A stretch of 64,000 nt of DNA from Acholoe squamosa (taxonomy: Eukaryota; Annelida; Polychaeta; Phyllodocida; Polynoidae), in NCBI GenBank assembly GCA_949317995.1, contig OX439043.1, positions 1 to 64,000 on the forward strand, given 5' to 3'. The notes under the pieces were generated by a model. That model worked only from the letters and a program-made list of their open reading frames with translations. It did no database searches and was not told the origin of the DNA. How positions within the stretch are numbered: the first letter of the stretch is position 1; every line of letters starts with the position of its first letter. Below are positions 1-64,000 of the stretch, in pieces. The position numbers were made by a program, and so were the translations under genes.

Positions 1-3000
1 AACCCTAACCCTAACCCTAACCCTAACCCTAACCCTAACCCTAACCCTAACCCTAACCCTAACCCTAACCCTAACCCTAACCCTAACCCTAACCCTAACC
101 CTAACCCTAACCCTAACCCTAACCCTAACCCTAACCCTAACCCTAACCCTAACCCTAACCCTAACCCTAACCCTAACCCTAACCCTAACCCTAACCCCTA
201 ACCCTAACCCTAACCCTAACCCTAACCCTAACCCTAACCCTAACCTAACCCTAACCCTAACCCTAACCCTAACCCTAACCCTAACCCTAACCCTAACCTA
301 ACCCTAACCCTAACCCTAACCCTAACCCTAACCCCTAACCCTAACCCTAACCCTAACCCTAACCCTAACCCTAACCCTAACCCTAACCCTAACCCTAACC
401 CTAACCTAACCCTAACCCTAACCCTAACCCTAACCCTAACCCTAACCCTAACCCTAACCCTAACCCTAACCCTAACCCTAACCCTAACCCTAACCCTAAC
501 CCTAACCCTAACCCTAACCCTAACCCTAACCCTAACCCTAACCCTAACCCTAACCCTAACCCTAACCCTAACCCTAACCCTAACCCTAACCCTAACCCTA
601 ACCCTAACCCTAACCCTAACCCTAACCCTAACCCTAACCCTAACCCTAACCCTAACCCTAACCCTAACCCTAACCCTAACCCTAACCCTAACCCTAACCC
701 TAACCCTAACCCTAACCCTAACCCTAACCCTAACCCTAACCCTAACCCTAACCCTAACCCTAACCCTAACCCTAACCCTAACCCTAACCCTAACCCTAAC
801 CCTAACCCTAACCCTAACCCTAACCCTAACCCTAACCCTAACCCTAACCCTAACCCTAACCCTAACCCTAACCCTAACCCTAACCCTAACCCTAACCCTA
901 ACCCTAACCCTAACCCTAACCCTAACCCTAACCCTAACCCTAACCCTAACCCTAACCCTAACCCTAACCTAACCTAACCCTAACCCTAACCCTAACCCTA
1001 ACCCTAACCCTAACCCTAACCCTAACCCTAACCCTAACCCTAACCCTAACCCTAACCCTAACCCTAACCCTAACCCTAACCCTAACCCTAACCCTAACCC
1101 TAACCCTAACCCTAACCCTAACCCTAACCCTAACCCTAACCCTAACCCTAACCCTAACCCTAACCCTAACCCTAACCCTAACCCTAACCCTAACCCTAAC
1201 CCTAACCCTAACCCTAACCCTAACCCTAACCCTAACCCTAACCCTAACCCTAACCCTAACCCTAACCCTAACCCTAACCCTAACCCTAACCCTAACCCTA
1301 ACCCTAACCCTAACCCTAACCCTAACCCTAACCCTAACCCTAACCCTAACCCTAACCCTAACCCTAACCCTAACCCTAACCCTAACCCTAACCCTAACCC
1401 TAACCCTAACCCTAACCCTAACCCTAACCCTAACCCTAACCCTAACCCTAACCCTAACCCTAACCCTAACCCTAACCCTAACCCTAACCCTAACCCTAAC
1501 CCTAACCCTAACCCTAACCCTAACCCTAACCCTAACCCTAACCCTAACCCTAACCCTAACCCTAACCCTAACCCTAACCCTAACCCTAACCCTAACCCTA
1601 ACCCTAACCCTAACCCTAACCCTAACCCTAACCCTAACCCTAACCCTAACCCTAACCCTAACCCTAACCCTAACCCTAACCCTAACCCTAACCCTAACCC
1701 TAACCCTAACCCTAACCCTAACCCTAACCCTAACCCTAACCCTAACCCTAACCCTAACCCTAACCCTAACCCTAACCCTAACCCTAACCCTAACCCTAAC
1801 CCTAACCCTAACCCTAACCCTAACCCTAACCCTAACCCTAACCCTAACCCTAACCCTAACCCTAACCCTAACCCTAACCCTAACCCTAACCCTAACCCTA
1901 ACCCTAACCCTAACCCTAACCCTAACCCTAACCCTAACCCTAACCCTAACCCTAACCCTAACCCTAACCCTAACCCTAACCCTAACCCTAACCCTAACCC
2001 TAACCCTAACCCTAACCCTAACCCTAACCCTAACCCTAACCCTAACCCTAACCCTAACCCTAACCCTAACCCTAACCCTAACCCTAACCCTAACCCTAAC
2101 CCTAACCCTAACCCTAACCCTAACCCTAACCCTAACCCTAACCCTAACCCTAACCCTAACCCTAACCCTAACCCTAACCCTAACCCTAACCCTAACCCTA
2201 ACCCTAACCCTAACCCTAACCCTAACCCTAACCCTAACCCTAACCCTAACCCTAACCCTAACCCTAACCCTAACCCTAACCCTAACCCTAACCCTAACCC
2301 TAACCCTAACCCTAACCCTAACCCTAACCCTAACCCTAACCCTAACCCTAACCCTAACCCTAACCCTAACCCTAACCCTAACCCTAACCCTAACCCTAAC
2401 CCTAACCCTAACCCTAACCCTAACCCTAACCCTAACCCTAACCCTAACCCTAACCCTAACCCTAACCCTAACCCTAACCCTAACCCTAACCCTAACCCTA
2501 ACCCTAACCCTAACCCTAACCCTAACCCTAACCCTAACCCTAACCCTAACCCTAACCCTAACCCTAACCCTAACCCTAACCCTAACCCTAACCCTAACCC
2601 TAACCCTAACCCTAACCCTAACCCTAACCCTAACCCTAACCCTAACCCTAACCCTAACCCTAACCCTAACCCTAACCCTAACCCTAACCCTAACCCTAAC
2701 CCTAACCCTAACCCTAACCCTAACCCTAACCCTAACCCTAACCCTAACCCTAACCCTAACCCTAACCCTAACCCTAACCCTAACCCTAACCCTAACCCTA
2801 ACCCTAACCCTAACCCTAACCCTAACCCTAACCCTAACCCTAACCCTAACCCTAACCCTAACCCTAACCCTAACCCTAACCCTAACCCTAACCCTAACCC
2901 TAACCCTAACCCTAACCCTAACCCTAACCCTAACCCTAACCCTAACCCTAACCCTAACCCTAACCCTAACCCTAACCCTAACCCTAACCCTAACCCTAAC

Positions 3001-5360
3001 CCTAACCCTAACCCTAACCCTAACCCTAACCCTAACCCTAACCCTAACCCTAACCCTAACCCTAACCCTAACCCTAACCCTAACCCTAACCCTAACCCTA
3101 ACCCTAACCCTAACCCTAACCCTAACCCTAACCCTAACCCTAACCCTAACCCTAACCCTAACCCTAACCCTAACCCTAACCCTAACCCTAACCCTAACCC
3201 TAACCCTAACCCTAACCCTAACCCTAACCCTAACCCTAACCCTAACCCTAACCCTAACCCTAACCCTAACCCTAACCCTAACCCTAACCCTAACCCTAAC
3301 CCTAACCCTAACCCTAACCCTAACCCTAACCCTAACCCTAACCCTAACCCTAACCCTAACCCTAACCCTAACCCTAACCCTAACCCTAACCCTAACCCTA
3401 ACCCTAACCCTAACCCTAACCCTAACCCTAACCCTAACCCTAACCCTAACCCTAACCCTAACCCTAACCCTAACCCTAACCCTAACCCTAACCCTAACCC
3501 TAACCCTAACCCTAACCCTAACCCTAACCCTAACCCTAACCCTAACCCTAACCCTAACCCTAACCCTAACCCTAACCCTAACCCTAACCCTAACCCTAAC
3601 CCTAACCCTAACCCTAACCCTAACCCTAACCCTAACCCTAACCCTAACCCTAACCCTAACCCTAACCCTAACCCTAACCCTAACCCTAACCCTAACCCTA
3701 ACCCTAACCCTAACCCTAACCCTAACCCTAACCCTAACCCTAACCCTAACCCTAACCCTAACCCTAACCCTAACCCTAACCCTAACCCTAACCCTAACCC
3801 TAACCCTAACCCTAACCCTAACCCTAACCCTAACCCTAACCCTAACCCTAACCCTAACCCTAACCCTAACCCTAACCCTAACCCTAACCCTAACCCTAAC
3901 CCTAACCCTAACCCTAACCCTAACCCTAACCCTAACCCTAACCCTAACCCTAACCCTAACCCTAACCCTAACCCTAACCCTAACCCTAACCCTAACCTAA
4001 CCCTAACCCTAACCCTAACCCTAACCCTAACCCTAACCCTAACCCTAACCCTAACCCTAACCCTAACCCTAACCCTAACCCTAACCCTAACCCTAACCCT
4101 AACCCTAACCCTAACCCTAACCCTAACCCTAACCCTAACCCTAACCCTAACCCTAACCCTAACCCTAACCCTAACCCTAACCCTAACCCTAACCCTAACC
4201 CTAACCCTAACCCTAACCCTAACCCTAACCCTAACCCTAACCCTAACCCTAACCCTAACCCTAACCCTAACCCTAACCCTAACCCTAACCCTAACCCTAA
4301 CCCTAACCCTAACCCTAACCCTAACCCTAACCCTAACCCTAACCCTAACCCTAACCCTAACCCTAACCCTAACCCTAACCCTAACCCTAACCCTAACCCT
4401 AACCCTAACCCTAACCCTAACCCTAACCCTAACCCTAACCCTAACCCTAACCCTAACCCTAACCCTAACCCTAACCCTAACCCTAACCCTAACCCTAACC
4501 CTAACCCTAACCCTAACCCTAACCCTAACCCTAACCCTAACCCTAACCCTAACCCTAACCCTAACCCTAACCCTAACCCTAACCCTAACCCTAACCCTAA
4601 CCCTAACCCTAACCCTAACCCTAACCCTAACCCTAACCCTAACCCTAACCCTAACCCTAACCCTAACCCTAACCCTAACCCTAACCCTAACCCTAACCCT
4701 AACCCTAACCCTAACCCTAACCCTAACCCTAACCCTAACCCTAACCCTAACCCTAACCCTAACCCTAACCCTAACCCTAACCCTAACCCTAACCCTAACC
4801 CTAACCCTAACCCTAACCCTAACCCTAACCCTAACCCTAACCCTAACCCTAACCCTAACCCTAACCCTAACCCTAACCCTAACCCTAACCCTAACCCTAA
4901 CCCTAACCCTAACCCTAACCCTAACCCTAACCCTAACCCTAACCCTAACCCTAACCCTAACCCTAACCCTAACCCTAACCCTAACCCTAACCCTAACCCT
5001 AACCCTAACCCTAACCCTAACCCTAACCCTAACCCTAACCCTAACCCTAACCCTAACCCTAACCCTAACCCTAACCCTAACCCTAACCCTAACCCTAACC
5101 CTAACCCTAACCCTAACCCTAACCCTAACCCTAACCCTAACCCTAACCCTAACCCTAACCCTAACCCTAACCCTAACCCTAACCCTAACCCTAACCCTAA
5201 CCCTAACCCTAACCCTAACCCTAACCCTAACCCTAACCCTAACCCTAACCCTAACCCTAACCCTAACCCTAACCCTAACCCTAACCCTAACCCTAACCCT
5301 AACCCTAACCCTAACCCTAACCCTAACCCTAACCCTAACCCTAACCCTAACCCTAACCCT
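1..5360. repeat. Telomeric repeat array (AACCCT)n
   Basis: About 890 tandem copies of AACCCT, the C-rich strand of TTAGGG, run without any other sequence to position 5360. Rare variants occur: an extra C near 195 and 334, and pentamers (CCTAA) near 243, 297, 405, 968-974 and 3996. The orientation fits a left chromosome end. The alternative is a viral telomere-like terminal array, as some herpesviruses carry, but 5.4 kb of near-perfect repeat fits a real telomere better. Long open frames on the minus strand here are just the repeat read as Gly-Leu. Confidence 0.97.
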
Positions 5361-6192
5361 CTCAACGATGTACTTTATGACACTTCCTTATGTTTGTGTA
5401 TGATTGACAGGCTTATTAACCAATCAAAATAAAGCTTATTAGTCTAATTTGCATATTAACAATTCATTTCAGAATAAAAGAGTAATTTTGATTGCTAAAA
5501 ACAACAGTTTTAAGGTAAATTTGACCTTAGCTGCATGTTGTTTGGCAGCTACATAGCCGGCTGAGCAACATGAGTCATCGCGTCCCCGTCCCTTTTGCCG
5601 CCCTTTCCTACCCGAACCTAGGTGCCTCGTCAAAAACCATTAACCCAGTTCCGGTCCGCCTGAAGGGGGAGGGGGGGGTGGTAGGACCCGTCATGGAAAG
5701 TTTTCCCTTATCGAAACACGTGGTGTGTTTTTCCCGCCCGACTGTTATAGATAAAAATGTTAGGGGTATTTCCCAGGGTCCTGTAGTGAAATGTTCTATA
5801 TGGCTAACACTGTAAGGTTATTGTCGCCCGGGCTGCTTTATTAATGGCGGTTCATTAACATGTTTTTACACAAAACTTTTACGCACATGCGCAGTCGCTT
5901 AGCCACTGGCGCACAATTCAATAGACTTCCCCATTGTACAGCCCTGCTTGTGTCATCGTGCCTTTAAACTTGATATTTCTTACGCTGGGACGCCCAATAA
6001 AGCTTACTTCAGTTTCAGGGTATTTTTTTTGTTTGAACAATTCTACCATTCTTAGTTACCTTACAACGAGCCCCTAAAAAGGGCTAATATAGACCTCGTG
6101 AGTGGCTTAATTAGCATTCACCTGACCCAATTAAGCACTTAACCAAAAAGAAGTACTTTAAAGTTGAGTTTGTTTCACTTTCCAAGTCTTCT
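5361..6192. other. Telomere-proximal flank, no gene seen
   Basis: The telomere array stops abruptly after CCCT at 5360. The following 830 bp hold no convincing gene. They contain the first copy of a direct repeat (5780-5967) and a block at about 6060-6190 that matches, inverted, about 60690-60800 (shared stretch around TAAGCACTTAACC and AAGTACTTTAAAGTT). An 81-codon open frame at 5570-5815 runs into the repeat and has no features of a gene. Confidence 0.6.
5780..5967. repeat. Direct repeat, copy 1
   Basis: This block starts at CCTGTAGTGAAATG, runs through GGCTAACACTGTAAGG and ACATGCGCAGTC, and ends near GTGCCTTTAAAC. It recurs in the same orientation at 7601-7925 just upstream of the gene at 7968. 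A related piece, GGGGTATTTCCC next to a TTATAGATA, also occurs near 5750 and 6612. The repeat may be duplicated promoter DNA. Confidence 0.8.
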
Positions 6193-6590
6193 GAAGTTAG
6201 GATTTATCTTTACCCCCCACGCTGCCCCTCCCCCTCTTGCAAACATGAATTGGGGGTCTTCCCACTGTAGTGTTTGCGTTTGCGTTTGCGTTTGCGTTTG
6301 CGTTTGCGCTCGATAATTTATAAAATCCCTTTTATATATGTATACCCCCCATATAAACTACTAGCCGCAAACGCAAACGCAAACGCAAACGCCAATACTA
6401 CAGTGGGAAGACCCCTAATTCATGTTTGCAAGAGGGGGAGGGGCAGCGTGGGGGGTAAAAATGCTGTTGCTATGGTAACAGTGGTAAAAGGTCAGTGGGT
6501 GTAGTGACCATGGTAACCAAAGGCCCGCCTTATTTACAGTCAACTAAATTATGTTTTAGTACATCGCTATCATCCTTGTAACATGGCAAA
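6193..6590. repeat. Hairpin element type 1, left copy (GTTTGC/GCAAAC arms)
   Basis: A long imperfect palindrome occupies about 6210-6458: the left arm contains a tract of GCGTTT hexamers, the right arm the complementary CAAACG tract, and the loop is about 55 bp and AT-rich. The arms carry the conserved block CTTGCAAACATGAATT and its complement. Together with flanking DNA to about 6590 it is repeated in inverted orientation at about 60985-61384. It resembles a MITE-like foldback element. No coding capacity is evident. Confidence 0.85.
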
Positions 6591-6786
6591 ATATACTTAA
6601 TGAAACAGTGTTATAGATAAGAAAGTGAGGGGTATTTCCCTGGGTCGCTTGGTACGCCCGGGGGTTTTCCCGCCCGGCTACTATAGAACCGCTTGAAAAG
6701 GGTTGTGATGTGGGTTTTTTTCAATGATTTCGTGTAATGTAGCATAGCTGTTTTCCCTTTTCAGTTTCATGTTCTTTTAGTTTTCC

Positions 6787-6793
6787 TATATAA
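6787..6793 (+). promoter_or_regulatory. Candidate TATA box for the gene at 6876
   Basis: TATATAA-like sequence (CCTATATAATCCC) lies 83 bp upstream of the ATG. The 5' leader would be about 50-60 nt if initiation occurs 25-30 bp downstream. This is motif evidence only. Confidence 0.45.
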
Positions 6794-6875
6794 TCCCATT
6801 TCATTGTCATTCTGTTCCACACTTCTCAAGAAGTAGTTACACTGTTCAAATCAACGCGTTTAGGCTTTGTGCAAA

Positions 6876-7550
6876 ATGGCTGAAGAACCTACACTACCCG
6901 TTTTATTATCTCAGGAAGCTGTAAAAGCCTCTTCCAACCTGGTGGTGAAAAGTAACCTTTTTTGGGTTGTAGAAAAACTGCTCTCTTTAAAAACCCGGGA
7001 GGAGCGTGTGGAGTATATAAAAACTAAGAAGTACAGTGACTCTCTTTCTCCAGTTACCAAGGATTTTTTGGACAGTGCAATGGAGTTGGAGCGTCAACAT
7101 TTTTACTTCATGCACAAGTTACTACCGGTGATTGGCATAATTAAGCCAGAGGATAAACCCCACGATTACTCCAAGGACGACTTATATAAACTGATCCTTT
7201 CCATTAAATGGACCTCGGGAATGAAACTCGGTGAAAAGTTCGATAAACTGTATGATGAGGAAGTGGAACGGCACTATAGAATGGAGGCACACCATCCAGA
7301 ACATGAAAAGGTAACAAAAAAAGAGTGTAGTGAAGCAGACATAAAAGAAATGTCCGCTGACCGCTTAGGTCGCAATCTACAGTTTGGAATGACCGGCCGT
7401 GTAGACCATGCTACAATGAAAAAATTCCCTCCAAAATTCTGTGGCAAAAACAATGAAGCTAAAACAGCTTTATACTGGAGGGAGGTGGCAAAACACGAAG
7501 CAGATGCTGTACGTGTTTTCAACTCTGTTTTCCGTTTTTCCACAAAATAA
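6876..7550 (+). CDS. DUF5662-like metal-binding protein
   Basis: A 224-residue protein; I chose the ATG at 6876 because the longer open frame begins with TTG. It has a histidine-rich pattern resembling the DUF5662 family: H75 and H80 in an amphipathic helix, HDYSK at 96-100, then an H-x5-HHPEH motif at 133-143. Family members are small all-helical proteins found in large DNA viruses and phages, and the His/Asp spacing suggests an HD-like metal site; their reaction is not established. The C-terminal third (about 145-224) is basic and unassigned. It is the first gene inside the telomere flank and is preceded by a candidate TATA box. There is no signal peptide or membrane segment, so it is probably cytosolic or nuclear. 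The family call rests on motif spacing only. Confidence 0.6.
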   Translation: MAEEPTLPVLLSQEAVKASSNLVVKSNLFWVVEKLLSLKTREERVEYIKTKKYSDSLSPVTKDFLDSAMELERQHFYFMHKLLPVIGIIKPEDKPHDYSKDDLYKLILSIKWTSGMKLGEKFDKLYDEEVERHYRMEAHHPEHEKVTKKECSEADIKEMSADRLGRNLQFGMTGRVDHATMKKFPPKFCGKNNEAKTALYWREVAKHEADAVRVFNSVFRFSTK

Positions 7551-7600
7551 TTGAACTTCTACTTATCAAAAAAACAATTAAGGTTATTACTGTAATCACT

Positions 7601-7925
7601 CCTGTAGTGAAATGTTCTATACGGCACATGGCTATTGTATTATTGACCAACGGGAGGCATCCCTGGCATAAACTGCGGAGTTGGGGGCTAAAGGTGTTAG
7701 TTATAGTGAAGTCGGGGTCTAATGGCGGCCCCCAGCTGATAATGGCTATGTCAGCTATATGGCTAACACTGTAAGGTTATTGTCGCCCGGGCTGCTTAAT
7801 TAACGGTGGTTCATTAACATGTTTTTACACAAGAGTTTTGCGCACATGCGCAGTCCCTTAGTCACTGGCGCACTATTTAATAGACCTCCCCATTGCACAG
7901 CCCTGTCTGTGTCATTGTGCCTTTG
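7601..7925. repeat. Direct repeat, copy 2, with internal insertion
   Basis: Second copy of the repeat at 5780-5967. It is interrupted after AAATGTTCTAT by about 135 bp of unrelated sequence (about 7621-7754), then resumes at TATATGGCTAACAC. It ends 40 bp before the ATG of the next gene, and its TATTTAATA (about 7873-7881) could serve as a TATA-like element. In copy 1 the matching stretch is altered to AATTCAATA. Confidence 0.8.
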
Positions 7926-7967
7926 CCTGGCAACGGACTATTCACATAGTTTTCTTAAACAACTGAA

Positions 7968-8432
7968 ATGGGTCGCAAAGTAAAGTGTACAAGCGGATAT
8001 TGGCTGTTTATAACAGCCGGCAAAAGAGACGGATTTAACCAAAGTGTGTGTGACATAACTTGGCAAAAACTGCAAGAAGAAGAAAAGAAAGTTTGGAAAA
8101 ATGTGGCGGCACTTAGAAAACAAGGACGTGAAGTAGATGAGCCGCTGTTGAAAGGAAATGTGTTGTCTTTGCTGATTGAGAGCAACACCGCCTATTTAAC
8201 AGCTGTTACGAACAGTGCTCCTGTAAAAAATTTTGGTGGCGGGTTTGGCCCAGGACCAACTCGTTGCCTTAATAAGAAGCCGACCAGTTACTTTAACAGC
8301 TTATGTGAAAGCACGTATACACAATGCAAAATTGACAATGGTGACAACGAAGTGGAGTTAGAGGAGTACATACAAGCAGTAGAGGATAGTGTGGGGAAAA
8401 ACTATTGGCTAACAGGAAAAACGGATTACTAG
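7968..8432 (+). CDS. Small basic protein with HMG-box-like N-terminus
   Basis: A 154-residue protein starting at an ATG 40 bp after a duplicated upstream block. Residues 10-52 (GYWLFIT, then DITWQKLQEEEKKVWKNVAA) resemble the aromatic and W/K pattern of an HMG box: a G/A-Y-hydrophobic start, a tryptophan, and an EEK-W-A helix. If correct it would bind DNA, for example as a transcription or packaging factor. The second half has a glycine-rich stretch (FGGGFGPGP, about 85-93) and an acidic segment (about 125-137). No membrane segment is seen. The HMG resemblance is weak, so the protein could equally be an unrelated viral protein. Confidence 0.55.
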   Translation: MGRKVKCTSGYWLFITAGKRDGFNQSVCDITWQKLQEEEKKVWKNVAALRKQGREVDEPLLKGNVLSLLIESNTAYLTAVTNSAPVKNFGGGFGPGPTRCLNKKPTSYFNSLCESTYTQCKIDNGDNEVELEEYIQAVEDSVGKNYWLTGKTDY

Positions 8433-8782
8433 TCCCACCTATTCTCTACTGCTCGAACAATTGACATGGGAGTTTTAAACCAACTGACCCTGACTATGTT
8501 GGCGTAAAACTAACTAAACTTTTACATTTTTGGTGGTTGACATGTTTCATAGTGCTATGATATGTAGTGCTAAGACCTTTATCTTATTGTCGCCAAGTGT
8601 GTTGCTTAGCCAGAGAGGTTTATTTACATAAAATCCCCTTCCTGTATCAACCGGGTCAGTGCCGGGCGTGTTATCTGATACATTCAAGCGAAACTCACCC
8701 ACTCCCACAGCCGTTTCTTTGTTTATCGGTACACTTCCATAGTCTGTCTGTGCCTGCTGAAGGAGTTAGCCTGGATACTAAT

Positions 8783-9355
8783 ATGGACCAATATTCTTTT
8801 AAAACCTTTGAACTTTTGTACTCAAAGAAGACGGATTGTGAAGACACGGAGAGCGTAGTCTCTGATATCGATGATGTTTACGACATAAAACTCAGGCATC
8901 TTATGGTACGTGATATGAGATTCGATGGTATTATGGATCGATTGAATTGTCTGTTGAAGCACGAGGACAAAAACCAGGAACACTTCAGGCAAATAGCTGG
9001 TCAGTGGCTAAAGTTATTGACTATTAATGCCACACTCTTCAAGAGACAATTTTATTTTGAATTTACTAAAGGAGAGCCGGAGCCAGTCGAGTGTAAGGAT
9101 TACTATACAGAATACCTACTGGCCCTTTATGAAAAGACGCCTGGACAGAAGTCTTTTCAAGTCATCCAAAAGCTGGCGGATATATGGAGAGACATTCAGC
9201 TGATCAACGCAAAACTACCTACCAAACTTCATTTCAGCGCACGGATTGCAACCACAGTTGAAATGACATTTATGTACCGATCGCTTGTGGTTTCACCTAT
9301 TAATTTGATTCTTTTAGCTGCTCCACCACCCAATCCGCCGTTTCAAATCATTTAG
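8783..9355 (+). CDS. Hypothetical protein, 190 aa
   Basis: The open frame extends upstream to 8567 without an ATG codon at its start. The ATG at 8783 begins a sensible protein with an acidic patch (KKTDCEDTESVVSDIDDVYD, about 16-35). The rest is mostly helical and has a short hydrophobic proline-rich end (LLAAPPPNPPFQII). I recognise no domain. It sits between two other small plus-strand genes in the telomere-proximal block. That block looks like an accessory region of host-interaction genes, which is only a guess from position. Confidence 0.6.
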   Translation: MDQYSFKTFELLYSKKTDCEDTESVVSDIDDVYDIKLRHLMVRDMRFDGIMDRLNCLLKHEDKNQEHFRQIAGQWLKLLTINATLFKRQFYFEFTKGEPEPVECKDYYTEYLLALYEKTPGQKSFQVIQKLADIWRDIQLINAKLPTKLHFSARIATTVEMTFMYRSLVVSPINLILLAAPPPNPPFQII

Positions 9356-10301
9356 GATTTCTGTTTAAGGCTACAGTTGTTTCTCTCCGTAATTCAGTAT
9401 ACTATGTACATGGTAGTATATTCAGTGTTGTCTATGTAGTAACAGGTATTATGATTAGCTGTTGTAGTGAAGATCAAACATTGTTGATCACAGGTTAATG
9501 AAAGTAGCAAATAACATGCATGTAAACTGTTACCCTTTGTACAGTATGGAGTGCACATTGAATGTACTGAAAAGTTTAGCTGAATACTCATCATTGTAGA
9601 TGTAAGACTGCTTAAGGCTACAGAAAAAATGAAGGTTTGCATTTGGGTTAAGGGTGCACTAATTGTTATCTTTATGTGCAATGCAGTTCTTAACACCGGT
9701 TTCATAGTCATTAGAGGCTTGTGCAGCTACGGCTAGGTTAGAAAAATAAAGTAGAGACGTTGAAAAGCATTTGTTTCTTTTTCTGTCCATTAACTATACC
9801 GGATTTTTTAAAGTCGATTAATTATTACAACATCAAATGAAAAAGGAAGCGCAGGGGAGTTACTAACGACACTGAATTAGGTAGGGTGTGTGTGTGTCAC
9901 TTTTGGACAACGATACATACGTACATACTAGTATAGGGTGAGGGTAGAACTTAACAATTCTTAGAATGAATGTTAGTACAAGTGAAACTATTAGACTACA
10001 TCAACTTTCATTTAGCTTACAACAGAACAGAAATGGGAACTGAAGAGAAGCATGCATTTATACATTACCATTTTTAAAATGGGTGTCTACTACTGAACTC
10101 CCCCACGCTTCCAATTGTATTGGGACGCAGTTTATCTTATATATTCATGTCTTTTGCACCAACCACAGATGTGGTGTTTAAGGAAAATAAATTAAAAAAA
10201 ACCAGGTTAATTGCAAAATGACACCGTGAGCCCTCAGGTAGAAAATAAAACTGCATATCAGTTAGGTAATTTAGCTAAATCTAAACTATTGATTTGTATT
10301 A
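9356..10301. other. Intergenic region, no gene seen
   Basis: About 945 bp of AT-rich DNA lie between two convergent genes. An AATAAA near 9746 could be the polyadenylation signal of the upstream gene. A 105-codon minus-strand frame at 9394-9711 has no recognisable features and I do not call it. Confidence 0.5.
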
Positions 10302-12269
10302 TTAAATATCTATACGTAATTTTTTAGCAAGAGGTAGGTCATCATCGTCGTCATCGTTGTTGTCCTCCTCCTCCTCCTCCTCCTCATCCTCCTCCTCCTC
10401 CCACATGTTTTTCTTGCCTTTTTCTACTTTTTTGTCCAATGCTTTTTGCATCGGATCAAACACCATAGACTTAAAAACGGACTTTTCGAGTTTACTGTGG
10501 TCATTACTGATGGTATGTATGCGCATACACTTTGCCATATCCCTGGGATGATCTTCATAGACGGTGTTTAAAAGTATATTTATAGCGTTTGGGTTCTTAC
10601 AGGCATACGTGGCTATTTGAATAAGAGACATGCATTTCAATTCTTCTTGTACATTAACACAAGCACCGAGATTTTCCCATGCACTTTTTATAGCTGTTTT
10701 TACATCTGCTCCCTCGGCTTGTTGTTTGTAAAAGAAATTGCCCATGTCATGCATGTTGGGGTAATTGACCAACTTCTCTGTCTTAACTGAAATCTTAGCA
10801 TAGCTGTGTGTAGGATAAAGTCCCCGCTGTTTTAAGTCATTCGTTTTAACTAGCTGATCAATGGCCTTTTCCAACCACTGCCCTCTTTTTTGTATGTTTT
10901 TAATAGAATAAAGACCCTCTACAACTTCTTTCCACGTTAGTTTTAAGCCCGGTATCACTGCCCCACAGGAGATGACGAGCATGTCTATAAAGGCCTCTCT
11001 AGTACACATTTCAGGCCTTTCACTTTTACACCTGGCTTCAAGCAGTGTTTTAGCTCTTTCAATGTAGGTTAGAAGAGCCATTAATGTGCCTTGCGTGTTA
11101 CTTCTATCTCTTAACACCCGTTCCAACCTGGTAAACAATCGGTGTAATTCACCTTTGAAATCCCTGTCTGTCCAGTCAAGGGGTGACATGCAAGCTTTCC
11201 TGTCTTCCTGCACAGAACCATCTAGCCGCACTATTTCAAATCTCTCTTCTAATTTCTCCGCATCGCTTTCTGAAATAAAGTGTCTCTGCAATCTACTGTC
11301 CCACTGACCGTATACTGTGTTGGATAGCATCACAACTTGCACATCAGGCCTCGGGGTGAAGCTTTCACCGTGAGTTTTGCAGTTCCCTCTGAATCCTGAT
11401 GCAGACCCACTGGTGAGTGTTTTCAATTGGGAAAACTCCAGTTTATTTTGTACGCCAACTTCCTCAAAGATGAGAAACTGTGCTTTTTTTGGTATGGACA
11501 TCCAGTTGTTTGTGTCGTTAACAAAGTGGGCATTAAACTCCTTTCTGAAAAGCTCCATTGAATAAGTTTTACCAAACCCTGGTTTTTTGGAATAGATGTA
11601 GTAATGCTTAAACTTTGTGTCCGTGTCTTCAGGCCGGCCAATTAAACTAACTTTTGTCTCGGGGTAATCATCCGTGGGAACAGTTTTGCTTTTATCTGTT
11701 TTTAGCTGCTTCCACTTTTTATAAGTGATTGTATACTGACCGTTCAAGTCATCGTTTACTTCTTCCTGGCGTTTTATGCGTTGGACCAGTTGTTTGTTGT
11801 TTTCAATAAGGGCCGCTTTTTCATAAGAGACATCTCCATTTTTAAGCAAATCTACTGTAGACACAGTTTCTATTTTTTCATTTCTAACCCTGTTTTCCTC
11901 CTTTTGAACACAGCTGTTGACCATAGACCGCAGAACTGCATCCTCAAACCTAGAACCAAATTTGTACATGACTTTGGCTGGATCGTACCCATTTTTAAAG
12001 TAGTTCATTATAAACTTATCTGGCAAGGGCATTATGTTTGTATTCCTTATTGGCGTGTTGTTTATTTTCAGTTGTTTTTTTAATGTTTTCATTCCTGAAT
12101 TTAGCCTAATTTTTTGGTTAGAAACCATGAGTAAATAACCGCTTTTAGTTAACATGACATCTTGTATTTCTTTATCTTTAGCAAAGTCAACTACGTTGTG
12201 CCAAAAATCTGTTTTATCCCTGTCATGTTTAGACACAGTAACTAACAGGGTTTTAGCTTTCACTTCCAT
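10302..12269 (-). CDS. Superfamily 3 helicase (Rep-like replication initiator)
   Basis: A 655-residue protein starting at the ATG (complement of CAT at 12267-12269). The open frame continues 71 codons upstream into a repeated hairpin element; the paralogue at 54441 begins at the equivalent of this internal methionine, so I use it. Helicase motifs in order: Walker A GFGKT at about 231-235 (K234), Walker B FLIFEE at about 265-270, and sensor motif VQVVMLSN at about 310-317 followed by an arginine-containing stretch. This layout is that of SF3 helicases of small DNA viruses and parvovirus-type Rep proteins. I see no HUH nuclease motif in the N-terminal 200 residues. The C-terminus is strongly acidic (E/D runs) and ends in a short basic KKLR, a possible nuclear signal. 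Expected role: origin unwinding, working with the primase at 17651. Confidence 0.85.
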   Translation of the reverse strand: MEVKAKTLLVTVSKHDRDKTDFWHNVVDFAKDKEIQDVMLTKSGYLLMVSNQKIRLNSGMKTLKKQLKINNTPIRNTNIMPLPDKFIMNYFKNGYDPAKVMYKFGSRFEDAVLRSMVNSCVQKEENRVRNEKIETVSTVDLLKNGDVSYEKAALIENNKQLVQRIKRQEEVNDDLNGQYTITYKKWKQLKTDKSKTVPTDDYPETKVSLIGRPEDTDTKFKHYYIYSKKPGFGKTYSMELFRKEFNAHFVNDTNNWMSIPKKAQFLIFEEVGVQNKLEFSQLKTLTSGSASGFRGNCKTHGESFTPRPDVQVVMLSNTVYGQWDSRLQRHFISESDAEKLEERFEIVRLDGSVQEDRKACMSPLDWTDRDFKGELHRLFTRLERVLRDRSNTQGTLMALLTYIERAKTLLEARCKSERPEMCTREAFIDMLVISCGAVIPGLKLTWKEVVEGLYSIKNIQKRGQWLEKAIDQLVKTNDLKQRGLYPTHSYAKISVKTEKLVNYPNMHDMGNFFYKQQAEGADVKTAIKSAWENLGACVNVQEELKCMSLIQIATYACKNPNAINILLNTVYEDHPRDMAKCMRIHTISNDHSKLEKSVFKSMVFDPMQKALDKKVEKGKKNMWEEEEDEEEEEEEDNNDDDDDDLPLAKKLRIDI

Positions 12270-12330
12270 GTTAAATATTATATCTGAACGTCCCAATGCC
12301 TTTGTCTTTAATGGTGGAAAATATTCTCTA

Positions 12331-12606
12331 CAGGTATACTTATAAGTTAAGCAGCAAAAATGCCCGGATGTAGGGCAAGCTGCCCTATATACATAAATTA
12401 AGTCTGCAAACATGACATCGGGACTTTTCAACTTGGCTGGTCCGGGGTCCGGGGTCCGGGGTCCGGGGTCCGGGTTTTTCATACAGTTTCTATTGTAAAA
12501 TCTTATTTTAAGTAAAAGAGTCTATGTAAATACATAGCAAAACCCCAGACCCCGGACCCCGGACCCCGGACCAGCCAAGTTAAAGAGTCCCGATTTCATG
12601 TTTGCA
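12331..12606. repeat. Hairpin element type 2, left copy (GGGGTCC/GGACCCC arms)
   Basis: Inverted arms of GGGGTCC heptamers (about 12438-12474) and their complement (about 12541-12571) enclose an AT-rich loop. Outer arms contain CTTGGCTGGTCC and GGACCAGCCAAG, then CTGCAAACATG and its complement. A second copy lies at about 62800-63092. It overlaps the upstream, probably non-coding, extension of the helicase frame. The outer CTGCAAACATG block is shared in pattern with hairpin type 1, so both may be one foldback family. Confidence 0.85.
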
Positions 12607-12980
12607 GAAGGGGAGGGGAAGCATCTGGGATTAAAATTTGGAAAAAATACTGCTTTGTACGGGTTGTAATTAAACAGTAAATGAAAACTACGGTACCCGT
12701 GTCTTTTACTGTTGTTTCACTGTCCCTTTTTTATGTAGACATAAAACATAAGATTCCCTACCCTTAGGACCTCACTTTGGTGTTAGTAAGTCACATGGTA
12801 CTGGGTTAGGCAGCAGTGGGATGCATGGCCATTTACATATACACCAACCAACACCCCATAACGGGTTCAAATGAGCATTAGGAACGAAACTGAAAAAAGG
12901 GGACCGCCTACCACTACAACATCATACTTTTAAGGAGGTTAAGAAAACAATCATTGACGAGGCCGGACATATTTAAAGTC

Positions 12981-13463
12981 ATGACGTCAACACCTTCAAG
13001 GGACATAGTGTTATACATTGCCGGAGAGCGATGTAAGCTGAAAAGGGGCTTAAAAAAAGCGGTGGACTACATTTTGGGCGAGCATGAATCGTCATGGAAA
13101 GTACAAATTAAGGAATTGCGTCTTCTAGGTAAATCTCTAGAGGCTACTTTTATTTTAGTTGCTAGAAAACTTTTTGCAGACAGCGTTTGTTCTTGGGGAA
13201 GAATTCTCACCTTATACGTGTTTGGAGGTTATTTGGCTAAAATGTATATGAAAGACGGTGTTGCAGTCAATATCGACAGGTTTGCAAAAGCAATGGATGT
13301 TGTAGTTCAACTGAAATGGGCTTTGTGGATGGAGGCAAATGGTTCACTAAAGAACATGTTGGATTGCTTTTCAGAACCCATGAATAATGTGATTTGGAAA
13401 GCAGTAGTAACAACACTTGCTATTGGATTTACCGCAATGGCTATTCAAGCAATTCTTTTTTGA
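12981..13463 (+). CDS. Viral Bcl-2 homologue, anti-apoptotic protein
   Basis: A 160-residue protein starting at the ATG at 12981 (the longer frame starts at TTG). The signature BH1 region is at about 64-83: LFADSV, then CSWGRILTLYVFGG, with the conserved W-G-R and F-G-G. A BH2-like WMEANGSLKNML follows at about 116-127, and a degenerate BH3-like segment precedes (LRLLGKSLEA, about 46-55). A hydrophobic C-terminal tail (about 138-160) is a typical tail anchor for mitochondrial or ER membrane. Bcl-2 proteins of this compact form block Bax/Bak-driven cell death; many DNA viruses have captured one. There is no long BH4 loop, as in other viral Bcl-2 proteins. It lies between the helicase (divergent) and the recombinase gene (same strand). 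Confidence in the fold is high; anti-apoptotic direction is inferred from family precedent. Confidence 0.9.
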   Translation: MTSTPSRDIVLYIAGERCKLKRGLKKAVDYILGEHESSWKVQIKELRLLGKSLEATFILVARKLFADSVCSWGRILTLYVFGGYLAKMYMKDGVAVNIDRFAKAMDVVVQLKWALWMEANGSLKNMLDCFSEPMNNVIWKAVVTTLAIGFTAMAIQAILF

Positions 13464-13697
13464 AACTAGTAAACTCAGTGAGTCGATTTCTTAGCGTGAT
13501 AGTGGGTGTGAGTGACATGTGTGGACGGTAAAAGGAGGTCAAGGGAGTAAAGGGACGCGCTGAAAGAGGTTCGCCATTTTGAAATTGCACAAGGGAGGTT
13601 TGATGTCAGACAGAAGGAAAAACTAAAGTTACAGGCGTACTTTGGACCACTACACCTCAAAACAGTGTAGGAGTAGGTGAGTGAAAACACTGTGAAC

Positions 13698-16511
13698 ATG
13701 AATAACGGGAGCAACAGCAACAGTAACAACTATGTACCGCAAACTTCGACGTGTTTCACCATTGCCAGCATATTATCATCCACCCCTAGCAACAAGGATT
13801 ACCGTGCAGAGGCCAGTGAAAATTTACACAATGGAGGTGAAAGTGAGGACGATGAAGAGATTGTATCTGCTACTGCTACATCGTCCTGGTCTAAAAACAG
13901 TATAAATAACGATCAGGATGAGTCTTTACTTTACATAGGGTCTGTTGCTAATGGCACATTTTTGCCTTTAACTCAACACGACCCACGTGATGCCGGTGCC
14001 ACAACCCCTTCTACTCTTTCCTGTTCTTCTCAAGATCTAGAAGAAGAGGCGATGAATGAAATGCTAAATGTTGATGTCAAGGAAAGAGGCCAGGAAGAAA
14101 ACCACGTTCATAAAACCGGTACTATAAGAGGGGCGTCTACTGAAAGAACTGTTGCTAAAAGCGATATTTCCACCACTATCACCATGACTCCTGCTGTAAG
14201 TACCATGTATCTTAGTGACGCCAAAAGTGATGCAGGTCACTCGCCCCACCATGGAGAGTCGGGGAGTACCGAGTGTTGCACCACTACTGTACCCATTGAA
14301 CCCCCTAGCAGTCCCCAGGGAGACGTTAGTTTACCGCCACCGGAGAGTAAAACCCCACAAAAGAAGGTCACATGTGCCTACTGTGGCGGGTCTGTTGTTC
14401 ATCTTCCACGACATTTGCGAGGGTACCATAACTACTCCATTGAAGCATCGAAGTTGTATGCCAAACAAGCCCGGTTTCATAGCGAGCTTAATCCAGTGAA
14501 ATCAACTTCAGACTGTAAAATTAACTTACACTACTCCTGCGCCGTCGAAGGTTGTCATGCTGTTGTAAGACGGGTTAATCGCCACTTGATTCAAAAGCAT
14601 CGTTTCCGCGTGGGAAGTGAACAATATCAACGCTACCACGTCTTGTCTAAATCAGACAACAACAAAAGATATTTACCAAAAAGTAAGTCGGGCTCTAAAA
14701 CCAAAGACGCAGCTAAAAATGATGAAGAAATGGAGGTGGAAGAAAATCTTGAAGAGTATGAAGAGGGAGAATGTGAAACCTCTGTAGAACGTGTCGGTGA
14801 CCTAGTACATGGTTCTTTGTCCCATGAAAATTCTGATTACATCAGTGCACTGAACTCTTTTCTGAGTGACGAGATGAGAAATGAATTAAACAGATACAAA
14901 GAATACCTCATGGATTTCAGTGGTAGTTTGAAAACTCCAGATGTTGCTAGTCAAATGCAAAGGCAGGTTGGGGAAATCCTAAAGGTATTTGGTGAAGACT
15001 TTTCAGATGAAAACCTAACTGAGAACCTAGAGAAACTAGAGCGCAATTTCATTAAAGTGATGTTGGCTAAGGGGAAAACAAAACCACTTCAGGCCAGTAC
15101 GGTTAAAAACTACCTGTTAAGTTTGAACAGCTTTGTGCAGTTTGCCAATTTGAAAAACAGAGACTACATGAGACATCGGGTGGTAGAAAGAATAGGGATA
15201 CAAGTGGGCTTGTGGAACCGTTCCCTTGGAAAACTGATTGCAGAAAGATCCCACGTGACAAAACAGCAGCACCAAAGGGACACCATATCAGTGGACGAAG
15301 TGAATGAATATGTGAACGGAAGTCGTGCTAAGGAAGCCAAAGAAATCTTTAAGAAATTTAGCGACTCTTCTCTATGTGACATTGGCCCCACAACATACGA
15401 CCACACGGTTTCCCGTAATTATCTTATCATGTCGCTCATGTTAAGAAATGCAACAAGGGCCGGCCCAATCATTAATTTAACCATCGACAACGTGATGCAG
15501 GCAAAGGACAACGTGTATAACGGCATTCATGTAATGAATATTTCGAAGCACAAGACAGAGTACACATACGGCCCAGCGCAGTTGTCCCTCAAGGAGGAAG
15601 ATTTTGCTTGTTTACTAACATACATCAACAAGATTCGACCTGTGGGAGAAAACAAAAACCCGGCAAAAGACAATGTGGTGTTTTTATCATGGAAAGGTTT
15701 GGCATTAATGCAGTCACACATAGCTAATATAGCCACCAGAGAGTTGAACGAGGTAAGGGGTTGTAAAAAACGTGCAAGCTGTACATTGGTGCGCAAATCT
15801 ACCGTCACCAGAATACTGCCGATGGGTGTGGGGTCTAAAAATGAACAGGACTTGGCACGTCTAATGAAACACTCTGAAGTAATGCAGAAAAGAGTGTACG
15901 ATTTGAATAACACAGAGCGGGACATGGCCCGTATGGGTGATTTAGTGTCAAAAGCTCTCACGGGTAAACAGTTAACAGAGGTAGAGTTAACCGCAGGAGT
16001 ATCAGCAAAATCCTGCTTGTCGACTCAAATTGAAAACAGTGCAAGTAATACCTTGCCTGTTACAAACACCAACATGTGTGACGCAACCCAAAGTGCCGTC
16101 AATAATACCGGCGAAATGTCCACTGCTCTTTTTACCACGCCTTGTAATTTTGAAGGTGGAGTTAAAAATGCAGTGAACCTGGGCGAGGAATCAATGGCTG
16201 CTGAAGAAAACAATGAACTAAATACAAATAGCATGAACATGACAAAGAGGAAATTTGTGTCTACTGGAAAGGGTCGAAAAAAGTGGCCTCGGTCTCTTAA
16301 ACAGAAAGTTATTAAACTGTTTAAAGATGAAATTGCAGATAGATATGTAACCAACGACATTGTCAGGGACGTTTTGTCTAGAAATCCCAAAGTCTATAAT
16401 GAAGCTTGTGATTTTTACCAGCTTCCAAAGGATATTACCCAAGATAAAATCTGTGTAAAAAGAATCTATGACTTGGTTCGATCAGTGTACCGTGAACCTT
16501 GTATTATGTAG
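13698..16511 (+). CDS. Tyrosine recombinase/integrase with N-terminal zinc fingers
   Basis: A 937-residue protein; ATG chosen at 13698 because the longer frame begins at GTG. Layout: a low-complexity Ser/Thr/acidic region (1-215); two zinc-finger units (C226-x2-C229 with a His pair near 239-244; C281-x4-C286 with H296 and H301); an acidic linker; an N-terminal core-binding domain (about 385-540); a catalytic domain (about 570-745); and a basic C-terminal domain. Catalytic features: arginine in LRNATRAGPIINL (R587), a lysine pair in SKHKTEYTYGPAQL, and the closing LARLMKHSEVMQKRVY with His725 and candidate nucleophile Tyr734. The usual HxxR box is not obvious and may be RKSTVTR. This resembles Crypton-like or animal-genome tyrosine recombinases with C2H2 N-termini. 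Expected function: site-specific integration or excision, plausibly into telomeric DNA. Confidence 0.85.
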   Translation: MNNGSNSNSNNYVPQTSTCFTIASILSSTPSNKDYRAEASENLHNGGESEDDEEIVSATATSSWSKNSINNDQDESLLYIGSVANGTFLPLTQHDPRDAGATTPSTLSCSSQDLEEEAMNEMLNVDVKERGQEENHVHKTGTIRGASTERTVAKSDISTTITMTPAVSTMYLSDAKSDAGHSPHHGESGSTECCTTTVPIEPPSSPQGDVSLPPPESKTPQKKVTCAYCGGSVVHLPRHLRGYHNYSIEASKLYAKQARFHSELNPVKSTSDCKINLHYSCAVEGCHAVVRRVNRHLIQKHRFRVGSEQYQRYHVLSKSDNNKRYLPKSKSGSKTKDAAKNDEEMEVEENLEEYEEGECETSVERVGDLVHGSLSHENSDYISALNSFLSDEMRNELNRYKEYLMDFSGSLKTPDVASQMQRQVGEILKVFGEDFSDENLTENLEKLERNFIKVMLAKGKTKPLQASTVKNYLLSLNSFVQFANLKNRDYMRHRVVERIGIQVGLWNRSLGKLIAERSHVTKQQHQRDTISVDEVNEYVNGSRAKEAKEIFKKFSDSSLCDIGPTTYDHTVSRNYLIMSLMLRNATRAGPIINLTIDNVMQAKDNVYNGIHVMNISKHKTEYTYGPAQLSLKEEDFACLLTYINKIRPVGENKNPAKDNVVFLSWKGLALMQSHIANIATRELNEVRGCKKRASCTLVRKSTVTRILPMGVGSKNEQDLARLMKHSEVMQKRVYDLNNTERDMARMGDLVSKALTGKQLTEVELTAGVSAKSCLSTQIENSASNTLPVTNTNMCDATQSAVNNTGEMSTALFTTPCNFEGGVKNAVNLGEESMAAEENNELNTNSMNMTKRKFVSTGKGRKKWPRSLKQKVIKLFKDEIADRYVTNDIVRDVLSRNPKVYNEACDFYQLPKDITQDKICVKRIYDLVRSVYREPCIM

Positions 16512-16968
16512 TTAAGGTACAGCTGTTTAATGACCATTTTAAACTTGGTCTACTTAGTGTAGCAACAGGAAATGTACTTATCCATTTATTCCCCATACTA
16601 CCAATCCCCTCTTGCAAACCTAATGTTGGCTGTTTCTTCTTCCCCAAGTAAGCCATTTGTGTTAATGTTATTCTACGGATAAATCAAAAACGGATTGTGG
16701 GTAACAGGGTATATTAAATCGTGCCGATGCATTTCAAGTAAAATGTCAATGTTGTTTTATTTGCAGCATATAAAATGTATACTAGTTTTGTTAGTGTTAT
16801 GTAATGTAAAATATCAATATGTTTAATGTGGTTCTTTTGAAGTATGATGTGCAAAATAAAAAAAAGCTTTTCTTAAATCGTTGTACATTTTTATTTGCAT
16901 GTACTGTTATTAGTGTTTTTGTCAAACACACTTGATCTATCATAAGTAAAATAAACCCCAGTAAATAT
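16512..16968. other. Convergent 3' region, AT-rich
   Basis: The space between the recombinase gene and the convergent minus-strand gene is AT-rich, with several AATAAA-type sequences on either strand (about 16856 and 16949). A CCCCTCTTGCAAACCTAATG block near 16609-16628 resembles the arm motif of the hairpin elements and may be a relic. I see no gene. Confidence 0.5.
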
Positions 16969-17523
16969 TTATTTTTTGTTTTTTTTAAATGGTTGAATGG
17001 TGCGTGCTGTAAAGGAAGCACCGTTATCTTGAAAACGTACATCGGTTACAATATAATCCTTTATCGCCCCTATGTAATTAGATGGAAAGGATAATAACAA
17101 GTGCTTTTGTCGTGTAAAATCGTCTACTTGAATCCAATGTGGTTGAACAAAAACATGACTTTGAGAATGTAAAACATCCTTCCACAAACCATCAGTGTAT
17201 GAAGCAGTAATGTCATACGCCACGGCAAAGTGACGATGACTCTGTCTTACACGCAACGAAGCTCTCCAAAAGTTAAAATGGGCATTTGATAACAAAGTCA
17301 ATGCTGCAATTTTGCCTTTTGTCAGACTGTCCACGGGTACAAACAGCCCGTTTACATGTTGCAGTTTTCTTTTAACATCCAACACGTACAGTTGTTTCTT
17401 ATCCTTTTCATATAAATCATATGGGGATACGTGTTGAAAAGCCGGCACGGCATTGGGTCTAGACGCCCACCAATCACCTGACTGGATAGCGATCCTGTCC
17501 TTTATAACTGTGTTCTCATTCAT
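16969..17523 (-). CDS. Hypothetical protein, 184 aa
   Basis: Complete frame with ATG start at 17523, divergently arranged with the primase gene 127 bp away, so the two probably share a bidirectional promoter region. The protein is mixed alpha/beta in appearance, rich in His and aromatic residues (for example SHRHFAVAYD and HVFVQPHWIQVDD), with a basic C-terminus (FKKNKK). It has no signal peptide or membrane segment. I recognise no family. Being paired with the primase hints at a DNA-replication or early role, but that rests only on position. Confidence 0.7.
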   Translation of the reverse strand: MNENTVIKDRIAIQSGDWWASRPNAVPAFQHVSPYDLYEKDKKQLYVLDVKRKLQHVNGLFVPVDSLTKGKIAALTLLSNAHFNFWRASLRVRQSHRHFAVAYDITASYTDGLWKDVLHSQSHVFVQPHWIQVDDFTRQKHLLLSFPSNYIGAIKDYIVTDVRFQDNGASFTARTIQPFKKNKK

Positions 17524-17650
17524 GATTGGCCAACAGCAGGATTCAGTAATATATTAGTGAAATAAACACGGTCACCCTGTCTGTGCTGTAAAAACCGTTT
17601 GGATACACCACTTTCTGAAATACCAAATCACCCTTTTAAGTTAAAAAACA

Positions 17651-20600
17651 ATGCCTCTTTCACATGAAGTAATTTTTGGTAGGGCGTGTTTTGCTTGTGA
17701 ACAGGGATCAATACTCACAAGTAAACCAGATTTATTTCTGAAGCAAATCGAAAATGTTGAGTGTGCTCTACAGGAGGAGTACTTTTTGTACGTACCAGAC
17801 ATTTGCACCCTAGACTATATTCATGAATGGAGTCGGTCTTGTAATGCACAAGATGGAGTTACAGGGATTATTGTTTTAGAGCGCATCACAAAAGAACAAA
17901 AATGTGCCACTCTCGCAATTCCTTGTGGTTTGGCATTGTTTACATGCCCAAAGGACGAAAGAGACATTATTTTACACAGTGCCAAATTTAGTAATGCACA
18001 TTTAGTTAAAGGTCACATTAAACTGTTGTGGTTTTCAGTGTTACATATAATAAAACTAAATACACTACTGGCACGTGAGGTGAACGAATTGTGTCATAGC
18101 TGGAACAATTTGTGGAATGTTTCCATGGACGTTATACACAGAAGTAAAAGGAATACATTGTACCCACATGTTCTACCACAAAAAACTTTTTACGAGAACA
18201 TGGCCGTACTTCAAAATGTTTTTTCAGAATGGAGCACTAAGGTTAGGTCGGTTCAAGCTGAGTCTTTGTGGTCTAAAGACAATAACAGTTTACCGAGAAA
18301 TATAAGTGCGTTAGAGCACATGTTTCTTTCCTTCCATGTTCTTTTGCGGTGGCATAGAGACCGTCATGTGGATCCGTTTACAATGTTAAGACATATTATG
18401 AAAAACATAAAAGTAACACAGGAATATAGAACGAACGACAAGCAACTAGGTGAGACCCTAGAAGGTGGACTGAAATTTGATCCACGGTACCACGGAATGA
18501 TGGCAAGACTAACAGGGTGTTATGGTGATTTACGCAATCAACTAACTGCTGCTTATAAAAAGCTCTGTAATATAATGTTTGACAATGGAGTCATTGTATA
18601 TAAAGAACTAACAGTTCCAATGCAATCAAGACGTACAGTATTTAAAGTTGTTCCATTGTATACTGGCCATGTCACTGAAAAGTTTATTGAAAATTCGATT
18701 GCCTCTGTACCTTTGTCTGTTTTTGACACTTTCGCTATACAAAAATGGTGCAAAAGTAGAAAAACTGATTTGCTAGAACACACTCTCAATCCAAATGTAG
18801 TTTTCCAATCAGTTTATAAAGATGTAAGACCCGTATTCGATGGAAACAACAAAACCTTCCTGCGGCTGTATGGCAATTGTGAGGATCTTTTACAGATCAT
18901 GAATAAAAAAGAGCCTTTATATTACACTTTTCAGAACTTGGGCACGTTAGAGCATGGACGGCCAGAAACACCAGCTTTGCCTTTAATTGGATTGACGAAA
19001 GCCACCATTCCTCGATCTAGATCACCCTTTCATTTAAGTGGTAAATCAGTGACTAAAATTAGGTTAGTGGAGGCAGGAGAACATTGTACACCCATATGGG
19101 CAAGACCCACAGAAAATGGCGGCATGAACTTTATGCGAATTGTTCCCGCCTTAAAGAAACCCTGCCAAACTAAACAAAAAATGTCTTCTGTGGCTTCAAT
19201 GCAGGACTTAATAACAAAAAACATGTATCCATTTAAAGAAAACAAATTGGTTTCAGGAACCACTAACGAGTATTTACAGAGCGGTCTTCACTGGTCTAGT
19301 TTTGTGGCTGACATTGACCTTAAGCTTGCCGGTAAAGACGTACCTGTTCCGGACATTAATGCCTTGAGTAAAGATGTGGTTGCCGCTTTTGATGCTATGT
19401 TTCAATCAATTTTTCCAGGTCAGAAAATAAGAAAACATCTAGTCTTTTGTTCGACCCGCGACAGTGATACCATAAAAATTGGATTGCACCACCATGCACT
19501 GTTACCAACCGGTCTCGTATTTACATCTTCTGCATGTCGAGATTTAGCCGGTATGTTGGAAACCATTCGCCATGCCTATCCCAATACTTTAGGAATTGAA
19601 ACATGGGAAGACGAGCCTGCATATGATTTAAGCGTGTATCCCATTCCAACAAAAGCTGGTGATCCTGTAGGCCACTGCCTAAGAGGTCCTTCACAAGTTA
19701 AGCATGATGGCACACGTCAATTAAAGTGTGTTTTAAATACAAGCGACACGCCTCTTACAATAGATGACATACTGGTTCATGGGCCTCAGTATACTACCCG
19801 GGAAGATGGGGGGAAAGTAATTTTTGGTCGTGTCGTTAAAAATTTTGAAGGAGTGCAACACCTTAAAGACGTGGCTTTTTTTAAGGATTATGAAGCTAAG
19901 GTGATGACAAAAAATATGAATCACGTTTGCTTTAAAAATGTGAACGATATTGCCAGGGAAATCAATAAAAGAAGTTACATATTTCCAGAAGGAAAAAACC
20001 CGGTTCCTTTATTGTTGGAAATTCTCAACAGTTTATGGAAGCAAACTAACAGTGGCAAATTTCTTTTGGTTCAACACCTTAAAACAAAAGAAGGAAGAAA
20101 TGGCAAAAGATATGATAGTACATTCATTAATAATGTGGACAGGTTCTCCAGGTTCGTCTACAACAATGCAGAAAAAACCATAAATCTTGTCATAAACAAT
20201 GATGCAAATTGTAGCATGCCTTTATGTATTCGATATCCACATAACACACGTTCCGGTAAAGGGGTTCAAGTAACTGTGAATTACTCCTCTAAAATGATAA
20301 AGTTTGTCCTGTTTATGTCCAAGTGCTTTAAAGCCAGATGTCAGGCTAACTTTGATTTAAACTTCTTTTTACCAAACATAGTTTTACCGATGCCTAACAT
20401 CTTTATTAGTACCCCTGTGCTCAAAGGCTGTGATAAAATGTGTGCTACATTCTGTGGATCAAAAGTAAGGGTTATACAACTGAATCCATGTTTTTCTTCA
20501 GAGCAATATCCATTTACAAACATGTACGAGGATGAAAAGATAGAAGATGCGTCTCTCAGTGAGGTTGCTCAGTTTGAAAAAATAGAAATAGCTCACGAGG

Positions 20601-20878
20601 GAGAGGGAGTTAACAAGTACTTACAAAACAAAAGTCTAGAAGACACTGTTCGCTGTCTGTACATGTTTGTACCAAATAGCATACTGGCATTTTGTTTGAT
20701 AGATAGCATGTATGTAGTTTGTTTCTCGAGACCTCGTCCTGCTATAAATACAAGCCAAAAAAGTACTGACTATGTTATAGTGTCGATGAACCCTGTCTTT
20801 ATATATCAATACCTTAATAAGAAAAATGTTATAAGTCAAACAATTTTAAACGAACTAAAAATGTTAATGGTCGATTAA
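17651..20878 (+). CDS. DNA primase, herpesvirus UL52-like (archaeo-eukaryotic primase fold)
   Basis: A 1075-residue protein, close in length to herpesvirus UL52 primases. The catalytic core lies at about 545-700: VADIDLKL gives the metal-binding D554-x-D556; KIGLHHHALLP (609-619) gives the nucleotide-binding Lys/His motif; AYDLSVYP supplies the third acidic residue (D659); LRGPSQVK (678-685) matches the arginine/lysine motif typical of the herpes-pox primase group. The C-terminal 250 residues are cysteine-bearing (near CDKMCATFC) and may contain the zinc motif found in UL52 proteins. It would synthesise RNA primers in the nucleus with a helicase partner; here the SF3 helicase at 10302 is the likely partner, as no UL5-type helicase is seen. 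An AATAAA follows the stop by about 45 bp. Confidence 0.85.
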   Translation: MPLSHEVIFGRACFACEQGSILTSKPDLFLKQIENVECALQEEYFLYVPDICTLDYIHEWSRSCNAQDGVTGIIVLERITKEQKCATLAIPCGLALFTCPKDERDIILHSAKFSNAHLVKGHIKLLWFSVLHIIKLNTLLAREVNELCHSWNNLWNVSMDVIHRSKRNTLYPHVLPQKTFYENMAVLQNVFSEWSTKVRSVQAESLWSKDNNSLPRNISALEHMFLSFHVLLRWHRDRHVDPFTMLRHIMKNIKVTQEYRTNDKQLGETLEGGLKFDPRYHGMMARLTGCYGDLRNQLTAAYKKLCNIMFDNGVIVYKELTVPMQSRRTVFKVVPLYTGHVTEKFIENSIASVPLSVFDTFAIQKWCKSRKTDLLEHTLNPNVVFQSVYKDVRPVFDGNNKTFLRLYGNCEDLLQIMNKKEPLYYTFQNLGTLEHGRPETPALPLIGLTKATIPRSRSPFHLSGKSVTKIRLVEAGEHCTPIWARPTENGGMNFMRIVPALKKPCQTKQKMSSVASMQDLITKNMYPFKENKLVSGTTNEYLQSGLHWSSFVADIDLKLAGKDVPVPDINALSKDVVAAFDAMFQSIFPGQKIRKHLVFCSTRDSDTIKIGLHHHALLPTGLVFTSSACRDLAGMLETIRHAYPNTLGIETWEDEPAYDLSVYPIPTKAGDPVGHCLRGPSQVKHDGTRQLKCVLNTSDTPLTIDDILVHGPQYTTREDGGKVIFGRVVKNFEGVQHLKDVAFFKDYEAKVMTKNMNHVCFKNVNDIAREINKRSYIFPEGKNPVPLLLEILNSLWKQTNSGKFLLVQHLKTKEGRNGKRYDSTFINNVDRFSRFVYNNAEKTINLVINNDANCSMPLCIRYPHNTRSGKGVQVTVNYSSKMIKFVLFMSKCFKARCQANFDLNFFLPNIVLPMPNIFISTPVLKGCDKMCATFCGSKVRVIQLNPCFSSEQYPFTNMYEDEKIEDASLSEVAQFEKIEIAHEGEGVNKYLQNKSLEDTVRCLYMFVPNSILAFCLIDSMYVVCFSRPRPAINTSQKSTDYVIVSMNPVFIYQYLNKKNVISQTILNELKMLMVD

Positions 20879-20923
20879 ACTAACCGTAACATCTAACAGG
20901 CTTTTTATAAGTAAATTGTGACC

Positions 20924-20929
20924 AATAAA
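20924..20929 (+). terminator. Polyadenylation signal of the primase gene
   Basis: AATAAA lies 46 bp downstream of the primase stop codon and ahead of the next plus-strand ATG at 21026, so it would separate the two transcripts. Confidence 0.55.
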
Positions 20930-21025
20930 AAAATAAAATGATATTAGAGATTGTAATTTTTTTGTGCATAAACCATAAAACCTTTTTAACGTCGCTATTT
21001 GCAGTAAGACAGCTGAACCAAAACC

Positions 21026-23173
21026 ATGTATTTTGTGTTCCGTCAATGCAAAATATTATCTTTTGCACTTAATTGGTTTTTAATAATAGGCTTTTTACAT
21101 ACCAACTGTTTATGTAACAAGATTCTTAGCATGCCTTCTGAATACAGTCGTGTAAATTGGGGTGTGGTTTTCACTAAGGTGGGCACCGTATTAAACGGTG
21201 TAACAAAGTATCGTCATACTTTTGCTCTTCCTATTCCTAACATGGATTACAAACCTTTAAACTCCATTAACTGCTCTGCACACACGCACGACATGGCACA
21301 CTGCAATGCAATAAACGAGCTTTCTACGGTGGTCAGCAACGGTTATAAAAAAGAGTTTGGGCTCATGAAAGAAAGCATAAACAATGTTCTGTCTGCCATT
21401 GGTAGGGTGGAAGAAAACAGCTCAAGAGGCCGCAAAAGAAGAAGCACATACGATACTCAAACGTCTGCACCACATCTGTCGCCAAATTTTTGCAACAACA
21501 GTAAAGTGGTAGGGTCTGATACCGGCGGCGGCCTTTTGGCTACTATGGGCAGGATCGGAAGTGACCTACTTGGCACTCCAAACTGGGGCGATGTTAAATT
21601 AATGGACAAACACATGTGTGAACTTGCAGATACTGTTCATATGAACACGGAGGAAATAGTTCGTTCCGAGGAGACTTTGTCCTCCTTGTCTCACATGATA
21701 GACGGTGAAAATAAAGCCTTACAAAGCGGCCTTCGCAACATAAATAAGCGCATTAATGAAACTGATGCGGCTCTTAAAAGATTGGGTCGAAGAATGACAA
21801 ATGACTTAAACAGTATCATGACAAAGGTGTCATCTCTTGCTACTGCTCAGGCAGCCACCCTAACTCTTTTAGGCAACTTGGAACATTACAGAATGGTAAC
21901 TAATCGTTATCTAAAGTATAGCCGGGACTGGGTTTTAGGTATCAATAGACTTTTAGAAGGTTACATTCCACCTAGACTTATACAAACCACCGACATTCAA
22001 AAAGTCCTGAGGCATGTTAATAATGTAGAGTTACCAAGACATCCCCAGTTAAGGTTAGTTTATCCAGATCCATCATTTTATTACAAGATTAGATCGACAG
22101 CTTACACCCGTTCTCAAAACTACCTTTTCATCACTCTGACCATCCCGTTAAAATCAGTAGGTGGAATCTTAGGTGTGTACCGTGTAGACAAAACGTATAT
22201 TGCAACAGCTGAGCATCACAAGGCGTCTACACGAATAGCTAACCTGCCGGATTTTTTTGCAGTGACTCCAAATGCACGTTACTATACTGAATTGTCTCTT
22301 GCACACTATACTTCTTGTCGGGGTGAGGAAATTAAAGTTTGCTCCACAGAAAGAGGATTACAGGATACAAATCATTTAACATGTGGAGCAGCACTTTTTT
22401 ATGACGACAAAAGAGCTATAGCAAAGCACTGTGATGTACGCGTTGAACTAACAGATCAACCTACTGAAGTAATACGGTTAGAAAGTACAAGGTATCTAGT
22501 TCATTCTTATAATGCTGGACCAGACACACCTTGGGTAGTACACTGTCCCTATTTAAATGCATTGCCGGGAAATACGGCCACTGAACACCTTAGAACCACT
22601 ACTTCATGCAACACGTGCATAGTTAAAGTTCCCTGCGGCTGCTCCTTAACAGGCATCGGCTTTTACATTCCCTACGAGTTTACCGGTTGCGATTTCAATG
22701 ACCATTTAGGTTTTCCAGATGTAATCAAAGCCTTTCCTGTTAACTTGCATGTTATAACTTCTTTGTTCGATGAGGATGATATCAGACATATAAATGGAAG
22801 CTCGACCCATTCAGATCCATCCACCACAAACCCCCTAATGTTATCAGATTTGTTCTTAAATGTTACTGAAAGCAATTGGGACGGGGTTGTGGAATCACAT
22901 GAGAAGTATACTCAGGACTTTAATCACATGATGGCACTCCACAAGAACAATTCAAAAATATATTCTGACAGGGCTACAGCATATTTAGAAAAAGCAGAGA
23001 ACTTTAAAGACTTAGCCATGTCTCACATAAAGGATTTGGAAAACACATTTGGCGGGACCTCATATAAAACATTTTTTAATCCTTCTTCGTTTATAACCGC
23101 AGCAACCCTTTTTTGGTGTATTGCCATTTCTTCATTTATAATGACCATATATACTTTTTGCACTAAACGCTAA
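21026..23173 (+). CDS. F-type class I fusion glycoprotein 1
   Basis: A 715-residue type I membrane glycoprotein. An N-terminal hydrophobic segment (about 9-28) looks like a signal peptide. The GVVFTKVGTV and HTFALPIPN block (about 46-71) is typical of baculovirus-F and gypsy-type Env ectodomains. A strong furin site RGRKRR (134-139) is followed by a glycine-rich segment and a long heptad-containing region (about 190-290). Further on are a cysteine cluster (CNTCIVKVPCGCSL, then FTGCD), several N-x-S/T sites, a membrane-proximal helical region, a transmembrane segment (about 686-711) and a very short CTKR tail. Expected role: membrane fusion at entry after furin cleavage. It shares layout with the genes at 41614 and 43560. 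The family call rests on architecture and recognisable blocks. Confidence 0.75.
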   Translation: MYFVFRQCKILSFALNWFLIIGFLHTNCLCNKILSMPSEYSRVNWGVVFTKVGTVLNGVTKYRHTFALPIPNMDYKPLNSINCSAHTHDMAHCNAINELSTVVSNGYKKEFGLMKESINNVLSAIGRVEENSSRGRKRRSTYDTQTSAPHLSPNFCNNSKVVGSDTGGGLLATMGRIGSDLLGTPNWGDVKLMDKHMCELADTVHMNTEEIVRSEETLSSLSHMIDGENKALQSGLRNINKRINETDAALKRLGRRMTNDLNSIMTKVSSLATAQAATLTLLGNLEHYRMVTNRYLKYSRDWVLGINRLLEGYIPPRLIQTTDIQKVLRHVNNVELPRHPQLRLVYPDPSFYYKIRSTAYTRSQNYLFITLTIPLKSVGGILGVYRVDKTYIATAEHHKASTRIANLPDFFAVTPNARYYTELSLAHYTSCRGEEIKVCSTERGLQDTNHLTCGAALFYDDKRAIAKHCDVRVELTDQPTEVIRLESTRYLVHSYNAGPDTPWVVHCPYLNALPGNTATEHLRTTTSCNTCIVKVPCGCSLTGIGFYIPYEFTGCDFNDHLGFPDVIKAFPVNLHVITSLFDEDDIRHINGSSTHSDPSTTNPLMLSDLFLNVTESNWDGVVESHEKYTQDFNHMMALHKNNSKIYSDRATAYLEKAENFKDLAMSHIKDLENTFGGTSYKTFFNPSSFITAATLFWCIAISSFIMTIYTFCTKR

Positions 23174-24474
23174 GTTATAAATTAAAATAACCTTTGTTTA
23201 TGGTAAAGAAAAAAAAGTACTAAACACACACAAACATGGAGTTTTTTTACTACATTTATTTTTCTTATATTTCAAAAGTAAAAGCACAATTTTTATCGAT
23301 AGTCGTTCTTAATGATCTAATTACATATATATTTTTCAAGTAAATAAAATATGATGTGGCCCTTAGCTTTTTACTTATTACTGCCTACATGATTATTAAT
23401 CATTTCAATATTTTTTTCATCGTAATTACAGGGATGTAAGTCAGGGGTGGTGAAAAAACATGAAAACATTAACAGACATCCAAAGGTTGTATATAAACAC
23501 TTAATATGACCTGAAAACAATTGTATATGGGGTTAAAATGCTTCTAAACACAAGTTTCAAGATTTACCTATTACCCCCTCCCCACCCCATCACAGTGGCA
23601 TGGAGTATTGGTGTATAGAACTACCATCTCCTCACTGATTTTAACAGACCATAGCCTGACCTAGAAATGTGCCTGCACCCCCTCCCCACCCGTCACAGTG
23701 ACATGGAGTATTGTTGTATAAAATACCATTTCCTCGCTGATTTGAACAGACCATAGCCTGACCTAGAAACGTGGCTGCATGGCTAAGACCACCACTCCTA
23801 GTGGGAGTGTAGATTTGTCAACCTCTGTAACTCATTTCTAATCTAACCCACACTTATCTGCAGATTAAATCAGTGAAACTGAACTTTTGTTATCCACATT
23901 AACATGACTTTTATAAAAGAGCTTTCTTTTAAACAACCTTTCCAGTCACACTTCTGCACCTATTTTTATCGTGAGTTGTTGTGAGTTGATGTGCTTGTGT
24001 CTGCAGTCTGTATATACAGACGGAGGAACCAGCTGAAGCTGAATTTATTTTTTGTTCAATTATAGAGTCAGTATCATAAGTGCAGTGTCATAGTGGGGAC
24101 TGCCCCGTGCCTGATTTTTGCTTTCTTTGTGAATCAGGCACAATTAGGATTCATCATAAGGAAAGCACTAGGGCCATGGGAGTAACTGGGGAAACTGCAG
24201 GGAGGCCAGGCAGGGGGTAGGGGCTAACCTGGGGTTCAGTAGGGCCATTACCAGGCCCTGTCCTGCATTTTATAGCAGACAGGGAGAATTGAGGGGAGGT
24301 TAGGGGATGCACGAAATGGTAAATTCCCTCCGAAAATATCATGTGGAGTTTATATTGTCAAATAAAAAATATAAATTCCAGGATACATAAAAACAGGAAA
24401 TTATGGGAAATGATGAAGACTTACATCCTTGTAATTAAGCATTGTCATTTGCTATAATACTACACTGACTGCAT
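23174..24474. other. Non-coding region with a tandem duplication
   Basis: About 1.3 kb without a gene. It contains a two-copy tandem repeat at 23573-23784 and a locally GC-rich stretch (about 24165-24310, GGGCCATGGGAG and similar) unlike the surrounding AT-rich viral DNA. The latter may be host-derived or an old transposon fragment. A short palindrome TCTGTATATACAGA lies at about 24007-24020. Confidence 0.55.
23573..23784. repeat. Tandem duplication, 104-bp unit, two copies
   Basis: Both copies begin ACCCCCTCCCCACC (23573 and 23677), continue with GGAGTATT.GTGTA and end with ACCATAGCCTGACCTAGAAA. They differ at roughly ten positions, so the duplication is not recent. There is no coding potential. 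Confidence 0.85.
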
Positions 24475-25251
24475 TTAGCCAACAATGCACTCAGCCATGT
24501 GTTGCAACATTGTTTGCGATCCACCCTTCAATGGCTTTTTACACTTTTTACAAACTTGACTGTAAACATCAGCCTGACCACTGTCACATTCCGTCCATCC
24601 CGCCGTGTGATTTATTCCAGCTTCCTGAGCGCGAACTAAGCAAGAACTTTCTTGTTTAGACGGAGGCAAATTGGTTTTATAATGTATGCCATTGCTACGT
24701 CCCACAAGATATGACAGTCCTTCATGGAAAAAGTTTAGCTGGTTTTTATACCATTCAACCGTTATGTTTAAGTGCCTTAAAACCTCCTGCTTTTCCTTTT
24801 TCAAAACACTTTCTAAATAAGTATATGTTTCCTTTTCTTTTTTAAGTTCAGATTCCAAAAATGCTTCCTTCAGCTCAGTGCAGCGTTTTTCTTCGTTATA
24901 CTCTTTTCTAAGAATGTCTGCTTGATGTTTGTATGCCACATTTTCCTTTTCAAGGCGCTCTGCGGTAGTTCTATAGTGGGTAACCTCCGTGTCATAACTT
25001 GCAACCCGAGTCCATGCATTGGTCTTTTCTTTGCTTATTTGCTGCAGGCGGTGTTTTAACTGTGCTATAACTCCATCCTTTTCTCGAAGGGCATTTTTGC
25101 TTTCGGCTATTTCCTCGTCCTTGAGCTTAATGTTTTCTAAAAGTTTTAAATGGTTTTGTTGTGACACACTTTTCGCCTCCTCATCAGTCTTAGTAACACG
25201 CAGAACATCCTCATTTGTGTATGTAGATTTGTCCACAAATTTTCCTTCCAT
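24475..25251 (-). CDS. Coiled-coil protein with C-terminal zinc motif
   Basis: A 258-residue protein with ATG start at 25251. Residues about 25-165 form a nearly continuous, highly charged coiled coil (repeated K/E-rich heptads such as KLKDEEIAESKNALREKD). The C-terminal 40 residues hold a cysteine/histidine cluster (VCKKCKKPL, then LQHMAEC), consistent with a C2HC zinc finger. This arrangement suits an oligomeric scaffold, tegument or adaptor protein. No membrane segment is present. A TATATAAA box lies 73-80 bp upstream of the start. I recognise no specific family; TRAF-like or BED-like readings of the zinc motif are possible but unsupported. Confidence 0.75.
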   Translation of the reverse strand: MEGKFVDKSTYTNEDVLRVTKTDEEAKSVSQQNHLKLLENIKLKDEEIAESKNALREKDGVIAQLKHRLQQISKEKTNAWTRVASYDTEVTHYRTTAERLEKENVAYKHQADILRKEYNEEKRCTELKEAFLESELKKEKETYTYLESVLKKEKQEVLRHLNITVEWYKNQLNFFHEGLSYLVGRSNGIHYKTNLPPSKQESSCLVRAQEAGINHTAGWTECDSGQADVYSQVCKKCKKPLKGGSQTMLQHMAECIVG

Positions 25252-26250
25252 TTTTAAAAGGTAAGTAGTATTGACTCTTATCGTTTAATGAAAGTAACTA
25301 TGCCAACTGTAGTGGGAGTTTTCTTTATATAGCCCCTTTTTACCCTGTTCCTGTGATAAAAATTTCTGGCCCACGTGACATTTCTTTGCACCAATTAGAA
25401 AGGGGCAACTTCTTCCCTATACGGATATTATACTTATTACACGCCTTAGGGGATTTCCAGCACCTCTTTTTCATAACCCAAACTTAGGGAACCTTTCCTA
25501 TAGCTGAAGCAACATTTCTTTATTACCCTATATATATATATATAAAAATAGGTTGCTAGATCGCACGGTCACACGGTGGGTTGAACGATTTAGGGGCGGT
25601 GTAAACAAAAGAGGGACGTTAAAAGGTTCTCACGGAACCCATGGCGCCATGCTACTGAAACTTTATCAACATCATCTGGGCTGGAAGCTGTAAACTACAA
25701 ACTGTGACGGTCACCAGTCGTGTAACATGTCAAGAAGTAATCTGTACGAAGTGATCAATGAGAAACAGCTGAGGTGGAGCGTGGGAGCTCAATCTTTAGG
25801 ATGGTGTACAGGGAAATGTGTAAGTTAATGCATTTAAAAGAGGGGTTTCTTTTAAACTTAAAAAAATAAGTTTGTGCAAATATAAGGAGTCATTAGGAAT
25901 GGGGTATTAACATATAAGTTCGGTGGTAAAACTTTAATGGGCAACATCAAACATCTTTTTTTCATTTTTTGTGCTATGTGCCCCTACCATCGCACATAGC
26001 TGTCCCGGGCAACCTATTTAAGTTACCTTTCCGGGTCCAATTTTTTAAGAAATTGTTTGGGGATTTTCATTCATTTGTTTTTTTTCTTTTTTACATCTAT
26101 TGCACTTTCTTTATTCAGTCATTTACAATGTTTAAGGAAAACATTTTTTTCATCATGTTTGATTATTTACAAGGCTATATAAACTAACACTATACGGGTC
26201 TCATAAGATTTACAACATTCTATTTAACAAACAGATTTTATATAGTTTTT
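25252..26250. other. Intergenic region with TATA tract, possible small exon and RING-gene 3' block
   Basis: It holds the promoter of the coiled-coil gene, a (TA)n tract ending in TATAAAAA (about 25530-25547), and a short plus-strand reading frame at 25727-25819 that ends at a good splice-donor sequence (GTAAGT at 25820). It also holds a block (about 25937-26050, around GTGCTATGTGCCCC and CGCACATAGCTGTCCCGGGC) repeated near 27755-27855. The repeated block and a following minus-strand AATAAA (about 26109) form the 3' flank of the gene at 26251. Confidence 0.5.
25324..25331 (-). promoter_or_regulatory. TATA box of the coiled-coil gene
   Basis: The minus strand reads GGGGCTATATAAAGAAA, 73-80 bp upstream of the ATG at 25251. 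Spacing and consensus are good. Confidence 0.6.
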
Positions 26251-27027
26251 TTACAACACAAAACACATGTCATACAGTTCGTCATGGCACGCGGGACACA
26301 GTTCATTTTGTTGATGTTGTGCTGGTACCGGGGCCTGCATTTGTGCTAGGAGAAACGGCTGCGCCCTAAGCCCGTGCTTCCAACAACGTCTTTGTGCCAA
26401 ACTTAGTGGTTCTCTGCGTCTTCTCTGGTTTTTCAACTTTTTAATGTTTTTACGGGAATTAGGCACAGGCTGTACCAATCCAGGTTTTTTTACATAGCAG
26501 TTGCTGTCAGTGTTGTTGTGTTGGGGCGGTGTACTGTTAACTGGAAAAAAATATGAACCTTTGTCCGACTCTGTTGACGGTGGTCTTAGCATAGCCAGTT
26601 GTTTCTCGGCCTCTTTAGCCAAAGACCTATGTAAAACATTAAAAATGTCATAATAATCATCCTGATCCTCCTGCTCCTCCTCCTCCTTTTCCTCCTCACT
26701 TTTAGTTAGCTCGATCTGCCTCGTATTTAATTGGAGCCTAAACCTCACTTCCTTTTCCGATTGCGCCTGACGGTCATTTTCTGCATCTTTTTTCCGTTGG
26801 ACTAGGGCCTCCTCATGCCGCCTCTTTTTTTCCTCCTCTTGTTGTTCAACATGTAAAATTCTTCTTATTTCATCCACGGCTTCAAGAGCAGCAACGGTGT
26901 CCCTCATAAGCTCTGTACCTTTAGTGCAGTTGGCTAAAAGGCCAACGCCTTCAACTCCAGCCTCCATATTTTGAACCCAAGCACTTAGAGCCTTAAGGTT
27001 GAAGAGGGCTTGATTTTGAGCAGCCAT
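26251..27027 (-). CDS. RING-gene paralogue that has lost its RING domain
   Basis: A 258-residue protein. The ATG at 27027 (MAAQNQALFNLKALSAWV) matches the start of the paralogue at 29046 (MATTEQALQTLGALSAWV), so upstream extensions are ignored. Layout: an N-terminal conserved helical region (1-55), a Glu/Arg-rich charged coiled coil (about 65-125) and a low-complexity linker with a conserved TMAQRR/SLAQRR-like basic stretch. Then come only the first two zinc ligands of the RING (CPACHDELYD) before a stop. The downstream DNA does not continue a RING in this frame. It would therefore lack ubiquitin-ligase activity and could act as a dominant-negative partner of the intact copy, or it is decaying. 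The flanking DNA is duplicated too. Confidence 0.75.
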   Translation of the reverse strand: MAAQNQALFNLKALSAWVQNMEAGVEGVGLLANCTKGTELMRDTVAALEAVDEIRRILHVEQQEEEKKRRHEEALVQRKKDAENDRQAQSEKEVRFRLQLNTRQIELTKSEEEKEEEEQEDQDDYYDIFNVLHRSLAKEAEKQLAMLRPPSTESDKGSYFFPVNSTPPQHNNTDSNCYVKKPGLVQPVPNSRKNIKKLKNQRRRREPLSLAQRRCWKHGLRAQPFLLAQMQAPVPAQHQQNELCPACHDELYDMCFVL

Positions 27028-28095
27028 GGCTAGTGTATGGAGTAAAGGGGCTGGAGCACAAAGGATGCGCACACCAAGGCTGCACAAGGCCAAGTGAATG
27101 AGGCTCCTCATAGTCCTCCATATGATTTGGTTGGGTGGGGGGGGCTTACTCTGGGGGGACAAGTTTACCGTGTTTCAATTGGATTTTTATCCTTCCTATC
27201 TTGCATACCTAATATTTACTACAATTATTACATATAAAAAGAAATAATCATAAAATTAACTTTTTGTTATTTTTAAAGTTTTGGAGCACATACATGAATG
27301 GGTAAAAATGGTATGCAAAATACCCATTGCCTTGTCTACAATTAGTAGTAGCTGTGTAACAATATGTTAAGTTGTGCCCTTTCATCCCTATTCACAGTGT
27401 ATCCTTTAAAAATAGCTCCAACATACTTATTTTGTGTTTTAGTCTGTTTTCAATTCACCCAACTAACTTAAAAGTTTGCATGTTTTATTTTAGTGTGTTA
27501 AGCATTTTAATGAGAGACAATTTTTTTTTCATACAAGAAGCACCTATATCCCACTGTGCTACTCGTATACATGTAAACGAAGGAGGTAAAAAGTAATATT
27601 TGTATCATTTCTTTAAGCCTCGGTGCGAGCACGAGAAGAATAAGGGACATGTTAGCTTATGTGTTCATTGCCAAGTCTACAAGTAGTACCAATGTGCAAC
27701 TTCGTTATTAAACAGGGGAAAATTATGAAGGTGGAAGGGAAAGAATTGTATTGGGCAACATTAGACATCTTTTTATTTTTTTTGTGCTATGTGCCCCAAC
27801 CATCGCACATAGCTGTCCCGGGCAACCTATCCATGTTACCTTCCCGGGCCTAATTTTTTTTGGAGATTTTTGGGATTTTTTTGTATTTTTGGAGTTTTTT
27901 GGGATCTTTTTTTGTTTTTTTTCATTCATTTTTTTAATCATCAATTACACTGTTCTTTATTTAGTTATTTACAATGTTTAACAAACACATTTTTTCATCA
28001 TAATTCATTATTTACAATGTTTCATAAAACAAACAATGTATAAGTTTTATAGCTGAAAAATACAATTTACATAGGTTAACATAATTTACAAAGGT
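27028..28095. other. Intergenic region with repeated blocks
   Basis: No gene seen. The block at about 27755-27860 (GTGCTATGTGCCCCAACC and CATAGCTGTCCCGGGC) duplicates the 3' flank of the previous gene. Two divergent copies of another unit (about 27240-27355 and 27545-27715, with TTTAAAG/TTTAAGC followed by GCCTTGTCTAC or GCCAAGTCTAC) recur at about 29380-29500 and 29690-29860. TTTATT at about 27956 is AATAAA on the minus strand, serving the gene at 28096. Confidence 0.55.
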
Positions 28096-29046
28096 TCACA
28101 TAAGTCTATCTATCTCTTCTGTTTGCACAATCGCATGTCTACAAATTGGGCAATAACCGTGACCAGCAAACCATCCGTCTGCACATTCTGTATGGAAAAG
28201 GTGGTTACATTCTGTGAGAGACAAAGACCAGCCCAGAATCCCTCCTGCTTCAGATTTTAATGCTAAACTGTCCAGGCAAATAGGGCACTCTTCATCTCTT
28301 TCCTCCCTCAAGTTTTGCTGAACTTGTTCCGGTTCCGGTACTGGTTCCGGTTCTGGTTCAGGTGCTGGTTCCGGTTCAGGAGCTGGTTCCGGTGCTGGTG
28401 CTAGTCTACGGCGACGTCTCTGTGCCATAGTCAGTGGTTTCTTGCGCCTTTGTTCTTCCGGCTCCTCAAGATCATCAGTGTCCGAAGAATCCACTGAGTA
28501 TGGCACAGGGTGGGCAGGTTTCAGTTTTTTTAAACAACTTTTGCAGTTAGAGTTCTTGTTTTTTTGCAATGGGGTTCGAGTAGGTAAAAGATATGAAACC
28601 CCAACGAATTGTACATCCAAATCAGAGTCTGTGTCCGACTCTGCTAATGGTGGTGTGGGCCTTGCAGAGTCGGACACCCCCGCACCTGGAGTGTTAAGTA
28701 GCGGGGCCATTTGTTGCCTCATCCTCCTCTCCTCCTCTAATTGGGCCTGCTGATCTTCTTCTTCTTCCCTTAGCTGCTGGGCTAGGGCCTCCTCCTGCCG
28801 CCTTTGCTCTTCCTCCCTTTCCCATTGGGCTAGGGCCTCCTGCCGCCTCTCCTCTTCTTGCTGTTGTGCCTGTACAAGTTTCCTGTCCTTGTGAAGGGCT
28901 TTAAGGGCAGTAAGAGTGTGCCTCATAAGCACTGTACCTCTTGGATAACGTGGTAAAAGACCATCTTCATTAACCGTCGCTTGCATCTCTTCTACCCAGG
29001 CACTTAGGGCCCCAAGAGTTTGAAGTGCCTGCTCTGTAGTAGCCAT
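28096..29046 (-). CDS. RING-H2 finger protein, probable E3 ubiquitin ligase
   Basis: A 316-residue protein starting at ATG 29046. An N-terminal helical region (1-60) is followed by a Glu/Gln/Arg-rich coiled coil (about 60-125), an acidic Ser/Asp stretch (about 135-155), a basic patch (AQRRRRRLAP) and a P-E-P-A repeat tract (about 225-250). A C-terminal RING-H2 domain follows: CPICLDSL, then C-N-H-LFH-x2-C, then CPIC, which is the C3H2C3 ligand order. The domain would bind an E2 and transfer ubiquitin; targets cannot be read. Its duplicate at 26251 has lost the RING. RING proteins with charged low-complexity regions are common in invertebrate herpes-like and baculo-like viruses. The TATA context is unclear. 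Confidence 0.85.
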   Translation of the reverse strand: MATTEQALQTLGALSAWVEEMQATVNEDGLLPRYPRGTVLMRHTLTALKALHKDRKLVQAQQQEEERRQEALAQWEREEEQRRQEEALAQQLREEEEDQQAQLEEERRMRQQMAPLLNTPGAGVSDSARPTPPLAESDTDSDLDVQFVGVSYLLPTRTPLQKNKNSNCKSCLKKLKPAHPVPYSVDSSDTDDLEEPEEQRRKKPLTMAQRRRRRLAPAPEPAPEPEPAPEPEPEPVPEPEQVQQNLREERDEECPICLDSLALKSEAGGILGWSLSLTECNHLFHTECADGWFAGHGYCPICRHAIVQTEEIDRLM

Positions 29047-30658
29047 GTCTAGTGTGTGCAAGTGTGCAGTGAAGGGCTGGAGTACAGGAGATGTGCACAG
29101 GCTGGCTGAGGGAGGCCAAGTCAGTAGGGTCCCTCAGTGTCCCTGTATACAGTTGGGTGGGTGGGGGCTTACTCCAGGGGTATACTGTGTTTTGATTGGC
29201 TCTCACTGTGTCTCTCTTTATCTTCTATGAAAACTGAACTTCCACGATGGTAAACTTTAACATAAATATATTAGTCTTCAATTAAGCCAATTAACCTTGT
29301 ATTATTTACATATTATGCAAAGTTATGTTAAACATGTAAAAGGGACCTGCATTAATCCATTTCTTACACCATAAGCACCCATACTCCACCATACCTGTAC
29401 TATCCATATATACATAAGAAGGCGAGAATTGATTTCTTTTTATTTTCAAAGCCTCAACGCACACACATCGCTGGTAAGAGGTCGTAGGTTAATGTTCATT
29501 TGCATTTAGGTGACATAAAGGTGTAGATGTGAAGATGTTGTCATAGGCCATAGTCCAAGGAGTCTATACATCATGAAAATGACGTTAGTTACCTAATTAG
29601 CATTAGGTTGGCCTAATTAACCTTAATAAGTGTACATGTAACCTTATATAGTCAGCATGTTGCATTCAGGTGTTCATTTAAAGATGCATTCAACCACTGT
29701 ACTACCCATATATATGCACGCATCGGAGGTAAAAGCTAAGTTTTTGCCATTTTTTAAAGCATTGGCATGACTACATGAACGGTAAAGGATGTTAGGTTAA
29801 ATTGTTATCGCCCTGTCTAAAAGTAATAGTACCGGTGTACTAAATTTCAAAGTTTAATTCTTATTTCCTTATTTACAGCACGGCTCTTGAAAATGGCTTC
29901 CACAAACCTAAACTTAATATTACACTTAGGTGCCATAAGAGACACCCCTAAAAAAGCTCATAGAAACCTTTTCAGTGGCCTCGGTTAGTTTCCGTCCTGA
30001 ATTCACATGCACGCTGTCACTTAAAATACAACATATGTATAACATTAGTTTTACCAAGTTGATACACTAGATGGCGCTCAAGTAGCCCCACTGCTTACAT
30101 GGGCATGTGAAGCATCTACTCCCAGGGCTCCATAGGGTTACCCTTAGTACACAGACACCCCTCACAAAACTTCCCATTTGCAATGTAAAATAGAGCTCTA
30201 TGTTTCAGAAATTAAAGCTGGACACAGAGAAGTACTGTGCAAATAATCACTATTAATATTTTAACAAAATGATAAGCCCAACATAAGGCAGATCATTAGA
30301 AACATGTTAACCTATTATAGGTACTGAAGTCCAAACCAGCCATGCCCCTGTTGGAGTAGCAAAGTGGCATGGTTGCCACTAGCACCATCTGCTGTATTAT
30401 AGCTGATGAAAGGGCCGTTATGAAACTGTATAAAAATCCAGGACGGGAAATCACATCCGAAACAAATAAAAGGGAACCCGCCCGCCCCACACAACCACTC
30501 CCCACTCCCCTTTTGCAAACGTATAATTGGAGATCTTTTCCCACGTGCCATTGGTGTTTGTATGCAAAAGGTGAATGGGGTAGTGTGGGGGTAAATAGAT
30601 TAGTAAAGATACTGTTTTTTTCATTTGGATAATAGCAACCGACGGAAAACAATTTCAG
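29047..30658. other. Long non-coding region with repeat units and a hairpin relic
   Basis: It contains two copies of the divergent unit described in the 27.0-28.1 kb gap (about 29380-29500 and 29690-29860, each with TACTATCC/TACTACCC, CATATATA, GAGG/AAGG and an AAGC(C/A)T block). It also holds a CACTAGATGGCGCTC motif at 30065-30079 and a degenerate copy of hairpin type 1 (30481-30600). Open frames of 78-118 codons on the minus strand at 30296-30652 overlap the hairpin relic and look spurious. Confidence 0.55.
30481..30600. repeat. Degenerate hairpin element (type 1 relic)
   Basis: Arms CACTCCCCTTTTGCAAAC and GCAAAAGGTGAATGGGG flank a short loop; TTGGAGATCTTTTCCCAC matches the TTGGGGGTCTTCCCAC block of the intact elements. 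The GTTTGC hexamer tract is reduced to a single unit. It appears to be an older, shrunken family member. Confidence 0.65.
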
Positions 30659-31846
30659 TCATGTTTTTTTATTTGTTAAAAAAAATGTTTTAATTACAGG
30701 CAAGCATACGTCCGACAAGCTTACGTCACACATTTTATAACATTTTGGTATAATACCAGTAGTACAGCAATTGATATATTTTGTAATGTTTATTTTATCT
30801 GTGCCATAATCCATATGTTTAACTTTATCTTGATGTACACACAATACTTGCTCAAGAACGCCGTAAGGTGTCGGTAAAATATTATGTATTGCAGCAAACC
30901 TTAAAACAATCCAATCAAGGTTCTTAAAGTAATGACTGTTATCTTTTTGCATTTTCCTTAAAAGTTCACGCAGAGCAATGAAAATATGATCTTCCAAGCA
31001 TTCTAAAGCGCAAGCCATCATAGCATGCAAAAAGAAATGTTCTTTATTGGTTTCATGATATTTTCTGTATATGTCATACACCATGCTTTCCTTATCTAAA
31101 CTTTCATGAGAAATGGACAAGTCATCTAAGAACGTGATGAATTTCAATATAGTTTTAAGTCCCTGCAAAAATCCTAGTTCAAGTTGTTCCTGGCTAAATA
31201 TACAAGCAAGTGGACCCGACAGCACTTCACGTGTAAGAAATCCATGATTGTCAACCAAATACTTATAGCCTAACATCCTAACCAAGGCCTTTACATTATT
31301 CTCAGAGCGGGGAATGGTAAGGGGTATAATGTAGTGGCCCAAATTATTTTCTATGCACTGATCGGGCTCGTATTCTATTACTTCCAACCCTATATTATCA
31401 GTGGAAACGTCACAACATAAAGCTTTAAGTAACTCATGCTTATTTTTTTCACGTTGATGTTCCCGATTATCCCTGTCTTCAACTTGCCAGAAATACTTTG
31501 CCATGCTGGTTACCATTACTGACAGTTTAGCCCACTCCACGCCAGTAATTAAAAAACGCATGTCTTCCTTCGCGTCTATCCAAATGAGCGTATCATCCAC
31601 GATTAAAGGTGGCAATAAAAGTTTTTTGTTAGATATTTCTTGTAGCTTCTTTAAAACTGCCCAAGACACACCGTACCACTTAGTTAATTGAACGTACGGT
31701 CGAGCTGTTGGATGAATTGAAAGACCACACAAGGCATCGAAAAGGAAAAAACCTTTCTTCTTGCCTACAATTCCCATTAAGCGGGCAACGTCTGCTAGTG
31801 CAGAAACAGCATGCTGGTTTCTTGTTACATTCTTATCACCTTCCAT
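30659..31846 (-). CDS. Hypothetical protein, 395 aa
   Basis: Intact frame from ATG 31846, ending seven bases before AT-rich DNA; it starts only six bases after the stop of the upstream minus-strand gene (31853), so the two look co-transcribed. Predominantly helical, no signal peptide or obvious membrane segment, with a conserved-looking LIWIDAKEDMRFLI stretch near residue 85 and a basic C-terminal end (TNKKT). I recognise no domain. Tight pairing with the 265-aa gene suggests a shared complex or expression class. Confidence 0.75.
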   Translation of the reverse strand: MEGDKNVTRNQHAVSALADVARLMGIVGKKKGFFLFDALCGLSIHPTARPYVQLTKWYGVSWAVLKKLQEISNKKLLLPPLIVDDTLIWIDAKEDMRFLITGVEWAKLSVMVTSMAKYFWQVEDRDNREHQREKNKHELLKALCCDVSTDNIGLEVIEYEPDQCIENNLGHYIIPLTIPRSENNVKALVRMLGYKYLVDNHGFLTREVLSGPLACIFSQEQLELGFLQGLKTILKFITFLDDLSISHESLDKESMVYDIYRKYHETNKEHFFLHAMMACALECLEDHIFIALRELLRKMQKDNSHYFKNLDWIVLRFAAIHNILPTPYGVLEQVLCVHQDKVKHMDYGTDKINITKYINCCTTGIIPKCYKMCDVSLSDVCLPVIKTFFLTNKKT

Positions 31847-31852
31847 ATCACT

Positions 31853-32650
31853 TCATTGCTTTGGAAAGTTATCTTTAAGAACATATTTTACCAGCTGTCC
31901 TATAGTAGAAAGTGAAATTGTATGTCCGTCATATGCAGCATCTGACAAATGATATATCCCAGCTTGTTTATTAGATTTACAGTACTCCTGCATTAATGGT
32001 TCGATCACGGTACTTTCAAAATCGTCATAAAAATCATTAAAAACCCGTAAATGAACCAAAAGGCCAACTGCTCGTAAAGCTCTTATAAGATAACTATAGT
32101 CACATGTTAGGTTTTTAGATAAACATAACACAGAGGGCCATATGACGGCAAAAAAATCATATAAATGTCTCTCTTCACTGTATGGTTGAAATAGGTATTG
32201 TGATTCATCCCAATGTGTCTCCCAAGCACTATACAGTACAGGGTCATCTGTGTATGCTACAAGTAGTGCAGTGATATCATCCCTGGGCAATTTATGTTTT
32301 TTTGCTAAGGTAGTTACTACACCATGACGTCTTTTTGTTTGATCGTTTATGGCAACAAAGGGTTTCCAAATGCTTTTTGCTGGTAAACCTAACGGAAGAA
32401 GACGTTCGTTAAAATCAGCCCAGACGTCTCCAAGTTCCTTTTTCAACTTATCAACAACAGTGTTATTCTCCGGTGCCGAACTTAAAGTTATGGCAAAAAC
32501 CAATGCTTTTTGTAAACTCCCAATGTCAGAAGAGAGATCTCTAACTCTGTTTCGCACATATACATCGTTGGTAGTTAGTGATATTTTTGTGAGTAACTCT
32601 GTAACGCGTTGCGGATCACTTGGTGGGGTCCAAGTAAGTAAGGTTTCCAT
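31853..32650 (-). CDS. Hypothetical protein, 265 aa
   Basis: Intact frame starting at ATG 32650. The stop is separated by six bases from the start of the next minus-strand gene. Mostly alpha-helical, with no transmembrane region; aromatic-rich centre (YLFQPYSEERHLYDFFAVIW, about 152-171). No family recognised. Position in an apparent two-gene unit with the 395-aa protein is the main clue. Confidence 0.75.
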   Translation of the reverse strand: METLLTWTPPSDPQRVTELLTKISLTTNDVYVRNRVRDLSSDIGSLQKALVFAITLSSAPENNTVVDKLKKELGDVWADFNERLLPLGLPAKSIWKPFVAINDQTKRRHGVVTTLAKKHKLPRDDITALLVAYTDDPVLYSAWETHWDESQYLFQPYSEERHLYDFFAVIWPSVLCLSKNLTCDYSYLIRALRAVGLLVHLRVFNDFYDDFESTVIEPLMQEYCKSNKQAGIYHLSDAAYDGHTISLSTIGQLVKYVLKDNFPKQ

Positions 32651-33009
32651 TGCCCTTTAAACAATCAAACTAACAGGTATAGTAAAGGCGAAATACTTTA
32701 ACCTAGTTAAAATTCACAGGATTTTGAGCATTTTATGCCCGTTTTTGGTATTATTTTAAATAAAGTGTAATATCATAAGTTACATTTTAGTCGTCTGTGC
32801 AGTACAGTTTTTTTTTTAAATAATAAGAAACAATACCTTTATCTTTTTCCATTCACGTAGGACATTTTTTATGTGCATTACACTGTAGTAACAATCACTT
32901 ATTTCCCTTAGTCAACATAGAGTTATATACAGAAAAACATTTACTGGAGCGCAGGTCATATAGTTAAGTACAATTTTTGCATCGACCCATTCATTGAAAC
33001 TTAGTCGTC
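32651..33009. other. Intergenic, AT-rich, divergent promoters
   Basis: Separates divergent genes (minus gene starting at 32650, plus gene starting at 33010). It is AT-rich with poly-T tracts. No additional gene or clear TATA box is evident. Confidence 0.5.
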
Positions 33010-33348
33010 ATGACTATTAACATACCGGAAATATCCAATGCTGAAATCGAACGGCTGTTTATCACTTTACTAGCAGACTTTCAACCACGCTTGGTCCGTA
33101 TAGAAAACTCGAACTTGGCAATGTTTGTGGTAATTATGGTACTGTGTCTTCTGATATTGTGTTTTGCAGCTTTACAATCAGTTCACACAGTTTTACGCAA
33201 TGATAATCAGCCAAAGCGTCAGAAATACAGCAAAAAAATACCATACGCTAAAGTATGTGTAACAGACTCGAAAAGTTGCTTGGAATCAGATAATGAAGAA
33301 GGAGATGTCTATAATTACCATGAACTTAAGGAACGGGGAAAGTACTAG
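33010..33348 (+). CDS. Small single-pass membrane protein, 112 aa
   Basis: ATG-started frame with a strong hydrophobic segment at about 37-60 (MFVVIMVLCLLILCFAAL), preceded by a 36-residue N-terminal part and followed by a basic then acidic tail. The tail ends in two tyrosine-containing stretches (VYNYHELKERGKY). It has no signal peptide, so it is probably a type II or III envelope protein or a signal-anchored factor. Family unknown. Confidence 0.65.
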   Translation: MTINIPEISNAEIERLFITLLADFQPRLVRIENSNLAMFVVIMVLCLLILCFAALQSVHTVLRNDNQPKRQKYSKKIPYAKVCVTDSKSCLESDNEEGDVYNYHELKERGKY

Positions 33349-34239
33349 CTAAAAAACAGGAGAGTTTGCTGTACTTGGTTAAATAGCAACACTTACAAAA
33401 TATGAAAACGAGACCTTATTAATTAGTTTTTATTTTAAACGCCCAACTCTCGGTGCCCCGGTACCGAATTTGGAGTCATCTGATTGGACAGGGGTGGTAA
33501 GCCCAGGAGCCGTGCAGGGAGCTGCAGCATTTGGTGTATGTCATCCCAAGGTGTTGACAACCCCAGAGTGAAAGGTCACAGACCAGATAAGGGACAGTTG
33601 GATTTCAATCTAGACACCAAAACAAAAAGCTGTCATCTTTTATACAGCAAGTATACTAGAATGACATATTTTATAATTCACCCCATTCTCTTTATCCTAA
33701 GACATTTATTTAGGTGTGTGAAAATGGCAAATAAGCTGTTGCTCCTTAGTGAGTAATAAGCAGATATATAAAACACCGTGCCCAGTCTTAGGCATCCACA
33801 TGGTGTTGTGTATGTCTGTGGTGCTGTATACCAGACCACTGGTGGTATTAGTGAATACCCAATCAGGGGGATTACCCTGTCTCTGCCTGTCACTCACCCC
33901 TACAAACGGTTTTCTGTGTGAAAATATTTGAATTTATATAGGCTCTCATTACAATATAAGTTAGTGAAACCAAATTTATTTTTTTGTGGTCATATCTGCC
34001 CTCGGGCCATACATAATTGGGTAGGTTTTAAAAAGCAAGGGTTTGATATATTTAGAGTTATCCTTAAATATATTGCTGATCTGTGTTCATCAGCTGCCTG
34101 AGAGAACATTTAAAAAGTGGTGTGACCTGCAGTTCATATAGTTAAGGTGGGTGTTTAACATCTAATTAATTTACATCAAACAAAAATGTGAATAAAAATG
34201 TTATAAAACAGCAGTTAACCGTATTTCACACAGTTGTTT
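33349..34239. other. Non-coding region carrying a dispersed repeat
   Basis: No gene seen. Positions about 33495-33905 match about 62205-62590 in the same orientation (shared pieces: CTGTCATC, TTTATA.GCAA, TATACTAG, ATGACA, GTGTGAAAATGGCA, CAATCAG). This looks like two diverged copies of a transposon or satellite fragment. The rest (33906-34239) is AT-rich. Confidence 0.6.
33495..33905. repeat. Dispersed repeat, copy 1
   Basis: Diverged copy of the sequence at about 62205-62590. Similarity was found by eye and is patchy, so the ends are approximate. Its presence inside the viral gene block as well as in the right flank suggests insertion of a host-type repeat, or a viral repeat. Confidence 0.6.
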
Positions 34240-36645
34240 TTACTTAGGTGCCATTTCTTGTCGCTTACTGAAAATGAGTTTTGCCAAGTCATTTTCAGGC
34301 TGTTGAGTAATCGTGTTATCTATTGTAGCCACAGTGTTTAAATTAATGCATGGGAGTGAGTGAGTTGATAACATGTAACTCGATGAATATTGTGTTTTTT
34401 GTTTAGCGTCCGTGCTAATAAAATCAACACGTCCGTAGTACCGTATAGGCATGGCAAAAAATGCATTCCAACCACTGTTCTCACAAAAACTAGTCAGCGG
34501 CATAAATCGCCTGTCCTCATTTCCTTTTTCACTTCCGTTTCCATTGGTCATTGTCCAGGAAGAGGTAAAATAAGACAGCACTTTACTTTCAGAGAGCCAT
34601 CTGTTTACCTCCCCCGGACTACCCTTCCATCCTAACAGGGTTATATAAGCTGCTTGTGCCTCTAAAAGCTTTTTATCTAAACACCTATAAATGACTTCCA
34701 TGTTTTCCGCAGACATCCATCGTATTTCTTTGTTTTCTTCTAGGCGATCTACGGGCAAGGTTATTTTAAGTTTGCTTTTACTGATCGTGGGCATCTTTTG
34801 AGCATAAATTCCAAATATGTCGAAAAATGCTTTAAGAAATGACTTTTGGGCAAAGTTTGCTGGATTTGACATTCCAGGCGGGGCATATTGATGGACTGAA
34901 ACTTTGGGCTGCAATTCAAACATGCTCGGATTTTCACCTGCAGTTAGCATAGTGTAAAAAAGCAAACCCGGAAATGCTTCTGCCGATGACGAATATACAA
35001 CCTGCTTTATATTTTCATTGAAATCAACACATCTTGATATACACAAACTAACATACGAGTGTGGTTTTTTATACCTTTCCCGGCTCCCTTCATCGAAAAT
35101 ATCAAATATCATGTTTTTATGAACATAAAACGCAAAGGCGGCAGATACTAACATCGCATACACTCGTTTAACACATTTCATATTTTCAATGTGGTGTATA
35201 GACATTTGTGCATTGATAGAAGTAGGCCGATCTGGGCACAAGTGTCTGTACAGTTTTTCAAACTCCTCGACAGACCGTTCATCAAAGTTTAAGTAGAGTC
35301 CTATAGGAGATTGCAGCCGCGTGTCTGTGGGTTCGACCTTTGTTGTTCCTGAAAACTGTGCCATTCCATTAATTCTCTCGTACATAACAATGTTATTTAA
35401 AATGTCTAAGGCCAGTCCCGTCATTATTTCACGAGGAACTGGAGAAGATTCTGTTTTTTGTCCATCTCCGTCTATCTTTGCTTTTGTCCGCAACAAGTCA
35501 AAACCACGCCTTCCGTCCGGCTTAAATATCAGTCCGTCATTAAAGGATAACGTTATAGTTTTTACTGCTTTTTCAACTGCAGACACCAATATATCATGTT
35601 TAGAGGAGGTAAGATATGAAGAAGGATTCATGAGAAAGTCCTTGTAACATTCTTTGCTTTGAGTGCTTCTTATAGCATAATGAATTAAGAGTTCCACATC
35701 AGTGTATTTTCTCTTTCCTATATTTAGGCCTTTTCTTGGTGTGAAATACAACGTCGTGAATAAAGATCCAAACCTTACGCAATGATATCCAATGTCATAT
35801 GCATAGGTTCGCATTTTTCTTTCTACAGCTTCTATGCCACCGTCATGCTCGTTGTGTTGGGGATAAACCCTAAGTAGTTTAGTGGTATAAAAAACGTCTT
35901 CCATTTCAACAGGGGAGGGATAACCTTCCACATTTTGCATTTGGTTGGCCCGACTAAAAACACTTAAAAAGTCACACATCCACTTACTAGGAACGATTCG
36001 AGGAAAAAGATCTATTTTAACATTAGTCACAATGGTCGACAGCTCATTTTGCCTACCCTGCTGTGTTCGTCCTAATTCCACCAAGGTGTCTTGCATTTTA
36101 TGATATTGAGTTAAATAAGGCTTCATTAACAACATTCTATAGGCATGATCATCGTTTTCTAAAATGTCTCCACGTGATGCATTGTCAGTGGCCAAGAACT
36201 GTGGAAAAAAAGCTGCAGCCTGTAGTTTTTCAACTGTCATGGACTGTGAAAGGTAATCCTTGTCAGCCAATTTACAAGCAGCACGACTGACCTCCTCCCA
36301 CGTTAAAGTGTTTAAGACCTCGTCTCTACATTTTATTTCGTCCTGCTTTGTTCCTTTTTTAAATATTGCATCTTCACCATCAGCGTTAGCGTCAGCGTCT
36401 ACAATTTGGCTATGTGATAACACGGGAGCAGTGTGTTCCTTTAGTGAAGTTGCAAAAGGTTGTGTTACCGCTGAGTGAAGCGTCAAATCAATGTATTTCT
36501 GTTGAGATTTAGCCAGCAAGGTTTCCAACGATGCTATGTGAGAGGTAACAGACTTATCACAGTGACGAGCAGCATACCTGTCACAAAAGGATTCCAACCT
36601 TTCTCTTGTAAAAACACCACCGGCTGCATTTGATGTGGAAGCCAT
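34240..36645 (-). CDS. Large hypothetical protein, 801 aa (candidate structural protein)
   Basis: Intact frame. The open frame continues upstream without an ATG at its first codon, so I use the ATG at 36645 (MASTSNAAGGVFTRERL). Internal upstream methionines at 36702 and 36687 are alternatives that would place the start inside the divergent neighbour. The protein is soluble-looking, mixed alpha/beta, with no signal peptide or clear motif. Size and solitary transcription fit a capsid or tegument component, but no family is recognised. Its start codon overlaps the possible start of the divergent membrane protein at 36644. Confidence 0.75.
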   Translation of the reverse strand: MASTSNAAGGVFTRERLESFCDRYAARHCDKSVTSHIASLETLLAKSQQKYIDLTLHSAVTQPFATSLKEHTAPVLSHSQIVDADANADGEDAIFKKGTKQDEIKCRDEVLNTLTWEEVSRAACKLADKDYLSQSMTVEKLQAAAFFPQFLATDNASRGDILENDDHAYRMLLMKPYLTQYHKMQDTLVELGRTQQGRQNELSTIVTNVKIDLFPRIVPSKWMCDFLSVFSRANQMQNVEGYPSPVEMEDVFYTTKLLRVYPQHNEHDGGIEAVERKMRTYAYDIGYHCVRFGSLFTTLYFTPRKGLNIGKRKYTDVELLIHYAIRSTQSKECYKDFLMNPSSYLTSSKHDILVSAVEKAVKTITLSFNDGLIFKPDGRRGFDLLRTKAKIDGDGQKTESSPVPREIMTGLALDILNNIVMYERINGMAQFSGTTKVEPTDTRLQSPIGLYLNFDERSVEEFEKLYRHLCPDRPTSINAQMSIHHIENMKCVKRVYAMLVSAAFAFYVHKNMIFDIFDEGSRERYKKPHSYVSLCISRCVDFNENIKQVVYSSSAEAFPGLLFYTMLTAGENPSMFELQPKVSVHQYAPPGMSNPANFAQKSFLKAFFDIFGIYAQKMPTISKSKLKITLPVDRLEENKEIRWMSAENMEVIYRCLDKKLLEAQAAYITLLGWKGSPGEVNRWLSESKVLSYFTSSWTMTNGNGSEKGNEDRRFMPLTSFCENSGWNAFFAMPIRYYGRVDFISTDAKQKTQYSSSYMLSTHSLPCINLNTVATIDNTITQQPENDLAKLIFSKRQEMAPK

Positions 36646-37513
36646 GAGTTTACTAGAAAGAAGACCTCTGTACGTTGAACCAGACATGAAGCCAAAGTTC
36701 ATGTCTAACTCACTGAAAACGTACCCTGTTAAATACCTAAATTCAACCTTCCCTATAAACAATGTCACAAAAAGCAAAATGGATAACGCAGACAAGTTCT
36801 GTACCCACCATGTAAAAGAAAAGCTTGGCGACGATGATAATTATAATAGTGATAACAAAATCGAAAATAAGACCTTTAGCAATAGCAGTAAAACGAGTAA
36901 TGAAAAGCAAGTTGAAATCAACATTGTAAATGAAAAGGCTTTTTTTAATTCATTTACAGATCAAGAAGATACAACTGCCAGTTTAATGAGGGAGGCATTG
37001 CCACAGCTGCAAAAACTGAAAAAACAATTTTTTTGGTGGTTGGTAGTTAATATATTCATCATGGTAGTGTGGGCAACGTTGCTTGTTGCCTCTGTTTGTT
37101 TTTATATACAAAATAAAATCCACTGTGAATATATTGAAGACTTTGGAATAATGGGAATTTGCATATTGTCTTTATTGGTTTTGCGCTACTTTCACAGTAG
37201 TGTAATTGTAGCAGTTGCATATTTGCATTGCAGGAAAATCAAAAGCGATTCAAAGTTTAGTGCCAAAAGTTACACCGGGAAAAATATTTTTTGTTCCCTT
37301 TTGGATAAAAAACAGCCACAAATCATATCCGATCAACTAGTCAAGGAAACATATTCACCTGCAACAAAAGCAACCATGCAGATGGGACGCATGATCAACA
37401 TGTTTAGACACCTGGAATCCCTTGTGAAAACGGACAAGTTTAATTTTGAACAAAAAAACGTGGTGACAAGAAAAACAACAGCACTTGATTTAATCACAGC
37501 TTTAGATTCATAA
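36644..37513 (+). CDS. Two-pass membrane protein, 289 aa
   Basis: Starts at ATG 36644 (MSLLERRPLYV); the longer frame uses GTG. Later methionines (36686, 36779) are possible and would avoid overlap with the divergent gene. The N-terminal 100 residues are polar and Asn/Lys-rich. Two hydrophobic segments follow: FFWWLVVNIFIMVVWATLL and a second around GICILSLLVLRYF. After them comes a soluble basic C-terminal domain of about 90 residues. Probable envelope or tegument-anchoring protein; family unknown. It begins a cluster of membrane-protein genes (36.6-38.7 kb). Confidence 0.7.
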   Translation: MSLLERRPLYVEPDMKPKFMSNSLKTYPVKYLNSTFPINNVTKSKMDNADKFCTHHVKEKLGDDDNYNSDNKIENKTFSNSSKTSNEKQVEINIVNEKAFFNSFTDQEDTTASLMREALPQLQKLKKQFFWWLVVNIFIMVVWATLLVASVCFYIQNKIHCEYIEDFGIMGICILSLLVLRYFHSSVIVAVAYLHCRKIKSDSKFSAKSYTGKNIFCSLLDKKQPQIISDQLVKETYSPATKATMQMGRMINMFRHLESLVKTDKFNFEQKNVVTRKTTALDLITALDS

Positions 37514-37540
37514 CACGATTCATCTTTTCTATGGGATAAA

Positions 37541-37843
37541 ATGCACTCTCCTCGGTCCACTCGTAACAAGACTAACATGGAATGTCCGAGGAAAAAACCT
37601 CTTTGTCAAGGGTCATATAAGTCTTTGGGTTTTTTAACAATAGGTTGTTTCGATAGCATTCCTGTACTTTCAGTCATTATTTACATAGCCTTTGGAGCGG
37701 GAACAACAAGATCACTTTCAAATGTTGCTAACAGCGCCAACTGTGTTTCTTTTTTAACCTTCAATTGGATTGTCGTGGCATTATTTATTTGCCATAACCT
37801 GGTATTTATAATACCTTTCATATGCAGACTAACTCGTTTATAA
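37541..37843 (+). CDS. Small two-pass membrane protein, 100 aa
   Basis: ATG at 37541, 27 bp after the stop of the previous gene on the same strand. A basic N-terminus (about 1-27) is followed by two hydrophobic segments (about 30-55 and 70-95, including WIVVALFICHNLVFIIPFI). Looks like a small viral membrane protein; no family recognised. Confidence 0.6.
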   Translation: MHSPRSTRNKTNMECPRKKPLCQGSYKSLGFLTIGCFDSIPVLSVIIYIAFGAGTTRSLSNVANSANCVSFLTFNWIVVALFICHNLVFIIPFICRLTRL

Positions 37844-37877
37844 AAAATGGCATATAGCGATATAACATTTTACCCTT

Positions 37878-38732
37878 TCATAATATTATTTTCCACCGAC
37901 CTCCTCGTACACCCTGCAAATATATGCCAATAAATATCCACCACAGAATTAAAAAACCTCCCACCACATTAGTAATTTTATTAAAAAATCCCAAAAAGAT
38001 TATTGAATTACATTCCCTAAATACTATTTTCTTTTTCTTTAACAAGACATTTAACATTCTAGGTATAAACAACATGGTGTAATCAAGCAAAGCTAAAACT
38101 ACCACCATTGTCCAGGACAAAATGACAATAGCACTTGTTTGACAACTAACAAGCAGTTTCCAAAAACGAACGGTGTAAAGAATACAATGGGCTGAAAGGG
38201 CAAAAAGCAAAATAAAGGAGAAAAACAAAACTGCCCCAGTCAACAGACGTATTTTATAAGTTAACAACCCAGAGGGTTTAACTTGATTTGTGTTAGTCCT
38301 CTTAGTCGATTTGCTTTTATAAAAATGACGCATTGCTATGAGAACAGCATACATAAAAAGGAAAATAAACATTCCAGTGCTGACTCCTGTAATGGTTGGT
38401 TTATGCATATCCTTAAATGAAATGATGTAGCCAGGCGGCTGTTCAGTTAAGTAAGTTGAATTTAAAGTGGATATGATCGTTGACCTTTTACAATCCATGC
38501 AGCACCTAAGCTCCCCGATACATTGTGTAACCACAAATGATTTACATGAGCTCTTAAGTTTTTCAAGGGTTAAGTTTGTCTTTTCACCCGGTATGCAACC
38601 AGAAAATAATTTGCATATTCGACTGCTTTCATTGTAGTTATTCGACAAATAAAGGTTTTGCCAAAAAAAGCCTAAGTACACAGTGACTATTCCTGCCGCA
38701 AGTAGGTGTACAAGCACAATTAACCGAAACAT
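37878..38732 (-). CDS. Multi-pass membrane protein, 284 aa, with cysteine-rich ectodomain
   Basis: I use ATG 38732 (MFRLIVLVHLLAAG); the longer frame starts at a non-ATG codon and would run into the divergent gene at 38784. The first hydrophobic segment is near the N-terminus. A roughly 90-residue extracellular loop contains about seven cysteines and N-x-S/T sites. Then come about four more membrane segments with short loops and a final hydrophobic stretch before the C-terminus (GGRWKIIL). The topology resembles a small tetraspanin- or claudin-like or viral multi-spanning envelope protein, but I recognise no signature motif. Confidence 0.7.
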   Translation of the reverse strand: MFRLIVLVHLLAAGIVTVYLGFFWQNLYLSNNYNESSRICKLFSGCIPGEKTNLTLEKLKSSCKSFVVTQCIGELRCCMDCKRSTIISTLNSTYLTEQPPGYIISFKDMHKPTITGVSTGMFIFLFMYAVLIAMRHFYKSKSTKRTNTNQVKPSGLLTYKIRLLTGAVLFFSFILLFALSAHCILYTVRFWKLLVSCQTSAIVILSWTMVVVLALLDYTMLFIPRMLNVLLKKKKIVFRECNSIIFLGFFNKITNVVGGFLILWWIFIGIYLQGVRGGRWKIIL

Positions 38733-38783
38733 TATTTCCGGTAATTTGAACGTAGTTAACAAAATTCCAAAAAGATCATCAAG

Positions 38784-40523
38784 ATGGAGGCTAACTGGGA
38801 TAAACAATCAAATAGGTTATTTCAAAAAGTGCACATTTCTGAAAGATTTTTGCGGGGAGTAAAAAATGCACCTGAAGCACCCGCTCTATCAATAGAGCAA
38901 AGTCCAACCGTTGTTGCTTTAGCAGCATGTAACCTAGCTTATAAAATCGACACGGGAAATGAAAATAAAATGAGACAGTCCATGCTCCATTTAGTTGCAG
39001 ACAGTGGAATCGGGGTTGATGTATGGTATATCGACTTTGCGAGTCTGCTAAATGTTTTGCAATCATTGCGAAATGTTGGAGAGCGATACACTGAATCTAG
39101 TCTTCCTCCCTCATCAGAATATCTTCACAAAACTTTAACGTCAGATTGCACCCACTATTTTCTTCCGGATAAGTCCCTCCCCGTGAAAGGTAGCATAAAA
39201 TGTATGACAGAAACGGTTCAACCTTTGGGTGTTACTAATATAAACAGTGAGAACATGATATATACTCCCAACATGCATAGGTTTCATACAACAGTATTAA
39301 CAAAAGGCACCTGTAGAGGTAACACAGCCCTGGGAGATGAAGCTGTACCTTTTCGATTGCCTCACGATAAGATATCTGGCATGAAAAAAATTAACTCACA
39401 CTACAACCATGGCCACTTTGCAAAGCTTTATATGGTTGTTGGGCCAGACGATGAACTTCACTGTGGAGAACACGGTGACGTGGTTGTAGATAAACCACAA
39501 GCTAGCACTTCCACATACACAACTAGGAACGTAGAGGGCCATGAGGTTATTGACCAGTCATACACAGTAAGCTTTGTGTTTGCAGAGGCTGGGGAAACAG
39601 TCAAAAGTGTTATAGACAACGCCATAACTCGCTGTCGCACATACACCAACCTTAGCGATAACGCCTCCGTATACAGGGAGATGGCTGCCATTAGATTGGG
39701 TTACATACCTGACTCAGGACAGTCAACATTCTCTCAACTAACAGATAAGTATAACCGACCAACAAGTATTGAACTTGAAAACTTTATAGTAGATCCAGCT
39801 CCCTACTGGACATATAGGGTGTTTGATTACACAATAAGGTTTGGAAACGACCGTGGGTGGTTAGTAGATGATAACATTGCACAAAACGACATTGATATGA
39901 CTGGCAGCTATGATGCATTCGACAGCGTTAAAAGTAACAGCGGTAAATACTGGGATAACATAGGTCCTGGAAAAACAACAAATCCTAACACCTTGTCAAA
40001 AGTCAGCAAGCTTACACAAGACATTTCTAAAAACATGAAATACGAGCACAAAAAGACATCTGAGAAAAATTCTTCAAATCTGTCAGGGTCAAAAAAACAA
40101 AACTGGAAAGACTACGAGGTACGCTCCACTTTACCATACAATACAGAGCTAAACGACCGTGATGACTTATCTGAAAACAGTTTCACAGATTTTATGGATT
40201 TAGATAAGCCGCTGCCAATAGGCCATGACAGTCAGCAAAATGTTTTATCAACTAACGGCGATCCCACTTCCGATGACGACATGAAAAATCAATCACATCA
40301 CAGTGGCGACTTCACTGACACAAAAAAGGCGGCACGGTATGCATCTCTTAAAGAGTTTGATAACAAAGTAGTAAATACAAAAAATCAGGTATCACAGGAA
40401 GAGCTTATATTTACATCGTCCACTGCATCGAAGTCAGAAAAACAAAAAGACGCTTTAAAGCATAAAAAGGGGCAGCGATCTAAAAGAGTGCCAACGGGCA
40501 TAGTTATAACGGAAAAACAATGA
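38784..40523 (+). CDS. Hypothetical protein, 579 aa (candidate tegument or structural protein)
   Basis: Complete frame from ATG 38784. Residues 1-375 look like a compact globular domain (for example WYIDFASLLNVLQSLRNV and PAPYWTYRVFDYTIRFG). Residues about 375-579 are a disordered Lys/Asn/Ser/Asp-rich tail, typical of viral tegument proteins. There is no signal peptide or membrane segment. The stop overlaps the next start in an ATGA arrangement (40520-40523), suggesting coupled translation or a shared transcript. No family recognised. Confidence 0.75.
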   Translation: MEANWDKQSNRLFQKVHISERFLRGVKNAPEAPALSIEQSPTVVALAACNLAYKIDTGNENKMRQSMLHLVADSGIGVDVWYIDFASLLNVLQSLRNVGERYTESSLPPSSEYLHKTLTSDCTHYFLPDKSLPVKGSIKCMTETVQPLGVTNINSENMIYTPNMHRFHTTVLTKGTCRGNTALGDEAVPFRLPHDKISGMKKINSHYNHGHFAKLYMVVGPDDELHCGEHGDVVVDKPQASTSTYTTRNVEGHEVIDQSYTVSFVFAEAGETVKSVIDNAITRCRTYTNLSDNASVYREMAAIRLGYIPDSGQSTFSQLTDKYNRPTSIELENFIVDPAPYWTYRVFDYTIRFGNDRGWLVDDNIAQNDIDMTGSYDAFDSVKSNSGKYWDNIGPGKTTNPNTLSKVSKLTQDISKNMKYEHKKTSEKNSSNLSGSKKQNWKDYEVRSTLPYNTELNDRDDLSENSFTDFMDLDKPLPIGHDSQQNVLSTNGDPTSDDDMKNQSHHSGDFTDTKKAARYASLKEFDNKVVNTKNQVSQEELIFTSSTASKSEKQKDALKHKKGQRSKRVPTGIVITEKQ

Positions 40524-41287
40524 AGTTTTTGCAAAAATGGCACAAAAAAGTATGGAACATTGGAATTTCAAACCAGGCTCTGTTTAAAAACAAACGTAGG
40601 CAAGTAATCAACAGATCTAAAATAAAAAGAATGTCTACAGACATCCATCAGGTATACCCCGTGTACAATAAAAGCCTAAGAGAACTCATGCTACCCAGTG
40701 TTTATCAAATTATTTTAATGCCTACGATGTGCAAGCAAAATCTGTCCAAAACTCCAAGTGCTGACCTAAAAAGTAAACTATTGCCCAGTTACAAAATTAC
40801 AGACGAACCAACAAACAGTTTTGTTCAAAGTCACATAAATCCTTCTGTATCTGGCTATGATGTCGACCCTAACATGCAGTATGCATTACAAGCCATTTTT
40901 AACAGCCCTGAATGGCGTACAGTTCTATATTACATGGTCACTTTAAATGTTCCCGATTCCCAAACAATAGTACGCATACGCGATAAACGGTTGAAGGAAG
41001 TCATTGTAGAAAAAAGAGGAAAATATAACACGAAGCGGTCAGTAAACTTGGGACAACAAGTTTATAACATGGTTGAATCACTTAGAAATACAGAAAGAAA
41101 AGTGCCCGCTGATTTACAATCTATACAAAATGCCACAATAAGTGTTTACTTAGAAAACAGTGGTACGCTAGATTTTGTGATCCAACTTAAAACAACTATA
41201 CCGACTGTGCGCGATGTCGATGAAATGAAAGATCAATACATTAAATCGTTGCACAATATAACATGTCATAAATTCGTTGCCGGCTAA
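40520..41287 (+). CDS. Hypothetical protein, 255 aa
   Basis: Starts inside the last codons of the 579-aa gene (ATGA overlap). Basic N-terminus (KFLQKWHKKVW and KNKRRQVINRSKIKR, about 2-38) followed by a mixed alpha/beta region without a membrane segment. Start-stop overlap is unusual for a eukaryotic virus unless translation re-initiates, so the two proteins may act together. Family unknown. Confidence 0.7.
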   Translation: MKFLQKWHKKVWNIGISNQALFKNKRRQVINRSKIKRMSTDIHQVYPVYNKSLRELMLPSVYQIILMPTMCKQNLSKTPSADLKSKLLPSYKITDEPTNSFVQSHINPSVSGYDVDPNMQYALQAIFNSPEWRTVLYYMVTLNVPDSQTIVRIRDKRLKEVIVEKRGKYNTKRSVNLGQQVYNMVESLRNTERKVPADLQSIQNATISVYLENSGTLDFVIQLKTTIPTVRDVDEMKDQYIKSLHNITCHKFVAG

Positions 41288-41613
41288 TAGAAAATTAGAT
41301 TTAACCTTTAACATGAAAATATGCTGTCGTAATAACCCGCAATCTATCTACTCTTTTATCAGAGTAACATATCCAGTTCCCACGATCAACAATGGAAGCA
41401 GGCGTTACTTTAAAATGGTTAATCTTAAGAATTAATGGAGGTGCGATAAGGTACTTCCTTGAATCAATTTGTTACTCATCGGGCAAACAACAAAAACCTT
41501 GTTTTGGTATGGACGGGGATTACCCTCCTTTCCCATTGTGCAAAGCCCTATGTTAAGACAAACACAACAGGGCTTTGGAGGCAGTTCTCATAGGCTTTTG
41601 TGTCTGTCGGTCG
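41288..41613. other. Intergenic, no gene supported
   Basis: About 325 bp. A 40-codon frame starting at about 41313 (ATGAAAATATGCTG) is too short and featureless to call. No clear TATA box stands out. Confidence 0.45.
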
Positions 41614-43404
41614 ATGCCTGAATTGAACATCATGCTGCTTGCAATATTTCTCCTTATTGGAGGTTGTGGTGCATCCCTGTTACTGTCTAACGGAGTATAC
41701 GTACGAGAGACGGAAAACGCACGTGAAATTGGATCAACATGGACATTTTTAATTTCGCTGGGCTATCCATATTTGAAAGATGACTCCGGTGACATTTTTT
41801 TAATCAGCCAAACGATAGAGCACTTCAAAAATCAAAAGGAGTTCAAAGACAGATATATATGGTACCGCTCACGTCTCAGTAGAGTTCTGTATGCTAGACC
41901 TCCACGGTGGTATCCAAATCCTTTAGACAGTGTTTCATTTAAAGTACAACAATACCTACAGGAAATCGAATCGGTGAAACGAGAACAGGATACCCATGTT
42001 CATTTTAATGAAAAATGTATGACTGTGGTCAATGCTACAAGACGGATTAAACGTTTCTCCCAGCGCACAATAAATTTGGATGGGCACATGCCTATGAACT
42101 CAATTAGATCAACTATCACTGAATTGACCTCCGTCATGTATTTAAACAACAGCGACACTGCTAAAAGGCTTCTTCACAATATTCAAATAGCTATTGGCGA
42201 ACTGGAATATAGTCGCACGTTACAAAAACACATGGAACTTTTTTATGAAATGTTTTATCGGCAGCTCAGCAACACATTTTTGTCACCTGCTATTCTTTGG
42301 CCGGAAGTATTAAACCATGTTCTGAATGAACAGTTGTTACGGTTCAGAACAAGTAAACTGCATTTGGGCTGGTATTACAACAACTTAAAGGTGCGTTTCA
42401 TCGGAAGGGCGTACGGGGAGTACATATACGCCTTGGAAGTACCAACGTTTACAGCCCAGGAATTAAAGACATATTCACTTTTTGCTGTACCTGTGTACAC
42501 TGGCAATACACGTCTTTGGAGGCAAGTTAAAAATATTCCAAACAAGGTAGCTTTTATTGTTAACACTGACGTGATATTTGATAGAAATTCATGTTATGGT
42601 GAAAAACCGGAAGTGTGCGCAGTACCTGACTTTTACAAAAAAAACTACTGCATTTTAGGTATGATATTAGGACAAAGGGAATATTTAGTGTATTGTACAA
42701 TAAAACTTGTAACTTTAAACCCCAAAACCGTGTTTAAAGTAACACAAAGGGGGTGTTGCGCTATTATATCTGGAGATGCATTTTTAAACTTTAACAAAAC
42801 CTGCTCAAAAGGTCATGTATTCATGTCCATTGCAATTAACAACACCGTAACTATCACATCATTACCTCCCAATTGCTATGTGGAAACTGATTCTTTTGTG
42901 GTAAAAAGTCTTTGTGAGTCAAAAATTATTAGCTCTGAAGAACATTGTGCAGAAACAGACACGGCCCTGTCACTTAATGTAACGCTAAAGCCTAATGGGT
43001 ATACAGCAAACCCAACAATTGATGAGTGGGAAAAAACGGTGTCTCTGCAGGCTTTTATAACAATAACAGGTACGCTATTAGCAATCTTTGTCGTTGTTTT
43101 ATTTTCATGTACACTGTGTCATTGCATTAGAAGCACTTCTAAAAGTATAAGACGTAGTAATTTTAGCAATGTAAGAAATCCTACTGGCATATTTGCCGGT
43201 TCTCCCCCTCCTGCTCCTTGTTTTTCCCCTCCACCTTCTGTTCCTCCTCCTCCCCGTCCTCCTTTTGAGGTAAATATTATGGAATTACAACCAGTAACTC
43301 TGGGTGCATATAACATAACAAGTGTTGCTTCTGGTTCGTCAGAGTTAAAGCATGTATATGAACCCGGTGACGTAGACAGGGATGGTTATTTAACACCTAT
43401 ATGA
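41614..43404 (+). CDS. F-type class I fusion glycoprotein 2
   Basis: A 596-residue type I membrane protein; the ATG at 41614 gives a clean signal peptide (MPELNIMLLAIFLLIGGCGA), while the longer frame starts at TTG. After it comes a GVYVRETENAREIGSTWTF block equivalent to the GVVF and HTFA region of the sister proteins, then a basic furin-like RRIKR (143-147). A long helical region follows, then a cysteine-rich membrane-proximal half. A transmembrane segment lies at about 485-512 (ITGTLLAIFVVVLFSC). The cytoplasmic tail is unusually long for this trio (about 80 residues), with a proline-rich run (SPPPAP, PPSVPPPPRPP) and YEPGDVDRDGY near the end, possible SH3- and endocytic-adaptor binding. 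It is the most diverged of the three. Confidence 0.7.
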   Translation: MPELNIMLLAIFLLIGGCGASLLLSNGVYVRETENAREIGSTWTFLISLGYPYLKDDSGDIFLISQTIEHFKNQKEFKDRYIWYRSRLSRVLYARPPRWYPNPLDSVSFKVQQYLQEIESVKREQDTHVHFNEKCMTVVNATRRIKRFSQRTINLDGHMPMNSIRSTITELTSVMYLNNSDTAKRLLHNIQIAIGELEYSRTLQKHMELFYEMFYRQLSNTFLSPAILWPEVLNHVLNEQLLRFRTSKLHLGWYYNNLKVRFIGRAYGEYIYALEVPTFTAQELKTYSLFAVPVYTGNTRLWRQVKNIPNKVAFIVNTDVIFDRNSCYGEKPEVCAVPDFYKKNYCILGMILGQREYLVYCTIKLVTLNPKTVFKVTQRGCCAIISGDAFLNFNKTCSKGHVFMSIAINNTVTITSLPPNCYVETDSFVVKSLCESKIISSEEHCAETDTALSLNVTLKPNGYTANPTIDEWEKTVSLQAFITITGTLLAIFVVVLFSCTLCHCIRSTSKSIRRSNFSNVRNPTGIFAGSPPPAPCFSPPPSVPPPPRPPFEVNIMELQPVTLGAYNITSVASGSSELKHVYEPGDVDRDGYLTPI

Positions 43405-43499
43405 ACTTTCCAGCATTATTTTTTCATGTCTCTTTTAACGCATTATACATAATCCTGTTTAAATATATTTATTAAAGTATTTTTACTCACGGATGGTGA

Positions 43500-43505
43500 A
43501 ATAAA
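43500..43505 (+). terminator. Polyadenylation signal, glycoprotein 2
   Basis: AATAAA about 95 bp downstream of the glycoprotein 2 stop and 55 bp before the ATG of glycoprotein 3. Confidence 0.45.
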
Positions 43506-43559
43506 ACCTCAAGATAAAAAAAGGGGTCAGGTTTTATTTTTTTAAATTATGTAACAAAC

Positions 43560-45938
43560 ATGTCTCTTGTAGGCATTAAATTAACTGCCTTTTTTTTGCA
43601 TTTATGGTTATGGATCATTCAACCATGCAGCGGGATAAACCAGCCAGACTACAGATTAACAATACTTAAGCCGGGATACGGTGTAAATTTCAATCGAGTG
43701 GATCACATTGTGGCAGACGGGGGTGCATCATATTACACTCACACATGGGCTTTGGCCTGGCCAAATATCAAATACGAAGTTGTTCCCAATTTTTCATGTA
43801 CCCAGGCATCAAAGTGGGGCGAAATTTGCCTGGCCGTTCAAAGATATATAACGGAAACAAACCTATATGCATATGAGACATTGTTACATACACAACGGCT
43901 TTTTGACGAGTGTAAGGTTATAGTTCCCCCCGTCAGCAACAGTTCTCTCTTTTGGCAACAAAAACATGCAATCTTCCATGTAAGTAAGCAGCATGACAAT
44001 AAATCTAGAACTAAAAGGACTACAAAAGATAATATTGATGCAAACCTTCCTTTATGGCTGAAACCTAACAATTTAGACAAAATAGTCGACAATCTTCTAC
44101 CTACACGTAAAATGGGACAAGCGTTTGCAGACCTGTTTAACGTCCCTGGCCCTAGGGCTCTAAGACAATTAAAAGAACATCTTCGTAATTTAGGATCGGC
44201 CGAGTATGAAAACATCAAGGGAATAAACCAGTTTAATCATGATATTGCCTCATTTTCTCAGGTTGCACGTGAGGAAATAGATAATCTTGTAGCTTCCTTA
44301 AATCGTTCCAATCATATGCTTAAAAATACCAAACAAAACATGCAGTATTCCTATTCTGTAATAGGAAACAGAGAAAACCGGTTAAAAAAAAAGTTAAATT
44401 TCCTCAATTACATAACCCTTGAAATGGTCTCCAAAGTCATTCCTTATGTGAGTGACACCTATAGAGCATTATCGCAACAGGAAACCATAGTGGAAGAATG
44501 GTTAAAAGGCTTAATTGAGTTAACGAGCGGGTTTATTTCCCCTCTTTTAATTTCAGAGCAAGATGTAAAAAATGTCCTGCAACACATAACGGAGGTTGTA
44601 CTGCAAAAGCCAATGTTTTCTGACTTTCAACTACCCTCGCACGATGTCAGTTATTATTACAAACTGAAAAAAGTAGCTTACACACACATTTTTAACCATG
44701 GGAACAACAACAAAAAAGGTAGCACACTGTACATTAGTCTTAGCATACCACTATATCGTGTGAGTGGTGTAATGCCAGTTTACCGCATTGACACATACCC
44801 TGTGCCAACCACTGCAGGCACCACACAGTCCCGCTCACCTAGTGGTCGATTGGGCTATACTTTGCTCAAAAACCTGCCTGCTTTTATTGCAGTAAACTTT
44901 AACTTGGAAACATACATGGAGTTAACAGAAAACCTTTTTCTTTCATGCGGCGGTCGTCCAAATGCACGAGTCTGTTCTGCAGGAATGCCCTCCTTAAAAA
45001 AAAAGCGCAGCGGTAATACATCCTGTGCCTTTGCCTTGTTTATTGAAGACAAGGAACAAATATTAAAAACATGTGACTTTCGCTATGTTAATACTGATCA
45101 ATGGAAACCTTTGGGTTCGGCGGTACAGTTAACTGCAGACTCAACTTTCCTCATGCATGCATCTCAACATTATCCAACAGGTGACCGTTGGATAATGTCA
45201 TGTCCCATGTCCACCAAAAACACACAGCCGCCAGTTAATGTGTGCAACATGTGTAGAATCACCGTTCCGTGTCAATGCACGCTGACCGGAAGAGATTTTC
45301 TTTTACCCGCACGCTATACTGGATGCGATGTCATAAAAACCAGTGAGAGCACAAAGGTAAATTACATGCATCATGTAAACAGTGTTATGATACAAAGTCT
45401 GTTCCCTAAGTCCGATCAAGCCAAGTATATGTCGTATCGCAGTTTCAGCCAACGTACAAGTCCGCCATTTCGGCAACCGGACATTAAGTTTCATGTTCCT
45501 GACAATGTGGAAAAGTATATTTCCATCGCAAACAAGTTTTCAGCTGATTTAAAAAAAACATTGAAAGCCCAAAAAAAGAATTCAACATTATTCCTCTCTA
45601 AAGTGGATGCGGCAGAGAAAAAAGCACTTGATTTCAGTGATCAAACAGTGGACAGGGCAGGTAACATTGGCAAGGCATTTTCAGATTTTTTCAATGGTAT
45701 TTTTGGGGGAAATTTTGGAATTATTTTATCTATAGTTTTTTCTCCTTTAGGGTTGGTATCAATAGCCTTTATATTGTCAACCTTTCAATTTCTACCCGTC
45801 GTTATAACAAACATCTATATACGAACAAGAACAGCAAAAGCTAAACAAACATATTCAATGGTCGTACTATCCGACAGTGTTAAATGTAACAAAACCAGGA
45901 AGGAGGTAGAAAACGGTTGTGTTTACTATACATTGTAA
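43560..45938 (+). CDS. F-type class I fusion glycoprotein 3
   Basis: A 792-residue type I membrane protein. Signal peptide about 1-25 (hydrophobic, ending QPCSG), HTWALAWPNI block (61-70), furin-like RTKR (150-153), and an N-terminal heptad region. Following segments match glycoprotein 1: IPLYRVSGVMPVYRID, LPAFIAV, CNMCRITVPCQCTLTG and RYTGCD. A glycine-rich segment (FNGIFGGNFG) and a long hydrophobic stretch (about 718-752) anchor the protein; the tail (about 40 residues) is basic then contains a YSMVV and CVYYTL motif. Fusion or attachment role in entry. The genes for glycoproteins 2 and 3 are adjacent on the same strand, which suggests local duplication and divergence. Confidence 0.75.
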   Translation: MSLVGIKLTAFFLHLWLWIIQPCSGINQPDYRLTILKPGYGVNFNRVDHIVADGGASYYTHTWALAWPNIKYEVVPNFSCTQASKWGEICLAVQRYITETNLYAYETLLHTQRLFDECKVIVPPVSNSSLFWQQKHAIFHVSKQHDNKSRTKRTTKDNIDANLPLWLKPNNLDKIVDNLLPTRKMGQAFADLFNVPGPRALRQLKEHLRNLGSAEYENIKGINQFNHDIASFSQVAREEIDNLVASLNRSNHMLKNTKQNMQYSYSVIGNRENRLKKKLNFLNYITLEMVSKVIPYVSDTYRALSQQETIVEEWLKGLIELTSGFISPLLISEQDVKNVLQHITEVVLQKPMFSDFQLPSHDVSYYYKLKKVAYTHIFNHGNNNKKGSTLYISLSIPLYRVSGVMPVYRIDTYPVPTTAGTTQSRSPSGRLGYTLLKNLPAFIAVNFNLETYMELTENLFLSCGGRPNARVCSAGMPSLKKKRSGNTSCAFALFIEDKEQILKTCDFRYVNTDQWKPLGSAVQLTADSTFLMHASQHYPTGDRWIMSCPMSTKNTQPPVNVCNMCRITVPCQCTLTGRDFLLPARYTGCDVIKTSESTKVNYMHHVNSVMIQSLFPKSDQAKYMSYRSFSQRTSPPFRQPDIKFHVPDNVEKYISIANKFSADLKKTLKAQKKNSTLFLSKVDAAEKKALDFSDQTVDRAGNIGKAFSDFFNGIFGGNFGIILSIVFSPLGLVSIAFILSTFQFLPVVITNIYIRTRTAKAKQTYSMVVLSDSVKCNKTRKEVENGCVYYTL

Positions 45939-46183
45939 CTTTATTTCTTAACAGAAAATTAATAATCGCTACACATAATGAAAGTATAATATTATAATAA
46001 TTATGTTTATTACGTCCACAGGTTACACTTAATGTTATTCCCAACTAACTATATCATTACAGTTTCTTTTATCGTTATACTGTTTTATAAAATAACCGAT
46101 AATTAAATAAACGGTTTTACATAAATTAACACACAAACCTCACTACTATATTTAATCAAAACACAAATCCATCATTAATGTTA
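45939..46183. other. Convergent 3' region
   Basis: AT-rich spacer between convergent genes, about 245 bp. TTTATT near 46003-46008 reads AATAAA on the minus strand, a candidate poly(A) signal for the gene at 46184. Confidence 0.5.
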
Positions 46184-49100
46184 TTACAGGTCATTATCAT
46201 CGTCATCATCATCATCATCATCATCGTCATCGTCATCATCACTGTCTAACCAAATGTTGTCGCACAACGACCCGTTAATCATAGCGGGGTTAAATTCAAA
46301 CCCATCAAGCTGTTTGGAAGCATCAAAGCATCCCCTCAAAGCAGTACAAATATGTGGCAAAAGCATCGTTTTAAATAATTTACCTTCTTTCTCATCTACA
46401 CGATGAGCTTTTAAGCAACTTTCATAAACCTGTTCCTCTGAACATTCTTCGGGCGTAGTCGGAAGCCATGGTTTATAGTAGCTAACCAAACCTGGCATAA
46501 TGGTCGACAAGTTCTTTAAAGCATAGGAAATGAAAGCATCTAAAGAGCGACTTTCTATTTCTAAACTAATAGCATGCACTGTTTTCTCCAAAACACGGTT
46601 GTTAACTTTAACAAGTGGTATGCAGGCTACATGGTTGTGCTGTCCTCCACTGCATGTCTTTACAACTGCATGCAAAACAGGAGCAACACTAGAAGTAATG
46701 CTCCCTCCTCCCCTGGCAGTAGTGTACACTGTCGAATTTCCATGGGTGGATGTGTAGCTGGACATGTTCATTAGCATCATAATTTGTGATGCCTGTGGAC
46801 GCTTGACATCAGTCGAGGATGTAAACTTCTTCCCATTGTCCCCAAAATAGGAAGTAATGGTTGGCTTGAGTCTTTCTTGTTTACTTTCATCCTTTCGCAC
46901 ATTTATGTTACAGTCATCTGAACCTACAAATAACCTTAAGGAGGCAGCTACAATTGATAAAAGAGCATGGTTGTCACGTTCAAGATCGGAAACACCAAGC
47001 TTTACCTCAGTTGCAGGAGAATACAATTCTGATGCTAACATTAATACGTATAGACCAGAGGCCAGTGTCACATCGTTCTTTGCTACCGTTTCAAAAATTC
47101 GAACTACACTCTTATATGTAATTACACTATTAGCTAAAGCATTAAATGTCTTATCAAAAATATCTTTTTCAACGTCTACATATTCTGAAAGTATTTCCAC
47201 CACTCTTTTCATGTTGTTTAAAGACTGCAACAGCGCATTTCTGACCATTAGGAAAAATTCATGCATAACCAGGTTGTTATCGCCCCCGAGTGTTGGACTT
47301 TTCCTTGATGAAATGTAGTGACTGACAATTTTTATAAGGTCGTTTTTCTTTGTTATGTCCATGAACTGTGGGGTGCCCACACGTGTAAATTTTAAGTTTT
47401 CATCTCTTAAAATGGTAGCCAACTCCTCAGGTGATCTAGGAGTGTCAACAAGTGAAAAACCTGAAGAGCTAGTGTTAAGTAAGTTTTGGGGAACAAATAT
47501 GCCTTCGAGGCCATTTCCGTAGTAATCAGTCTCGTCATCAACAGCCTCCATGGTGGTTACGGCACTGCTCTCCTTGTAGGCAAACTCTGTTGCATCTAGT
47601 GCAATTTTTAATTTCATTGGCAGGTAGACAGAATAGTTCACAGTAACATCGGTAGCTGGTTTTTCAGTTACCCTCATTGTTAACTGCTCAGTACCCGTGC
47701 CAAAGGTAGGTACATGAATTTTAGCTGTTCCTTCTATAAGTTCTGCATAAGGACCACTTGAATCTGCCAGTTGTGCCTTTACATTATCCTCTTTAGGTTG
47801 TAGTTCAGATGCTAAAATGCATGATCTGGACTCAAGTGTGTGCCGGATTATTTCATAACAGGAGAGCATGCTAGAGCGGTTGTTTAAAGAATCACCTCCA
47901 TGAAGGTCAATCCATGAAAGAAATTCCTTTTTTGTTCTTTTAGTGTTATGGACTATTTGTGAATAGTCTGTGTCAAGTTCCTCCGGTGTCATATCAAGCA
48001 ACTCTGCAACAGTTGTGTGGACTTTTGAAATAAAAACCGGTATGCGTTTTAAAAAGGATGTCATAATCCTCGCTAGTATGCTGTTAGAATCATCATTTCC
48101 TAGGATTTTGTCATCTTGAGGATTGCATCCAAATAAGATCTTGTTCACTGCCAACATGAATTGAGCTTTCTTCACGGCGGGATTTTTTTTCCATTTTTTT
48201 ATAATACGGGCAAACGGTAAACTAAAATGTTTTGTTTTCACATTTTGTGGGATGAACTCGTCACATGTCACCTTGTACAGTAACGACCGGACAAAATCAT
48301 TCATTTTATGATTGCTGTTAAAATCCTTTAATTTGTTATCGTCACATATCTTCACTCTTTTGTTTTTAGGCTCGCCGCTTACTTTACAGTACATGGTGCT
48401 GGTGTCATATTGCATTTCCCCTTTTTTGCCTAGCATATTCCCATTTTTTTGGCAGTTTTCATTTTCCTCATCGTTGTCGTCGTCTTCATCGTGGTCTGTT
48501 TCCCAACCTGTGTTATGGTTATATGCCTTTGAGTGTCCCGCCTTGCTTGCCGGAGGTATGCTAACGTAATCAGTGTTTAAAACTTTTGCTTGTCTTAACA
48601 TCACTGGTGTAGGATCGGCCTTCATTAACGGAATCAAAGGTTTTGCATCTGTTAACAATACAGTTTTTAAACGCTCATTACAGTCATTCACGGTGCCGGT
48701 AACAGATGCTCTTAAATCCCGCGGCTCAACAGTATTGTTGCCCTGTCCGTCAGACCTTACCCATAAATATTGTTTGTCAAACAAGAAAGCACCTTTTAAA
48801 TCTGCTTCCAACATTTGTGTTTCCGGTTCAGACAGGGTAACCTCTCTCTTCATTTTCGCTTTGACATTTTTTACCAGCCAAGACAAATGCTTCCCTTCTT
48901 GATAGGTGGACAAAAGGTCCTTATTTTCACCAGGAATTATAGGGTCCTGAGGGTCTTTATTCTCATTTTCTACCATGTTAGTGCCCTCAGATAGACCATC
49001 CTTCCCTGCTATGTCACTTTGGTTTGGTTTCTTTTGTCCTTTAAATCCATTTACACGACCTTGATGACGAATGGCAATTTTTCCAAAGTGACCTGAAGAA

Positions 49101-49639
49101 CTGCGAGTTTCATTTACAGTAAAATTATGCACGGTTTTATAGCTTGTTTTTTCTTTGTTGTATTTCAAGTCGGTCATGTCTTGTAGTCCATTGTAGTGTG
49201 ACAGAACGTCTGCCAAAGCTGAGGAACCTTCGTTTTTAAGTACCCCATATGCTTTGTACAAAAGAAAGCATAAACAGTGCATCCCATCACGTTGATAAAA
49301 GGGAATAAACCCACAAGTCTCACATGTGTAAGTTACTTCTTCCTCTGGAACCACCGTCGTCCTCATTACTTTAAGGCAGCTGGGATATGGACAGCCCTTA
49401 ATCTTAGAATCCAAGCACACTTTGCCTTTTCCCCCAACAATGTGTAGTGCATTCATAAGAAACATTCTCTTGAACGCCATTGGGTCATAGTGAAATTTCG
49501 AAAAAATGTGTTGCATGACACTAAAATTGCCTTTTACGATATTTCGTCCACAAACAGCTTTCAATTTAGAATTCTTAGGGGTGGTATTTATTTCTGTGTC
49601 AGTCACGTTTCCAGATCCGTGGTATTTTCTTGGCGCCAT
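46184..49639 (-). CDS. Large protein, 1151 aa, with zinc motif and acidic tail (possible ssDNA-binding protein)
   Basis: Start at ATG 49639. Near the N-terminus is a four-cysteine zinc motif (C83-x4-C88 and C106-x2-C109). An acidic stretch (DHDEDDDNDEENEN, near residue 388) lies in the first half, and the C-terminus ends in an aspartate run (about 15 D). Size, a zinc motif and an acidic C-terminal tail resemble single-stranded-DNA-binding replication proteins such as the herpesvirus ICP8 class, but no diagnostic ICP8 motif is visible, so this is only a suggestion; a major structural protein is equally possible. It overlaps the next upstream gene on the same strand by 37 bp. Confidence 0.7.
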   Translation of the reverse strand: MAPRKYHGSGNVTDTEINTTPKNSKLKAVCGRNIVKGNFSVMQHIFSKFHYDPMAFKRMFLMNALHIVGGKGKVCLDSKIKGCPYPSCLKVMRTTVVPEEEVTYTCETCGFIPFYQRDGMHCLCFLLYKAYGVLKNEGSSALADVLSHYNGLQDMTDLKYNKEKTSYKTVHNFTVNETRSSSGHFGKIAIRHQGRVNGFKGQKKPNQSDIAGKDGLSEGTNMVENENKDPQDPIIPGENKDLLSTYQEGKHLSWLVKNVKAKMKREVTLSEPETQMLEADLKGAFLFDKQYLWVRSDGQGNNTVEPRDLRASVTGTVNDCNERLKTVLLTDAKPLIPLMKADPTPVMLRQAKVLNTDYVSIPPASKAGHSKAYNHNTGWETDHDEDDDNDEENENCQKNGNMLGKKGEMQYDTSTMYCKVSGEPKNKRVKICDDNKLKDFNSNHKMNDFVRSLLYKVTCDEFIPQNVKTKHFSLPFARIIKKWKKNPAVKKAQFMLAVNKILFGCNPQDDKILGNDDSNSILARIMTSFLKRIPVFISKVHTTVAELLDMTPEELDTDYSQIVHNTKRTKKEFLSWIDLHGGDSLNNRSSMLSCYEIIRHTLESRSCILASELQPKEDNVKAQLADSSGPYAELIEGTAKIHVPTFGTGTEQLTMRVTEKPATDVTVNYSVYLPMKLKIALDATEFAYKESSAVTTMEAVDDETDYYGNGLEGIFVPQNLLNTSSSGFSLVDTPRSPEELATILRDENLKFTRVGTPQFMDITKKNDLIKIVSHYISSRKSPTLGGDNNLVMHEFFLMVRNALLQSLNNMKRVVEILSEYVDVEKDIFDKTFNALANSVITYKSVVRIFETVAKNDVTLASGLYVLMLASELYSPATEVKLGVSDLERDNHALLSIVAASLRLFVGSDDCNINVRKDESKQERLKPTITSYFGDNGKKFTSSTDVKRPQASQIMMLMNMSSYTSTHGNSTVYTTARGGGSITSSVAPVLHAVVKTCSGGQHNHVACIPLVKVNNRVLEKTVHAISLEIESRSLDAFISYALKNLSTIMPGLVSYYKPWLPTTPEECSEEQVYESCLKAHRVDEKEGKLFKTMLLPHICTALRGCFDASKQLDGFEFNPAMINGSLCDNIWLDSDDDDDDDDDDDDDDDNDL

Positions 49640-51057
49640 TCTGCTGCATTGTGAAACATGTCGACGTTAAGTATATCATCTTTGTAGCTTAAAAGTTTAA
49701 TCAATTGAAAAGGCGCCAAGCACATAACTTCTCTGCCAATGTTATCTTTAGTGTTTTCTTCTTCATTTTTATTTTCTTTCACGCCACGGATGTTTTCCAC
49801 AATGTATTGGGATAACGGTTTAGGCCAAGGCAGTGAAGTTTTTAGCAATTCACCGTCTGGCTTATCTGTCCTGTAATACATGAGCGACACTGGACTGTAA
49901 CCGCTTTTTAGTGCTGCCAAACACAAGTGGGTAAGATGGTCTGCCGCTTTTATACCCGAAACCGGTTTTTGTTTTTCCCTGAGGTACATTTGAGATATTA
50001 AGTTTAAGCGTGATATAAGGGGACAACTTTCACTCAGGTTTTCTTTGCTAGGATCTTTAACAGGTGTTACATGTTCAAACAATACTGCAGACGCAAGTCC
50101 ACTAGCAAGAAACAGTAAAGGTGGCAGCATAGTACACTCTGCTGGTGTACAAGCCATAGTTTTTACCACACTGTTAAATTTTTCCAGGAGATTGTCTTTG
50201 ATATACATACCATCGCCATACAACTGAGGCACAGCGTTTGGTTTCAACAAAACATTGTTATTTCTAAGAAGCCAACGACAGTGTACTTGCGTGGGAAAAA
50301 GCCGTTCGTTGTCAACCTTCAACATTGTTTTTTGGGGCATGACATGTAATCCGCAGTCTTTGTATCTATAGTGATCTTTTTCCGAACTTAAAACAAAGAG
50401 AGAGTAGTCAATCGCCGCTTTGGGATGGCATGTCATGTACAGGACATGGTCTTTTCTGTCGCTGACGTCTATTTCACTGAAAAAGATCTCAAACAACTTA
50501 TCTGCATGACGCGGATGAAGCGATTCCACCGACGTAGCATCTAAACCATGAGCACCTGCAGAGGTGGCATATTTCATGTTATCCCCTTCGATTTTTTTTT
50601 CCCTCAAAGCATCTGCTAAAGATTTTATAATGTGATCGTACTCATGCACACCTTCAATAAGCTCTTCTGATTTATCCACGTGGTGTGCACCACTGAGAAT
50701 TATCACTTTTTGCATAAATCGGGTGCCCAAACTAAGATCCACACCATCGGTGTTATCGTCGGAAAGTTCTATATTAACTGGAAAAAGAGGTGTAATATAT
50801 CCGGGTGTCATGTACTTAAGCAGGCCAGATCCTACATTGTGGCCCGGCCCAAAACTCACTAGCTCGTAGTTCAAACTGTCCTCCGGTGTTACATTTTTAA
50901 ACACGTCCTTGTGAGCTGCAATCAACAGTCCGTCATATGGTTGTATGGTAAATTCCTTTGAAAAATGAGTGGTTATTGCAGTTGAAACTGCTTGTAACCT
51001 CTTTTGGTCTCCACTAAGTCCGTTGATGTTGGTTTTAACTGAACACTGTTGCGCCAT
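49603..51057 (-). CDS. Hypothetical protein, 484 aa
   Basis: ATG at 51057 (MAQQCSVKTN); the frame extends ten codons upstream to a GTG that is unlikely to be used. It has no signal peptide or membrane segment and appears globular with repeated short beta-rich stretches. Its 3' end overlaps the start of the 1151-aa gene by 37 bp, so the two may be on one transcript. A TATATAA box lies about 119 bp upstream. Function not recognisable; position beside the 1151-aa gene suggests a shared replication or assembly role. Confidence 0.7.
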   Translation of the reverse strand: MAQQCSVKTNINGLSGDQKRLQAVSTAITTHFSKEFTIQPYDGLLIAAHKDVFKNVTPEDSLNYELVSFGPGHNVGSGLLKYMTPGYITPLFPVNIELSDDNTDGVDLSLGTRFMQKVIILSGAHHVDKSEELIEGVHEYDHIIKSLADALREKKIEGDNMKYATSAGAHGLDATSVESLHPRHADKLFEIFFSEIDVSDRKDHVLYMTCHPKAAIDYSLFVLSSEKDHYRYKDCGLHVMPQKTMLKVDNERLFPTQVHCRWLLRNNNVLLKPNAVPQLYGDGMYIKDNLLEKFNSVVKTMACTPAECTMLPPLLFLASGLASAVLFEHVTPVKDPSKENLSESCPLISRLNLISQMYLREKQKPVSGIKAADHLTHLCLAALKSGYSPVSLMYYRTDKPDGELLKTSLPWPKPLSQYIVENIRGVKENKNEEENTKDNIGREVMCLAPFQLIKLLSYKDDILNVDMFHNAAEWRQENTTDLET

Positions 51058-51175
51058 AATGGTAAAGGTATATTTTGTGCAGTACACAATCTTAGTATTT
51101 CAACACGTACAGAACTGATGTTCGCTCTCTCAAAAACTGAAACAGTGTGTCATCCTCCTAAGGCATCTTTTTCTC

Positions 51176-51182
51176 TTATATA
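51176..51182 (-). promoter_or_regulatory. TATA box of the 484-aa gene
   Basis: The minus strand reads GTGCCTATATAAGAGAAAAA, about 119-125 bp upstream of the ATG at 51057. The motif is a good TATA consensus. Confidence 0.55.
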
Positions 51183-51279
51183 GGCACCTGCCTCCTGGGT
51201 TAAAAAAAACCCGCCCACCCACGTTTACACCTTTGGAACACCGCCATCTATATGGTTGCAGTAACAAACTTCAAATAAG

Positions 51280-54200
51280 ATGGATGATTTCGAGCGCTGC
51301 GTAGCGTATATAGTTTCCACAGGCAACGGATTTATTACAAAGGAAAAATCATGTCTTACAGTTAGCACAAACGAAAGTAAACTAAAACATTTCTTAAATT
51401 CAAACCACGCATATCTTTTGTTACATAGTAACAAAAATGAAATTGTAACATGGGGTGTGGAGGTTAATAACGTTTCAGATCTCGCACCTCCTCTTCAGGA
51501 ATACAAACGCACATGTGACTTACTTTACGGGTTTATGTCATTAACAACCCAACTTTCCCCTAACGTGTTACAGTTAGATCAGTGGCCTTCTTTAATTAAG
51601 GAAAAATGTCTGCCTGCAACGGTTAAGAAACGTCTCCCAGACGGTGATTTAGAAGGCAGTGACGATGAAAACAACAGCCACATACCAAATAAAATCATAA
51701 AGGATATGCAAGACAATGAAGCAAAAACAAAAGTACAACTTTCAAAACCCAAAAAAACTAAAATGGAGTACCGTTTTAAGCCTCAAAGAAATTCAATAGA
51801 CGGTTTCATAACACAATACCAGGAAATTATAGAAAACCTTGCACCTAAGACTGATTCACATGCTGTTTTGCGATGGGGTATAACGGAAGCCATACTAGAA
51901 AAATCCCTTAATCCATTTAGATGCTTACCTTTATTACCTTTTGAAATAACTCCTAACGAATGGCTGCACAGTGAAGTTAAGGGCAAAAGTATACAGGACA
52001 TGGCAGAGGCCGTGTTAAACCAAGAAACATGTTTAGTGGGCAAAGTTTTATATAAAAATGCAAAAAGTGGTTGCGTGGTTGCAAAATCAAATTCTATGCC
52101 TTGGCCAACAGTGCATTTAACTGACATTGAACGTGAACGTCCTGAAAAAGAAAGACCAGACGTTTTTTTACTTGCTTTGTTTTTTTATTTGTATGCTGGA
52201 GGTAAAATGAACGGCTTAAAAGTCACCGACGCTCATTGTTTGCACATTTGCCTTTCAGATGCTGTTCAAGCAGCGCTAAATCAAGAAAAAAATCAAAAAG
52301 ACGCTCTTAACCGGTACAAAGAAACACTGGTGGAAATTACAAATGGGCGCACAAATCATGAAGTCCTAGACTCGTTTAAAAGCATATCGGACATGGCCAA
52401 TTGCGTTGATGTCTGTTCCAAAACATTAAAGTATGACATACCAACAACATACACCCATCCCGGTACTGGAAAGGTCATTAAGCTCGCTCATACAAAAGCA
52501 CCGGACGGTAGTAGCAAAGTGGTAGCGCGTTGGACAAATATTGTAGTTAATCCACCGTCAGCTAACTATTTGACAAGTTCAAATATTCGCAATGCGCTAT
52601 CATTGTCGTCAGTGAAAGAAAACAAACTAGTGGATGTTGCAGGGATAAAGGCACTGTGTACTGAAAGCGGGGTGTCTCTGTCAGAAGCCATTCTTGCCTT
52701 TGCAGACAGATCACTGGATACACACGCGTTGCTTTCTACAGTACCTTCGGATCCTTACACATGGGGTGTTTTTGTAGAAAACGACACAAAGTTAGATTTA
52801 ATTGCCAACACAGCCTTTATTGAAACATTAAAAGTTCAAATGGCATGTGCCAAATACATGTTGGTCGGTACCATGCCTATAACAAATGATAAAAAGTTAA
52901 CTCCCTGTAGCATAGTTTACGGTGATATGAAATTCCATTTAGTAACTGCTAGACCCACTTTATCCGACACAGCTTTCTTAAAGTCTTTAAACACAAACGC
53001 TCATTTACGATTGTTACTCGATGTAAAAGAACCCCTCGTGAGCAATTTGCTCGATATCGATATGACTAAATCCGACTTCCTTCTCTCGGCATCTAAGGGC
53101 CAGCTAAAAAAATACTTACCCCAAACCGATTTCTTACAATCTAAGCACGACACGAGGTTGCATGAAACCCTCCATGACTTATTTAAAAAAGGTGAATGGA
53201 AACACATGAAATGTAAAGAAAACCTTTATTTAACTTTGTATTCCGCCGCACAGCTGTCTGGCACTTTAGAAAGGGACGTCACAGATTTTTTCAATGAAAA
53301 CAAAAACACGACATTAAACATTCCATTTTACTTTGTTAGAGGTTCATTGTTTCCCTTTTATTTTATACATGCCTATCAACCAAACAAACACACGGTGTAT
53401 AAAATAAATGAAGATGACTTAAATGTGATTCAAAAATGCAGTGACCTAACAAACATGATAACCAGTTACAATGCTCCGGCCCTTCTAGAATACTCTGTAG
53501 TAAACACTGACATAAGTTTAGTTGTACACATTATGCATTTGTGTTACAAAAAAATGAAATCAACCGATTCAAACATGTATTGCAGTTTATTAAAAAAAGT
53601 TAAAAATAACTTACATATCATCGCGGCTACATATTACAATATCATCATACCTAAAGATTTGGCAATAGGTATTCTAGACTACGAAATTGGGGAAAGGATG
53701 CTTACTCAGTTAATAGAAGTAAAACTCCTCTCCCTTCTTAAGCCTAACACTACAAGGCAAACTATGAACATCGTCGAACATTTAACTGAAGTCTGTCCGT
53801 CATCCTCTATGGAACCACTTGATTTACAAAATGAATGCGTTCTATTCATTAATCGTACTGAACTATGCAAACCTACGCTTTACATATATAAAGGTACAGA
53901 AGCATCTACGGTTTTAATAAACAGTTTATTTAATGTGTGGCTAGGTGCAACCTCAAACAATGCCGGTTTTTTGCTCCTGCCATCAAGTAAAACACACGAT
54001 TTAAAAATGGAAACAGACTTTGTAACAATGCCACCCCATTGCCTTACATTAGTAGCCACGGATGCAATACAGGAGTTTACGCCATTGCTACCTGTAAAAA
54101 TCTATGGTAGCGTCGCTAAAAATTCCACTTCGCCCCCCGTACTTCAAACTTTACTTTTGCATTGGTTAAACAATATTGACTCTTTAAACCCATGTGATAT

Positions 54201-54435
54201 TTCCTACATAATAACCCAACACGCTTTAGCTGTTTTACAGTTTGGTTCACCACACGACGCACGTGTTTTCAATCCTTCTTACACCGGTTTAAACAAGTTA
54301 ACTAATTCACTTCCTGACCACATTTCAAATTCACTTTTAAACCACCTTGTACTCGGATCAAATGACAGGTATGGCTCCGTTAAGGTAACAAATGATCGAT
54401 TCGCTACACTGTTTAACAATAAAAGCTTCTTGTAA
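51280..54435 (+). CDS. Large hypothetical protein, 1051 aa
   Basis: Complete frame from ATG 51280, divergent from the 484-aa gene and sharing a 220-bp promoter region. A charged, probably disordered linker (about 117-172: acidic then Lys/Pro-rich, with KPKKTKM) separates an N-terminal domain from a large globular remainder. No signal peptide, membrane segment or diagnostic motif. Ends five bases from the convergent helicase-like gene (54441), so 3' ends overlap at the transcript level. Candidate capsid, tegument or replication protein; unassigned. Confidence 0.75.
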   Translation: MDDFERCVAYIVSTGNGFITKEKSCLTVSTNESKLKHFLNSNHAYLLLHSNKNEIVTWGVEVNNVSDLAPPLQEYKRTCDLLYGFMSLTTQLSPNVLQLDQWPSLIKEKCLPATVKKRLPDGDLEGSDDENNSHIPNKIIKDMQDNEAKTKVQLSKPKKTKMEYRFKPQRNSIDGFITQYQEIIENLAPKTDSHAVLRWGITEAILEKSLNPFRCLPLLPFEITPNEWLHSEVKGKSIQDMAEAVLNQETCLVGKVLYKNAKSGCVVAKSNSMPWPTVHLTDIERERPEKERPDVFLLALFFYLYAGGKMNGLKVTDAHCLHICLSDAVQAALNQEKNQKDALNRYKETLVEITNGRTNHEVLDSFKSISDMANCVDVCSKTLKYDIPTTYTHPGTGKVIKLAHTKAPDGSSKVVARWTNIVVNPPSANYLTSSNIRNALSLSSVKENKLVDVAGIKALCTESGVSLSEAILAFADRSLDTHALLSTVPSDPYTWGVFVENDTKLDLIANTAFIETLKVQMACAKYMLVGTMPITNDKKLTPCSIVYGDMKFHLVTARPTLSDTAFLKSLNTNAHLRLLLDVKEPLVSNLLDIDMTKSDFLLSASKGQLKKYLPQTDFLQSKHDTRLHETLHDLFKKGEWKHMKCKENLYLTLYSAAQLSGTLERDVTDFFNENKNTTLNIPFYFVRGSLFPFYFIHAYQPNKHTVYKINEDDLNVIQKCSDLTNMITSYNAPALLEYSVVNTDISLVVHIMHLCYKKMKSTDSNMYCSLLKKVKNNLHIIAATYYNIIIPKDLAIGILDYEIGERMLTQLIEVKLLSLLKPNTTRQTMNIVEHLTEVCPSSSMEPLDLQNECVLFINRTELCKPTLYIYKGTEASTVLINSLFNVWLGATSNNAGFLLLPSSKTHDLKMETDFVTMPPHCLTLVATDAIQEFTPLLPVKIYGSVAKNSTSPPVLQTLLLHWLNNIDSLNPCDISYIITQHALAVLQFGSPHDARVFNPSYTGLNKLTNSLPDHISNSLLNHLVLGSNDRYGSVKVTNDRFATLFNNKSFL

Positions 54436-54440
54436 CTACA

Positions 54441-55868
54441 TCACTCACTGATTTTAAGGTTAATGGCTTCCACTTCTGTAGGTAAATTTGGCATCTTTAA
54501 CTCGCGGGACATTTCCATCTCAACAAGTTCATTTAACACCTTTGTTTGAGCGCTGCATTGCATTTGAAAAAATTCCCTCCACGACAAATGGCTGTTGTCT
54601 GGAAATGGTCCAAGGCAGTCCTCCAACATTTTCATAAAGTGTTCGTTTTTCTCTGTGTGACCAATACCTGCAATGTTTCCAAGCATGGCTTCAAACTTCT
54701 CTTTGGCTCTCATAACAAAAACAGTGTTGTTTGCCACAGTGTTAAATACGGAAGACTGCTGGCAGCTGGCCACAGTGTCAGCATACAATCTTTCAATTTC
54801 ATGGCCAAAATCTCCCACCGTCCACTGCATGGCAATCTTGCAAGAACTCCTGTCCGTTTCAGCAGAACCGTGCAGACAAGCAATGTTAAATCGTTTCTCA
54901 AGGGAGAGCATGCTGTGTTCTGGCATCAAATGCCTTCCGCTCACCCTATCAAATTTGCCAAATAATTCCCAAATGGAGAACTGGGACAAAACAATCAGCT
55001 GAACGTCTTTCCTAGGAGTGTAGTATGTCCCGTTGTAATACACAGGCAAACCCTCTCCGCTGGTTAGGGCCATAATTTGATTTAAGTCCACGTTTGCCAA
55101 TGTAGGTAGGTCAAAAATTAGAAACTGTGCAGAAGACGGCGGTGGAAAAAGACAATCAGTTACATAGTGAGCATTGAATTTCTCCACAATATCACTAAAG
55201 ACGTGTGATCTCTCAAGCGACACTTGTTTTGCCTCAACGGGAGACTTGTGCTTGGAATAAACGTAGTAGTGCCGTTTTTTAACGGTGGTGTTGTTAGGAT
55301 ATCCAGTTATGGTAACGTCCTTTAATTGCAGTCTTCCAGTGCCATAATAGCTATACCAATCCCGACGCATCTTATCATGTCCAAAGATCAAATTGTATGG
55401 CCCGTTCAAATCGGCAAAATGTCCAACCGGTGGTAAATCCTGAGGAACGGTCTCTTTAATCTTTAACACGGTAGCAGGACAGTTTGCGATAAGAAGAATC
55501 CAAGAGTCGTTGAAACGATTTCCCAACCTAAATAATATACGGTCGGGATCGAATCCGTTTTTAAACTCTTGCTGTATCAAGTGTTCCGGCTTTGTTACCA
55601 CTCCCTTCGATACATGTCCCTTAGGCATCCATCTTAAGTTCAAGTCGTCCTTTAATGACTGCATGCCGTGTGGTAGGTGTATCATGTCACCTTTTGTTCC
55701 TTTTTGTTTTGCAGACAACATTAACTCTCCCGTGTAGAATAGAATGGCATCCTGTATGCTCTTTTTGGTGCAATATTTCTTAAGTCTTTCGAGAAAGGTA
55801 GGATGTTGAACGTCATTATAATGAAGCTTAACCCAAAGGTTTTTCCTCTTGATTGTATACAAAGCCAT
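54441..55868 (-). CDS. Paralogue of the SF3 helicase that has lost Walker A
   Basis: A 475-residue protein with ATG at 55868. It aligns with the helicase at 10302 throughout: N-terminal SIQDAILFYTGELML versus EIQDVMLTKSGYLLM; EFKNGFDPDRILFRLGNRF versus YFKNGYDPAKVMYKFGSRF; YYVYSKHK versus YYIYSKKP; TYYTPRKDVQLIVLSQ versus SFTPRPDVQVVMLSN. The Walker A GFGKT is replaced by SPVEAKQ (about 209-215), and Walker B is FLIFDL without the second acidic residue. It probably cannot hydrolyse ATP but may still form hetero-oligomers, bind DNA, or regulate the active copy. It also lacks the long acidic tail. A TATAAAA box lies 53-59 bp upstream. Confidence 0.85.
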   Translation of the reverse strand: MALYTIKRKNLWVKLHYNDVQHPTFLERLKKYCTKKSIQDAILFYTGELMLSAKQKGTKGDMIHLPHGMQSLKDDLNLRWMPKGHVSKGVVTKPEHLIQQEFKNGFDPDRILFRLGNRFNDSWILLIANCPATVLKIKETVPQDLPPVGHFADLNGPYNLIFGHDKMRRDWYSYYGTGRLQLKDVTITGYPNNTTVKKRHYYVYSKHKSPVEAKQVSLERSHVFSDIVEKFNAHYVTDCLFPPPSSAQFLIFDLPTLANVDLNQIMALTSGEGLPVYYNGTYYTPRKDVQLIVLSQFSIWELFGKFDRVSGRHLMPEHSMLSLEKRFNIACLHGSAETDRSSCKIAMQWTVGDFGHEIERLYADTVASCQQSSVFNTVANNTVFVMRAKEKFEAMLGNIAGIGHTEKNEHFMKMLEDCLGPFPDNSHLSWREFFQMQCSAQTKVLNELVEMEMSRELKMPNLPTEVEAINLKISE

Positions 55869-55920
55869 GTTTCCTACGTGAGATGCACTGAAGTGAGTAC
55901 CGCAGACACCTTTTGGGGAT

Positions 55921-55927
55921 TTTTATA
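55921..55927 (-). promoter_or_regulatory. TATA box of the helicase-like paralogue
   Basis: The minus strand reads AGAGTATAAAAATCCCC, 53-59 bp upstream of the ATG at 55868. Confidence 0.6.
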
Positions 55928-56192
55928 CTCTGGCTGGACTACCACCCCTCACCTTACACCCTCTCCTTACTTCAGCTACCAGATACACCCACCCTCCCCC
56001 GTAAGCACTCAGTGTAGCCTGTATTTTCACTCATTTGGTCCTAATCTAAAGAACTGAAAAGAAATACATTCACAAAACAATGGTGAAGTTAAAGCCCTTT
56101 ATTCCTGGGTGGCGCCACACACTTTTATTTTTGCAACACCTCCGGTCATTTGTCCTTTTAACCTAACAGAGGCTTACACATGAGACAGTAAC

Positions 56193-56273
56193 ATGGAAAA
56201 AATAAGTGAAAGAAAGCAACTTGCACTCGACACCGCGGAAAGGTCAAGGACAATTGAACCTCATTTTGGATAA
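56193..56273 (+). pseudogene. Short remnant of the gene at 56488
   Basis: Encodes 26 residues containing SERKQLALDT, then a stop. The full gene begins MSERKQLAVKST. It is either a decayed duplicate or an upstream short frame. The surrounding DNA, with a GGTGGCGCCAC motif at the same relative place, is duplicated too, so decay after tandem duplication is the simpler reading. Confidence 0.55.
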
Positions 56274-56487
56274 GGCGTGTGAACGCTGTAACATGCAAAA
56301 CACTTGATTTCAATAGGATACACTTTACACAGGCGACCATGGTCGTGTTTGGACCCCTGGTGTCATAGCATAGAAGTACCCACACTTTCTTCCCAGGTGG
56401 CGCCACTTACGCTTTACTAAGCCACGATCACTCGGGGAACAACTGAAAGTGAATTTACTTGTCACTGTGAAGTGTGAGACTAAAAAA

Positions 56488-57375
56488 ATGAGTGAAAGAA
56501 AGCAACTGGCAGTCAAGAGTACAAACTGGCCTATCATCGTTCAACCTGATTTTAAACAAAAACAAGCTTTAAACACCTGTCAAATACAAGAGCACTGGAA
56601 AAAATTAACCAGGCACGAATGGATCGAATCTTGCCGGGACCTGTACGATGAAGTCGAACATAAAGGCAGGGTGGTAGTGTCTTTTGGTATGTGGGAAAAA
56701 GAACTTTTGGAATATTTCCTCCTGTCACCCCATTCATGGCTGGAATGGAAACAGTTTCCTTCGACCGACTGTAAAAATATCGTACCCGATTACATTGCGA
56801 GAATGAAACGCCTTCCTGAACTTAAGCAAAAGTGCAAAAAACTGGAAAAAACTCTGTGTTTTTTAAAAGGTGGGTTGAACAACATGGACATGCACTACAG
56901 ACAAGATTTCAACGAGTTAGCACATGTTCCCTGCCATCTTCAACAAAGCCTGGATAGCATAGGAAATGGTGCAATGTATCCTCTTCCCTTCTTTTCTTCT
57001 CACTACAAGTGGAATCTTTATAGCGCAGGATGGATTACACGTGAAAAGATAAGATGCTACCTGGCTCAACGGGAAGCCAAAAGAGTGTTAAAAAAATTCA
57101 AGTTCGGGGAAGGGTTTAATCTCCAAGGTGCATGTGTTACCGTCATAAGAAACCATGAATTAAAACGTGTTAATAAAGACACGGGCACTTTATTTTCTTT
57201 GGCTGTAGACAACCTATTAATTCCCAGACTCTTAATGGACATGATAGATCCTGTAGTGGTGCCACGTTTCACCTCAGCTAGCTGTCCCATGTATAAACTT
57301 TTGGCAAGCTTTGCCAAGGGACAATGGCTGAACACTCCACTGCGTTTCAAGTCATGCGCTGCTTTTTGTTATTAA
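56488..57375 (+). CDS. Hypothetical protein, 295 aa
   Basis: ATG at 56488 (MSERKQLAVKS); the longer frame starts at GTG. Basic helical protein with a short coiled coil (RMKRLPELKQKCKKLEKTL, about 109-127) and several aromatic-rich stretches (LSPHSWLEWKQFP). No membrane segment. Followed by AATAAA at about 57466. A remnant of its 5' end lies 295 bp upstream. No family recognised. Confidence 0.7.
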   Translation: MSERKQLAVKSTNWPIIVQPDFKQKQALNTCQIQEHWKKLTRHEWIESCRDLYDEVEHKGRVVVSFGMWEKELLEYFLLSPHSWLEWKQFPSTDCKNIVPDYIARMKRLPELKQKCKKLEKTLCFLKGGLNNMDMHYRQDFNELAHVPCHLQQSLDSIGNGAMYPLPFFSSHYKWNLYSAGWITREKIRCYLAQREAKRVLKKFKFGEGFNLQGACVTVIRNHELKRVNKDTGTLFSLAVDNLLIPRLLMDMIDPVVVPRFTSASCPMYKLLASFAKGQWLNTPLRFKSCAAFCY

Positions 57376-57643
57376 TATAAAGGTTCACACAGTTTTAAGC
57401 TGAGAAAAAAATGCTTATCCTCGCAACTATTCAACCACAAAAATTCAATCCCCACTCGCTTTGTTAATAAAAATACCAAAAAAGCTAAACATGTAAAACA
57501 ATGCATTTTTCGTGTTTATATGCTGTTTAATAGTATATTTTCCTCAGAACAAAACTGTAGGTTAGTTACCTCTGCATAAGGAAATGCTCGTATGTAAATT
57601 TAAAATACAAAAACAGGAGTTCACATAACTGTCATGATTTTTT

Positions 57644-58585
57644 TCAACGGTTACAGTACCGAGGAACAACTTGGTCCCCTCTCCGTCCCACCGGCGGTTT
57701 ATCTTTACTCGAAGAGGGAACCTTTTGATCTCTACTTCCACCATATCTTTGAATGTTTTCTACCCAATGAAACCAAGGGTGTAGAAGGATTTCTGTAACT
57801 GCTAAGCGTGTCTTTGGATCTTTGGACAACAAACATTTTACCAAACAGCAAGCCTGCGAACTAAGTCCATCCGGTAAATTATATTCACACATTCTTATCT
57901 TTCGAATCATTTTGTTTACATCTCTGGCAGGAAAAGGATAAGAACCCGTTAGAAGACAATACAAAATCACTCCCAACTGCCACACAGTTCCTGCTCTCGG
58001 ACAAAATGCATCTTCGTTGAAATACTCCGGAAACATGTAACGGGCTGGAATCCGTCCCTGAATCGCAGCAGAGGTTTTCACTAATCCATCCCTTTTTATT
58101 AAGCGACCTAGCACTTCCAGCTTTATTTGAGTTCGTGCACCTTTAATTAAAATACAGCTGGCCGTGCCAAGATGTCTAGGGACAATGTCATTTCGGTCAA
58201 GAGCACACACTGCCAAAACAATTTGACGGAAAATACGTGCAGCGTCGGCTTCCTCTAATCCACATCCTCTTTCCGTAATGAGACTATATAAAGTAGTGTT
58301 GTATTTCTGCGTGAAAACTAAGACACAGTTATCTTTTTTTACGATTTCTTCTATATCGATCACATGCTCCTTTACATTTTGCCATTGTTCTGTAAGAAAG
58401 ACGTTGTTTCTAAGAGGTAATGCTCTGCAACTATATTCCTTTCCCGTCTCAATGTTAACACAGTTAAATTCTTTGTAAATGCCTATTATGTTGTGATTTA
58501 ATTTCGTCAGCAAGTAATTCCCTATTTGGTTCCCCACAGGAGGTGCATATGCATTTATGTGTTCATCACACAATTCAAAAGACAT
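57644..58585 (-). CDS. Tribbles-like pseudokinase A
   Basis: A 313-residue kinase-fold protein most like animal Tribbles. The N-lobe has EYSCRALPL where active kinases carry VAIK, with the lysine replaced by arginine. The catalytic loop HRD is replaced by PRHLGTASCIL and the DFG position by KLEVLGRL, so it is a predicted pseudokinase. The C-lobe is well kept: TVWQLGVILYCLLTGSYPF and the Tribbles-typical ILLHPWF (MEK-binding motif in animal Tribbles). The C-terminal tail ends GDQVVPRYCNR, matching the DQ-hydrophobic-VP motif that binds the COP1 ubiquitin ligase. Expected role: scaffold that brings COP1 to host substrates. Tandem duplicate of the next gene. Confidence 0.88.
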   Translation of the reverse strand: MSFELCDEHINAYAPPVGNQIGNYLLTKLNHNIIGIYKEFNCVNIETGKEYSCRALPLRNNVFLTEQWQNVKEHVIDIEEIVKKDNCVLVFTQKYNTTLYSLITERGCGLEEADAARIFRQIVLAVCALDRNDIVPRHLGTASCILIKGARTQIKLEVLGRLIKRDGLVKTSAAIQGRIPARYMFPEYFNEDAFCPRAGTVWQLGVILYCLLTGSYPFPARDVNKMIRKIRMCEYNLPDGLSSQACCLVKCLLSKDPKTRLAVTEILLHPWFHWVENIQRYGGSRDQKVPSSSKDKPPVGRRGDQVVPRYCNR

Positions 58586-58711
58586 GACGACCGTTCACCA
58601 ACACTCAAATGTTCAAGATACACTTACTGTCTATGTTTACATGCTGTTTAATAGTACATTTCCTTCTATAGCAAAAACACTCCTATAACTTAAAGACAGT
58701 TTACATGAGTG

Positions 58712-59650
58712 TCATGACTTTTGATACCAAGGAACAACTTGGTCCCCTTCCTGTTCCACAGACGGTTTATTTTTACTCAAGGAGGAAACCTTTTTATCTC
58801 CTTTTTCTCCGTATCGTTGTTGGTTTTCCACCCAATTAAACCAAGGATGCAGGAGAATATCTGTAACAGCTAAGCGTCTTTCTGGATCTTTGTGCAGCAA
58901 GCATTTTATTAAACAACGAGCCTGGGAACTTAGTCCATTTGGTATAGTGTATTTGCACAGTTTTATTTTTTGAAACAGCTTTTCTGTTTCTCGGGCAACA
59001 AAGGGATAAGTTCCCGTTAAGATGCAATATAAGATCACTCCCAAATGCCAAACACTTCCTGCTATTGGAGAAAACGAGCCTTTGCCCAAATACTCAGGAA
59101 AGACGTAGCAAAGTAACATACGTCTCTGTAATGCAGGGGTGTCGACGCTTAATTGACCACCTTCCAGTAAGTGTCCTAGGAGGTTTAGCTTTATTTCAGT
59201 TTGTGCATCGTTTGTAATAACACATTTGGTCAAAGCAAGATTCCAAGGCACCATCCCGTTCTCATTAAGAGCACACACGGCCACAACGATCTGACGAAAA
59301 ACACGGGCAGCATCAGCCTCCTTCAATCCAGATTTTTTCTCACGAAGAAAACTATGTAGAGTAGTGCTGTATTTCGGCACAAAAATTAAAGCACAGTTAT
59401 GTCTTTTTACGATTTCCATGTCGATCATGTGCTCCTTTACATTTTGCCATTGTTCTGTGAATACCACATTGTTTGCAATGGGTAAAGCTTTGCACTGATA
59501 TTCCTTTCCTGTGTTTATGTTAAAACAGTCGAATTCTTTGTAAGTCCCTTGTACAGTGACATTTAGTTTAGTCAGCACGTAATCCCCGATTTGTTCACCC
59601 ACAGGAGGTGCACATATGTCTGTCTCTTCAGCACCTGGTTCCGTAGACAT
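58712..59650 (-). CDS. Tribbles-like pseudokinase B
   Basis: A 312-residue paralogue of the previous gene; the ATG at 59650 aligns with the start of the sister protein (APPVGEQIGDYVL against APPVGNQIGNYLL). The ATP-site lysine is kept here (EYQCKALPI), but the HRD loop is PWNLALTKCVI and DFG is absent (KLNLLGHL). C-lobe motifs SVWHLGVILYCILTGTYPF and ILLHPWF are intact, as is a terminal GDQVVPWYQKS. The two genes and about 100 bp of 3' flanking DNA (GCTGTTTAATAGTA at about 57523 and 58645) were duplicated together. Different decay of the ATP site suggests functional divergence. Confidence 0.88.
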   Translation of the reverse strand: MSTEPGAEETDICAPPVGEQIGDYVLTKLNVTVQGTYKEFDCFNINTGKEYQCKALPIANNVVFTEQWQNVKEHMIDMEIVKRHNCALIFVPKYSTTLHSFLREKKSGLKEADAARVFRQIVVAVCALNENGMVPWNLALTKCVITNDAQTEIKLNLLGHLLEGGQLSVDTPALQRRMLLCYVFPEYLGKGSFSPIAGSVWHLGVILYCILTGTYPFVARETEKLFQKIKLCKYTIPNGLSSQARCLIKCLLHKDPERRLAVTDILLHPWFNWVENQQRYGEKGDKKVSSLSKNKPSVEQEGDQVVPWYQKS

Positions 59651-59831
59651 GATGGCTATGATGCACAAACACTGTTTAAGTGCTGTTTAGCTACCTTACT
59701 CCTCGAGCTTCAACACAGCACTGTCCCACAACACACCATGCGTTTGTGTCCCCTGCATGGGGAAGTGTCCGTATGGAGGTCAGGGACCACAGACCCTCTG
59801 CACATATAGTCTTTTGAGAAAGAGGTGCTCC

Positions 59832-59838
59832 TTTATAA
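59832..59838 (+). promoter_or_regulatory. Candidate TATA box of the BIR gene
   Basis: TTTATAA lies 49-55 bp upstream of the ATG at 59887, in the divergent region shared with Tribbles B. Confidence 0.45.
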
Positions 59839-59886
59839 CTGATCGACATAACAGTAAAGCTACACTTAAATTTCAAGTCATACACG

Positions 59887-60345
59887 ATGGCCCGGATTGA
59901 CAAATTCAAGGATTTAATCTCAAGGCTAAAAACCTTCAAAGCAGAACAATGGAGGACACATAATTCGAAGGAGTTCACAGAAAAAGTTGCAATAAGTGGA
60001 TTTTTTCAAACTAAAAACGATTACGAGATACAGTGTTACCAATGTGGAACTCTTGTACATACATATATTGAATTCAACAAGTACGACACAGCATGCTGGG
60101 AACATTTCATGCAAGCTCCTTTCTGTCCCTTGGCCGAGGCAGCCATAGATATGTCACGTCATCAAAAGCTGGGTTTTAAAAGGTTAATCACCCGTTTCAA
60201 CAACCTACAGGAAGAAGTATACAGATTAAAGCTTAGCCGGCCAGTGTGTGCAAAAGGAGAAAAGTACAAGGACGAGGAGAAGGAAGAGGAGGAGGAGGAG
60301 GAGGAAATAATAGAAATACCGATGGCGTGTGCAGCTAAAAAGTAA
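59887..60345 (+). CDS. BIR-domain (IAP-like) protein, 152 aa
   Basis: ATG at 59887. One BIR domain at about 20-85: FTEKVAISGFFQTKNDYEIQ, then CYQC (C50, C53), the EFNKYD region, and WEHFMQAPFC with H73 and C80. These four are the C-x2-C...H-x6-C zinc ligands of BIR domains. The usual tryptophan after the zinc cysteines is replaced. There is no RING, so it is not a complete IAP; the C-terminus is a Glu-rich acidic run ending in MACAAKK. Single-BIR proteins in viruses usually bind caspases or IAP antagonists, or mitotic partners of the survivin type. An AATAAA lies at 60375. It is the last gene before the right-hand repeats. Confidence 0.88.
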   Translation: MARIDKFKDLISRLKTFKAEQWRTHNSKEFTEKVAISGFFQTKNDYEIQCYQCGTLVHTYIEFNKYDTACWEHFMQAPFCPLAEAAIDMSRHQKLGFKRLITRFNNLQEEVYRLKLSRPVCAKGEKYKDEEKEEEEEEEEIIEIPMACAAKK

Positions 60346-60374
60346 ACTTAAAAAACAACATTTCAATTATGAAC

Positions 60375-60380
60375 AATAAA
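60375..60380 (+). terminator. Polyadenylation signal of the BIR gene
   Basis: AATAAA 30 bp after the stop codon; good spacing. Confidence 0.6.
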
Positions 60381-60623
60381 ACATCATCTTAAACTCATTC
60401 CTGTTTGTTTAGTGGTTTATAACATACATATGCTATACGGTTGGTTCACATAGACCAGGCTATTGCTCTATATGCATACAAGATCAATGTACAGTAAATA
60501 TGCAATATACTACACGCTGTTCAACATCATTTCTATTACACATAGTATAATACCGTTTTTGAGAAAGCTTTAACATTGGTCCCTATGGAAAGAAGGTCAA
60601 ATATTTGGCAAAACAGGCTGATT

Positions 60624-60678
60624 TACCATCGGGCAGCAAAAACAAAGTATAGTACATGTGTTCCGCTGCCCGATGGTA
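60624..60678. repeat. Short hairpin
   Basis: TACCATCGGGCAGC (60624-60637) and its exact complement GCTGCCCGATGGTA (60665-60678) with a 27-bp spacer. Could be a stem-loop or a binding site for a dimeric protein. Confidence 0.6.
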
Positions 60679-60984
60679 GATATCAAAAGACTTAAAAGTG
60701 AAACAAATGGAACTTTAAAGTACTTACCGGTTAAGTGCTTAAACACCAACCCGCCTGTTCCCACGGGCTTTTTTAGCCCACTTAAAAGGGTCTATATCTC
60801 CTTTTTCCTGTCCCCTCAGGATGTGTGTGGTGCACATATTTGCGGGCACTGACACATTCCTCTGTTAAATTATCAACCTGTGAAGCACGGGATAGCCACT
60901 TAGTGCCGCTAAAGTGCTGTAAAACACAAATCAATTAATCAAAACCGCCTGTTCCCATAGACTTTAGTGTTTAAACTGCTTTCT

Positions 60985-61384
60985 ATAGGATAACTGTCCT
61001 ATGTTATAAGGATGATAGCAGTGTACTGAAACATAATTTAGTTGACTGTAAATAAGGCGGCCCTTTGGTTACCATGGTTACTGCACCCACTGACCTTTTA
61101 CCACTGTTACCATAGCAACAGCATTTTTACCCCCCGCGCTGCCCCTCCCCCTCTTGCAAACATGAATTGGGGGTCTTCCCACTGTAGTGTTGGCGTTTGC
61201 GTTTGCGTTTGCGTTTGCGGGTAGTAATTTATATGGGGTATATATATATAAAAGGGATTTTATAAATTATCGAGCGCAAACGCAAACGCAAACGCAAACG
61301 CAAACGCCAACACTACAGTGGGAAGACCCCCAATTCATGTTTGCAAGAGGGGGAGGGGCAGCGTGGGGGGTAAAGATAAATGCT
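60985..61384. repeat. Hairpin element type 1, right copy (inverted)
   Basis: The hexamer palindrome occupies 61127-61373, with GCGTTT tracts on the left arm and CAAACG on the right. The flanking DNA on its left (CCATGGTTAC...CCACTGACCTTTTACC) is the complement of that right of the left copy (6460-6590), so the two copies are inverted relative to each other about 55 kb apart. Confidence 0.85.
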
Positions 61385-61420
61385 ATTGTACAATTAAAAC
61401 GGGTGTAAGGGTGTAATACA

Positions 61421-61432
61421 GGGTTAGGGTTA
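61421..61432 (+). repeat. Interstitial telomere-like GGGTTAGGGTTA
   Basis: Two TTAGGG-type units in the orientation opposite to the array at 1-5360, immediately after hairpin type 1 and right before the satellite (CACTTTCCCGTCCCCT). It is short and may be chance, but its placement at the right margin of the gene block is notable. Confidence 0.5.
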
Positions 61433-62100
61433 CACTTTCCCGTCCCCTGGAGTGTGTGTACTGACACATTGATTTATGAATTTTTTTAATGTAGTTCTCG
61501 CCGTGAAGATGAAAATGGCATAAAAACAGTTACACATTTAATAATTACACTTTATTCAAATGTACAGTGAATGTAAATTATAATGTAGCCACTGACACAT
61601 TGATCTATGAAATGCAAACACCGACACATTCATTTATAAAATTGTGTAATGTAGTTCTCACCGTGAATATAACCTCGGGTATAGAAATGGCGTAGCTTAA
61701 TAACCATGCCAACCACCATCATGTTACTTTAAAAACTCAACAGGGAATATATCTCCACTTTCCCGTCCCCTCAAATGTGTGTGTGTGTGTGTGTGTGTGT
61801 GTACCGACACATTCATCTATGAAATTGTTTAAAGTAAATTAATGTTGGTTGTCATGGTGAGGGCCTTATGTTCACTGACACATTGATCTATGAAATTGTG
61901 TAATGTAGTTCTCTCACCGTGAATATGACCTTAGGTATATAAATGGTGTAGCTTAATAACCATGCCAACCACCGTCATGTTACTTTTAAAACTCAACAGG
62001 GAATATATCTCCACTTTCCCGTCCCCTCAAATGTGTGTGTGTGTGTGTACCAACGCATTAATCTATAAAATCATGTAGCTCTCATTTTGCCAAATATGTC
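61433..62100. repeat. Satellite block 1 (about 163-bp family)
   Basis: Diverged copies of a unit that starts CTTTCCCGTCCCCTCAAATGTG, continues with a TG run, ACATTGATCTATGAAAT, GTAGTTCTC and CATGCCAACCACC. The key block occurs at 61435, 61757 and 62014. TG dinucleotide runs at about 61780-61801 and 62034-62048 vary in length. Confidence 0.75.
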
Positions 62101-62204
62101 ACCTACTTTCCATAGGGACCAATGTTAAAGGGATATAGTTAAGCAGAGAATGAACAGGATAAGTTTACGAATGTAATTAAGAGCTGGAGTATCGTGTGAC
62201 ACAG

Positions 62205-62590
62205 TTACCAGAGTTTGGGGTGGGGGCAGCAAATGGGACCTGTCTAACCTGTCAGCACCTCCGGGGTCAAGGGTCAAACCAGACGTTGAAACTGTTAGAA
62301 TTTAAATTTGAGGATCAAAACAAACAACTGTCATCTCTTTATATGCAATATACTAGCATGACACTTTCTTCATTTTATATGAGTCATTGGTATATTGGTC
62401 GATGCATTGAAATGTGTGAAAATGGCATGTTCATTTATGTTCTATAAAGAGTAATTTAGCTATTACTAGACACCCTTTCTCCTAAGCCTCACATCCACAG
62501 TGTACACAGATATGTGAGGCTGTCACTGGGTAATCAATCAGATTTGCTCACCCTGTGGTTTTGGCGGTGGTGTACAACCAAACTGAGCAT
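62205..62590. repeat. Dispersed repeat, copy 2
   Basis: Same-orientation diverged match to about 33495-33905. It lies between satellite block 1 and hairpin type 2. Confidence 0.6.
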
Positions 62591-62799
62591 GAGTATATCC
62601 CTTTAAAGCACTCCCCAAAATTACATCACCCTATGTAGAGTAAAAGAAATACAGACCATAAAGAGTATGTCACATATTTACAGTGCTGAAGTTGGTTGGA
62701 GTAAATTAATGTTGGTTGTCATGGTTACACAGACACTCTTTCTGATTGGTTAAGCTAAACTTTAAGTAGGACAGTGCTGGTTGCCATGGTGATAAAGTT

Positions 62800-63092
62800 A
62801 TTCCTCCTGCAAACATGAAATCGGGACTCTTCAACTTGGCTGGTCCGGGGTCCGGGGTCCGGGGTCCGGGGTCCGGGGTCCGGGTTTTTCATACAGTTTC
62901 TATTGTAAAATCTTATTTTAAGTAAAAGAGTCTATGTAAATACATAGCAAAAAACCCGGACCCCGGACCCCGGACCCCGGACCAGCCAAGTTGAAGAGTC
63001 CCAATGTCATGTTTGCAGACTTAATTTATGTATATAGGGCAGCTTGACCTACATCCGGGCATTTTTGCTGCTAACTTATAAGTATACCTGTA
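62800..63092. repeat. Hairpin element type 2, right copy
   Basis: GGGGTCC arms at about 62844-62883 and the complement at about 62955-62981, with the same loop (CATACAGTTTCTATTG) as at 12.4 kb in the same orientation. The outer flank to the right (GACTTAATTTATG through TATAAGTATACCTGTA) is the complement of the flank left of the 12.4-kb copy. Thus loop and flank have opposite relative orientations in the two copies. Confidence 0.85.
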
Positions 63093-63885
63093 CAGGAATA
63101 TATCTCCACTTTCCCGTCCCCTCAATTGTGTGTGTGTACCGACGCATTGATTTATAAAATCATATAGTTCTCGCCGTGAATATCACCTTAGGTATATAAA
63201 TGGTGTAGCTTAATAACCATGCCAACCAGCATTATCTTACTTCAAGTAGCTGAACACATTGAATATGCGACATAGCACACACTATTCTACATCATTTCTA
63301 TTACATGACCTCGGGTATATAAATGGCATAGCTTAATAACCATGCCAACCAGCATTACCTTACTTTAAAAACTCAACAGGGAATATATCTTCACTTTCCC
63401 GTCCCCTCAAATGTGTTTGTGTACCAACGCATTGATCTATGAAATCGTGTAGTTCTCGCACATGAATATGACTTCAGGTATAAAAATGGCGTAGCTTAAA
63501 AACCATGCCAACCACCGTGATGTAACTTTAAATACTCAACAGGAAATATATTTCCACTTTCCCGTCCCCTCAAATGTGTGTGTGTACCAACGCATTGATC
63601 AATGAAATCATGTAGTTCTCGCCATGAATATAACCTTGGGTATATAAATGGTGTAGCTTAATAACCATGCCAACCAGCGTTATGTTACTTTAAAAACACA
63701 ACAGGAAATAAATCTCCACTTTCCCGTCCCCTCAAATGTGTGTACCGATGCATTGATCTATGAAATCATGTAGTTCTCGCCGTGAATATGACCTTAGGTA
63801 TAAAAATGGTGTAGCTTAATAACCGTGCCATCCACCATTATCTTACTTTAAGTAGCTTTACACGTTGAATATGCAATATACAATA
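63093..63885. repeat. Satellite block 2 (about 163-bp units)
   Basis: CTTTCCCGTCCCCTCAAATG at 63393, 63557 and 63719 gives periods of 164 and 162 bp; an earlier copy at 63108 is followed by a longer, rearranged unit. Each unit carries TATAAA/TATATAAATGG and CATGCCAACC. Confidence 0.8.
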
Positions 63886-63895
63886 CACTGTTCTA

Positions 63896-63905
63896 CACAC
63901 ACACA

Positions 63906-63938
<33 letters not shown>
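63896..63938. repeat. (AC)n microsatellite
   Basis: About 20 dinucleotide units with one TC and one GC interruption. Confidence 0.9.
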
Positions 63939-63945
<7 letters not shown>

Positions 63946-64000
63946 TACTTTAATTGGTCAAGCTGCATTATGGTACCCCAAAAGAACACCAAAAGCACCT

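Follow-up and report, generated by a model that had tools for sequence, protein, structure and literature searches.

Tribbles is an animal scaffold that joins substrates to COP1. Towards one end of the window (the whole 64,000-nucleotide stretch of DNA that was analysed), two neighbouring open reading frames (ORFs) resembling Tribbles lie among virus-like genes. This raises the question of whether a large DNA virus has captured an animal Tribbles gene and, if so, what two such proteins might do to the COP1 system of their host.

Two adjacent ORFs encode divergent Tribbles-derived pseudokinases

The earlier note on this DNA had described two proteins here, each with ILLHPWF and a terminal DQVVP. 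Both ORFs were found, on the minus strand, with ILLHPWF placed by hand from the ORF:

57644-58585, minus strand: Tribbles-like pseudokinase copy B, 313 aa (Pkinase PF00069 E 3.8e-20; best PDB match TRIB1, E 7.9e-33)
57770-57790, minus strand: ILLHPWF of copy B, at the end of the C-lobe; putative MEK1 motif of TRIB1
58712-59650, minus strand: Tribbles-like pseudokinase copy A, 312 aa (PF00069 E 6.2e-16; top PDB match TRIB1, E 2.1e-38)
58838-58858, minus strand: ILLHPWF of copy A, at the end of the C-lobe; putative MEK1 motif of TRIB1

The two ORFs are intact, run without interruption and stand head to tail. The span of copy A is counted from its ATG, the mechanical ORF beginning six codons upstream at TTG. 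The copies are 59% identical in protein and 72% in DNA, which, together with their head-to-tail order, is taken as the mark of a tandem duplication.

Both copies were compared with 177635 distinct PDB sequences. The results showed that copy A ranked TRIB1 first (E 2e-38) and TRIB2 second (2e-33), the best non-TRIB sequence being STK40 (4e-17), and that copy B likewise ranked TRIB1 (8e-33) and TRIB2 (1e-27) ahead of the best non-TRIB sequence, the SNF1-like ssp2 (2e-19). TRIB2 led the best non-TRIB entry by 53 bits for copy A and by 27 bits for copy B, and copy A scored 136 bits against TRIB1 versus 66 bits against human STK40. These rankings confirm that copies A and B are divergent Tribbles-derived pseudokinases, as had been proposed, closer to TRIB than to other kinases. 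Identity to copy A ranged from 31 to 39% among the 120 TRIB hits listed. A direct protein search with copy A alone gave no match at E <= 0.001 among 741 candidates; because this method reaches only proteins that share exact 5-residue words with the query, the null result reflects divergence rather than absence.

Phylogenetic analysis joined copies A and B (support 100/100). The branch that bears them is very long and falls outside both vertebrate clades, TRIB1 and TRIB2. Support for a grouping of the viral pair was 49/23 with all vertebrates and 90/81 with all invertebrate-like rows. The highest local (BLAST) scores came from lophotrochozoan-type TRIBs (the annelid Lamellibrachia, abalone and others), and for copy B Xenopus TRIB1 lay within about 1 bit of the best score. 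A tryptophan following the place of Y134 is common to the viral copies and the annelid and mollusc rows shown and is absent from the two mammal rows shown. In topology tests, the viral pair was joined with TRIB1 (p-AU 0.19), TRIB2 (0.17), mollusc-like (0.34) or annelid-like (0.39) sequences. None of the four unions was rejected (p-AU 0.17-0.39). Judging from these comparisons, the donor of the captured gene was probably an animal.

Catalytic motifs, the SLE switch and most of the activation segment are lost

HRD and DFG, previously reported as lost, are indeed missing from both copies, the aligned places reading NLAL/HLGT and LL/VL. The aspartate and lysine of the catalytic loop are gone as well. 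At the place of K120, which we take to be the ATP-site lysine, copy A has K and copy B has R. An alignment of 35 TRIB rows gave 100 columns conserved in at least 33 rows. Both viral copies keep 43 of these and a single copy keeps 13, the other 44 being lost from each; when the four columns of the COP1 motif, which are not in register, are set aside, the corresponding counts are 42, 13 and 41 out of 96. HPW is near-invariant across the TRIBs of the alignment.

59063-59176, minus strand: activation segment of copy A, residues 159-196 (position from the ORF by hand); SLE lost, HGCPA largely lost

The SLE switch, which replaces DFG in Tribbles and reads GLE in several invertebrate rows, is not kept: a gap covers E227 and D228, L or V replaces S225, and only L226 is retained. 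For this reason the copies are called Tribbles-derived or Tribbles-like, and divergent, rather than canonical Tribbles. The HGCPA activation segment is mostly lost, copy B retaining its P and A in the alignment, and the viral copies lack two further features of the TRIB rows, the N-terminal extension and the FF at the end of the protein. C/EBP factors had been suggested as targets; with the C/EBP-binding activation segment and the SLE switch largely not kept, that suggestion is not supported.

Both tails keep the core of a COP1-type motif and copy B carries two

The COP1-type motifs of the two tails are as follows:

57662-57676, minus strand: distal motif of copy B, DQVVP, 5 residues before the C-terminus
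57716-57730, minus strand: proximal, second motif of copy B, DQKVP, 13 residues past HPWF
58730-58744, minus strand: motif of copy A, DQVVP, 5 residues before the C-terminus, with the same codons as the distal motif of copy B

Both proteins thus finish with GDQVVP and five further residues. The proximal motif of copy B had been missed in the earlier note; copy A reads DKKVS at that site. In 200000 shuffles of each tail, DQxVP arose by chance 293 times for copy A and 585 times for copy B, and the looser [DE]QxVP 937 and 713 times, respectively, so that the motif in the viral tails is more than chance would give. Across the six-frame open segments of at least 60 aa in the window (35371 residues), DQxVP occurs only once beyond the distal motifs, namely as DQKVP of copy B. 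[DE]QxVP was present at least once in 117 of the 120 TRIB hits and twice in none of them, one hit (P0076) having QxVP twice. The possession of two DQxVP motifs by copy B is therefore a new feature relative to these 120 hits.

The COP1-binding consensus is given as E/DQxVPE/D, with V and P critical for binding, in the accessible part of PMC7923445. The result showed that the viral tails have W or R after VP versus E or D in 96 of 116 TRIB hits (non-acidic in the other 20), and that HPWF and the distal motif are separated by a 31-aa linker in each copy, versus 15-24 aa in the 116 hits. The proximal motif of copy B lies closer to the usual TRIB distance than the distal one. Retention of the COP1-binding motif, as claimed before, is accordingly true of the DQVVP core in both copies, but not of the full consensus or of its spacing.

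The automatic alignment did not bring the viral tail motifs into register with those of the TRIBs, and positional homology of the motif columns was dropped for that reason. When the motif columns were counted as kept (4 of 4, a figure that relies on matching by eye) and compared with the 42 of 96 other TRIB-conserved columns kept, Fisher's test gave p 0.04. Copies A and B are not independent witnesses for this retention. The comparison is thus only suggestive of a preferential retention of the motif over other conserved columns.

The copy A tail is predicted to be disordered and accessible

The AlphaFold2 model of copy A (pLDDT 80.5) has the TRIB pseudokinase-domain fold. Its best PDB match by Foldseek was TRIB1 (5cem, E 3.1e-21), ahead of the first non-TRIB structure (2.3e-15). 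Residues 292-312 have pLDDT below 50 and are not confidently packed on the body, so that in the model the tail of copy A is predicted to be disordered and accessible. ILLHPWF lies within the folded end of the C-lobe, with block mean pLDDT values of 97 and 91.

The copies have been under constraint since duplication

Comparison of copy A with copy B gave dN/dS of 0.273/0.708 = 0.39 (codon bootstrap 95% 0.28-0.54), implying that the copies have been constrained by purifying selection after duplication. The N-lobe and the C-lobe each have dN 0.19 versus dS of 0.58 and 0.76, respectively. The activation segment, with 34% amino acid identity and dN 0.56, is the least conserved among the compared regions longer than five codons. 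GDQVVP is encoded by six identical codons (100% amino acid identity), the second-longest run of identical codons between the copies after TEQWQNVKE in the N-lobe, and the five codons that follow it have the lowest identity of all regions (20%). Identical codons in the motif mean that constraint on the protein is indistinguishable from a scarcity of mutations there. Of the earlier proposal of selection on an adaptor function, purifying selection since duplication is upheld, and retention specific to the motif is marginal (p 0.04).

The pseudokinase pair lies in a virus-like element beside a telomere-type repeat

Long ORFs are tightly packed from 6.8 to 60.3 kb. Pfam was applied to 29 of the 35 ORFs of at least 120 aa in the window, and the features of the surroundings are:

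1-5360, no strand: (AACCCT)n telomere-type array at the start of the contig, 894 copies, 99% matches
12954-13463, plus strand: Bcl-2 family ORF, 169 aa (PF00452 E 1.1e-12)
13677-16511, plus strand: weak tyrosine-recombinase-like ORF, 944 aa (PF00589 E 8.7e-5, under the curated cut-off)
17651-20878, plus strand: primase-like ORF, 1075 aa (sub-threshold UL52 match)
21026-23173, plus strand: F-like candidate envelope fusion protein of 715 aa (Baculo_F match below threshold, an RGRKR site and a hydrophobic C-terminal stretch)
28096-29061, minus strand: RING-finger ORF, 321 aa (PF13639 E 5.9e-11)
59887-60345, plus strand: BIR-domain (IAP-like) ORF, 152 aa, adjoining the pseudokinase pair (PF00653 E 3.3e-7)

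The viral setting claimed for the pair is borne out in the sense that virus-like genes surround it, and we regard the element as a large DNA virus that either is integrated at telomere repeats or ends in them. The primase-like ORF had one homologue (P0001, 41% identity over 99% of the query, on a 34.6-kb contig) among 5.8 billion proteins, of which 3664 candidates were scored; the sub-threshold UL52 match is not shared by this homologue. The contig of P0001 may belong to another member of the lineage that this virus represents.

Pfam detected no nimaviral core genes in the 29 of 35 ORFs, about 58 kb of the element being in view, and no herpesviral capsid, terminase or polymerase in the same ORFs, where the sub-threshold UL52 match was the only one of this kind. 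Scans of IMG/VR with Tribbles copy A, the Tribbles alignment, the primase, the primase alignment, the F-like protein and the recombinase-like protein confirmed no relative, and a phage collection searched with the primase gave no match. PHROGs returned nothing useful for five ORFs, and no Rfam family reached its gathering score. In PDB sequences no match up to E 1 was found for the recombinase-like ORF, the primase alignment and two large ORFs, and none at E <= 0.001 for the BIR ORF. The PF00589-matched stretch of the recombinase-like ORF has no HxxR. A structure of the primase-like ORF modelled from two sequences was discarded (pLDDT 29.1).

Some further observations were made on the element. 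The near-perfect AACCCT array, of the telomere type of animals, closely precedes it, which could reflect either integration at a telomere or telomere-like virus ends. The ORF at 21026-23173 is a candidate for a class I fusion protein, and the element that carries it has no recognised virus family. The BIR protein has a single BIR and an acidic run near its C-terminus, and with the Bcl-2 and RING genes it suggests a gene set for the control of apoptosis. Palindromic elements of two kinds, about 260-410 nt long (6198-6605, 60980-61385, 12350-12611 and 62803-63072), with GTTTGC and GGTCCGG repeats in their arms, occur twice each, 50-55 kb apart and 91-97% alike; they could be replication origins or miniature transposons. 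Past the last gene, the block 61433-63897 holds degenerate repeats of about 160 nt, some of them tandem, together with TG runs; it lacks any ORF of at least 120 aa and is probably non-coding.

A pair of COP1 adaptors with changed substrates is the favoured reading

In host TRIB1, according to reviews, substrate binding by the body is followed by movement of the SLE loop and release of the tail, which binds the WD40 domain of COP1, and COP1 ubiquitinates the substrate (PMC8235551 and PMC11120034, in the portions available). The best explanation of the present locus, and one to which we give slightly better than even chances, is that one animal Tribbles gene was captured by the large DNA virus-like element and then tandemly duplicated, yielding a pair of COP1 adaptors with changed substrates. 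The viral proteins would be catalytically dead scaffolds. Their disordered tails would dock on the WD40 domain of host COP1 by means of DQVVP, to which DQKVP may be added in copy B, the kinase-like body would hold a host protein, and COP1 would ubiquitinate that protein, leading to its degradation.

The computed evidence in favour of such adaptors consists of the ancestry, the missing catalytic motifs, the motif core in both copies, the purifying selection and, in the copy A model, the disordered tail; against them stand the lack of an acidic residue after VP, the 31-aa linker and the failure of the automatic alignment to align the motifs. Little of the C/EBP-binding activation segment and the C/EBP-sensing SLE switch survives, and copies A and B are unlike in these parts, which makes it probable that each addresses a host protein of its own. 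The same losses mean that the tail may be permanently exposed. A bolder version remains tentative and, in our judgement, has the odds against it: a virus-made adaptor pair freed from the host autoinhibition switch, one of its tails bearing an additional COP1-type motif and the substrate surfaces having diverged, would form a targeted-degradation system that reprograms a host ubiquitin ligase via a pseudokinase.

The main rival to adaptors is that the tails bind COP1 and the bodies recruit no substrate, in which case COP1 would be titrated away from host TRIB and its normal targets would be stabilised. Loss of SLE and of most of the activation-segment substrate site, the two candidate motifs in the tail of copy B and the predicted disorder of the copy A tail are what such titration would lead one to expect. 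However, the two lobes change slowly at replacement sites, with dN well under dS in each, and fold confidently, which mere capture of COP1 would not need, and we regard this explanation as doubtful.

It is less probable still that the bodies bind MAPK or AKT kinases, as host TRIBs are reported to do, and modulate signalling, the tail being incidental. ILLHPWF is exact in both copies and is listed as a MEK1/2-binding site in the part of PMC11120034 available, and the earlier note has it bind MEK in animal TRIB proteins. As evidence for MEK binding it was dropped, since the motif sits in the confidently folded end of the C-lobe, where it could be retained for other reasons; HPW hardly varies among TRIBs, and the MEK1 motif is itself termed putative in the portion of PMC8235551 at hand.

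We likewise give little credence to the view that the tail motif is an ancestral residue without present use, the proteins acting by the body alone or decaying. The absent acidic residue, the longer linker, the missing FF end and the DKKVS of copy A agree with disuse, but both ORFs are intact, dN/dS is well below 1, and the motif forms a block of identical codons between changed ones. Finally, it is very improbable that the locus is subtelomeric host DNA in which retrocopies of Tribbles stand in tandem next to unrelated genes: the contig does open with 5.36 kb of telomere repeat, IMG/VR confirmed no related viral contig, and the F-like, primase-like and recombinase-like matches all fall under Pfam cut-offs, but long ORFs are densely packed over 6.8-60.3 kb and F-like, primase-like, Bcl-2, BIR and RING genes occur together.

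If the virus uses Tribbles, COP1 becomes a viral target in animals. Should the adaptor reading be true, the two diverged copies would be a natural experiment on the COP1-recruiting and substrate-choosing parts of Tribbles, and proteins that have lost the SLE switch and kept the tail motif would directly test whether autoinhibition is dispensable.

Comparison with known systems

The viral copies resemble animal TRIB1, TRIB2 and their invertebrate orthologues in having TRIB1 as the nearest kinase fold, in the loss of catalytic motifs, in ILxHPWF at the end of the C-lobe and in a DQxVP COP1-type motif within a tail that is predicted to be disordered. Unlike animal Tribbles, they lack the SLE switch, the catalytic-loop D and K, most of HGCPA, the N-terminal extension and the C-terminal FF end, and they have a 31-aa linker, W or R after VP and, in copy B, two motifs. 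STK40 (SgK495) is a Tribbles-related pseudokinase of related fold in which a COP1 motif is present, according to the available text of PMC8235551.

The earlier note knew of no described viral Tribbles with this motif. None was found among the papers listed by full-text searches of the open-access literature, as judged from titles and the beginnings of abstracts, a scope that mostly leaves subscription papers outside; these searches also gave no paper joining tribbles with nimavirus, or STK40 with iridescent virus. There is, however, a partial precedent. A protein of Armadillidium vulgare iridescent virus named Serine/threonine-protein kinase 40 (A0A068QKJ7) ranked second in BFVD (E 1.1e-15), with only 20% identity to the viral Tribbles-like protein, the comparison being by BFVD match and name. 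Among the best 50 of 751 BFVD matches and the open-access searches, this is the nearest viral precedent, and no viral protein with the present features was found there.

As regards the element, crustacean endogenous nimaviruses (majaniviruses) are likewise large DNA viruses that reside at telomere repeats, and they carry genes captured from their hosts as well as BIR proteins and a tyrosine recombinase; they insert in crustacean (TAACC)n, whereas the repeat here is (AACCCT)n (PMC10871703, as far as accessible). The word tribbles is absent from the main text of that paper. Acipenserid herpesvirus 3 of sturgeon (AciHV-3) is also a large DNA virus, with TTAGGG terminal arrays, chromosomal integration and a Bcl-2-like gene (PMC12031113, in the part available). 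AciHV-3 is an alloherpesvirus with recognisable core genes, whereas the present element has only the sub-threshold UL52 match, together with BIR and F-like genes. By analogy of lifestyle, majaniviruses and AciHV-3 are the nearest parallels found.
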